The notes: a model not told the origin generated them from the sequence alone. Numbered from the stretch's first letter, positions 1 through 37,884 are shown. The stretch: DNA of 37,884 bases from Spirochaetales bacterium (GCA_018433865.1 JAHDQJ010000051.1:1-37884); one strand, 5' to 3'. Made by a program: numbers and translations.

Positions 1-1055
1 ACAGGGTCCCATTGTTTTATGAAGCGTATCCCGGCAGCATCGTGGATGTCTCACAGCTGCAGTATATGCTGGAGAAAGCCAAGAGCTACGGGTATCGTCG
101 CTGCGGCTTCATTCTCGACCGCGGGTACTTCTGCAAGTCGAATATCCAGTATATGGATTCCTGCGGCTATGAATTCATCATCATGGTCAAAGGCAAGAAA
201 CGGCTCGTCTCAGAACTTGTGCTGCAGCACAAGGGAAGTTTCGAGGTCGATCGCAGCTGTTTCATCAAGGGGCACAGGATCTACGGGAAGACCGTGAAGG
301 CGAAGCTGTTTGCCGATGATGAACATGGCCGGTATTTCCATCTCTTCCACTCCACAGCACTCCAGCATGCACAGAGAAGCTCCCTGGAGCTCGAACTTGA
401 AAAGATGGGAAAGATGCTTGAGAAGTACCGGATGAAGCCTGTGCAGCTTCCTGATGCGTACGAGCATTACTTTGAGCTCTATTACAATGAGCAGAACAAC
501 GTTCTTGTCCACTGGAAAGAGCGAGCCGATGTGATCCAGCAGGAGCTGTCTCTCTGCGGATACTTCTCCATTGTCACCTCAGAGAAGATGTCAGCCCAGG
601 ATGCCATGGACCTCTACAGGAGCAGGGATTCCTCTGAGAAACTCTTCAGGAGCGACAAGACGTTCCTTGGGAACAGAAGCCTCAGGACCTATTCGCAGCA
701 GTCGGCGGAGGCGAAGATCTTCATTGAGTTCGTGGCACTCATCATCCGCAATCGATTCTACACGCTGCTCAAGGATGAGACGGAACGCATGGACGAGCGT
801 CCGAACTATATGACTGTTCCTGCCGCATTGAAGGAATTGGACAAAATCGAGATGGTGAGGCAATATGATGGGGTGTATCGACTCGATCATGCGGTAACGA
901 AGACCCAGAAGACGATTCTGAAAGCTTTTGGGCTGGACAGTGATGCTGTTCACACTACAGCTGTGACCATCAGCGAAACTCTTGGTGGCAAGACTGGAGC
1001 TGCACAATCCGGAGGGAGAAAACATGGCAAGAACCAAGACAATGGCCTCTATTGA
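1..1055 (+). CDS. IS1634-type DDE transposase, 5'-truncated by window edge
   Basis: This is the C-terminal part of a cut-and-paste transposase. The reading frame is open from position 3, so the gene begins upstream of the window and the TTG at 12 is not a real start. The frame contains FYEAYPGS, then ILDRGYF, which fits the second catalytic Asp region of the IS4/IS1634 superfamily. Later it contains YRSRDSSEKLF, which matches the YREK signature (Y-x2-R-x3-E-x-K) that carries the catalytic Glu. About 350 codons are visible, and IS1634-family enzymes usually have 500 to 600. The last 32 bases overlap the start of the small gene at 1024. Terminal inverted repeats could not be verified because the left end is outside the window. 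The right end of the element must lie before about 1290, where S24 homology resumes. Confidence 0.85.
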   Translation, partial: RVPLFYEAYPGSIVDVSQLQYMLEKAKSYGYRRCGFILDRGYFCKSNIQYMDSCGYEFIIMVKGKKRLVSELVLQHKGSFEVDRSCFIKGHRIYGKTVKAKLFADDEHGRYFHLFHSTALQHAQRSSLELELEKMGKMLEKYRMKPVQLPDAYEHYFELYYNEQNNVLVHWKERADVIQQELSLCGYFSIVTSEKMSAQDAMDLYRSRDSSEKLFRSDKTFLGNRSLRTYSQQSAEAKIFIEFVALIIRNRFYTLLKDETERMDERPNYMTVPAALKELDKIEMVRQYDGVYRLDHAVTKTQKTILKAFGLDSDAVHTTAVTISETLGGKTGAAQSGGRKHGKNQDNGLY

Positions 1056-1245
1056 TGCAAAGATCGTGAAGGCCCAGACAACTGTTGAAAAGACGAAAGC
1101 CAGATACGATGCTGCAATTGCGGAGCTTGAGACACTCTATGCTGAGAAGAGAGATCTTCAGGCAAAGGAGCTGGCAGCTGCGATCGAGAAGAGTGGAAAG
1201 TCCTACGAGGATGTCCTGACTTTTGTTAAGAACGGGAAACGTTGA
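1024..1245 (+). CDS. Small charged helical protein overlapping the transposase gene
   Basis: A 73-residue protein starting at ATG 1024, preceded by GGAGGGAGAAAAC, a clear Shine-Dalgarno. It overlaps the transposase 3' end by 32 bases in another frame, so it is translationally coupled to it. The sequence is rich in Lys, Glu and Ala and looks like one long coiled coil (from about residue 8 to 55), followed by a short segment KSGKSYEDVLTFVKNGKR. I do not recognise a characterised family. Similar short proteins accompany mobile elements, and the overlap suggests that this one travels with the insertion sequence. The function is unknown. An alternative is that it is a remnant of a neighbouring gene brought along by the element. 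Confidence 0.55.
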   Translation: MARTKTMASIDAKIVKAQTTVEKTKARYDAAIAELETLYAEKRDLQAKELAAAIEKSGKSYEDVLTFVKNGKR

Positions 1246-1297
1246 GCAGTCGTTATCCTACTTTGAGTAATAAAATTTCAGGAAGTTAAGGGTATCA

Positions 1298-1492
1298 ATG
1301 GACGGTATCTACGTACTTACCTTGAATGGAGACGTCCTGGTCAAACGAATAGAGTTCGATTCTGCCAATAGACCAATCAAGATCTCATCAGAGAATCCCC
1401 GCTACCCCGACGTCGGAGTCCTACCCAAGGACTACGAAAACATAGAGATTCATGGGAAGGTGGTTGCGTGGTTTCATTGTCATCCGTATTAA
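1298..1492 (+). pseudogene. S24 (LexA/CI-like) repressor, C-terminal fragment
   Basis: The 64 codons match the C-terminal half of the S24 peptidase fold of phage repressors: DGIYVL, then LVKRIEF (containing the catalytic Lys), then a strand with ISSENPRYPD, ending in GKVVAWF. The N-terminal HTH, the cleavage site and the catalytic Ser region are missing. The frame is closed by a TAA at 1271, just after the insertion-sequence end. This is the stump of a repressor gene whose 5' part was removed or separated when the element inserted. It ends only 6 bases before the convergent cysteine desulfurase gene. It is unlikely to make an active protein. Confidence 0.7.
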
Positions 1493-1498
1493 CATAAA

Positions 1499-2638
1499 TC
1501 ACTGATATTGCAGTATTTTTTGATGTATATCACAAATTGCACCCACAATATCTTCTACATCCTTTTCGCTATTGAACCTACCATATGAAATTCGAATAGC
1601 CGACTTCGCTTGTTGTTCTGTTTGGCCTAAAGCCATCAGAACATGCGAAGGGTGAACTGTTCCAGAAGCACACGCCGAACCAGTAGAAACACAAATACCT
1701 TTCAAGTCCAATAAATGCATGAGTGATTCACCTGATATCCCGTTAAAACCTAAATTTAAAATCCCTGGAAGGCAATTCTCCAAATCGCCATTTACCCTCA
1801 CATTAGGAATCTTGCTCCTAACACCTTCAAGTGTCAGAGCTATCATACTTTTCAAGCGTTTAGTCGTAGAAACCATTTCGTACAAATTTTCCTCTAAAGC
1901 AAACCCAGCACTGATGATTCCGGCAATGTTCTCTGTCCCAGCTCGTAATCCAAATTCTTGTTCCCCTCCATATAGCATTGGGGAAATATTCAAATCTTTT
2001 CGCCTATAAAGAAATCCAATACCTTTCGATCCATTAAATTTATGAGCCGAGGCAGTAAGGAAATCAACCATGAGATGATTTAAATTTAAAGGAATATGTC
2101 CAACCGCCTGAACGGCATCTGTATGAAAAAGGATGTTCTTCACTCTAAGAAAATTCCCAATCTCCGCTATTGGTTGAATAGTGCCAATTTCATTATTCGC
2201 AAAAATAATTGAAACAAGTCTTGTGTTTGGTTTGATAGCAGACGCAATTCTCTCAACAGATAGTTTCCCAGTACAATCAACCGGTAGATATGTTACTTCA
2301 ACACCTTTCTTTTCAAGCTCTTTGCAGGTACTTAAAACTGAATGGTGTTCGATTGCAGAAGTAATGATATGTATTGTACTATTTGAAAATTTCTCAACTA
2401 CGTCTCTAATAACCCAATTATTTGCTTCTGTGGCACCAGAAGTGAAAGTAATTTCCTCTGGGACGACTCCAATTCCGTCTGCAATTCTTTTCCTTGATTC
2501 CTCTAATGCTTTTTTTGCCTGCATCCCAAATGAATATTGAGAAGAAGCATTCCCATACTGGTCACGCAGGTAGGGAAGCATTTTCCTAACAATGCTATCT
2601 GGTATCATTGTTGTTGCTGCGTTATCAGCATAAATCAT
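1499..2638 (-). CDS. Cysteine desulfurase, IscS/DndA/SspA-like
   Basis: A 379-residue PLP enzyme that removes sulfur from cysteine and carries it as a persulfide. Visible features are YADNAATT at the N-terminus, the EHHS histidine near residue 98, HTDAVQ at 172-177, the PLP lysine in SAHK (K200), and the persulfide cysteine in GSACASG (C323). The length is full for the family. The start at 2638 is supported by CGGAG about 8 bases upstream. It is the last gene of the BREX-like operon, 12 bases after the CxxC gene. In Dnd and Ssp phosphorothioation systems a linked desulfurase (DndA/SspA) feeds the PAPS-reductase-like protein (DndC/SspD). Here it is therefore likely to supply sulfur to the BrxP-like protein at 10794-13124. 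A housekeeping role in Fe-S assembly is the alternative, but no isc/suf partner is adjacent. Confidence 0.88.
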   Translation of the reverse strand: MIYADNAATTMIPDSIVRKMLPYLRDQYGNASSQYSFGMQAKKALEESRKRIADGIGVVPEEITFTSGATEANNWVIRDVVEKFSNSTIHIITSAIEHHSVLSTCKELEKKGVEVTYLPVDCTGKLSVERIASAIKPNTRLVSIIFANNEIGTIQPIAEIGNFLRVKNILFHTDAVQAVGHIPLNLNHLMVDFLTASAHKFNGSKGIGFLYRRKDLNISPMLYGGEQEFGLRAGTENIAGIISAGFALEENLYEMVSTTKRLKSMIALTLEGVRSKIPNVRVNGDLENCLPGILNLGFNGISGESLMHLLDLKGICVSTGSACASGTVHPSHVLMALGQTEQQAKSAIRISYGRFNSEKDVEDIVGAICDIHQKILQYQ

Positions 2639-2650
2639 ATTATTACTCCG

Positions 2651-2857
2651 TTAGAAATAAACACAACCTTGGCTCTTAAAATCTTCAATTTTCATTATTA
2701 AAAATTCTGTGTCGACTTCTAAAAATTTTGCAAGACATTCAAGGCAATAAAAATGAGAGGTTTCCTCATTTAATAATTTTCGTGTTAGTCCTATCTCATT
2801 CTTCGACAACGATTCTTTTCCACAGAGATAACAATTAATCATATAAACAATCAGCAT
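2651..2857 (-). CDS. Small CxxC zinc-ribbon-like protein between brxL and desulfurase
   Basis: A 68-residue protein with two CxxC knuckles (C9-C12 and C38-C41) and an additional Cys at 65, a pattern expected of a zinc ribbon or a small Fe-S/sulfur-handling protein. The first possible start (2857) lies 3 bases after the brxL stop. The second Met, at 2842, gives a 63-residue protein starting MINCYLCGKE and is equally plausible because AAAGG sits about 15 bases before it. It lies in the same operon as the desulfurase, 12 bases upstream of it. I do not recognise the family. The position suggests an adaptor for the desulfurase, or a DNA-binding or sulfur-relay accessory; that is inference. Confidence 0.65.
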   Translation of the reverse strand: MLIVYMINCYLCGKESLSKNEIGLTRKLLNEETSHFYCLECLAKFLEVDTEFLIMKIEDFKSQGCVYF

Positions 2858-2860
2858 CCT

Positions 2861-4339
2861 TTACTCTGTTTCAGTATTAATTCTGAATGCTGGAAGATCT
2901 TTGCCAAGATATTCCACGTCCAAGATGCCCAATTGATACTTGATAGTATCTCTCATTCTTCTAGCTCTACTTAGGCAGTATCTATTAAACTCTCGTCCAG
3001 TAATATCTTCAGCTTTGCGAACGTGTGGAAAAATTAGCTTCAAATATGCAGTAGCAATACGTTTCACCGCTTCAGTATCTCGTGTATCGGCCGCCTCAGG
3101 GACTTCAATAAGCTGATCAACAATGGCGCGATAACTCATATCATTTCGCAAATCGTGTAAAATTGAACAAAAATATTCGGAATTCAATGCCCATCCTGCT
3201 ATTTTCAGATCATCATTCATCCTAGGGATATTCCATCCTTTAATGAACCCATGGAAACGTTCAATCAGTGCTGACTCATGGAAGACTGTTGGTAGTTCTT
3301 CAAACATACTGGCAAAACCATCTTCATCCATAATTGCTTTCTTAATATTACCACAAAGGATTACACCAGCTTCGGCAGTTCCTTCATAATTCCCAACTGT
3401 GAATATTCCAGATTCAAGATACCCTTTTAAAGCAGCTCTCATTTCGTTCACATCTGTGAATGAAATCGTTTGTACTTCATCAAGAGTGATAAAGTCGTTT
3501 CCTGAAACAAGACCTTCAGCCCGTTTATTTTGGTCATAAAACATTTTTGCGCGGCTCATGACTCCACCACTTGAGAGCCATCCAAAGCGGCTAACACGCC
3601 CGAATAAATAGGATTTACCGGTTCCTTTTGGTGCTAATTCAATAAGATTAAGTCTCTTTTCAACAAAGGGAAGTAATCGTGTTAGCATTGTAAGTTTTTT
3701 CTCTTCGTCCCCGAGATACCCATTTGCATTATAATCTACTGCACCTAAAAGTATATCAATCCATTCTTCTGTAGAGAATGCACGACGAGCATCTTTGTAA
3801 TAGTCTAAATCAATAGTATAGGGACAGAAAGTTTTAAAAGCTGTTAACTTAATTTTGCCTCTAAAGAGTCCCTTGCTTCTACTCTTCGATAAATCATTTT
3901 CATTATTGTCAGGTTGACGATATCCAATTTCAACCATACCCCAAGTCTCGCGTCCTCTAACTAGTTCTTCTTTACAGTTCTGCCATATATGGTCCTCAAT
4001 AATTGTATCCTTATTTGTCAGTCCAAAATCTGGTAATGCAAAGGATACAACACCTGAACTTATATCTATATCAACTGAGACTTTTGCTAAAAAACGAACT
4101 CTCTCATTCTCAACAACAACCTGATTCTTAATCGCAGTCCAGTCCTCTTTACGCGGTAAATATTTTTTTATAAAATCCACAAGCTCGTCTTGATTAAAGG
4201 AACCATTTTCATCTTCAAATTTTTTTAAAAGCCAATCGCGCATAAATGAAGGAAGGCTCAGAGCAGAAAAGAAGTTGCTTTTCTTCAAATCCTTATATAC
4301 AACCATCTCATCAAAATAATTTTTGAGTTTCTCAATCAT
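2861..4339 (-). CDS. brxL: BrxL-like AAA+ ATPase, short form
   Basis: A 492-residue protein with the BrxL ATPase core: Walker A APKGTGKSY (about 236-244), then RFGWLSSGGVMSRA, then Walker B FITLDEVQ (D287, E288) and the sensor-like segment VILCGNIKK. The N-terminal 130 residues resemble the BrxL N-domain. Type 1 BrxL proteins are about 680 residues and carry a Lon-protease-like C-domain. Here the chain stops after a short helical region (about 380-492), so that domain is absent. The start at 4339 has AGAGGT 5 bases upstream. It lies 12 bases downstream of pglZ. BrxL forms a DNA-binding ring needed for BREX defence in studied systems. Its job in the type 4 arrangement is less well known. Confidence 0.82.
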   Translation of the reverse strand: MIEKLKNYFDEMVVYKDLKKSNFFSALSLPSFMRDWLLKKFEDENGSFNQDELVDFIKKYLPRKEDWTAIKNQVVVENERVRFLAKVSVDIDISSGVVSFALPDFGLTNKDTIIEDHIWQNCKEELVRGRETWGMVEIGYRQPDNNENDLSKSRSKGLFRGKIKLTAFKTFCPYTIDLDYYKDARRAFSTEEWIDILLGAVDYNANGYLGDEEKKLTMLTRLLPFVEKRLNLIELAPKGTGKSYLFGRVSRFGWLSSGGVMSRAKMFYDQNKRAEGLVSGNDFITLDEVQTISFTDVNEMRAALKGYLESGIFTVGNYEGTAEAGVILCGNIKKAIMDEDGFASMFEELPTVFHESALIERFHGFIKGWNIPRMNDDLKIAGWALNSEYFCSILHDLRNDMSYRAIVDQLIEVPEAADTRDTEAVKRIATAYLKLIFPHVRKAEDITGREFNRYCLSRARRMRDTIKYQLGILDVEYLGKDLPAFRINTETE

Positions 4340-4351
4340 CGAGTACCTCTC

Positions 4352-6628
4352 TTAGAATAACTCATCAAAATCTTCATTAACTCTTCCACTTCTTCCTTGC
4401 ATCTTAACGATTAGATGGTCAATATAGTTGTCACCTACATATACATCGATTTCGTAATCCCCTGCTCGTTTGACATCTGGCAATTTCACAAAAAAATGAT
4501 GCTTATCAATATACTGAGTTGCCATATACGACTTTTCTTTAAACATTATTAATACATTTGAAACGGGGTAATTAAAGAATAATTTGACTTCTGCTCCTTC
4601 ACGATAATCTACAGTAATGGTGTCATCAATCAATTCTACAATAATATTATCTTCTTTTAACTCAAGTTCAATTATTGGAACTATAACCTCTTCTAATGAA
4701 GCTCCACCGTGGACTTCAACATTTGCAGCACGACTTCCTTTGAACCTACCGTAATCAGCAAGAACTAGATAACCATTCTCTTCTGCTGCATATTTTAAAT
4801 TATAATTATAATCAGGATTATTTATTTTACAACAACGCCCAGAATGTTCTCCCTTTGTATCAGTCTCATACTTTTCTTCTTTTCGATTCAGAACTGCTAA
4901 TCGAGATGCACCGTGATCACTTGCTATAATAAAAAGTTTACACTGCTTTGATTTCAGTTTTGTAGCTGCGCTATCAATAATCCTTGAAATCACATCAATT
5001 TCTTTTACGAGATGAATTGGGAGTTCATTATCAATGAAATTATAACCGCCACTAGCTTTATGTTTTATCTCATCAAGATCATTATTCTTTTCTTTTCTAC
5101 CATTCCAATTGTCATAGAAATCACGATTCATTGAAGTTATTGTTGGCAAATCAGCACGAGCAATACTAACGTGTATCGAAAGCCCCTTCTTTTCTACTAA
5201 AGATTCAATAAGAGATAAATATTCAACACCAAGAGCATCTATCCAATATAAATATGCATCAGTTTTATCAATCTGATCGATAATTTGATTCCGAGTAGGC
5301 AACCGATTATATACTCGAGCTTGACATGCAAGATGTTCAACTGTTGTTAAAAAATTATCCTCTATTCGATTTAAAATTTTCTGCTTCTTATAATCATCAA
5401 AGTAATGAGTTAAAAGATCTGAAAGATCTGGACATTTAAAGATATATTTTTTTAAATATAAATTAAGAGATGGGTAGATATCCTTTATTTCTGGAATGAT
5501 TTCATGTTGCGAAATCCAGGCAAGAATCTCTTCTCTTTCGGTCTTAGTAACATCAGTCAATCTATAGATACTTTCTTCAATATTTTTTCGATTACTTACC
5601 ACAAAACCAGCAATATCTGATTCTGGAAACCGCTCAATTATTTTCTTTCTCTCTAGGTAAAAAGTTGGAAAAATTTTTTCAGTTATAGAAATTTTATTAA
5701 TAAAATTTAAAACATTTGAGATAATATCTTTAAAATTATTTGTGTTATTGATTACATGCCTAAGATAGGAATTCTGTACCGAATCAGTTTTATATTTTAA
5801 ATAAATATAATATAGCCAGCTACGGTAATCATTACCTACAATATTATTATAGAATTCGGATTCCATATTTTCCGTAATCTTTCTTTCTTTAAATACTGCT
5901 TCAATTTCGCCATTAAGACTATTCAGATCCTTTAATAATGCTGCCCAATCTTTGTCCTCTCCACAGGGTTTTTGTATTGAAAAATCCCTAGTCACGAGCT
6001 TCACACCCTCGTAAGCATCGTTTATTACCTTAACATTGAACAATGAACTTCTTAAATCAATTGAAGTGTTAACAATAATATTATCCGAACAGCCTTTCTC
6101 AAAGTTCCTCAAAATTGACTTAAATCCAATAATCTCTGAGAGTCCAATAGGAGTTGTAGTATATGTTATGGATAGATTACAATCAGCACTATCGATTACA
6201 CAATATCTAAGTTCGTCAAAACGCGGATCACTGTTAAGCTTCTCTATTTGGGTGGCTAGACCCCGTAATAGTAAGACTACTTTTGCATGACTGACATTAA
6301 GATCTTTAAATCTTAAAAGCTCACTCCAGGCTACATGTTGACCACGAATAGCCAGGTATTCCCCAAGTCCTATAATGATTACCTTTTTTCTTTTAATATC
6401 CCTTCTAGCAATATTAATTTGGGTAAACAAACTATCAATACTTGGGAATTTGTCATCTCCGCTACAAAAATCACTCATTCTGATAAAAGATACATCCATC
6501 ACAGTTAATTCATTAATAACATTTCTGTATTCGCGATCACTTACAAATAAAAAAAATGGTTTCTTTGTTGAAGAATCAAAATACCTTTTAACAGCGTTAC
6601 AGAGCATATTAGAATCCGCCTTTGTCAT
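4352..6628 (-). CDS. pglZ: PglZ, alkaline-phosphatase-superfamily BREX protein
   Basis: A 758-residue protein with a C-terminal PglZ domain from about residue 455. Metal-site signatures of the alkaline phosphatase fold are visible: YWIDALG (D464), LPTITSMN (Thr/Ser nucleophile region 496-499), SDHGASR (D571, H572) and VEVHGGASLEEV (H640). A beta-rich tail (660-758) follows. PglZ is the marker gene of all BREX systems. The first start, 6628, overlaps brxC by 20 bases. A downstream ATG at 6607, two bases after the brxC stop and preceded by AAAGGCGGA, would give a 751-residue protein and may be the true start. The gene is AT-rich like its neighbours. The operon context with BrxC, BrxL and a PAPS reductase points to BREX type 4. 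Confidence 0.92.
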   Translation of the reverse strand: MTKADSNMLCNAVKRYFDSSTKKPFFLFVSDREYRNVINELTVMDVSFIRMSDFCSGDDKFPSIDSLFTQINIARRDIKRKKVIIIGLGEYLAIRGQHVAWSELLRFKDLNVSHAKVVLLLRGLATQIEKLNSDPRFDELRYCVIDSADCNLSITYTTTPIGLSEIIGFKSILRNFEKGCSDNIIVNTSIDLRSSLFNVKVINDAYEGVKLVTRDFSIQKPCGEDKDWAALLKDLNSLNGEIEAVFKERKITENMESEFYNNIVGNDYRSWLYYIYLKYKTDSVQNSYLRHVINNTNNFKDIISNVLNFINKISITEKIFPTFYLERKKIIERFPESDIAGFVVSNRKNIEESIYRLTDVTKTEREEILAWISQHEIIPEIKDIYPSLNLYLKKYIFKCPDLSDLLTHYFDDYKKQKILNRIEDNFLTTVEHLACQARVYNRLPTRNQIIDQIDKTDAYLYWIDALGVEYLSLIESLVEKKGLSIHVSIARADLPTITSMNRDFYDNWNGRKEKNNDLDEIKHKASGGYNFIDNELPIHLVKEIDVISRIIDSAATKLKSKQCKLFIIASDHGASRLAVLNRKEEKYETDTKGEHSGRCCKINNPDYNYNLKYAAEENGYLVLADYGRFKGSRAANVEVHGGASLEEVIVPIIELELKEDNIIVELIDDTITVDYREGAEVKLFFNYPVSNVLIMFKEKSYMATQYIDKHHFFVKLPDVKRAGDYEIDVYVGDNYIDHLIVKMQGRSGRVNEDFDELF

Positions 6629-9600
6629 TTAGGATTTCGATGCCCACTGTAATATTATTCATGATAAGATTTGTAAGATACGTTTTTATTTCTGTTTCCG
6701 ATAGTTTTTCAATCTTTTCAACAACCTTATCAGATCCACCAGAGTTATACTCGGCTTCGGCTAGTTGCTGTATTCTAATTCTTACATTTGGATTGTCACG
6801 CCATTCGTAGACGCCAATTGGAATTTGGTCCAGATCATCCCTAACTCTGTCTATATCGGATAGTAGAAAGGAATAATTCCCAATTATTTCCCTCCTAAAG
6901 GCTTCATCACATTTTTCTTTATCATTTAGTACCTCAAATAGTGTTGTGGAGTTAAGAAATGCAAGTGCAGCCTTAATTTCTTCATCGGTACCATTACTAT
7001 TATTCAATACCTCGAAGGATTTTTTTGCAATTTCAAATTCTTTTACAGGAACACAACATAAAATTGGGGTCCTCTTTCGATTTGACCAATCATTCGGATT
7101 AGTCGTGTTTGTTTTTTCTTTCCAAAAATGACTGAGCTGCGATCTAAGTAAATTTTTGCGATATTCATTCGCAATATCTTTGACTTTTGAATTGCATTCT
7201 GTAATGCTTAACATAAAAAGGCCAATGGGAATCTGACTCATGATTTCAATAATTTCATCATCAGATAAACCTTCTAGATAAAGCTTGTAGACCTCCTTAA
7301 ATAAGATTTTATAATTTTCAAAAAGTTCTTTAACAACCAGGGAATGTGTTTCTAACTCAGAATTGAAGATTTTTAGCTTCTCGTGTAATAAATCTTCTCC
7401 GTTAAGAATTTTCTGGATGATATCAAAAATTTTATGCAAAACTGGATATTTATTTCTAAGTGAAGAATGAGAGATCCCAATGAATTTAAAGTGATTACGC
7501 CATTCGTCATATATCTCACTTAAAGAATGACTCGAAGTATTTAAAATATCATTGCTTAACTTAACAATATTGTATTTAATAAATAGCTTTTGGATCTCTT
7601 CTTCACCAATTTTTTTATCCCATAGACAAGAATATTCTACTGCAAATTGCTGACTTATATCCCCAAGTACATTATCTTGAGCTCCGATGGAAGAGGCAAC
7701 TTCATAGATTTTCCCGTTCTCAAAAGATCGAAGATAATTACTCATCCCTTCTTGGCAATTTTCCAGAGAGATTGATTTTGAAAGTATCTCCCCTAGAGAT
7801 GGATTCGCTAAAGCTAACCTTCCAATTTCCACTGCCTTTCTATGAGCTTCATTACCCTCTTTCTGCACCAATTCAATATATAGCTGGATTACTTCAAATT
7901 CCTCAATAGTAACAACATTTTCCAGACACCATACTGGTAACCCCAATTTTCTCATCTCATTTGATACAGCAGAACCAGCTTTTCCCGCAGAAGAACAGGA
8001 ATTAGTCGGTATCCCCCAAGCATTTTCTGTTAGAGTGTAAAAAGCCATTTCTTCAGCAGTCATTTTGACTAAATAAGTTGGTTTAGGTTTTGGTGTTTTA
8101 GAAATATAATTACCAATCATCTCAGCAAGTTTGTCAGGTGTCATTTGTTCATGACCGCCAGAAGTGTCTGTATATCGGTATTGCTCATTGCCATACTCTT
8201 TAAGCAAGAAACCAATAATGAACGCTGAAAGATTAGAAGGTGCAAACCCATATTCATCCTGGAGAAAATCATAAATTTCTCCTATCGAAATTTGCCCTTC
8301 CTCAGAAAAAGATTTTTGGATAAGTTTCTCTATATCCAATTTTATTTTAGAAATAGGTAAATTTGTAGTTGCATCTTTTATCCAATAATTATCAGTATTC
8401 CAAACGGACGATAAAATAATATTTTCAACACCTTTTATTAATCCTGAGGTTATTTGGGTAATGCCAGATTTGGCGGATTGCTTAACATTCGGAGTTGACT
8501 TTAACTGACTTTCTGTTAGGTTTCGTGCAAAGTCGAATACATACGGAAACTTTGTCGTTACCAAGGTTTGAAGAACACTTCCCACCCCTTGCCCAGTACT
8601 CACTTTTATACCTTCTTGATTAGAATATGTATAAATAATCACAGGCCCATTATAGATTTTATTTTTCCAATCTTGGTTTAGAATATGCTTTGCTTTATCA
8701 GCATTTTCTCTTGAAGACAAATTATTATTGCCTTGGTAGTACATAGCCATTGCAGTATAATCAACATATTGTTCAAAGAGATCAAAACCGAGAGGAGCGG
8801 ACAGGGCATCAATAATAACAATATCCTTGTATTGTTCATTCTTTACAGCTGCTACCAAGCTTCTTCGAAACGCTGTGGCCTCTGAATCATCCTTTGCAAA
8901 AGCAATAATGGCATGAAACTTCCATCCATTGGGTTTATCCCGTAATGAATTAATAATTCTTGTAAAATCATTAGAAGTTACAGGTGTAATTGTGCCTGCA
9001 CCTAGGTCTGAATCAAATCTTAATCGCAACGCAGGGGAAAGCGATAATACAGATGATAGTTCCCCTTCATTCACCAATTTTGACGTTGTGGTATTTTTCC
9101 TAAGCTCCTTTTTATAACTATCAATTTTTACTTGATCCCCAGCAAGAACGGCAACTGTATAAGCAGAGCGTCCTCCGCTCAATGGAGTTGATACTAAAAC
9201 ACCTTTATTCTTAAGCCCTTTTGCAATATTTTTGCAAGAAACATCTAATCCAGACGAAATTCCAGCAAATACATAGCTTATATTTTGTTCCGTTGCCTTT
9301 AATAAATCAATAACTCCTCCTAATCGTAGATCAATTGCTTGCATTATTAATATTGCTTTTAGAACAGCAGCTTCGTCTTCACGTAAATTTTTCTGCTGTT
9401 GAAAAGTATCAAGAACCAAACGAATCTCTGATGAGAGATTGTTTTTCCCCTTTTCATAAAAGAAGTCCCAAAGCATATCAACAGTGAGGACTGGATGATC
9501 ATCAAATGGTCCAACCTTATCAATAAACCATTGAAAAGCCTTCACATCTTCTGTACTTGAAGTCTTAATGAAATCGAACATACTGCGTTGGTTTGATTTA

Positions 9601-10781
9601 AAAGCTTGTGCAATATTTTTTAATAATAATGCGGTCATGGGATGAATAGGCAGAATATTTTTCAGCACACGTTCATTAGTGATACTTGTTGCTTGCATCA
9701 CTTCCTTTCGCGCAATGCTTGTCTGTGATCCTAGATCGCCATCCACTAAAGTATCCCATGTCTGTTTTGCTGCAGGTTTTATATTAAAAGCATGCCCAAG
9801 CAAATCGAAAGCAATATTATCTGGTAATACTATTGAGATAGGCACAAAACGATCACTAACTTTTGACTGATTGCCTCTATCATTATCTGATACATAGATT
9901 TGTTGGGGCTCATGAGTAACGACTATGAAATAAAAAGGTTTGTTCTGAACAAGAGAGGCGATTTTCTGGAACTCAGAAAGGCTTTCACGATTATTTCTAA
10001 AGTAATCAGAAAATTCATCCCAAATTAAAACAATGCTGATGTTATTATGATCAATGATATCAGTTAGCCAGTTAATCAGCCTATCAGAATCGATCGACAA
10101 GGCAGTAATTCCTTCTTCATCTGCAAGAGTGAAGATATTATCAACCAGAGATTTAACCTCACTATCGTATTTAAGAGCAGCTAATATTTCATCAACATTG
10201 GATTGGGAAAACAAAGCTTTCCATTTCTTCTTAGAGTTATTTAAAAAACTGTTAACCATTAATTGATGGTCAACATCTTCTAACCAGGCAATGATACTTG
10301 CTTTTAAAGTGTTTTCGCCAAGATATGCAACTTTCTTTGATATTAGAGCTTCCCTAACACTTTCTTGTATTGCGAAGAATAAGTCTCTAGCTGACATTAT
10401 TCCCCCTGAAGCATACCGATGAGCTACAACAATACCTTTTTGTTTATGACCAATAAGTTTCTGTAAGAGATCACCTTTTGACTTCAAAGGCTCATACAGG
10501 TCCCAATAGGCACGAAGCTCGTCTTCAGGAACCTCTAGAATTTTTCGTAACGCATAGGCACATTGCGACTTCCCGGTTCCATATGCGCCTTCAATCCAGA
10601 GGGTTTTCCCATTGTTCTGCCTTGCTAGCGCACGTTCCATTTGATTTAACATGTCAATGAATGTAGTGTGTGGGTAAGTATTTTTCCAAGGTGCACCAGC
10701 CTCGATTGCAGCAGCATCAATGCAAGGAAAATATCTATCATCTATATCAAAATATTCTCGATATTTAGCATTAGTTGACAT
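6609..10781 (-). CDS. brxC: BrxC, giant P-loop ATPase of BREX
   Basis: A 1390-residue ATPase. Walker A GAYGTGKS occupies 65-72 and Walker B VLIWDEF carries D255 and E256. The rest is a long chain of helical and ATPase-like segments without other motifs I can name. The size and the N-terminal P-loop with WDEF fit the BrxC/PglY family, which is present with PglZ in BREX loci. The start at 10781 has AGGAG 9 bases upstream. It is 12 bases downstream of the PAPS-reductase-like gene and overlaps pglZ at its 3' end. In studied BREX systems BrxC is required for both modification and phage exclusion and is thought to act as a large DNA-associated motor. That role is transferred from the family and not seen here. 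Confidence 0.9.
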   Translation of the reverse strand: MSTNAKYREYFDIDDRYFPCIDAAAIEAGAPWKNTYPHTTFIDMLNQMERALARQNNGKTLWIEGAYGTGKSQCAYALRKILEVPEDELRAYWDLYEPLKSKGDLLQKLIGHKQKGIVVAHRYASGGIMSARDLFFAIQESVREALISKKVAYLGENTLKASIIAWLEDVDHQLMVNSFLNNSKKKWKALFSQSNVDEILAALKYDSEVKSLVDNIFTLADEEGITALSIDSDRLINWLTDIIDHNNISIVLIWDEFSDYFRNNRESLSEFQKIASLVQNKPFYFIVVTHEPQQIYVSDNDRGNQSKVSDRFVPISIVLPDNIAFDLLGHAFNIKPAAKQTWDTLVDGDLGSQTSIARKEVMQATSITNERVLKNILPIHPMTALLLKNIAQAFKSNQRSMFDFIKTSSTEDVKAFQWFIDKVGPFDDHPVLTVDMLWDFFYEKGKNNLSSEIRLVLDTFQQQKNLREDEAAVLKAILIMQAIDLRLGGVIDLLKATEQNISYVFAGISSGLDVSCKNIAKGLKNKGVLVSTPLSGGRSAYTVAVLAGDQVKIDSYKKELRKNTTTSKLVNEGELSSVLSLSPALRLRFDSDLGAGTITPVTSNDFTRIINSLRDKPNGWKFHAIIAFAKDDSEATAFRRSLVAAVKNEQYKDIVIIDALSAPLGFDLFEQYVDYTAMAMYYQGNNNLSSRENADKAKHILNQDWKNKIYNGPVIIYTYSNQEGIKVSTGQGVGSVLQTLVTTKFPYVFDFARNLTESQLKSTPNVKQSAKSGITQITSGLIKGVENIILSSVWNTDNYWIKDATTNLPISKIKLDIEKLIQKSFSEEGQISIGEIYDFLQDEYGFAPSNLSAFIIGFLLKEYGNEQYRYTDTSGGHEQMTPDKLAEMIGNYISKTPKPKPTYLVKMTAEEMAFYTLTENAWGIPTNSCSSAGKAGSAVSNEMRKLGLPVWCLENVVTIEEFEVIQLYIELVQKEGNEAHRKAVEIGRLALANPSLGEILSKSISLENCQEGMSNYLRSFENGKIYEVASSIGAQDNVLGDISQQFAVEYSCLWDKKIGEEEIQKLFIKYNIVKLSNDILNTSSHSLSEIYDEWRNHFKFIGISHSSLRNKYPVLHKIFDIIQKILNGEDLLHEKLKIFNSELETHSLVVKELFENYKILFKEVYKLYLEGLSDDEIIEIMSQIPIGLFMLSITECNSKVKDIANEYRKNLLRSQLSHFWKEKTNTTNPNDWSNRKRTPILCCVPVKEFEIAKKSFEVLNNSNGTDEEIKAALAFLNSTTLFEVLNDKEKCDEAFRREIIGNYSFLLSDIDRVRDDLDQIPIGVYEWRDNPNVRIRIQQLAEAEYNSGGSDKVVEKIEKLSETEIKTYLTNLIMNNITVGIEILNDKGGF

Positions 10782-10793
10782 TTGTCGTATCTC

Positions 10794-13124
10794 CTAAAAT
10801 TGTAAGAGCACATCTTTCGAAGACTTATCCTCTGCCAGTGTTATTTTATCGAGGTCATAAGTGAACGACACAACGATATAATCAGGATATTTTGCTGACA
10901 ATCCTAACAAGATGGGGATGATTTCATTTCGCTCAAGACCAAATATTCTCGATGGACTTATACCATCTCGATCGATATCGTCATTTAGAAGGGTTGTGAG
11001 AGTAAATTCCTTGTGATTGTTACAATCTTCTGCAAATTTAAATAAACCATATAATAGGACAAGCGGGTTGCTTACTACACATTTAGTTCGAACGAAATAT
11101 TCTTCTTCAGTAACATACCCCCAATGGAGACTAGTTCCCAGTGGAGTTTCAACTAGTCGCTTGAATGATTTTACGATAGATTTTGCATCTTTAGGTTTAA
11201 CTTCAACAGCTACAAGCATATCTTCTACGCTTTTTCTCGCATAGTTAATACCAATTTCAAAATTTTTCACAAACCACTCAACTTGAGGATTCTCAGAAAC
11301 AAGGTTTACAAGTATTAACCCCTGAGCCGTTTCAGTTTCCCAGCCAATTCTTGAAATAAGTTCTGCAAAGGAAGTAAAGTGATTTTTTTCATTGAGATGA
11401 GCATCTTTAAGGAATCTTCTAAACATGTCATACATCATCGGACCAAGCGTATGTTCCGTAAAAAAAGCTTCCTTAAGCTCAAAAAATGAGCGCAACCATT
11501 CTGTTTTTGGCGCATGATCGGCGAATGAGTTAAGACTTTTCATTGTGTTTCCTCCCCCTTGTGGATGACGTAATGAATGAAATATTAAACAACCACTATC
11601 AATTTCAAGACATTGGTGACATCGAACACAGTTCCTAATTTTAACTTTTCCATTTGTAAAACTGATACAGCCGTACTTGCAGTTAGATTCACACACCCGA
11701 CAACCCTTACAGTATGCTGCTTTCCTAAATACTTTGCGGATTAATTTCCTCAATAAAGGTTTCTCTTTGAATATTGTGTCTGGAATTCTTACTACATATC
11801 CATTCTTAGTATTTTTAATAGAGAACTTAATCGGTTCATTATTGATGTCAACTGAATAATCACCATCCTTTCCATGTAAATCACCAATTGTCTTAATCCA
11901 TTCCATCCAATCTGAATCTGGATTTATTACTGTAATAGTCAGGTATCCATTTGCTATTTTTTCCAAACAACGAAATGGTTTATCTACAATTTCTCTTCCA
12001 TTTTTCCTGGAATTCCATCCGCCATTAAGAATGTATGATTGGACGTATTCATCTTTTCGTTTATCATTGTCGTAGTTACACTTAATAATTTGTACAAATT
12101 TATCAATTTCATCTGGGTAGCTGCTCCTACGAAGGTAATCCCCAGATCCTCCCGACATCGGACAAAACAGACATCCTGCACGACTGTTCCCTTTTTTATA
12201 TGCCTCATTAATAAAGATATTTTTCGCAAAAATGTATAGCCATATTTCTGCAGAGGTCCATTCAAGAATCGAGTTATGACTGTATTGCCCCTTCTGTTTT
12301 ACGCTATAATTCTCGTATTTATATTTACTTCTTCCAATACTTTCATGTGCACGGACTCCGACAAAATCAAGCCCTATATAATTATTTTTGCCTGTGATTT
12401 CTCTTAGTTTTAAAGTCTGGGGAGTACTCTTATGTACTGAACAACACCAACGTAGAACACGAGAAGGAGGTCCAAACAACTCCCATGATTCTTCAGGTTT
12501 TAGATGCGAACTTCCAATATAAAATGGTATTTCCAATTTCGCACATTGCTGTTTGGTTCTATTAATTACTTCATAAGTATCTGGGAATTCCATGCCTGTA
12601 TCCCCAAAGACAACTATAAAACTACCTTTTGGCAGTGCTTTTTTTACGATTTCAAGTAATACACAACTATCTTTTCCACCAGAAAAAGCCACATGAAACG
12701 AATCTACTTTCTCTTTATATTTTGTATATATGTTCAATACTTTTTTTACTGTTGTTTGCTCAAGAATCTCAATCATTTCTCGATTTTCGTAAATCATTGC
12801 GGAAACATCGATTGGGCGAAGAGATATTCCCTTCGGTTCAGGTTCTATAGGTTTGCCATCTTCTCCCACAGGAATAATAATCTCAGGTGCAGTGTAGATA
12901 TTACCACCTTTAATTTTTGCAACAAGATCACCTCGATAATAATAATTATTTGCCTCAGCCCACATATAGGGAAGATCAACCTGATTGTCATATTTCCAAA
13001 TTTTATTAAAACCCAAATGGTCTAACTCTATCGCGTAAACTGGACGTGGTTCTTTTGAAAATCCTGTTGGGGAGGAATTAAGAAGTATTCCGCCAGTAAT
13101 TTTATCATAGGTGTAGGAATACAT
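10794..13124 (-). CDS. brxP: BrxP-like PAPS-reductase/DndC-type protein fused to ferredoxin-like and DUF4007-like regions
   Basis: A 776-residue protein with four visible parts. Residues 1-120 carry an N-terminal region of unknown type. Residues 140-390 are a PP-loop ATP pyrophosphatase domain: SGGKDS (148-153), FGDTGMEFP, RWCCSVHK (225-232) and GCLFCP (317-322). Residues 472-512 hold nine cysteines in ferredoxin-like spacing (CKGCRVC, CVRCHQC). From residue 528 a segment starting MKSLNSFADHAPKTEW resembles DUF4007 proteins found beside PAPS-reductase/Dnd genes. DndC and SspD use this PP-loop fold to activate the DNA backbone for sulfur insertion, so the protein is the likely modification enzyme of the system. 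The start at 13124 has AAAGGA 7 bases upstream. It lies 2 bases after the previous gene. Residue 528 also looks like an independent translation start (separate entry). Confidence 0.87.
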   Translation of the reverse strand: MYSYTYDKITGGILLNSSPTGFSKEPRPVYAIELDHLGFNKIWKYDNQVDLPYMWAEANNYYYRGDLVAKIKGGNIYTAPEIIIPVGEDGKPIEPEPKGISLRPIDVSAMIYENREMIEILEQTTVKKVLNIYTKYKEKVDSFHVAFSGGKDSCVLLEIVKKALPKGSFIVVFGDTGMEFPDTYEVINRTKQQCAKLEIPFYIGSSHLKPEESWELFGPPSRVLRWCCSVHKSTPQTLKLREITGKNNYIGLDFVGVRAHESIGRSKYKYENYSVKQKGQYSHNSILEWTSAEIWLYIFAKNIFINEAYKKGNSRAGCLFCPMSGGSGDYLRRSSYPDEIDKFVQIIKCNYDNDKRKDEYVQSYILNGGWNSRKNGREIVDKPFRCLEKIANGYLTITVINPDSDWMEWIKTIGDLHGKDGDYSVDINNEPIKFSIKNTKNGYVVRIPDTIFKEKPLLRKLIRKVFRKAAYCKGCRVCESNCKYGCISFTNGKVKIRNCVRCHQCLEIDSGCLIFHSLRHPQGGGNTMKSLNSFADHAPKTEWLRSFFELKEAFFTEHTLGPMMYDMFRRFLKDAHLNEKNHFTSFAELISRIGWETETAQGLILVNLVSENPQVEWFVKNFEIGINYARKSVEDMLVAVEVKPKDAKSIVKSFKRLVETPLGTSLHWGYVTEEEYFVRTKCVVSNPLVLLYGLFKFAEDCNNHKEFTLTTLLNDDIDRDGISPSRIFGLERNEIIPILLGLSAKYPDYIVVSFTYDLDKITLAEDKSSKDVLLQF
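11541..11560 (-). promoter_or_regulatory. Strong internal ribosome binding site and ATG within brxP
   Basis: Read on the minus strand, AAGGGGGAGG is followed by AAACACA and then ATG at 11543-11541. This is the strongest Shine-Dalgarno in the operon, yet it sits inside the open frame, where it encodes PQGGGN. The ATG is residue 528 and begins the DUF4007-like part. It could produce a separate 249-residue protein from the same mRNA, or be a relic of two genes that fused when an intervening stop was lost. Confidence 0.6.
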
Positions 13125-13126
13125 TA

Positions 13127-15271
13127 TTATCCTTTCCTTTCTATTACTATCTTTGCTTTAATCATTATTTGATTAATCCTATTCGTTGTTCTTCTTGATA
13201 TAAACCCAGCATCTTTTAGAAATTTGCCAATTTCATTTATCGACAAGGGAATGCCAGAACTTACTACAGCATCAACTAGAATTTCATTGTAATTCATTTC
13301 ACAACTCTTCCGGACAACTGCTCCAGAATTACTCAAGTTTAATGAAATTGAATCGAATCTAAAACTTCTACTAAAACGTCGACAATAACTCTCTAATAAG
13401 TATTGATTCCAGGGTTTTCCGCAATCAGGGAATGCTCCGAAAGTTATAAAAGTTTTTATTGCTGAATAATTCCCCTTTATAAATCTATCAATTGCTTTAT
13501 CAATCGCTTCTATATCAAAGCACAAATATTTATCTGCTATGAATGTGTTTTCATCAGTTCTCACCATTATTGAATTTCCCGCTTCAATGGGAATATAACG
13601 GTGGATTTCACCTGTAAGTTCTTCTTCATACTTTAATAAATCTTCAAGAGAAGTCATTTCTAATGTTCGACAATATTCTTTCATAATCGTTAAAGCATCC
13701 AACTCATCGCCCTTTTGAATTACAATTTTTCCTTTTTTATCAAATTTACTTGAAAGACAAACTTGAAAGGCTAGATTTTGGAGCGCTGATGCTGAGAGCT
13801 CAATGTAACGATTTCCAATCTCTTCTATAGGCAGCTTAGATATTGACACAAAACCATTTCTCCTACATTCCTGTTCGGCAGCATTTATAATTTCTTGTTT
13901 TTGATCAGCAGTAATTTCTACTCTGCTTATATGTGTAAAAGACTCAACACTATTCCAGATAAAATTTTCGTTCTGGCCAAGAGTATTCTTAATTCGTTCT
14001 ATAGGTAAATATTTTAACCTCGCACTCAATTCTTCATAAGTTAGTATTAAATTTTCTCCCCAAACTCGAAGAATTTCTTTTTCAACAATGGTATTGATAG
14101 AAGCAATAATTTTCCCAAAGAAATATTGTGTGAATCTATAATCAGGAAACATATCTTTAAATATTTCTATTAACATCTCTTCGGAAACTACATTTTCAGC
14201 AAACAGCCAGATTTCATTTACGTGGTAAAACTCAGAGTAAAAGATCGCTTGTGCTCCTTCATTAAAATATCCATCCACTGAATTCTTAATAAGCTCCTTA
14301 ACTTCATTAGAGAGAAGGTAAATCTTACTATCAAAAAGAATACCACTTTTCAAGATATGCTCTTTCAATACGCTCTCAGTAAAGCTTACCTCCATTTTAT
14401 ATTTATCCAGATAAAAATATTTAAAACGAGCCAACTCTATTGGAGAATCAAGTCTAAGCCCCTTTGAAAAATTCTCTTTTAAAACCTCTTTAAGATTTTC
14501 AACTTCCCTATTGTTGACTGTAGAAATTGAGGGTTGATTCAAAACAATATTATTTTCATTTGCAGCCTTATCCAAATTTTTATTATCAAATGAATCAAAG
14601 TTATTCTTATACCACCAAGCATCTCTGTAATTACTGCTTCTACCTCCTCCTTTTTTAAACCTAAAATGGAATCCCATATCATCAAGCTTATCCATCACAG
14701 AGGCCAGTTCTCTGCCTCCTAAAACCCATAAGACACCACCAGATTCACGTTTATCTACAACTTTTAACCTAAATTTATGAAGTAAGTTTATAACTTCTGC
14801 TTCTTCTGGACGCTTAAAGGTTGACATTTTAATATCTGAAGGTGTCCCTGATGCAAGACTATTCTCAGAATCTATGTTAACTGATTTCGACTTATTAAGA
14901 CTTTCTATTTTTTTTAAAAAACGCGAAAATACCACCCCCCCAATAATATATAATTTATGTGTATTATTTTTATAATCCCTATATATTTCTTTCCTCAATA
15001 TATAATTATATAATTCTATAAATTCATTCGGGTTGCTGTACAGCCACAGATTAACCTTCGAATAGTTCTTGCTTATAGCAAGTGAAGAGATATTATCAAC
15101 ACAAGCCACTAGTTCATCTATTGAGTACCGATTAATATATTCATTCGAAAACCAATTAGTAAATTTTTGCTTCCTATTGAATACAGAATCGGCAATATTT
15201 TGCACATCTGTATTTTTATAGTCTCTATTTTGAATGAATTCTCTATCCATACTAGTAACCTTTTTCATCAA
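13127..15271 (-). CDS. Uncharacterised 714-residue first gene of the BREX-like operon
   Basis: The frame begins with TTG at 15271 and ATG at 15268, but the ATG at 15250 (MDREFIQN) has AAAAAGG 8 bases upstream and is the better start, giving 707 residues. Near residues 155-222 there is a compact module with VVDKRESGGVLWVLGG followed by FRFKKGGGR and AWWYK. Modules of this kind (a VIDKR...ALWVIGG pattern ending in AWW) occur in other bacterial proteins of unknown function. The extreme C-terminus (about 665-714) reads like a winged helix with a basic recognition helix (RRTTNRINQ). The middle is helical and AT-rich, with no motif I recognise. It is followed after 2 bases by brxP. It is probably an accessory or DNA-recognition subunit of the system. 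I cannot assign a function. Confidence 0.75.
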   Translation of the reverse strand: MMKKVTSMDREFIQNRDYKNTDVQNIADSVFNRKQKFTNWFSNEYINRYSIDELVACVDNISSLAISKNYSKVNLWLYSNPNEFIELYNYILRKEIYRDYKNNTHKLYIIGGVVFSRFLKKIESLNKSKSVNIDSENSLASGTPSDIKMSTFKRPEEAEVINLLHKFRLKVVDKRESGGVLWVLGGRELASVMDKLDDMGFHFRFKKGGGRSSNYRDAWWYKNNFDSFDNKNLDKAANENNIVLNQPSISTVNNREVENLKEVLKENFSKGLRLDSPIELARFKYFYLDKYKMEVSFTESVLKEHILKSGILFDSKIYLLSNEVKELIKNSVDGYFNEGAQAIFYSEFYHVNEIWLFAENVVSEEMLIEIFKDMFPDYRFTQYFFGKIIASINTIVEKEILRVWGENLILTYEELSARLKYLPIERIKNTLGQNENFIWNSVESFTHISRVEITADQKQEIINAAEQECRRNGFVSISKLPIEEIGNRYIELSASALQNLAFQVCLSSKFDKKGKIVIQKGDELDALTIMKEYCRTLEMTSLEDLLKYEEELTGEIHRYIPIEAGNSIMVRTDENTFIADKYLCFDIEAIDKAIDRFIKGNYSAIKTFITFGAFPDCGKPWNQYLLESYCRRFSRSFRFDSISLNLSNSGAVVRKSCEMNYNEILVDAVVSSGIPLSINEIGKFLKDAGFISRRTTNRINQIMIKAKIVIERKG

Positions 15272-15973
15272 CTAACTTGAAAAATTTAAAAATTTTTATC
15301 ATATCAGATACCAAGATTGGAAGAATGGTCGTGCTTCCAACTATTGCTACATCATTTAATTTCATGGGGATGGTTACCATAAATCAATCAATTATTAACG
15401 TTAATATAATCAATAGCATTTTTCATAAACATTTATTTGCCTTTATCAGTATTTTTATAATAAGATCCATGAACATTGTATCATCCTCTGCTTTCAACGT
15501 AAAACATATTCTTTGAGATTAAACATCAAGAGACAGTCGGTATACATTTAGATATCGTAAGATAAAGTATAGCATTGTTATTCCTTTTCTGAATAAATCG
15601 CTGACTATTCTATTAGGAGTAGCTATCTTTATTAATTCGATTGAATTTTCATTAAAGATTTCTAACTTGAAACAAAATCCTCTTTGATCACAAAAGATCT
15701 CACGTGTATTGAACAGGAAAGGCTCAGGGATTTCCAACACTGAACATTCAAATATCCTATTTTATCCTTAGCGGACTCACTCCTTATAGAATCTCTAAAG
15801 AGACCTTTCGTCAGCTCGATCGGAATTCCAGATTGAGTAGACATTTTGTTCTACAAGACTTTCACGAATAATTACTCATAAAACCTTAAAATATTCCAGA
15901 TTCTAGAATGTCATGTTATTCTATCAAGGCGAGTGTTTCCCAATGCCCTATTTCTTTTTAAGGCTGTATTTGA
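15272..15973. other. AT-rich intergenic stretch between divergent defence genes
   Basis: About 700 bases separate the start of the leftward BREX-like operon from the rightward GIY-YIG gene. Short open frames on both strands lack ribosome sites and recognisable sequence. The promoter of the operon must lie near 15280-15400 on the minus strand, but I find no convincing -35/-10 pair. No repeat, tRNA or terminator is evident. Confidence 0.5.
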
Positions 15974-16834
15974 ATGAGAACTGAAAGATCAGATGTAGAA
16001 TTCCCTCTGTGGAGAAAGAAAGTCGACAAATCACTGTTCGACCATAACGGTACAACGGTGCCTTTCTGGGCATGCAAGATGTGGGATCTTCATACCATCT
16101 TCGAAGGGGTATCCTCAAAGAGCGATCCCCTGTCCAGGATTATGATTCATTTTAAGAATGAAGTATACCAAGGATGGGTTACCAATAATATCAAAGGACG
16201 TACCGTACCATTGATACGTCTATGGTATCCACAGGAGTTGACCTTCAAGATCAAGCACGCCTTCTTGATGAGTTACATGAGATCCCTTGAACAACGGCTC
16301 ACCACAAAAAAAGAAAATGATGTGGAGCTCGAAATTCCATTCTGGGAATTCCTTGATATCGAATTTGATTCACACAATAAGACGTTTGTGTTCGTTGCTT
16401 ATTACAAGCAGAAATCGAGTTTCCCAAATCTATTTGATCGTCTGATCGATTCCCCAGGTATGAAACGAATCGATGATGAATTACGGGGTAAGGAGAATGG
16501 AAGAATCCATAAACAAGATTGGAAACCCCGGGCAGAAGTCCAGTTGGAGATCGGAGCAAAGAATGTTATCTACTATCTCATAGATACACATAATCAACTA
16601 TTGTATATAGGGGAAGCAAAGGATCTTGTTTCTAGGTTGCTGCAATCTCATCCTTCAATTCCACATTGGGACTATTTTAGATACAACGTCCTACATAAGG
16701 AAATCGAGAAAGAACGGGTAACCTTGGAACGCATGATAATCAGGGATTTCGCCAGTTTCTTGAGTAACAAGAAGGATATCTCCTGGTTTAACATCTCAGG
16801 CTTTAAGCTCGCCAATGATAAGATCGATATCTAG
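15974..16834 (+). CDS. GIY-YIG superfamily nuclease, stand-alone
   Basis: A 286-residue protein whose C-terminal third is a GIY-YIG domain: VIYYLID (198-204) and LLYIGEAKDLVSRL (209-222, with the catalytic-type Arg at 221). HWDYFRY (231-237) follows, then LERMII, with Glu252 in the position of the metal-binding Glu. The first 190 residues form an uncharacterised domain with WYPQELT and IPFWEFLD. Members of this superfamily include restriction enzymes (Eco29kI type), homing endonucleases and repair nucleases. No methyltransferase is adjacent. The gene lies divergently from the BREX-like operon and could be its effector or an independent defence nuclease. The start at 15974 has AAGG about 11 bases upstream. 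Its GC content is intermediate between island and prophage. Confidence 0.8.
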   Translation: MRTERSDVEFPLWRKKVDKSLFDHNGTTVPFWACKMWDLHTIFEGVSSKSDPLSRIMIHFKNEVYQGWVTNNIKGRTVPLIRLWYPQELTFKIKHAFLMSYMRSLEQRLTTKKENDVELEIPFWEFLDIEFDSHNKTFVFVAYYKQKSSFPNLFDRLIDSPGMKRIDDELRGKENGRIHKQDWKPRAEVQLEIGAKNVIYYLIDTHNQLLYIGEAKDLVSRLLQSHPSIPHWDYFRYNVLHKEIEKERVTLERMIIRDFASFLSNKKDISWFNISGFKLANDKIDI

Positions 16835-17037
16835 AAAAGGATCTAGTCTCGTAACCTATACGGGGATCTGAATCTTTAAATATCATACCGTATAATTATA
16901 AATCCACTTATAGAATAACGTATCCCATGAATGTCTATTTAATTTCTAGTCAAAATCACTAATTCCCATGATTACATCTTGAAGCATTTTTCGGTTGTTA
17001 AGCGTATATCCAATAGATCAAACCAAGGAGGTAATAC

Positions 17038-17214
17038 GTGCAATTTGAATATCATCTGATATTATCAATTGAAAACACAAATAATCGTGAGGCAATACTA
17101 AATAGATTTGGAGTAAGCGAATTTTTACAATTCTGTATAATAAATGAGATTTTCGAGGAAGGTATGAAAGTCTTTGTAAAAAGATATTTTCTTCTTAAAC
17201 CAATCAAGGATTAA
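17038..17214 (+). CDS. Small 58-codon GTG-start gene with strong ribosome site
   Basis: A 58-residue frame starting at GTG 17038, preceded by AAGGAGG with 6 bases spacing, one of the best Shine-Dalgarno sequences in the window. The protein begins MQFEYHLILSIENTNN and ends with a basic tail (VKRYFLLKPIKD). The layout beta-strand, NNREAILNRFGVSEF helix, strand resembles a small alpha/beta protein. No family is recognised. A potential hairpin region follows 43 bases after the stop. It could be a small regulator or part of a toxin-antitoxin or defence unit; the function is unknown. Confidence 0.5.
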   Translation: MQFEYHLILSIENTNNREAILNRFGVSEFLQFCIINEIFEEGMKVFVKRYFLLKPIKD

Positions 17215-17256
17215 GAAGACCTAACCAAATAAAATTGTTATTGGAAAACCAAAAAA

Positions 17257-17297
17257 ACTGTACACTCTCAAGTGTACAATATTTCAAGTGCACAGTT
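17257..17297 (+). terminator. Three-arm hairpin region downstream of the small gene
   Basis: Arm 1 (around 17257-17267, containing CTGTACACT) can pair with arm 2 (AGTGTAC, to 17277) in a short 6-7 bp hairpin. It can alternatively pair with arm 3 (AGTGCACAGTT, 17287-17297) over 11 positions with one mismatch. The flanks are AT-rich. It may be a terminator or a switch between two structures. The U-tract expected after a classical terminator is poor. Confidence 0.35.
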
Positions 17298-17610
17298 CCT
17301 TAATTTGCAAATATTTATTTATTTTCATTTTTTTGTATTTACTTATTTCTATTTTTAGAATATACTTATCAACACATGGTAACACCGGCATGAGTAATTT
17401 AATCGTTCTCATAACCCGGAGGGTAAAAGTAGTATTTGACTACCTGTCGGCAAAAACCAATTGACACCTCCCCACATATCTTCTATCCTCACCTTTACCT
17501 GCATACTACTTAACGCATGTTTACACTATTTTCCAAATCCCTATTGACCCTCATCCCCATTTCGTACTATCCTCTGTCTACCAAGTCTGACGACTAACAG
17601 GCTTACAAGG
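17298..17610. other. Non-coding junction between defence island and prophage
   Basis: About 310 bases without a supported gene. Base composition changes here from AT-rich to GC-richer. A possible sigma-70-like promoter for the XRE gene is TTGACC at 17544-17549 with TACTAT at 17565-17570, but the 15-base spacing is short. No integrase, tRNA or obvious attachment repeat was found. Confidence 0.4.
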
Positions 17611-18012
17611 ATGACAAGGATTATGAAGAAAACTACCGTGACTTTTGGAGAGTACCTGAAGCACAAACGCGAAGAAAAGCAGATTAGCTTGCGCGAAGTG
17701 GCTCGTACTTTGGGAGTGTCGGCGCCGTTCCTGAGCGATGTGGAAAACAATCGCCGGGGACCGCTGACCGAGGAACGACTGGCAGATTTGGCCAAGGTGC
17801 TGCATCTGAATGAGAAAGAGAAAGCCGAGATGTATGACATCGTCGGAAAGCAGAAGGGTTTGCTCGCACCAGATCTGAATCCGTATGTGACCGAACGGCC
17901 GTATGTGAACGCCGCACTCAGGACCGCGAGGAATTTGGAAGCGAACGAAGAAGATTGGCAACGATTTGTCGATTACCTGAGCAACAAGTACCCACAAGGC
18001 AACGAAAGCTGA
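17611..18012 (+). CDS. XRE-family helix-turn-helix regulator
   Basis: A 133-residue protein with a canonical XRE HTH near residues 12-68: FGEYLKHKREEKQISLREVA, then SAPFLSDVENNRRGP, then LADLAKVLHL. The rest (about 70-133) is helical and probably mediates oligomerisation. It is transcribed rightward and converges on the leftward ImmA-like gene, leaving 46 bases between stop codons. Regulators of this form are common in temperate phages and integrative elements. ATG 17611 is used here; ATG 17623 is also possible, and neither has a strong ribosome site. Confidence 0.85.
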   Translation: MTRIMKKTTVTFGEYLKHKREEKQISLREVARTLGVSAPFLSDVENNRRGPLTEERLADLAKVLHLNEKEKAEMYDIVGKQKGLLAPDLNPYVTERPYVNAALRTARNLEANEEDWQRFVDYLSNKYPQGNES

Positions 18013-18058
18013 TCACCTTCCACGGCAGTTTCATCCAAGGCTATCGGTATACGTCTGA

Positions 18059-19456
18059 TCAGAACGGTATAGCGGGATCATAGTCTTCCCCATCATTGCC
18101 CTCCTCGACCATTCCCAGGATCCGACCATACGGCTTGAGCAGGCCGTGCTTGAAATACACTGTCGGTTGTCCGCATTGCTCACAAAATCTTGAGTCCGGC
18201 AGGTTCTCATGGGACTGGCTGTCATGGAAATTACCAAAATCATCCTCCCATTGATTAGGTATGCATGTGTTGATCAACGGCAATCCACAAATGCGGCAAT
18301 ATGCGGCTTGTGAGTTGATTTGCTCGTTATCGCACCGCGGACACCGGGTTATCTTGTTTGTCTTCGGATCGTATGCGATCTCCGATTCGTATATCATCGA
18401 AAAGTCTCCTTCGGCATGGTTTTTCAAGCTTTGTTTGATGCGCATGTGATGGTCGCTGCCATTGAATGCGGTGCGCTTGCCGCATGCATAGCAGTGCTTC
18501 GCCTCGGGATGGTTGAGATGCGCCGGATCATCGGTGCAGGGATTTGTCAGCGGTGTTCCACAGATCCTGCAATATCCGGCATCAGCCGAGTGCGACCCGC
18601 TGCCGCAGACGGGACAGGGTGAGAATTGCATGTTTGCGTTCACCCCAAGGTCCCGGTAGGCGAAGCCCGAGGCGTCCACCCTGAAGGAGAACCGCTTGCT
18701 TCCGCACTCCGAGCAATGGGAAGCTCCGGGAAAGCGCTCCAGGTTGCAGCGCGTGCAATACCATGCGGCCGATTGCCCGATGTGTTTCGTGGATTCCCAG
18801 TCGAGGTGATGGACGCTATACATGTCGATGTCGGTCTGCAACAGTCCCACCCTGGTCTTCGCTGCCGCACTCGAGATGTCGAACGCCTTCTCGATCAACG
18901 ACTCGGCGCTGTAACGCATGCCGAGGTTCTCGGTGAGCGCCGTACGCCTGGCGACCACCCAGCTGCCGTCATCCGCCACCCGCGATATCCCGTGCGCATC
19001 CAACAACCGCTGGGCATGGTAGGCGGGACAGAGCAGGTTCCGGGCGAAACAGCTCGCCTCGTGCTCCTGGCGTTGGTACAGCCTCTGCTCCATCCCTTCG
19101 CGGCTGAGCACCGGCACCCCGCTCTCGAGGAGATGTCCGAGGATGACGTGCCCGATCTCGTGGGCGATGGTGAAGCGCTTGCGCCGCCGGCTCATCTTCT
19201 CGTTGTAGTAGATGACATACCTGCCGTAGCCGTACATCACCGCGGCGCCATCCTCAGAACCCAGTGCTTGGATGCACTCCTCGCGGGTGTCGCCGCGATC
19301 CTTCATCAGCGACGCATAGGAGCAGATATCGAAAAGGTTGCGGTATTGGTGCTGGATCGCATGCAGGTCCACGGGAAACCGGGTGATGCTGGAGTCCTCA
19401 AGTACGATCAGGGCCTCGATGATGGGTTGCCGGTAATCCGGGGAGAGCTGCATCAA
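18059..19456 (-). CDS. ImmA/IrrE-family metalloprotease with C-terminal zinc-ribbon array
   Basis: A 465-residue protein. The N-terminal domain (about 1-200) is an ImmA/IrrE peptidase: FTIAHEIGHVILGHLL (HEIGH at 99-103) and QEHEASCFARNLLCP, which supplies the downstream acidic ligand. The C-terminal half (230-430) contains repeated CxxC knuckles at 234/237, 248/251, 281/284, 296/299, 322/325, 372/375, 387/390 and 425/428, enough for about four zinc ribbons. Known ImmA proteins of about 150-250 residues cleave a partner repressor. This gene overlaps the repressor stop by 4 bases (ATGA), the classical immR-immA pairing. The ribbon array is an unusual addition and may sense a ligand or bind nucleic acid. 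Confidence 0.88.
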   Translation of the reverse strand: MMQLSPDYRQPIIEALIVLEDSSITRFPVDLHAIQHQYRNLFDICSYASLMKDRGDTREECIQALGSEDGAAVMYGYGRYVIYYNEKMSRRRKRFTIAHEIGHVILGHLLESGVPVLSREGMEQRLYQRQEHEASCFARNLLCPAYHAQRLLDAHGISRVADDGSWVVARRTALTENLGMRYSAESLIEKAFDISSAAAKTRVGLLQTDIDMYSVHHLDWESTKHIGQSAAWYCTRCNLERFPGASHCSECGSKRFSFRVDASGFAYRDLGVNANMQFSPCPVCGSGSHSADAGYCRICGTPLTNPCTDDPAHLNHPEAKHCYACGKRTAFNGSDHHMRIKQSLKNHAEGDFSMIYESEIAYDPKTNKITRCPRCDNEQINSQAAYCRICGLPLINTCIPNQWEDDFGNFHDSQSHENLPDSRFCEQCGQPTVYFKHGLLKPYGRILGMVEEGNDGEDYDPAIPF

Positions 19457-19836
19457 TAATCGTCAGATGCGTGGACCTCGCCGACCCCGTCGCTGTCGGC
19501 GTTTCGGAAGGCTGTTGAGAAAGTGCTGCGTAGTATGTCCATCATCCGCTCCCTGTCGTGTTCGGACATGGATTTCGACGCGCGCGCGATGATCCTCATG
19601 TCCTTGTCATCCTCGATGGTATTGTTCAAGCTGAGAAGATAGTTATAGTCGATGCCGAGCGCTTGCGCAATCGCCTTCAGCGTGCTGGGATCGGCCACGA
19701 TATCGGGGTTGCCCTCGATGCGCGATATGGTTGCATGGTTGAGGTTCACTTCGCGGGCCAGCTGGCGCTGGGTCAGTCCGAGCTGCTCTCGCTTCGCCTG
19801 TATGACGCCCCCCAACGTGAGTTCGTTTTCGCCCAT
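19453..19836 (-). CDS. CI-like prophage repressor, XRE family
   Basis: A 127-residue protein starting at ATG 19836, which has GGAGGG 9 bases upstream. The frame remains open to 19974, but that extension covers operator DNA and is not likely to be translated. The HTH is clear: LGGVIQAKREQLGLTQRQLA, VNLNHATISRIEGNP and LKAIAQALGIDYNYLL. There is no S24 domain, so inactivation probably depends on the coupled ImmA-like protease and not on self-cleavage. Operator-like palindromes lie directly upstream. It is expected to hold the rightward early operon silent and to regulate itself. Confidence 0.88.
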   Translation of the reverse strand: MGENELTLGGVIQAKREQLGLTQRQLAREVNLNHATISRIEGNPDIVADPSTLKAIAQALGIDYNYLLSLNNTIEDDKDMRIIARASKSMSEHDRERMMDILRSTFSTAFRNADSDGVGEVHASDDY

Positions 19837-19912
19837 GTCCACTGTCCCTCCGATAGTCCATCCCTTGTGATATCCGTCAAACCGTTCGCTGGCATGCAGA
19901 TGGTACCAATTA

Positions 19913-19930
19913 TGTTGATTATAGTCAACA
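19913..19930. promoter_or_regulatory. Operator-like palindrome O1
   Basis: TGTTGA-TTATAG-TCAACA, a perfect 6+6 palindrome with a 6-base spacer, lies 77 bases upstream of the repressor start. On the minus strand it contains TATAAT (19923-19918), a consensus -10 element, so repressor binding would block its own leftward promoter. The matching -35 is weak. Confidence 0.7.
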
Positions 19931-19955
19931 ATAGGCGATATATCGGTTGTTTTCG

Positions 19956-19973
19956 TGTTGACTCGAATCACCA
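19956..19973. promoter_or_regulatory. Operator-like site O2 overlapping the rightward promoter
   Basis: TGTTGA-CTCGAA-TCACCA matches the O1 pattern in 10 of 12 half-site positions. It covers the -35 hexamer of the rightward promoter at 19958. Confidence 0.6.
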
Positions 19974-19986
19974 TCCGGTGTATGTT
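19958..19986 (+). promoter_or_regulatory. Candidate rightward early promoter
   Basis: TTGACT (19958-19963) and TATGTT (19981-19986) with the ideal 17-base spacing, facing the early genes. It overlaps operator-like O2. This fits a repressed lytic promoter. Confidence 0.6.
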
Positions 19987-19991
19987 CCCTC

Positions 19992-20009
19992 TGTTGATTC
20001 AATGCGCCA
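19992..20009. promoter_or_regulatory. Weak operator-like half site O3
   Basis: TGTTGA at 19992-19997 is exact, but the second half (GCGCCA) matches in only 3 of 6 positions. It lies just downstream of the promoter -10. It may be a weak site. Confidence 0.35.
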
Positions 20010-20020
20010 ATATACTCCAA

Positions 20021-20042
20021 AGCCCGCGGGCTGGTTTTTTTT
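20021..20042 (+). terminator. GC-palindrome plus T-tract early in the rightward transcript
   Basis: AGCCCGCGGGCT (20021-20032) followed by GG and eight T residues. It lies between the rightward promoter and the first early gene. The loop is very small, so it may be an attenuator or a weak terminator subject to antitermination. Confidence 0.45.
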
Positions 20043-20050
20043 AAGGATAA

Positions 20051-20068
20051 TGGTGCATTAAATCAACA
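20051..20068. promoter_or_regulatory. Operator-like site O4
   Basis: TGGTGC-ATTAAA-TCAACA: the right half is exact and the left half matches 4 of 6. It is beyond the terminator-like element, about 95 bases from O2 (centre to centre). The spacing would allow repressor looping. Confidence 0.4.
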
Positions 20069-20254
20069 ATACTATCGATTCGAGCCTGACTACGTATAGG
20101 GCGAGGAATCCTGATGCAGCGGCCTGCCACACATCAAGTGTCGGCGGGCCGTTTCGGGTCTCCTGGTCTCGTTGCGCCCACAGGCTCGCAATCCGATCAT
20201 CGTGTCCTCGAATCGCGTCATGCCCTCGCCTTCCGTCGCAGGCGGGAGGGGCAC

Positions 20255-20758
20255 ATGGCAAAGGACGCCAGGACAGAATTTTTCTATTGCATCGACGGAA
20301 AACCGTACCGACTTGAACCGGGCAAAGACGGGATCACCGAGCAGGTCATCACCGTGCTTCGCGACTCGTATCACGCCGAAGACCTGAACGACCGCTATGC
20401 AAACAGGCACTCGGATGCGCAATTCGAATCCGCCAGGGCGACCCATGCGGCAAAGGGAGACGCGATGGCCACAGATCCCGTCGAAGCCTTGGCCGACTCA
20501 TCGATGTCTCCCGAGCACGTGCTCTTCACGGAGGATCCGCCACCCTCGCTCATGGACCGCATGCACGAGATCCTTCCCCACCTCCTCCCACAGCAGCGGG
20601 AGCTGTTCTGGAAATTGTGCGAAGGTCGGCAGATCGTTGACATCGCGCGCGAGGAGGGCACGACCGACAACGCCATCCGCAGCCGGCGCAAGAAGCTGTT
20701 CGAGCGCATCCGCAAGCTCTACGCCGAGGCGTATGGCACTGATGAGGCCTTCGTTTGA
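20255..20758 (+). CDS. Sigma-70 region 4-like phage transcription regulator
   Basis: A 167-residue protein, first of the early operon. The start at ATG 20255 is preceded by GGGAGGGG. The C-terminal 60 residues carry an HTH like sigma region 4: LLPQQRELFWKLCEG, VDIAREEGTTDNAIRSRRKK, LFERIRKLY. The N-terminal half (GKPYRLEPGKDG...) has no recognisable domain. Small sigma-like proteins of this kind occupy the same position in many Firmicutes-type siphophages. It is likely to regulate early or replication genes. It is separated from the repressor by the operator region. Confidence 0.75.
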   Translation: MAKDARTEFFYCIDGKPYRLEPGKDGITEQVITVLRDSYHAEDLNDRYANRHSDAQFESARATHAAKGDAMATDPVEALADSSMSPEHVLFTEDPPPSLMDRMHEILPHLLPQQRELFWKLCEGRQIVDIAREEGTTDNAIRSRRKKLFERIRKLYAEAYGTDEAFV

Positions 20759-20759
20759 A

Positions 20760-20777
20760 GGGGGGTACGGTTTTCGG
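20760..20777 (+). repeat. G-run motif copy 1
   Basis: GGGGGGTACGGTTTTCGG directly after the sigma-like gene. A second copy lies at 25053-25072. Both sit in short intergenic gaps upstream of a gene on the plus strand. Confidence 0.6.
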
Positions 20778-20860
20778 CCAATAGGTAGGGGCGCATGCCG
20801 GTACCAAGAGAAGCCGGGCGGCCTCCGGGGGGAACCCCCGAATCATCAGGGAGGAATGAA

Positions 20861-21073
20861 ATGGGATATCAACACCGGGTCCGGATCAACGTGGCCCACA
20901 GCGGCGGGGGGACCCAAGGGGTGCTCGCGAGCCGCAGCCGGCGGGTCCCGGCACGACTGATGCGATTCCTGTTCGGCCAGTACAGCGAGGTGCTCGTGCT
21001 CACGCCGGGCAAGAGTGTCAGGAGCGTGGAGATCCACGAAGCACCCCAAGGGGATCATGATGACAGAAGATAG
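20861..21073 (+). CDS. Small conserved phage early protein
   Basis: A 70-residue protein starting at ATG 20861, preceded by GGGAGGAATGAA, an excellent ribosome site. The sequence is strand-rich and basic: MGYQHRVRINV, then SRSRRVPARLMRFLFG, then VLVLTPGKSVRSVEIHE. Similar short proteins are found beside DUF2800 and polymerase genes in related phages, but I know no function. It overlaps the next gene by 17 bases, indicating translational coupling. Confidence 0.65.
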   Translation: MGYQHRVRINVAHSGGGTQGVLASRSRRVPARLMRFLFGQYSEVLVLTPGKSVRSVEIHEAPQGDHDDRR

Positions 21074-21554
21074 GATGCGATTGCTGTTGGACAAGGCCGC
21101 CGACTTGCGGTCCCTCGCCGACTCGCTCGACATGGCGGCCGCTTTGCTCAAAGGCTCGAAGCCACAAGACCTGCCGGCCATCGATGAAGAGCAAGAGGAT
21201 GCCTCCGACAAAGAAAGGGGACCATCTCCGTCGCTCACCGATGTGCGCGCAATCCTGGCCGACAAGTCCCGCGATGGACACACCGGACAGATCAGGGTGC
21301 TGCTTCAGAAGTACGGCGCGCCTCGGCTCTCGGAGGTCGACCCTGTTCAGTATCGCGAGCTTCTGGACGAGGCGCTGTGTCTGGGGGCGACTAGGGAAGA
21401 CATTGAGCAGGCATTGGCCGAGAAGGAGCGACAGGGGCCGGGAAACTCGTTTGCCGCGGTCTTCGAACACCATGGGGCGACATGCCTCGAGGATCTGAAG
21501 GCCGAGTACTACCCGTCGTTCCTTCGGGATGTCAGGAGGCTCGGCAATGGCTAA
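21057..21554 (+). CDS. Phage early protein of unknown function
   Basis: 165 residues from ATG 21057 (ATG 21060 is immediately adjacent), with AAGGGG upstream. The N-terminus is a helix likely to form a coiled coil (DKAADLRSLADSLDMAAALL), followed by an acidic linker. Residues 60-110 contain VRAILADKSRDGHTGQIRVL and LLQKYGAPRLSEVD. A second diverged copy of that pattern (LAEKERQGPGNSF, VFEHHGATCLEDLK) follows at about 122-150, so the protein seems to contain an internal tandem repeat. Proteins of this type precede DUF2800 genes in related phages. It overlaps the DUF2800 start by 8 bases. The function is unknown. Confidence 0.65.
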   Translation: MMTEDRMRLLLDKAADLRSLADSLDMAAALLKGSKPQDLPAIDEEQEDASDKERGPSPSLTDVRAILADKSRDGHTGQIRVLLQKYGAPRLSEVDPVQYRELLDEALCLGATREDIEQALAEKERQGPGNSFAAVFEHHGATCLEDLKAEYYPSFLRDVRRLGNG

Positions 21555-22002
21555 GCATGCCCTGCTCTCGCCATCGTCGGCTGCGCGATGGACGTCCTGC
21601 CCGCCGTCAGCACGACTCTGTGAACACATCGAAGAGGGTCCAAGCCTGTTTGCCGAGGAGGGTACCGAGGCGCATGCGCTGTGCGAATTCAAGGTCAGAC
21701 TCGCTCTCGCCCTGCCAGCACAGGATCCAATTCCTACCCTGGGGTTTTACAACGAGCAGATGGAGGATTGCGCCAACGAGTACACCGCGTTTGTGATTGA
21801 GGCGTTGCAACAGGAGAAGCGCTCACCGATGCCAGCGTGGTCAAGTGGGCGTTCAACGCTGCGTTCGAACGCATCTGCCTTTCTCGCTATCTGGGACTGC
21901 CCACCGGCACGTACTTGGATCCAACCTCTTGGCGATGCACGATGGTATGGTCGGCTTACATGGGGCTGCCCCTGTCGCTCCTGGGCGTCGGTACGGTGCT
22001 GA
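21547..22002 (+). pseudogene. DUF2800 phage protein, truncated and out of frame
   Basis: The first roughly 90 codons (MAKHALLSPSSAARWTSCPP, EGTEAHALCEFK, then EDCANEYTAFVIEALQQEK) match the N-terminus of DUF2800 proteins, which are normally about 350-400 residues and contain a RecB-like nuclease core. After about 21818 the homology stops. The frame continues with unrelated residues to 22002, while DNA polymerase homology begins in another frame. The nuclease catalytic part is therefore missing. The simplest reading is one deletion from inside this gene into the polymerase gene, also removing the DUF2815 gene that usually lies between them. Confidence 0.75.
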
Positions 22003-24506
22003 AACTCGAGAAGAGGAAGCTCGCCGCGGGCAAGGACCTCATCCGCTATTTCTGCACCCCGAGCGCTCCCACGATCGCAAACGGCAAACGGACGCGCAAC
22101 CGACCCTCCCATGCTCCCGACAAATGGAAGCTGTTCGTCGAGTACAACAAGCGCGACGTGGAAGTCGAGCTCGCCATCCACAAACGCCTTTCAACCTATC
22201 CCGTCCCCGAGGCGATCTGGGACGAGTACCAGCTGGATCAGCGCATCAACGACCGCGGCGTGCTGATCGACCGGGAACTTGTGCGTAGTGCAATCAAGCT
22301 AGATAGCCTGTCTCGGCATGAGCTTGTGTCCAGGATGAAGGCCATCACCTACCTGGAGAATCCCAATTCGGTCTCGCAGGTGAAGACCTGGTTGTCCGAG
22401 AATGGACTGGAGGTTGATTCGCTGGGCAAAAAGGATGTGATAGCCGCGTTACCGGATGCCCCGCGTGAGATCAGGGAAGTGCTCGAGCTCAGGCTCCAAC
22501 TGGCCAAATCGTCGGTGCGAAAGTACCAGGCGATGGAGAACGCCGCCTGCTCTGACGATCGTGCCCGGGGCATGTTCCAGTTCTATGGGGCATCTCGTAC
22601 CGGAAGGTGGTGCCTCACCGGTGATCATGAGGTGTTGACCATACACGGATGGGACCGCCTGGACTCGTGGAAGGGTGGGCTGATCGCCAGTTGGAGCCCA
22701 GTGAATGAGGGTGTGGTGTTCTCCCATGCAAAGGCCCTTTGTTTCGATTATGAAGGTCCCATGTACGAATACCGCAGCAACCGCATAGCTCAGGTCAGCA
22801 CACCCGATCACAAAATGTACTTCAAAAGACAAAGAGGGGGGGCTTGGAGTGTCGGCACGGTTGAACAGATGGCGACAGGACCGGCGTGCATACCGTTCAC
22901 CGGGTATCGGATGGTGAAGGGACGGCCGGACAACGATGCGCTGCGTGTGCTCGTCATGACGCAGGCCGATGGACATTACGCCGAGGACGGGTCCGTCTGT
23001 TACAACTTCACCAAGCAGAGGAAGATCGAACGCTGCAAGACCCTGCTCAGGAGGGCGGGTATGGTGTACACCCTTTCCATCTACGATCAGGCTGACCGGA
23101 AATATCACCGCTTTCGCATAGCCAATAGGGATGTACCTTTGTGGCTTCGTCAATTTCGCTCCAAGACATTCGGCACATGGCTCTTTGATGAAAGCGCCGA
23201 CATCTTCTTTGACGAGCTTCCCCATTGGGACGGTTACCGCCCGGCTCCTAACAGCATCCAGTATACCACCTGCAACAAGGTGAATGCGGACTTGGTACAG
23301 GCTTTCGCCCATCTGTCCGGCAGGGTGGCAAGCCTCAAACCGAAGAAGATCGACGAGTCTCGGGGGAATTGTCAACCAAGCTATAACGTTAGCGTATGGT
23401 TGACTCCTGGGAACTGCCATGAGATCTCCAAGAAGCCGACAATTACTGATTTCAAAGGCAAGGTGTTCTGTGCACAAACCCAATCGGGATACTTCCTGGT
23501 AAGAAGGGAAGGACGGGTATGGGTGACAGGCAACTCCGGAAGATTGATACAGATGCAGAATCTTCGGCGCAACAGCATCGAGGACCTCGCCGTCGCCCGA
23601 ACCCTGGTGAAGGAAGGTGATTACGAAGCGGTGAAGATGCTCTATGGCAATGTGCCCGATACGCTTTCCCAGCTGGTACGTACTGCCTTCATCCCCAGGA
23701 AGGGATATCGCTTCATTGTCGCGGACTTCTCGGCGATCGAGGCGAGGGTGCTTTCCTGGCTTGCGGGGGAGACATGGCGCATGGAGATCTTCGCCGAGGA
23801 TGGAGACATCTACTGTGCATCAGCTTCGCAGATGTTCCAGGTCCCGGTCGAGAAACATGGGCGGAATGCCCACCTGAGGCAGAAGGGCAAGGTATCGGAA
23901 TTGGCGCTTGGTTTTGGCGGATCGGTGGGAGCCCTCACAGCGATGGGTGCTTTGGACATGGGCCTCAAGGAAGATGAACTCAGACCCCTGGTCGATGCCT
24001 GGCGCCAGTCGAATCCGAACATCGTCAAACTCTGGTGGGACGTGGACAAGGCGGCCCTCGATGCGGTTCGGGAAGGTATTACCACCGAGATGCACAATCT
24101 CACGTTTTCCTACGAGGGCAACGGGCTGTTCATCACCCTCCCCTCCACCAGGAAGCTTGCATACGTGAGACCGAAGATCGAAACCAACGTCTTCGGTAGC
24201 GATTGCGTGACATACGAGGGAACGGGATCCACCAAGAAGTGGGAGCGCATCGCTACGTTTGGAGGCAAGTTGGTGGAAAATGTGACCCAGGCGGTCAGCC
24301 GCGACCTGCTGTGCCATGCCATACAGCATCTCGAGTCGCTCGGCTGCCGCATCGTGATGCACATCCACGACGAGGTGGTCATCGAAGCACCGGTTGGCAT
24401 GGACGTGCAAGACATCTGCCGCCGCATGAGTTGCGTCCCTCCCTGGGCCGAGGGACTGCTTCTCACCGCGGACGGCTACGAGACCGATTTCTACAAAAAG
24501 GATTGA
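21837..24506 (+). CDS. Family A phage DNA polymerase, N-truncated, with in-frame intein
   Basis: An open frame from 21801, first possible start GTG 21837, no ribosome site. Homology begins with TDASVVKWAFNAAFERICLS, which in complete relatives lies roughly 60-80 residues inside the 3'-5' exonuclease domain, so the first exonuclease acidic motif is lost. The frame reads through an intein (residues 259-566 from the GTG). The polymerase core follows: motif A VADFSAIEARVLSW (D630), motif B RQKGKVSELALGFGG (K683) and motif C HIHDEVVIE (H844, D845, E846). After splicing, the extein junction would restore FYGASRTGRW-SGRLIQMQN. The polymerase active site looks intact, but the upstream deletion probably prevents normal expression. 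It ends 2 bases before the next gene. Confidence 0.85.
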   Translation: MVKWAFNAAFERICLSRYLGLPTGTYLDPTSWRCTMVWSAYMGLPLSLLGVGTVLKLEKRKLAAGKDLIRYFCTPSAPTIANGKRTRNRPSHAPDKWKLFVEYNKRDVEVELAIHKRLSTYPVPEAIWDEYQLDQRINDRGVLIDRELVRSAIKLDSLSRHELVSRMKAITYLENPNSVSQVKTWLSENGLEVDSLGKKDVIAALPDAPREIREVLELRLQLAKSSVRKYQAMENAACSDDRARGMFQFYGASRTGRWCLTGDHEVLTIHGWDRLDSWKGGLIASWSPVNEGVVFSHAKALCFDYEGPMYEYRSNRIAQVSTPDHKMYFKRQRGGAWSVGTVEQMATGPACIPFTGYRMVKGRPDNDALRVLVMTQADGHYAEDGSVCYNFTKQRKIERCKTLLRRAGMVYTLSIYDQADRKYHRFRIANRDVPLWLRQFRSKTFGTWLFDESADIFFDELPHWDGYRPAPNSIQYTTCNKVNADLVQAFAHLSGRVASLKPKKIDESRGNCQPSYNVSVWLTPGNCHEISKKPTITDFKGKVFCAQTQSGYFLVRREGRVWVTGNSGRLIQMQNLRRNSIEDLAVARTLVKEGDYEAVKMLYGNVPDTLSQLVRTAFIPRKGYRFIVADFSAIEARVLSWLAGETWRMEIFAEDGDIYCASASQMFQVPVEKHGRNAHLRQKGKVSELALGFGGSVGALTAMGALDMGLKEDELRPLVDAWRQSNPNIVKLWWDVDKAALDAVREGITTEMHNLTFSYEGNGLFITLPSTRKLAYVRPKIETNVFGSDCVTYEGTGSTKKWERIATFGGKLVENVTQAVSRDLLCHAIQHLESLGCRIVMHIHDEVVIEAPVGMDVQDICRRMSCVPPWAEGLLLTADGYETDFYKKD
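22611..23534 (+). mobile_element. Intein of 308 residues with LAGLIDADG-like endonuclease domain
   Basis: The insertion lies between GRW and SGRL of the polymerase. It begins with Cys (CLTGDHEVLTIHGW, block A) and contains the block B-like STPDHKMYF. It continues with an endonuclease-like region (VLVMTQADGHYAEDG, and later FFDELPHWDG followed by YTTCNKVNADLVQAFAHL). It ends with VFCAQTQSGYFLV (block F) and VWVTGN. The terminal Asn is followed by Ser as the +1 nucleophile. The penultimate residue is Gly, not the usual His. The LAGLIDADG motifs are diverged, although the aspartate of the first is retained (QADG). Deleting these codons leaves a continuous polymerase. Confidence 0.88.
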
Positions 24507-24508
24507 AC

Positions 24509-24928
24509 ATGAACATACGCAACAAGGAAGGATACATGGACACGACAGCACACGATGCCATCAAGGCGATCGAGAGAAAAGCCAAGTTACGATTTGATTA
24601 CCACCCTCTGGTGTACATCTGCTCGCCGTACGCCGGGGACATCGAAGTTAACGTACACAATGCAAGGCGCTACAGCCGCCATGCGGTCAGCAAGGGATAC
24701 CTGCCGATCACCCCCCACCTGCTCTACCCGCAGTTCCTCGATGACGGCCTTAAAAGCGAGCGGGACCTGGGCATGTTCTTCGGCCTGGTGCTCATGAGCA
24801 AATGCGCCGAGGTGTGGGTGTTCGGAGAACGCATCAGCACGGGCATGAAAATGGAGATCGACCGGGCAAGAAGCAAGGGGTACACCATCAGGTTTTTCAG
24901 CAGCAGCTGCGAGGAGCTTCGGCGATGA
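24509..24928 (+). CDS. Nucleoside 2-deoxyribosyltransferase-like (DUF4406-type) phage protein
   Basis: 139 residues from ATG 24509, 2 bases after the polymerase stop. An internal ATG at 24536 (MDTTAHDAIKAIERKAK) with AAGGAAGG upstream may be the preferred start. The fold signature is VYICSPYAGDIEVNVHNARR, then GYLPITPHLLYPQFLDD, then AEVWVFGERISTGMKMEID. This is typical of the nucleoside deoxyribosyltransferase-like family found in phages. The likely role is in nucleotide pools or base modification, but the enzymatic activity is not established for most phage members. The catalytic Glu may be in the MEID segment. Confidence 0.75.
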   Translation: MNIRNKEGYMDTTAHDAIKAIERKAKLRFDYHPLVYICSPYAGDIEVNVHNARRYSRHAVSKGYLPITPHLLYPQFLDDGLKSERDLGMFFGLVLMSKCAEVWVFGERISTGMKMEIDRARSKGYTIRFFSSSCEELRR

Positions 24929-25052
24929 CACGGCCAGGCAAACCCCCAGGGTTGCACAAAAAGGTTAAGCCGCAATAGGTCATGCAAGTTGACAAATCAT
25001 TGGCAAACCCATCGCAGCGTGCCCAAGACCTCCCCTGTATCGGTTTTCCTCA

Positions 25053-25072
25053 GGGGGGGGTACGGTTTTTGG
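25053..25072 (+). repeat. G-run motif copy 2
   Basis: Eight G residues followed by TACGGTTTTTGG, the partner of the copy at 20760-20777. It sits 25 bases upstream of the antirepressor start. The remaining gap from 24929 shows nothing else. Confidence 0.6.
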
Positions 25073-25096
25073 ATAAAGGGTATAGGAGATAGAATT

Positions 25097-25621
25097 TTGA
25101 AACCGGATGACATCACACACACGCCGCCGCAAGGCATACCCATGGGAATGCGGATTCCCATCACCCACGAACAGTCTGTGCCCACCGTCAGCGCGAGGGC
25201 GCTGCACCAAGCGTTGCAAGTGGCCACCCGCTACCACGACTGGTTCGCACGCATGAGAGGCCACGGTTTTGTCGAGGGAAAGGATTTCTACACCACCTCG
25301 CGCAACACTTCCAGGGGACGTTCACACATCGACCACGCGATCACCATCACGATGGCCAAGGAGCTGTGCATGCTGCAGTGTTCGCCGGCTGGTCGCGAGT
25401 TCCGACGCTACTTCCTCGCATGCGAGCAGGACTGGGAATCACCGGATCAGCTCATCAAGCGCGCCCTCGCCTTCGCACGGGCGCGCTGCGCCGAAGCCCA
25501 GCGGCGCATCATGGCAGAACACGGACTGCCCCGAGGCCTGACAGTACTGGGTGGAATCCCGTCAACTGGCGCTGGGGGCTGCCGAGGAGTTCTTGGACCT
25601 GCAGCTCGAGGATGCGCGTGA
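25097..25621 (+). CDS. AntA-type phage antirepressor, C-terminus probably lost
   Basis: TTG 25097 is 8 bases after AGGAG and is the best start; ATG 25142 is an alternative without a good ribosome site. The AntA/AntB domain is clear: IPITHEQSVPTVSARALHQA, RYHDWFARMRGHGFVEGKDF, then HAITITMAKELCMLQ and GREFRRYFLACE. After about residue 150 (RALAFARARCAEAQRRI) the sequence loses similarity, and the last ~25 residues overlap the primase frame and look non-native. AntA proteins act on prophage repressors or as DNA-binding regulators. The 3' part seems to have been removed together with the primase 5' part. Confidence 0.75.
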   Translation: MKPDDITHTPPQGIPMGMRIPITHEQSVPTVSARALHQALQVATRYHDWFARMRGHGFVEGKDFYTTSRNTSRGRSHIDHAITITMAKELCMLQCSPAGREFRRYFLACEQDWESPDQLIKRALAFARARCAEAQRRIMAEHGLPRGLTVLGGIPSTGAGGCRGVLGPAARGCA

Positions 25622-26891
25622 CGAATCAGCGGCGGCCCTGAAGGCACTGGTCGCCCTTGGCCTTGACGAAGCCGAGGTAGTCGCCGGAGGGAAGAAGTTC
25701 GAGGCGGGCCTTTCGGGAGAGGTCCTCATCGCCTACAAACGCTATCTGGCGGCAATGTCCTACAAGGCCTTCGTCATGAAGAGGCGTGACATGAAGTATG
25801 TGATGGGAGCCCTGCAGGCAGCCAAGCCCATGGTGCTCATCGATGTCCAGGATCTGGATGGCGACCCGTTCCTGCTGAACACACCCGGGGCAACCTACGA
25901 CCTGCAGCTGGGGTTGTCCAGCAAACGCGAACCCCGCTCCGAGGATCTCATCACCAAGCGCACGCTGTGCGCACCCAGCGAGAAGGGCATGCACGAATGG
26001 AAGAAGGCACTGGACCTGTTCTTCTGCAACGACCGGGACCTGATCGAATACGTGCAGCAGATCGTCGGCATCGCCGCGATCGGCAAGGTGTGCCTGGAGG
26101 CGCTCATCATCGCCTATGGCGAGGGCAGCAACGGCAAGTCCACCTTCTGGAACTCCATATCGCGGGTGATGGGGACCTACAGCGGCGCCATCTCGGCCGA
26201 TGCGCTGACCGCGGGATGCAAACGCAACATCAAGCCCGAGATCGCCGAGCTCAAGGGCAAGCGCCTGGTGATCTCCTCCGAACTCCAGGAGGGCACGAGG
26301 CTCAACACCTCGACGGCGAAGATCCTCAGCAGCACCGACGAGATCGAGGCGGAAAAGAAGTACAAGGATCCCTTCAAATTCCGTCCCTCCCATACGGTGG
26401 TGCTCTATACGAACCATCTGCCCAAGGTCGGCGCCTGTGACCCGGGGACCTGGAGACGTCTGATCGTCATCCCCTTCAACGCACGCATCAGCGGAAACGG
26501 GGATGTGAAGAACTACGCCGATCATCTGGTCGAGCATGCGGGAGAGGCCATCATGGCATGGATCATCGAGGGAGCCGGGAAGGCGATCAGCCGCAGGTTC
26601 CATCTGCAGGTGCCGCCATGCGTGCAGCAGGCGATCGACAAGTACCGGGAGAACAACGACTGGATGGGCACCTTCCTGGAAGATCGCTGCGAGGTGGGAC
26701 CCGATCTCGAGCAGCCGTCCGGGATCTTCTACCAAGAGTACCGCAACTACTGCAATCGTAACGGGGAATACACCCGCAGCACGACCGACTTCTACACAGC
26801 GCTCGAGAACGCGGGATTCCGCCGCAGAAGGACCAGGCACGGAGTACTCATCCATGGACTCGCCCTGAAGCCGCAGGAATATCTGCCATAG
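25551..26891 (+). CDS. D5/P4-type phage primase-helicase, N-terminally truncated
   Basis: 446 residues from a GTG at 25551 without a ribosome site. The SF3 helicase core is complete: AKPMVLIDVQDL, FLLNTPGATYDL, Walker A AYGEGSNGKST (188-198), LKGKRLVISSEL (Walker B region), VVLYTNHLPKVG and TWRRLIVIPF. The C-terminal winged domain (FYQEYRNYCNRNGEY, TALENAGF) is present. Complete phage relatives carry several hundred more N-terminal residues with the primase part. Here only about 90 residues of the helical linker precede the helicase. The gene overlaps the end of the antirepressor in another frame, consistent with a deletion junction near 25545-25560. Confidence 0.8.
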   Translation: MESRQLALGAAEEFLDLQLEDARDESAAALKALVALGLDEAEVVAGGKKFEAGLSGEVLIAYKRYLAAMSYKAFVMKRRDMKYVMGALQAAKPMVLIDVQDLDGDPFLLNTPGATYDLQLGLSSKREPRSEDLITKRTLCAPSEKGMHEWKKALDLFFCNDRDLIEYVQQIVGIAAIGKVCLEALIIAYGEGSNGKSTFWNSISRVMGTYSGAISADALTAGCKRNIKPEIAELKGKRLVISSELQEGTRLNTSTAKILSSTDEIEAEKKYKDPFKFRPSHTVVLYTNHLPKVGACDPGTWRRLIVIPFNARISGNGDVKNYADHLVEHAGEAIMAWIIEGAGKAISRRFHLQVPPCVQQAIDKYRENNDWMGTFLEDRCEVGPDLEQPSGIFYQEYRNYCNRNGEYTRSTTDFYTALENAGFRRRRTRHGVLIHGLALKPQEYLP

Positions 26892-27039
26892 ACCCTAACA
26901 GACCGAAAAGGTGCATGTCGCGCAGGTCATAACCATAACTACGCATATAGGGATTTTTTAGGGAAAAAAAAAGAGCCTATAGGGGGTTTTAGGAATTGAC
27001 CTTCTACACCTGCACCATCACCTCTGACGGAGAAGCACA

Positions 27040-27321
27040 ATGCGTGAACAAGAGATCGAACTGCAGCTGGTGAGGGCTGTGAAAAATATGGGAGGCCGAG
27101 CGGTGAAATTCATGAGTCCGGGTTTTGATGGAATGCCTGACCGCCTGGTGCTGCTACCTGGTGGCAGGTGCGGCTTCGTGGAAGTGAAGGCTCCGGGCAA
27201 GAAGCCGAGAGCACTCCAAGTGGTAAGGCATGAAATGCTGAAAGAGCTTGGCTTCAAAGTATACGTGCTGGATACCATAGGGCAGATAGAGGAGATCATC
27301 GATGACATATGTGGCGCATGA
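27040..27321 (+). CDS. VRR-NUC domain nuclease
   Basis: 93 residues from ATG 27040, with GGAGAAGC upstream. It is a compact PD-(D/E)XK nuclease: E5/E7 at the start, then GFDGMPDRLVLLPGG (D34) and GFVEVKAPGKKP (E48, K50), then LGFKVYVLDTI. Length and sequence are typical of stand-alone phage VRR-NUC proteins, which cleave structured DNA and are usually encoded next to an SNF2-type helicase, as here. Its end overlaps the helicase gene by 20 bases. The 148 bases upstream (26892-27039) contain only AT-rich non-coding sequence. Confidence 0.9.
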   Translation: MREQEIELQLVRAVKNMGGRAVKFMSPGFDGMPDRLVLLPGGRCGFVEVKAPGKKPRALQVVRHEMLKELGFKVYVLDTIGQIEEIIDDICGA

Positions 27322-28675
27322 CTACCAACGCTATGCGAGCGACTTCATAGAGACACACCCCGCATCAGCAATCCTACTTTCCTGCGGCTTAGGGAAAACA
27401 ATCATCACCCTGACAGCGGTGCACGACCTGCTTTTCGACTCATTCGAGGTGCGCAAGGTCCTGGTCATCGCCCCTCTTCGGGTGGCAAGGGATACGTGGC
27501 CGGCCGAGATCGACAAGTGGGATCACCTTCAGCTGCTGAGAGCCTCGGTGGCGGTGGGAAGCACGACTGAGAGGATCTCTGCGTTGAAGCGCAAGGCGGA
27601 CCTGTACATCATCAACCGTGAGAACGTGCAGTGGCTGATCGAGGAGTCCACCCTGCCCTTCGACTTCGACATGGTGGTCGTCGACGAGCTCTCGTCGTTC
27701 AAGAATCACCGCTCCAAGCGCTTCAAAGCGTTGATGAAAAAACGTCCCGGGATCCATCGTATCGTGGGTCTCACCGGAACCCCTGCCAGCAACGGCCTGA
27801 TCGACCTCTGGGCACAGTTCAAGCTCCTGGACAAAGGCGTCCGATTGGGCAGGTTCATCGGCTCCTACCGTGATGCTTACTTCAAAGCCGACAAGCGCAA
27901 TGGGCAGATCGTGTTCAGCTACAAACCAGCTCCCGGAGCCGAGGAGAGGATCTACCAGGCAATCGAGGACATCACGATCTCGATGAAGGCTCAGGACCTT
28001 ATCAGGATGCCCGAGCTGGTGAGCACCGAGTACCGCGTCACTCTCAGTGATGAGGAGCGGGTGATTTATGAGAAACTTCGAAAGGATCTGGTACTCGATG
28101 CCTCGGGGGGACAGGTGACGGCCGCGAATGCCGCGAGCCTCTCGGGCAAGCTGCTGCAGCTGGCAAACGGGGCTGTGTACACCGACGACGGTACTACGAT
28201 CGTTCTCCATGATCGCAAGCTAGATGCGCTGGAGGACTTCATCGAGGCAGCAAACGGACAAAGCGTGCTGGTGGCCTATTGGTTCAAGCATGACCTTCAG
28301 CGGATCACCGGGAGATTGGAGAAGCTGGGAGTATCGTTTTCACCCCTTGACTCGAGTGAAAGCATCCGGATGTGGAATGAGGGAATTCTCCCGGTCGGGT
28401 TGATCCACCCCGCATCGGCAGGACACGGGCTGAACCTCCAAAGCGGAGGCAACTGCCTGATCTGGTTCGGCCTCACGTGGAGCCTCGAGCTCTACCAGCA
28501 GACGGTGGCGCGCCTGTGGCGCCAAGGGCAGCAGTCCGAGACCGTGGTGGTCCAGCACATCATCACCAAGGATACCGTCGACGAGCGCATCATGAAGGTC
28601 CTCTCGGGCAAGGCGGCAACCCAGGATGCCCTCATCGAAGCGGTGAAAGCAGAACTTGATGGAGGATTTCGATGA
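27302..28675 (+). CDS. SNF2-type phage DNA helicase
   Basis: 457 residues from ATG 27302. Helicase motifs in order: ILLSCGLGKT (Walker A, 24-33), VLVIAPLRVA (Ia), MVVVDELSSFKNH (Walker B, D128 E129), GLTGTPASNG (motif III, 156-165), LQLANGAVY, LIHPASAGHGLNLQSG (motif V) and QQTVARLWRQGQ (motif VI). The complete motif set and normal length indicate an intact gene. Phage enzymes of this kind work with VRR-NUC in DNA replication or recombination. The stop overlaps the next start (ATGA). Confidence 0.92.
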   Translation: MTYVAHDYQRYASDFIETHPASAILLSCGLGKTIITLTAVHDLLFDSFEVRKVLVIAPLRVARDTWPAEIDKWDHLQLLRASVAVGSTTERISALKRKADLYIINRENVQWLIEESTLPFDFDMVVVDELSSFKNHRSKRFKALMKKRPGIHRIVGLTGTPASNGLIDLWAQFKLLDKGVRLGRFIGSYRDAYFKADKRNGQIVFSYKPAPGAEERIYQAIEDITISMKAQDLIRMPELVSTEYRVTLSDEERVIYEKLRKDLVLDASGGQVTAANAASLSGKLLQLANGAVYTDDGTTIVLHDRKLDALEDFIEAANGQSVLVAYWFKHDLQRITGRLEKLGVSFSPLDSSESIRMWNEGILPVGLIHPASAGHGLNLQSGGNCLIWFGLTWSLELYQQTVARLWRQGQQSETVVVQHIITKDTVDERIMKVLSGKAATQDALIEAVKAELDGGFR

Positions 28676-28893
28676 CCGAGGCGAGCATGAAACACCTGGC
28701 GGCTGCGATCGTGGATCGCGCTGTGATGGACTGGCACAAGGCGGTGTCCCAGCTGGAGGACAACCCCGATTACGAGTACGCATGGTACGACAAGGATGAG
28801 ATCGAACGGTTCTTCGAAAGCGAGTGGTTCGAGCTCCTGTGCGAGATCAGCCCCGATCTGACCAAGATTCACCTGCAGGAGGCAACGGCATGA
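28672..28893 (+). CDS. Small acidic phage protein
   Basis: 73 residues, starting in the ATGA overlap with the helicase stop and ending in a TGA that overlaps the next ATG, so it is tightly coupled to both neighbours. The sequence is acidic and helical: HLAAAIVDRAVMDWHKAV, YEYAWYDKDEIERFFESEWF, LLCEISPDL. Similar small proteins accompany the helicase gene in related phages. No function is known to me. Confidence 0.7.
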   Translation: MTEASMKHLAAAIVDRAVMDWHKAVSQLEDNPDYEYAWYDKDEIERFFESEWFELLCEISPDLTKIHLQEATA

Positions 28894-29294
28894 ATACAAA
28901 GGAATATCTGTCACAGGCGTGGTATCTGGACAAACGCATCAAGACCAAGGAACGCCAGCTCGATTGGCTCAGAAGTCATGCTGTCTACGTCTCCCTCAAA
29001 CTCACCGAGATACCCAAGGCTCCGTCGATCAGGCGGTCTCCCGTCGAGGAGGCAGTGGTACGCATTACCGAACTGGAACATGAGATCAACACCAGCATCG
29101 CACAGTTGATGCGATTGAAGGCTGAGATCGCTGATGTAATCCGAAGTGTGAACAGCATGGAGTGCGAGACGCTGCTGGAGATGCGTTACCTCGCCTTCCT
29201 AAGTTGGGACCATGTGGCAGCTCAGTTGAACTATAGCCAGGATTATATCTACCACCTGCATAGGAAGGCGCTGGCGTTGGTGAGGGTTCCGTAG
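28890..29294 (+). CDS. Sigma-like late transcription regulator (DUF1492/RinA-like)
   Basis: 134 residues from ATG 28890. A long coiled-coil N-terminus (AWYLDKRIKTKERQLDWLRS and ELEHEINTSIAQLMRLKAEI) leads to a C-terminal sigma region 4-like HTH: LLEMRYLAFLSWDHVAAQL, then YSQDYIYHLHRKAL. This layout is typical of the DUF1492/ArpU/RinA group, which in phages activates the packaging and structural operon. Its place at the end of the early operon fits that role. Downstream, the normal next genes (HNH, terminases) are displaced by cargo. Confidence 0.8.
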   Translation: MNTKEYLSQAWYLDKRIKTKERQLDWLRSHAVYVSLKLTEIPKAPSIRRSPVEEAVVRITELEHEINTSIAQLMRLKAEIADVIRSVNSMECETLLEMRYLAFLSWDHVAAQLNYSQDYIYHLHRKALALVRVP

Positions 29295-29588
29295 TTCCCA
29301 CACATTTTAAATTCTTGCCTCGGGAGAAGCAGAAAAGATGATTGCTTCGATGATTTGAGATAGTCGTTCTTGATTTTTTCAGTCCTGCCGGGGAAAAAGG
29401 AGCAGTCTACATTCTCTGAACTAATATATATCCATTATCGGATTTTCTTGTCGATATATGCAAAAATTTCCATTGACTATCGGTTTAGCAGAGAATACCA
29501 TCCAATCTTAGAAGGGATTCGAATAAATCATCCTTGGTCCTACAATTTCCCTTTCAGTAAGAATCTTAAAGCTTATCGGGAAGATCAC
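29295..29588. other. Non-coding gap before the ankyrin gene
   Basis: About 290 bases. The ankyrin frame stays open upstream to 29370, but that stretch has no ribosome site and would place residues before a signal peptide, so it is not counted as coding. A TTGACT at 29473 might be a -35 element, but no good -10 was found. Confidence 0.4.
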
Positions 29589-31247
29589 ATGAAAGCAGTC
29601 AAAATCACAGTATTATTGCTTGTTATCGTATGCATGCTGGCCTCTTGCTCTGGAGCTGCCGGCACTAAAGCCTTGTTTTTAGCCTTACAGGAAAATTCCG
29701 GGCTTGGTGAAATTGAAAAACAGCTGAAGCGTGGAGCTGATGTCAATGCACTGGATGAACATGGACTGACACCGCTTCACTACGCAGTAGGGAGAAATAT
29801 GGATGTAGCCATCATCAAAGCCCTGATTGAGGCTGGAGCCGATGTCAATGCGGCTGATTCGAATGGGAGAACACCATTGGATTACAGTGGAAGTAGTACC
29901 ATGAATAGCATGATTCTCATCGAAGCTGGAGCTGATGTTATTCATATCGATGATGCGCGCAAGCAAGCGTTGTTATTCGATGCGATAGATGCCTCTTATC
30001 CAAATACCATTTCTATTTTGATTGAATCTGGCATCGATATTAATAAAGAATACAAAAATGTAGGCAAGGAAAAATCAAATACTCGATGGACGCCCTTGCA
30101 ATATGCGGTAGAAAATTCTGCGTCAATTGAAGTAGTCATGGCTTTGATTAACGCCGGTGCTGATGTCAACCTCGGGAATCTATTGGTAAAGGCCCGAGAT
30201 GTTGAAACTCTTACCACGTTGATCAAAGCAGGCGCCGATGTCAAAATTGGACATCCTTTGGCACAGTTAGTTAGTGAGGAGAATGCCACCAAAGAAATGG
30301 TTGCAGCCCTGGTTGAAGCAGGTGCTGATGTCAATCTTGGGACGCCATTGGGAAGGGCTAAGGATATCGAGATTCTCAAAGTTTTGCTTGAGGCAGGTGC
30401 AAATGTTAATATTGGCCAGCCTTTGCGATCCTTGGCAACAAACACGACTACATCCAGAGAAATGATTGCAGCGATGATTGAAGCAGGTGCTGATGTCAAT
30501 CTTGGGGATCCATTGTTGGCTGCCATCAAGTATCAGAAGGACCCTGGAATAATTGTCACCCTGATTGAAGCTGGTGCAGATGTGAACACGGGGGACCAGA
30601 ATGAAGGCACATTATTGACGATGGCAATCAGGAATAAACTTGCCGATGAAGTCATCCTTGCATTGATCGAAGCAGGTGCTGATGTCAACGGAGGACCATT
30701 GTTCCTGGCGATGGAGCTGAAGGATATGGATCTCATTTCCGCCCTGCTTGAAGCAGGAGCTAATGTCAATGCGGGAAACGTTGCCGGTTGGCGTTCAGAT
30801 CCTATTGGTCAAGCAGGTTGGAACTGGGGCTGGAATGTGACAGGGATGACCCCGCTCATGCGTGCCCTTGAAGTAGATGCAAGCCTGGAAATCATTTCAA
30901 CCTTAATCAAATCTGGAGCACGCGTGAATGCTGTTGATTCCCGAGGCTGGTCTCCATTGGTATATGCTGCGAGTTCGATTACGGATCCGAGAGTCATCTC
31001 GCTATTGCTTGAACGTGGTGCCGCAGTCAACCAGGTCTATACTTGGAATTGGTCATCCAAAGGCTTGACTCCATTGATGTTTGCTGCAATCAGAAGTAGA
31101 ACACCGGAAATAGTTGATGCTCTGCTGGACGAAGGGGCTGATGCAAAGATCGTAGTGAATGGTAAGAAAGCCATCGATTATGCAAAAGAGAATGAATACC
31201 TGGTGGGTACTCCGGCATTCAAGAGATTGGAAACACTCTCTCGTTAA
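29589..31247 (+). CDS. Ankyrin-repeat lipoprotein, prophage cargo
   Basis: 552 residues from ATG 29589. The N-terminus is a lipoprotein signal (MKAVKITVLLLVIVCMLASC, lipobox LASC with Cys20). The rest is a stack of about 12-14 ankyrin units, most built on LIEAGADVN followed by a short turn and TPL. Several middle units lack the full TPLH helix and alternate with shorter 'IGHPL/LGTPL' turns, as if units were duplicated recently at the DNA level. The protein should be anchored to a membrane and project a protein-binding scaffold into the periplasm or outside. There is no phage function for this, so it looks like lysogenic-conversion cargo (a moron) placed between the early operon and lysis genes. 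Confidence 0.85.
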   Translation: MKAVKITVLLLVIVCMLASCSGAAGTKALFLALQENSGLGEIEKQLKRGADVNALDEHGLTPLHYAVGRNMDVAIIKALIEAGADVNAADSNGRTPLDYSGSSTMNSMILIEAGADVIHIDDARKQALLFDAIDASYPNTISILIESGIDINKEYKNVGKEKSNTRWTPLQYAVENSASIEVVMALINAGADVNLGNLLVKARDVETLTTLIKAGADVKIGHPLAQLVSEENATKEMVAALVEAGADVNLGTPLGRAKDIEILKVLLEAGANVNIGQPLRSLATNTTTSREMIAAMIEAGADVNLGDPLLAAIKYQKDPGIIVTLIEAGADVNTGDQNEGTLLTMAIRNKLADEVILALIEAGADVNGGPLFLAMELKDMDLISALLEAGANVNAGNVAGWRSDPIGQAGWNWGWNVTGMTPLMRALEVDASLEIISTLIKSGARVNAVDSRGWSPLVYAASSITDPRVISLLLERGAAVNQVYTWNWSSKGLTPLMFAAIRSRTPEIVDALLDEGADAKIVVNGKKAIDYAKENEYLVGTPAFKRLETLSR

Positions 31248-31321
31248 TCGGATCCTGACCACATCGCCTCAGTACCAACCTATATATGCCATCATATACA
31301 GGAGTCGCTTAAAAAATTCTC

Positions 31322-31381
31322 CAGGTGCAATCCCATCAACAGACATGTTGGATCATTAGGGCAACAAAGGGATTGCACCTG
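31322..31381. repeat. 13-bp perfect inverted repeat with 34-base loop
   Basis: CAGGTGCAATCCC (31322-31334) and GGGATTGCACCTG (31369-31381) are perfect reverse complements. It lies 75 bases after the ankyrin stop. No T-tract follows, so it is not a standard terminator. It could be a recombination or protein-binding site. Confidence 0.7.
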
Positions 31382-31479
31382 AAATCATTATTTCTAGGAC
31401 AACCTCTCTTTCAGCATGGAGCGGTATCTAATTACATACAAACAATCTGAATGGCATAGTGAGCCGTTCGTCAGGTTCT

Positions 31480-31533
31480 TGAAACCCTATCGTTAAAATA
31501 TCAGAAAATAACAGTTGTGCTCAGTTCGTCTTG
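31480..31533 (+). repeat. 54-bp direct repeat, left copy
   Basis: The left copy of a sequence that recurs at 34671-34724 with 51 of 54 positions identical. It begins TGAAACCCTATCG and contains ATCAGAAAATAACAGTTGTG. It is followed by a terminator and the broken HNH gene. The pair encloses the exported-protein and diguanylate cyclase genes. Confidence 0.9.
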
Positions 31534-31567
31534 TACGCTACTGTACACTCAGACAAGTCCAATCGAG

Positions 31568-31598
31568 AGCTCGGGAATTCCTCCCGGGCTTTCTTTTT
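31568..31598 (+). terminator. Rho-independent terminator before the HNH remnant
   Basis: AGCTCGGGA (31568-31576) pairs with TCCCGGGCT (31582-31590), with one G-T wobble and a 5-base loop, followed by TTTCTTTTT. A classical intrinsic terminator on the plus strand, 19 bases before the HNH start. Confidence 0.75.
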
Positions 31599-31617
31599 GC
31601 CCCAAGGAGTAAATCCC

Positions 31618-31761
31618 ATGCCCTACAAGCCCAAACGACCATGCAGCCAGAGCGGCTGTCCACGCTTAACAGAAGGACGGTACTACGCCGAGTATGCGAA
31701 AGAGGGGGAAAGAACAGGAATACATGGACCGACGAAATCCGATGGACTCCAAGGTCGATGA
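31618..31761 (+). pseudogene. HNH endonuclease, 5' fragment only
   Basis: From ATG 31618 (AAGGAG 7 bases upstream) the protein reads MPYKPKRPCSQSGCPRLTEG, RYYAEYAKE, the well-known N-terminus of the small HNH nucleases located next to phage terminase genes. A zinc knuckle (C9, C14) is present. After about 35 residues similarity ends and the frame stops at 31761. The HNH catalytic part, and the small terminase gene that normally follows, are missing. The break coincides with the cargo block on the minus strand. Confidence 0.75.
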
Positions 31762-31827
31762 GTCGGCTCGAGATATTCTCATGAACCCACCGATTGCCGG
31801 GTCTGGACACAGGGCGAGGCATGCCTG

Positions 31828-32991
31828 TCAATATGAAACCAGGAAGCAATAAATTTTCGAGCTGTAGGCCTCCGCGGGGAGGAATTGCGACCCCAATCCC
31901 GCGGATACATAGATCCTCACTTCACCATCAAGGGCATACACGTCCCTCGTCTCACCATATATCGGACTGGTGAACTGAATCGGAGTCGTCACCGAGGGGA
32001 ATCTCTGGCTCGTGGAATAAATCCCTGTCGGACTTCCGGAAGGGGTATGGGGGGTGTATACCACGTTGTACGGGAATGACCCGCGGATCGAGGTAAAGCG
32101 AAAATCGACTGACGTACCCTCGGGGTTAGCAGCGAAAAAGATTCTTGCAGGCCCATCCACCGATCTGTACCGTACGTACCCTACCAAGAAGCTGTCATTG
32201 TAGGTGTTCTTGGTCACAAGGTCTTGGAACGTAAAGAACTCGGGAACTGCGCGTTCCAGCTCGAATACATACGTGTCGGGGCTCAACGAAGAGTTATTTG
32301 AGTACCCCGAAAGATCAAGGTGCATGGAGAGTCCCTCTCCGCTGATCTGAACCTGGCAGATGTAGCCTCCACGATTTATATTCAGGGTATTGGTCATCCG
32401 GATTACCGTCAGGTCAATCCAGATGTATTCGTACGGATACTTGTAGATGTAGCCAGGTCCGCTTCCCCAGGTACCGAAACGGTTATATCCCCCTTGATAG
32501 CCGGGGGAGGAAGGTGAAACAGTTTCTCCGCCGGCACCCGCCGGGATCGTCAGCGTATCTCCCGGACTCTGGATAATGGCATTCGTTTGCGCAGGACTTT
32601 GCTGTAGGGTCAACTCCCCTCCGCCTTCATGACGCAGGGCTTTTACCGTTCCAACCATGAATATCCGCCGCCACCGGCTGGTACTGTTAGTTTTGATATA
32701 ATAGAAGTAATTGCCCGATCCGCTTCCGCTTGCCGAGGCGCCGCTGTTGGTGAATGTAAGAACGTTGCCGCCATCCCCTTGGTAGACAAGCCGACCGAGG
32801 AATCCGTCTTTGGTCCAGTATTCTCCATTTTGGTAATTAGCCGGGAGGGGAGTCGGAGAACTGTCGCTTTGGGCAATGTTCAGGCCTCCGAGTTCTCCTG
32901 CATTTATTCCCGCAGGATCCCACTGGAGAAAATTCGCAGAGAGGGGAGCCAATACCAGCGACAGCAGAACCATCGCAACCCATTTTTTCAC
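31828..32991 (-). CDS. Exported protein of unknown function
   Basis: 387 residues with a Sec signal peptide (MKKWVAMVLLSLVLAPLSAN; cleavage probably after LSA). The mature part is rich in Gly, Ser, Thr, Tyr and Asn and looks like beta structure throughout, with a low-complexity SGASASGSGSG stretch near residue 85-95. No enzyme motif or transmembrane segment other than the signal is visible. Secreted beta-rich proteins of this style are common in environmental spirochaetes. It lies in the minus-strand cargo between the 54-bp repeats. A promoter was not found. It may be a surface or fimbria-like component, but this is inference. Confidence 0.75.
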   Translation of the reverse strand: MKKWVAMVLLSLVLAPLSANFLQWDPAGINAGELGGLNIAQSDSSPTPLPANYQNGEYWTKDGFLGRLVYQGDGGNVLTFTNSGASASGSGSGNYFYYIKTNSTSRWRRIFMVGTVKALRHEGGGELTLQQSPAQTNAIIQSPGDTLTIPAGAGGETVSPSSPGYQGGYNRFGTWGSGPGYIYKYPYEYIWIDLTVIRMTNTLNINRGGYICQVQISGEGLSMHLDLSGYSNNSSLSPDTYVFELERAVPEFFTFQDLVTKNTYNDSFLVGYVRYRSVDGPARIFFAANPEGTSVDFRFTSIRGSFPYNVVYTPHTPSGSPTGIYSTSQRFPSVTTPIQFTSPIYGETRDVYALDGEVRIYVSAGLGSQFLPAEAYSSKIYCFLVSY

Positions 32992-33164
32992 GTTCGTTCA
33001 CTCCCCGGACAGACGAAAGCTCATTTTCTTGAATCTTATGTCAGATGTGTCACACACAACAATTGCGATATCCAGTCTTCAGACTGCATTACTTGGATAC
33101 TTTAGTCTTCGAAAAGGAATCTGTCAATCCCCATCCAGTGAACCCATGTCATATGCATGCCACG

Positions 33165-34535
33165 TCAGAAAGAAACCTTGTTGCGACCCGAGTTCTTGGC
33201 ATGGTACAACGCCCGGTCGGCTGCATCGATGAGCTCTTGTTCCCCCGCCACTTCCTTCTCCGGGAAGGACACTCCCCCGATGCTCACCGTGACCTGCACG
33301 CGCTGGTCCCCGAATGAGATCGCCCGCTCTTCAACTTGCCGGCGGATGCGTTCTGCAGTCAAAGACACATCATGCAGCGAGGCACCAAGGAGCACCGCCA
33401 TGAATTCATCCCCACCGAGACGGATCAGGATGTCACCTTCACGCAAGGCCTCCCGCGCAACATTCGCAATTTGACGGATCACCCTGTCCCCGATGGAGTG
33501 ACCATAGGTGTCGTTGACACCCTTGAAATGGTCGATGTCGAGCATGAGCAAACCGATCGCGCTCTCGATCTGGACCGCACGCACAAACTCCTCATGCAGC
33601 CGTGTCATACCAAAGCGTCGATTGTAGATTCCGGTGAGCGGGTCGATAGCCGCCAGTCTCTGCACCTGGTCGTGGACCATGGCATTGTGCAAGGCCAACG
33701 CAAGGCTGCGGCTGAACAAGTCAAGGGTGTCCAGCAGGTCATCACGAAACAGGGAACCTGAGACCAACACGATGATCCCCATCGGGATCTGCTTATACTT
33801 GATCGGCTCAAGGATGGATACCCTCGGCCTGAAGTCGGTTACCACGCCATCAAGCATGAGATCATCAGGGATATCCACGATATTCCGCGACTCGGTTTTC
33901 AGCACATTCAGAAGCAACTGGTTGTCCAGCAGCACCTCCGGCTTGCGGATCCCAAACGAAGATATCAGTCGCATCTCCCCGGAATCTTCGACGAGGATCG
34001 CGCCTCCTTGAGCTCCGGATATCTCCAATAGACTGTCCAGCGCATGACTACACAGCTTGTCGGTCTCCAGATGATTGGTGAGCATTTGCGTATACGTGCG
34101 GATGGAGATTTCGGTGTGCATGGATCGGGAGAGGGTGTCGACCATGTTGTTGAAGGCTTGCGAGCTCTCTCCGATCGCATCAGCCGAATCGACAGGGATG
34201 TGGCATTTCATCGAGGAACAATCGAAGGCCTCGTTCTTGCCGGAGATCGCCTTCAGGTTGCCTTCGATACCCACCATATGGTCGGCAAGGAGCCGCAGTT
34301 TGTCGCCCACCACCCGGCGTGCAAGGGCTATGTTCACCACTCCGACAAACAGCCCCGCGAGGATGCAGGCGGTGCGGAACCACCATGTGAGCGCGATGGC
34401 ACCGGATACTCCCATGAGGAGCATGAAATACGGGAAGACGATGCCGATGAACATTCCGAACCCAACCATCCAGATGGCAAGGTCGTCAAATACTTTCCTT
34501 GTGATTCTTATCATCCAATGAAACCTCTTGCTCAA
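33165..34535 (-). CDS. Membrane diguanylate cyclase, HAMP-GAF-GGDEF
   Basis: 456 residues. Two transmembrane helices (about 20-42 and 50-68) precede a HAMP-like linker (about 70-150). A GAF-type domain (about 155-295: GGAILVEDSGEMRLISSFGI) follows, then a GGDEF domain (305-456). The catalytic motif is RLGGDEF (GGDEF at 374-378). The inhibitory I-site R365-E-G-D368 sits five residues before it, so it should make c-di-GMP with product inhibition. ITRKVFDD and DHFKGVNDTYGHSIGD are standard positions of the family. It shares the repeat-flanked cargo with the exported gene; both read leftward with 173 bases between them. A housekeeping-type signalling gene inside a prophage is unusual. Confidence 0.92.
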   Translation of the reverse strand: MSKRFHWMIRITRKVFDDLAIWMVGFGMFIGIVFPYFMLLMGVSGAIALTWWFRTACILAGLFVGVVNIALARRVVGDKLRLLADHMVGIEGNLKAISGKNEAFDCSSMKCHIPVDSADAIGESSQAFNNMVDTLSRSMHTEISIRTYTQMLTNHLETDKLCSHALDSLLEISGAQGGAILVEDSGEMRLISSFGIRKPEVLLDNQLLLNVLKTESRNIVDIPDDLMLDGVVTDFRPRVSILEPIKYKQIPMGIIVLVSGSLFRDDLLDTLDLFSRSLALALHNAMVHDQVQRLAAIDPLTGIYNRRFGMTRLHEEFVRAVQIESAIGLLMLDIDHFKGVNDTYGHSIGDRVIRQIANVAREALREGDILIRLGGDEFMAVLLGASLHDVSLTAERIRRQVEERAISFGDQRVQVTVSIGGVSFPEKEVAGEQELIDAADRALYHAKNSGRNKVSF

Positions 34536-34670
34536 GCTAGACTGGCAAGCGTGTCCCTGTCAATAAAAAATTATTGATTCCATACCCGAAGCCCCCCGGA
34601 TCTTGATGGAACCCTCCCCCAACGAACCATATTCGTTTCTCTCCCGCACCGTTGGAAAGGTATCCCAACC

Positions 34671-34724
34671 TGAAACCCTATCGTTGAATTATCAGAAAAT
34701 AACAGTTGTGCTCAGTTCGCCTTG
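34671..34724 (+). repeat. 54-bp direct repeat, right copy
   Basis: The right copy of the repeat at 31480-31533, with three mismatches. It ends 19 bases before the holin start, so in the ancestral phage it was probably the leader of the lysis operon or an integration target. Confidence 0.9.
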
Positions 34725-34743
34725 GCAGCAAGGGAGAGAACTC

Positions 34744-35055
34744 ATGATCCTCAGTGCCATATTGCTCGCCTTCGCGGCATTCCTTGGCTTGGTGATGGAG
34801 CTGTACAAGAAAAGCCTGAGACGCGACAAGGCAAGCGAGAACGAGATCAAGCTGGTCGCCCTCGCCTGCTCGGCAGCCCTCGCATACGTGACCTACCGGG
34901 TCGCGCCGGTAGCCACGCCGGCCGGGGAGTTGAACAGCACGCCCTACCTGGTGGTCCTGTACACCGTGGCGATCTACTTGCTGCAGCTTCCTGCGTGCAT
35001 GGCGTTCTGGAAACCGCTGCTCAAACGGTTCATGGAGAAGAAAACCGATGAATGA
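34744..35055 (+). CDS. Holin-like membrane protein
   Basis: 103 residues from ATG 34744, with AAGGGAGAG upstream. Three hydrophobic segments: 1-20 (ILSAILLAFAAFLGLVMEL), about 38-56 (IKLVALACSAALAYVTYRV) and about 70-92 (VVLYTVAIYLLQLPACMAFW), with a basic C-terminus (KPLLKRFMEKK). Size, topology and the spanin genes immediately downstream support a class I-like holin that permeabilises the inner membrane at lysis. No endolysin gene is seen nearby. It overlaps the next gene by 8 bases. Confidence 0.75.
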   Translation: MILSAILLAFAAFLGLVMELYKKSLRRDKASENEIKLVALACSAALAYVTYRVAPVATPAGELNSTPYLVVLYTVAIYLLQLPACMAFWKPLLKRFMEKKTDE

Positions 35056-35338
35056 CATCATGCAGCTGCTGATCCTCATCATCCTGGGGCTGCTAGGGAT
35101 CACACGATTCCAGGCATCCAAGACCAAGGATCTAAAAAAGGATGTCAAAAGGGCCGAGGATGCAGCGATACGCAAAGAAACGGAACTGGAGAAGGTCCAT
35201 GAAGTGTACAAGAAGATCACCACCATCGCCCAAGAAAAACCTCCTGAAACGATCGACCCCCCCAAAAGCGGTGATACTGCTGGCCGCCTTGATCGTCTTA
35301 ATCGGCTGCACAAGCGTGCCAACGGTAAAGGAGAATGA
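35048..35338 (+). CDS. Inner-membrane spanin (Rz-like)
   Basis: 96 residues from ATG 35048. One N-terminal transmembrane helix (IMQLLILIILGLLGI), then a long charged coiled coil (about 25-60: KTKDLKKDVKRAEDAAIRKE) and a polar proline-containing tail. This is the layout of an i-spanin, which together with an outer-membrane lipoprotein fuses the two membranes of a diderm host in the last lysis step. The partner is encoded in an overlapping frame (35199). It implies that the host has an outer membrane. Confidence 0.75.
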   Translation: MNDIMQLLILIILGLLGITRFQASKTKDLKKDVKRAEDAAIRKETELEKVHEVYKKITTIAQEKPPETIDPPKSGDTAGRLDRLNRLHKRANGKGE

Positions 35339-35561
35339 CCCGTATCGCCAGATCTTGGTCTCGATGGCTCCCGAAGCTCCGGATATCCCGGCATTCCCCA
35401 CGCTGAGTTGGTCGTACGCGGATGGCCGCTACTGTATCACCGAAGAAGATGCGGATGCGCTGCTGGACTACGGAGAGAACGAACTTCCGCTGTTTGCCCA
35501 CCGCTATGGTCAGTACGTGCGCCAGATGCGCCTCATCCTGGACGCATTGGCAGGACCCTGA
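35199..35561 (+). CDS. Outer-membrane spanin lipoprotein (Rz1-like), embedded in Rz-like gene
   Basis: A frame overlapping the 3' half of the i-spanin gene by 140 bases. ATG 35199 has GGAGAAGG upstream; a GTG at 35271 would give a shorter leader. A lipobox VLIGC (Cys40 from ATG 35199) follows the hydrophobic segment VILLAALIVLIG. The mature part (SVPTVKENDPYRQ..., AFPTLSWSYADGRYC, YVRQMRLILDAL) is about 80 residues, longer than lambda Rz1. An embedded lipoprotein inside a coiled-coil membrane gene is the hallmark of the Rz/Rz1 pair. Confidence 0.72.
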   Translation: MKCTRRSPPSPKKNLLKRSTPPKAVILLAALIVLIGCTSVPTVKENDPYRQILVSMAPEAPDIPAFPTLSWSYADGRYCITEEDADALLDYGENELPLFAHRYGQYVRQMRLILDALAGP

Positions 35562-35623
35562 ACCAAAAGGCTTGCTATTACTGCAAAGTTGAGCGATCAA
35601 TGCACACTACACGGAGGATGCAC

Positions 35624-35863
35624 ATGGATGAGATGAACCGCAAGCGGGTGGAGGTCCTCAGGAAACAATACCCGTCAGGGTGCACGGTGGAACTGGTGCA
35701 CATGGACGACAAGTTCGCACCGCCTGAGGGCACCAAGGGAAAGGTAATCCACGTGGATGACATCGGAAGCATCCACATCGCGTGGGAAACCGGTTCGACC
35801 TTGGGGGTGGTACCGGGAGTCGACATGGTGCGACGCCTGGACGAAGAAATACCTGTGAAATAG
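35624..35863 (+). CDS. DUF4314 phage protein
   Basis: 79 residues from ATG 35624, with GGAGG 6 bases upstream. The sequence RVEVLRKQYPSGCTVELVHM, GTKGKVIHVDDIGSIHIAWE, TLGVVPGVDMVRRL matches the small beta-barrel-like DUF4314 family, commonly encoded beside the terminase in siphophages. The function is unknown. It precedes the damaged terminase gene. Confidence 0.8.
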   Translation: MDEMNRKRVEVLRKQYPSGCTVELVHMDDKFAPPEGTKGKVIHVDDIGSIHIAWETGSTLGVVPGVDMVRRLDEEIPVK

Positions 35864-35904
35864 TGTATCTTATTTGCATATATACACTTGCTATCTTCCC
35901 CTCT

Positions 35905-37293
35905 TTGAGTGATTACTACAGTACGAAGAAAAACACACCAAAGAGCGAGCTCGCCGCAGCGGTGGCGCTGCTGCTCACCTGCGCCGACTATGAGGAGCGA
36001 GCGGAGGTCTACGGGTGCGCGGCCGACCGCCAGCAGGCCTCGATCGTGTTCGAGGTGGCAGCCGACATGGTGCGCATGTGCCCCTCGCTGAACCGGCGCG
36101 TGAAGATCCTCGCGGCCACCAAGCGCATCGTGTACCAGCCGACCAACAGCTTCTACCAGGTGCTGAGCGCCGAGGCCTACTCCAAGCACGGGTTCAACAT
36201 CCACGGGGTGGTCTTCGACGAGCTGCACACCCAGCCGAACAGGAAGCTCTTCGACGTGATGACCAAGGGCTCCGGCGATGCGCGCTCCCAGCCGCTGTTC
36301 TTCCTCATCACCACCGCGGGCACCGACCAGCACTCCATCTGCTACGAGCAGCACCAGAAGGCACGCGACATCATCGAGGGTCGCAAACATGACAAGACCT
36401 TCTACCCGGTGATCTACGGCGCCGAGGAGAACGACGACTGGACCGATGCGAAGACGTGGGAGAAGGCCAATCCGTCGCTGGGACACACCATCGCCCTCGA
36501 GAAGGTGAAGGCGGCCTGCGACAGCGCGCGCCAGAATCCCGGCGAGGAGAACGTGTTCAGGCAGCTTCGGCTCAACCAGTGGGTCAAGCAGGCGGTGCGC
36601 TGGATGCCGATGGAGAAATGGGACCTCTGCGACTTCCCAGTGGACGGGACGGCATTGGAAGGCAGGGTCTGCTACGGAGGGCTCGACCTCTCGTCCACCA
36701 CCGACATCACCGCGTTCGTGCTGGTGTTCCCTCCCAGGGATGAGAATGAGAAGTTCATGATCCTCCCCTGGTTCTGGATCCCCGAGGACAGCCTCGCCTT
36801 GCGCGTCAGGCGCGACCATGTGCCCTACGACGTATGGGAACGAACGGGGCACATCCGGACCACCGAGGGCAACGTGGTCCACTACGGCTTCATCGAGGCC
36901 TTCATCGACGAGCTGGGCAAGAAATACAACATCCGCGAGATCGCCTTCGACCGCTGGGGGGCCGTGCAGATGGTGCAGAATCTCGAGGGCATGGGCTTCA
37001 CCGTGGTCCCGTTCGGCCAGGGGTTCAAGGACATGAGCCCCCCGACCAAGGAGCTGATGAAGCTCGTCCTAGGCAGGGGCATCGCACACGGGGGCCACCC
37101 CACCCTTCGGTGGATGATGGACAACATCTTCATCCGCACCGACCCCGCGGGAAACATCAAGCCCGACAAGCAGAAGTCCACCGAGAAGATCGACGGTGCG
37201 GTAGCTGCGATCATGGCTCTGGATCGGGCGATCAGGTGTGGCAACGCAGTGCGCGAGTCGGTCTACGAGAACCGAGGCATCCTCTTCATCTAG
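35905..37293 (+). pseudogene. Terminase large subunit, lacking N-terminus and with altered Walker A
   Basis: Homology to HK97-type large terminases runs from about 35929 to the stop: KSELAAAVALLLTC, YGCAADRQQASIVFEVAADM, VVFDELHTQP (Walker B, D and E intact) and FFLITTAGTDQHS. The nuclease domain follows: YGGLDLSSTTDITAFVLVF, REIAFDRWGAVQM and EKIDGAVAAIMALDRAI. Complete members start about 70-100 residues earlier. The Walker A expected as PKKNGKSE reads KKNTPKSE here, so the essential Gly before Lys is replaced. The only upstream start is TTG 35905 with no ribosome site. It is therefore probably an inactive gene; the ATPase part is crippled while the nuclease part looks intact. Confidence 0.75.
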
Positions 37294-37311
37294 GAATCAG
37301 GAGACACACAC

Positions 37312-37884
37312 ATGGGACTCATTGGAAAACTTGTCACGCGGACTCGCGACAAGCCGCAGAACAGGACCGTCGGGTCCTCCTACAGCTTTCTCTTCGGAGG
37401 TTCAACCAGCGGCAAGGCGGTCAACGAACGCTCCTCGATGCAGATGACGGCCGTGTACGCCTGCGTGCGGATCCTTGCCGAGGCGATCGCAGGCCTGCCG
37501 CTGCACCTCTACCGTCACGACGATGAGGCGAGCAAACACAAGGCCAAGGATCATCCGCTGTACACCCTGCTGCACAGCGAGCCCAATGCGGAGATGACCA
37601 GCTTCGTATTCCGCGAGACGCTCATGACCCACCTGCTGCTCTGGGGCAACGCATACGCCCAGATCATCCGAAACGGCAAGGGCCAGGTGGCCGCGCTCTA
37701 TCCGCTCATGCCCAACCGCATGCAGGTGGACCGCGACAAGAGCGGCAAGCTCTACTACCAATACACCACCAGCGCCGAGGACGCTCCCACCATGCAGGGA
37801 AACTCGGTGGTTCTGGACGCCTCAGAGGTGCTGCACATACCGGGACTCGGCTTCGATGGATTGGTGGGCTACTCGCCGATTGCT
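37312..37884 (+). CDS. Phage portal protein, HK97 type, cut by window edge
   Basis: 191 codons visible from ATG 37312, preceded by AGGAG. The sequence SMQMTAVYACVRILAEAIAG, LPLHLYR, HPLYTLLHSEPNAEMTSFVF, LLLWGNAYAQIIRNGKGQV, ALYPLMPNRMQVDRD and LHIPGLGFDGLVGYSPI is the standard N-terminal half of the family. The portal forms the ring in the capsid vertex for DNA packaging. It is open at the right edge. It follows the terminase by 18 bases. It appears intact as far as seen. Confidence 0.93.
   Translation, partial: MGLIGKLVTRTRDKPQNRTVGSSYSFLFGGSTSGKAVNERSSMQMTAVYACVRILAEAIAGLPLHLYRHDDEASKHKAKDHPLYTLLHSEPNAEMTSFVFRETLMTHLLLWGNAYAQIIRNGKGQVAALYPLMPNRMQVDRDKSGKLYYQYTTSAEDAPTMQGNSVVLDASEVLHIPGLGFDGLVGYSPIA

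What the first reader, a model, noticed from the sequence alone, without database searches (positions are those of the whole stretch)
1499..15271. BREX type 4-like operon with its own cysteine desulfurase and no methyltransferase
PglZ, BrxC, short BrxL and a PP-loop PAPS-reductase-like protein with Fe-S-type cysteines are encoded in one operon. A full-length cysteine desulfurase and a CxxC protein close it. Other BREX types mark self DNA with a PglX methyltransferase, and none is present here. In Dnd/Ssp systems a desulfurase and a PAPS-reductase homologue insert sulfur into the DNA backbone. The operon therefore looks like a hybrid in which BREX machinery uses a sulfur mark, with its sulfur donor built in.
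Basis: partly seen in the sequence, partly recalled or inferred. Interest (0 to 1): 0.85.

Follow-up and report, generated by a model that had tools for sequence, protein, structure and literature searches.

The report
BREX-4 operon with overlooked modular subunit

Summary
Observation confirmed. Seven intact co-directional genes fill 1499-15271(-): an unnamed head gene ("HD"), BrxP (PAPS-reductase/Fe-S/DUF4007), BrxC, PglZ, BrxL, a 68-aa CxxC protein and a DndA/NifS-type cysteine desulfurase. No methyltransferase. The reading "BREX with a sulfur mark" fits, but is already published: brxPCZL (BREX type 4) is counted among phosphorothioate synthesis families (PMC11931770), and the desulfurase plus small zinc-finger gene were reported in 2026 (PMC12839542). 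What neither text names is HD (13127-15271). In 80 loci found through BrxP alone, HD lies beside brxP in 71 of 72 testable ones; the zinc finger is in 54/54, the desulfurase in 44/54. HD has a conserved C-terminal array of about six winged helices (AF2 pLDDT ~95) behind an N-terminus of 0-900 aa built from swappable modules. These resemble known DNA readers: a SeqA-like fold (Z 9.3), integrase SAM-like, HARE-HTH, and in this window an integrase-like plus a ZorC "EH" module. HD is the fastest-evolving component; N-termini are nearly always unrelated even when BrxP is 80-90% identical. Ssp loci and two divergent BREX-4 loci lack it. Best guess: HD is the DNA-reading subunit of this BREX-4 clade. 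Undemonstrated.

The parts
13127..15271 (-). Head gene 'HD' (714 aa, working name): modular N-terminus plus winged-helix array; apparently undescribed
   Evidence: beside brxP in 71/72 testable BREX-4 loci; no Pfam/NCBIfam/PDB-sequence family as a whole
14912..15166 (-). HD residues 36-120: family A module (integrase SAM-like family)
   Evidence: profile built without the window finds it, i-E 1e-15 with Z=1000; family members match Phage_int_SAM
14648..14872 (-). HD residues 134-208: EH-signature module as at the C-terminus of ZorC
   Evidence: three PADLOC ZorC models, best E 5.5e-8
13130..14512 (-). HD residues 254-714: conserved array of about six winged helices
   Evidence: AlphaFold2 pLDDT mostly above 90; Foldseek to tandem winged-helix proteins; profile without window, E 3e-166
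10794..13124 (-). brxP: PAPS-reductase-like PP-loop domain, ferredoxin-like cysteines, DUF4007 region
   Evidence: PADLOC BrxP 861 bits; invariant SGGKDS and 13 cysteines in 70 homologues
11589..11711 (-). BrxP residues 472-512: eight invariant cysteines, ferredoxin-like
6609..10781 (-). brxC: P-loop ATPase, long form (1390 aa)
   Evidence: PADLOC BrxC 1879 bits
4352..6628 (-). pglZ, type 4
   Evidence: NCBIfam NF033445 546 bits, cut-off 140
2861..4339 (-). brxL, short form without C-terminal extension
   Evidence: PADLOC BrxL 755 bits; BrxL_N and BrxL_ATPase Pfam domains
2651..2857 (-). 68-aa protein with two CxxC pairs (C9/C12, C38/C41) and C65
   Evidence: all five cysteines invariant in 59 homologues; present in 54/54 testable loci
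1499..2638 (-). cysteine desulfurase, DndA/NifS type
   Evidence: PADLOC DndA 453 bits; present in 44/54 testable loci

Best explanation
The operon is an intact BREX type 4 phage-defence system. The desulfurase and BrxP (with BrxC) place a phosphorothioate mark on host DNA; PglZ, BrxL and BrxC act against DNA that is not properly marked (about 0.93 that it is BREX-4 of the published kind; the chemistry is inferred from published work on the family, not shown here). Its head gene encodes an apparently undescribed subunit characteristic of one BREX-4 clade. The conserved winged-helix array docks on the BREX core (inferred) and the exchangeable N-terminal modules read DNA, by sequence or by modification state, so that they help decide which DNA the complex marks or attacks (about 0.45 for DNA reading as the role). 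Shown: gene order, near-universal linkage in the clade, modular N-terminus, fast evolution, predicted folds. Inferred: DNA binding, docking and direction of action.
For: Family matches for all core genes. HD beside brxP in 71/72 testable loci found without using HD; HD-only searches land next to brxP in 3/3 genomes and 3/3 viral contigs. Winged-helix array. N-terminal modules resemble DNA readers: SeqA fold Z 9.3 with next hit 5.4 and profile P 9e-4 above 100 of 100 shuffles, integrase SAM-like, HARE-HTH, ZorC EH module. Module strings differ between operons with 80-90% identical BrxP, and HD is the least conserved component, while BrxP's DUF4007 is conserved. Type 1 BREX reads its site with the methyltransferase (PMC11842806), which BREX-4 lacks.
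Against: Ssp loci and two divergent BREX-4 loci have no HD, so sulfur marking as such does not need it. Several HD proteins have almost no N-terminal extension. The array is acidic, median pI 5.3, which does not suggest general DNA binding by the array. SeqA similarity is weak at sequence level (HHalign probability 22.6%; PDB sequence search did not list it) and the window's own HD has no SeqA-like module.
Confidence: 0.45

Rival explanations
1. HD is a phage sensor rather than a site-specificity factor: its N-terminal modules recognise phage DNA structures or phage proteins and trigger PglZ/BrxL, while BrxP's DUF4007 alone sets the phosphorothioate motif.
For: Fast module turnover is also what an arms race with phages would give; Ssp systems lack HD yet are site-specific in the literature; variable N-terminal sensory modules are described for other defence proteins such as Shedu (PMC12839542).
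Against: The recognisable modules are DNA-reader-like rather than protein-binding; HD is encoded next to and often overlapping brxP, the modification gene, not pglZ or brxL.
Confidence: 0.3
2. HD is mainly a scaffold or assembly factor, or an operon regulator: the winged-helix array holds BrxP and BrxC together and the N-terminal modules only tune stability or expression.
For: The array is acidic and its best structural match is the protein-binding UFL1/DDRGK1 array; some HD proteins have no N-terminal modules; a Cro/C1 HTH is fused to HD in L056.
Against: Tight coupling to brxP and module diversity exceed what an autoregulator needs; where a Cro/C1-type regulator is present it is usually a separate upstream gene.
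Confidence: 0.22
3. The sulfur goes elsewhere: BrxP and the desulfurase modify a base, RNA or protein, or only build Fe-S clusters, and there is no phosphorothioate.
For: BrxP is far from DndC (23.5 bits against cut-off 290) and has an extra eight-cysteine set.
Against: Papers read here state that BREX type 4 (brxPCZL) makes phosphorothioates (PMC11931770; PMC12839542); invariant SGGKDS loop and APS-reductase-type cysteines.
Confidence: 0.05

Closest known systems
BREX type 4 (brxP-brxC-pglZ-brxL; PMC12839542; Yuan et al. 2024 preprint, cited there as ref 23)
   Same: All four core genes, their order, short BrxL, BrxP with ferredoxin-like cysteines and DUF4007 region, no methyltransferase, plus the desulfurase and small zinc-finger gene reported in 2026
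   Different: The readable main text names no head gene; here HD precedes brxP and carries variable modules
Ssp phosphorothioate systems (SspABCD)
   Same: Homologous desulfurase, PAPS-reductase, DUF4007 and ATPase
   Different: Ssp loci seen here have separate DUF4007, no PglZ or BrxL by profile, and no HD
Dnd phosphorothioate systems (DndABCDE)
   Same: DndA-type desulfurase and PP-loop PAPS-reductase-like enzyme
   Different: BrxP is far below the DndC cut-off; no Dnd B, D or E match among the seven products
SeqA C-terminal DNA-binding domain
   Same: Fold of HD module C in relatives (Z 9.3 over 96 residues); Asn in 15 of 19 modules at the column aligned to SeqA Asn150
   Different: Very low sequence identity; function untested; module C is absent from the window's own HD
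ZorC of Zorya
   Same: A 75-aa C-terminal EH module is shared with HD of this window
   Different: The rest of the protein and the system are unrelated

Membership tests
BREX type 4 | type 4 PglZ | tested here: met
   NF033445 546 bits, cut-off 140
BREX type 4 | BrxC, BrxL and BrxP in the same operon | tested here: met
   PADLOC 1879, 755 and 861 bits, contiguous on the minus strand
BREX type 4 | no PglX-type methyltransferase in the operon | tested here: met
   genome hits lie on other contigs
BREX type 4 | phosphorothioate in host DNA | not testable with these tools
   needs LC-MS/MS or iodine-cleavage sequencing
BREX-4 clade with HD (proposed here) | HD upstream of brxP, long BrxC (~1390 aa), small zinc-finger gene | tested here: met
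   Window and 71/72 testable loci with BrxP close to the query (identities listed 47-75%); HD and zinc finger absent in L131 and L147
Ssp (SspABCD) | separate SspB/DUF4007 and SspD genes, no PglZ/BrxL | tested here: not met
   DUF4007 is fused in BrxP and PglZ/BrxL are present
Dnd | DndC above curated cut-off | tested here: not met
   TIGR03183 23.5 bits against 290.4
SeqA family (for HD module C of relatives) | SeqA fold and sequence similarity | tested here: inconclusive
   Fold Z 9.3; profile P 9e-4, HHalign probability 22.6%; not listed in PDB sequence search
ZorC EH-signature module (for HD residues 134-208) | match to the C-terminal EH part of ZorC models | tested here: met
   three ZorC models, E 5.5e-8 to 2.3e-6, all ending at the models' C-termini

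The most novel reading that the evidence does not exclude
One large clade of BREX type 4 carries a previously undescribed, near-universal specificity subunit: a winged-helix docking array with a rapidly exchanged string of DNA-reading modules (some with the fold of SeqA, a reader of hemimethylated DNA). It takes over the target-recognition role that the PglX methyltransferase plays in other BREX types and lets the same sulfur-marking machine be re-aimed by domain swapping.
Probability: 0.33. Interest if true: 0.8.

Novelty: new variant of a known kind. Interest (0 to 1): 0.52.

Why it matters
The sulfur-marking BREX itself is already described. What is open is how BREX-4, which lacks the methyltransferase that recognises target sites in type 1 BREX (PMC11842806), chooses its DNA. 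HD is encoded beside brxP in nearly every close relative, evolves fastest and looks like an exchangeable DNA reader, so it makes that question directly testable with knock-outs and module swaps. It also means that reconstitution limited to brxPCZL could be missing a subunit of this clade.

Tried and rejected
Sequence search of PDB with HD and with its alignment: no hits. Foldseek of the whole HD model against viral structures: nothing convincing. Foldseek of the N-terminal model: no hit under E 0.2; only the VIA second look raised SeqA. PDB sequence searches with modules A, C and D: no convincing hit. tblastn of HD on plasmids: none. A viral-contig scan with module C was not possible, too little being conserved. 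Distant BrxP hits in the phylum and on a Treponema plasmid (L132-L137) look like Ssp loci, not BREX-4. A nuclease role for HD was considered and dropped: the invariant residues (D591, W621, S634, G650) form no nuclease motif that I recognise and the model is winged helices. The Cro/C1 HTH fused in L056 was first counted as a reader module, but it also occurs as a separate gene upstream of HD in nine loci, so it is more likely a regulator. No RNA family or tRNA in the window; promoter and terminator scans did not exceed shuffles. Yuan et al. and Goldfarb 2015 are not held and supplements of PMC12839542 could not be read, so an earlier mention of HD cannot be excluded.

Full report
Observation. 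The window (contig C54 of a 2.9-Mb genome; a genome of the same phylum, G008, has a 32,418-base contig with the same operon coordinates as a record titled Spirochaetota bacterium) carries seven intact, co-directional genes on the minus strand at 1499-15271. From the 5' end: HD (714 aa), BrxP, BrxC, PglZ, short BrxL, a 68-aa CxxC protein and a cysteine desulfurase. Family searches are unambiguous: BrxP 861 bits, BrxC 1879 bits, BrxL 755 bits, and type 4 PglZ at 546 bits against a cut-off of 140. No methyltransferase is in the operon; whole-genome searches with two methyltransferase families hit other contigs only.

Is it known? Yes, in outline. PMC12839542 (NAR 2026) states that type 4 BREX replaces the methyltransferase with a PAPS-reductase for phosphorothioation. 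[quoted passage not shown] PMC11931770 lists brxPCZL (BREX type 4) as one of three phosphorothioate-synthesis gene families, citing Yuan et al. 2024, which is not held. The 'hybrid' is therefore a standard BREX-4. The desulfurase is common but not obligatory: it is in 44 of 54 loci with enough downstream sequence, whereas the zinc-finger gene is in 54 of 54. Four other desulfurase-like genes exist in this genome.

BrxP detail. In 70 homologues the PP-loop SGGKDS and 13 cysteines are invariant: C194, C227-C228...C318-x2-C321, which is the CC...CxxC arrangement of [4Fe-4S] APS reductases (pattern from general knowledge; the only PDB sequence hit is an APS reductase), and eight cysteines at 472-512, ferredoxin-like. 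The 2026 paper notes the ferredoxin-like region and the lack of a DndC-specific cysteine dyad; the APS-reductase-like set is a complementary observation.

The head gene. HD has no Pfam, NCBIfam or PDB-sequence match as a whole. It was sought in 80 loci that had been fetched through BrxP only (the best 80 of 224 relatives, listed identities 47-75%). Of 72 loci with at least 1.4 kb upstream of brxP, 71 carry HD beside it, mostly with a gap of -4 to +6 bp; the exception, L124, has an unrelated gene on the opposite strand there. The reverse test also holds: HD-only searches of 296 genomes of the phylum gave three hits and of a viral collection three, all next to brxP. A faecal 'Bacteriophage sp.' scaffold carries the complete seven-gene set. 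HD is absent from the Ssp-like loci and from two divergent BREX-4 loci with shorter or broken BrxC frames, which also lack the zinc finger and desulfurase (L131, L147). HD thus marks one BREX-4 clade, not all of BREX-4.

Anatomy of HD. Residues 254-714 are conserved in length (about 460 aa) in nearly all relatives. AlphaFold2 models them with pLDDT mostly above 90 as a chain of about six winged helices (the count is my reading of the secondary structure). Best structural hits are tandem winged-helix proteins such as UFL1/DDRGK1 and SelB and single winged helices. D591, W621, S634 and G650 are invariant in 62 sequences. In front lies an extension of 1 to 910 aa (median 222) made of recombining modules. 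Family A is helical; some members match phage-integrase SAM-like domains (best 4.6e-5). Family C is alpha+beta, family D helical and first in the chain wherever present. Rarer ones include HARE-HTH (L098), DUF7662 (L108) and, in the window, an EH-signature module shared with ZorC. The window's HD is A + EH + array; a profile built without it still finds its A module. A second model, of a D-A-C N-terminus (L103, pLDDT 86), gave one clear structural match: module C against SeqA bound to DNA (Z 8.9-9.3, rmsd 2.4, 96-97 residues, next hit Z 5.4). A sequence-profile comparison with E. coli SeqA aligned the same region colinearly with P 9e-4, above all 100 shuffles, though HHalign probability is only 22.6% and the comparison was chosen after the structural hit. 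The column aligned to SeqA Asn150, which from memory lies in the loop that reads hemimethylated GATC, is Asn in 15 of 19 modules.

Evolution. HD is the least conserved component: at BrxP identity 0.7-0.8 the means are BrxL 0.84, zinc finger 0.71, BrxC and desulfurase 0.67, PglZ 0.58, HD array 0.50. N-termini turn over faster still: among 18 pairs with BrxP 80-90% identical, mean N-terminal identity is 0.01 (some of these have little or no N-terminus). Within the array the last winged helix is the most conserved part. BrxP's DUF4007 region, the other candidate DNA reader, is conserved (0.77 in pairs at 0.7-0.9).

Mechanism. Best supported: desulfurase and BrxP supply sulfur, BrxP/BrxC/DUF4007 install phosphorothioate, PglZ/BrxL/BrxC restrict (from published work on the family). 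HD docks by its array (inferred) and its modules read DNA sequence or modification state, directing marking or attack (inferred). In type 1 BREX target recognition resides in the methyltransferase (PMC11842806), which BREX-4 lacks, so a separate reader would fill a real gap. Against this, Ssp and divergent BREX-4 loci lack HD, some HD proteins have almost no N-terminal extension, and the array is acidic. A sensor role or a scaffold role therefore remain serious rivals.

Limits. The survey covers BREX-4 with BrxP close to the query; the divergent group is represented by two loci only. Many loci come from metagenome-assembled genomes. HD start codons were taken as the first start in frame and may be too early. 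Novelty of HD rests on the main texts that could be read and on the family libraries; supplements and two key papers were not readable.

Noticed in passing
L120 (Selenomonadaceae bacterium RGIG4933), 8602-17923: Operon HD-brxP-brxC-zinc finger-desulfurase with no pglZ or brxL match: a natural 'modification half' that would fit PglZ/BrxL being the restriction half. Could be a deletion or a metagenome assembly error.
   Followed up: no
L109 2-2311 and L096 7475-10001: The first half of the HD array is duplicated in tandem in these Thermoguttaceae loci; in L096 the frame is also broken in two.
   Followed up: no
Upstream of HD in L055, L068, L080, L088, L091, L093, L094, L101, L103; fused to HD in L056: A small Cro/C1-type HTH gene precedes or overlaps the start of HD, probably a regulator of the operon.
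   Followed up: partly
window 10794-13124 (BrxP): Invariant CC...CxxC cysteines as in [4Fe-4S] APS reductases, in addition to the ferredoxin-like eight-cysteine set.
   Followed up: partly
window 12-1055 (+): DDE transposase open reading frame at the contig edge, next to the 3' end of the operon.
   Followed up: no
window 15974-16834 (+): Protein with a weak C-terminal GIY-YIG match, divergent from the operon.
   Followed up: no
window 17611-31247: Phage-like block: HTH regulators, M78 metallopeptidase with zinc ribbons, family A DNA polymerase, D5-like primase-helicase, SNF2-type helicase, and a long ankyrin-repeat protein.
   Followed up: no
L125 (MT835511.1), L126, L127, L128: BREX-4 genes with HD on contigs labelled viral; L125 also carries genes that look bacterial, so at least that label may be wrong.
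   Followed up: partly
L131 (Methanosphaera plasmid pNP174) and L147 (MT835963.1): A divergent BREX-4 form without HD, zinc finger or desulfurase; BrxC is about 1190 aa in L131.
   Followed up: partly
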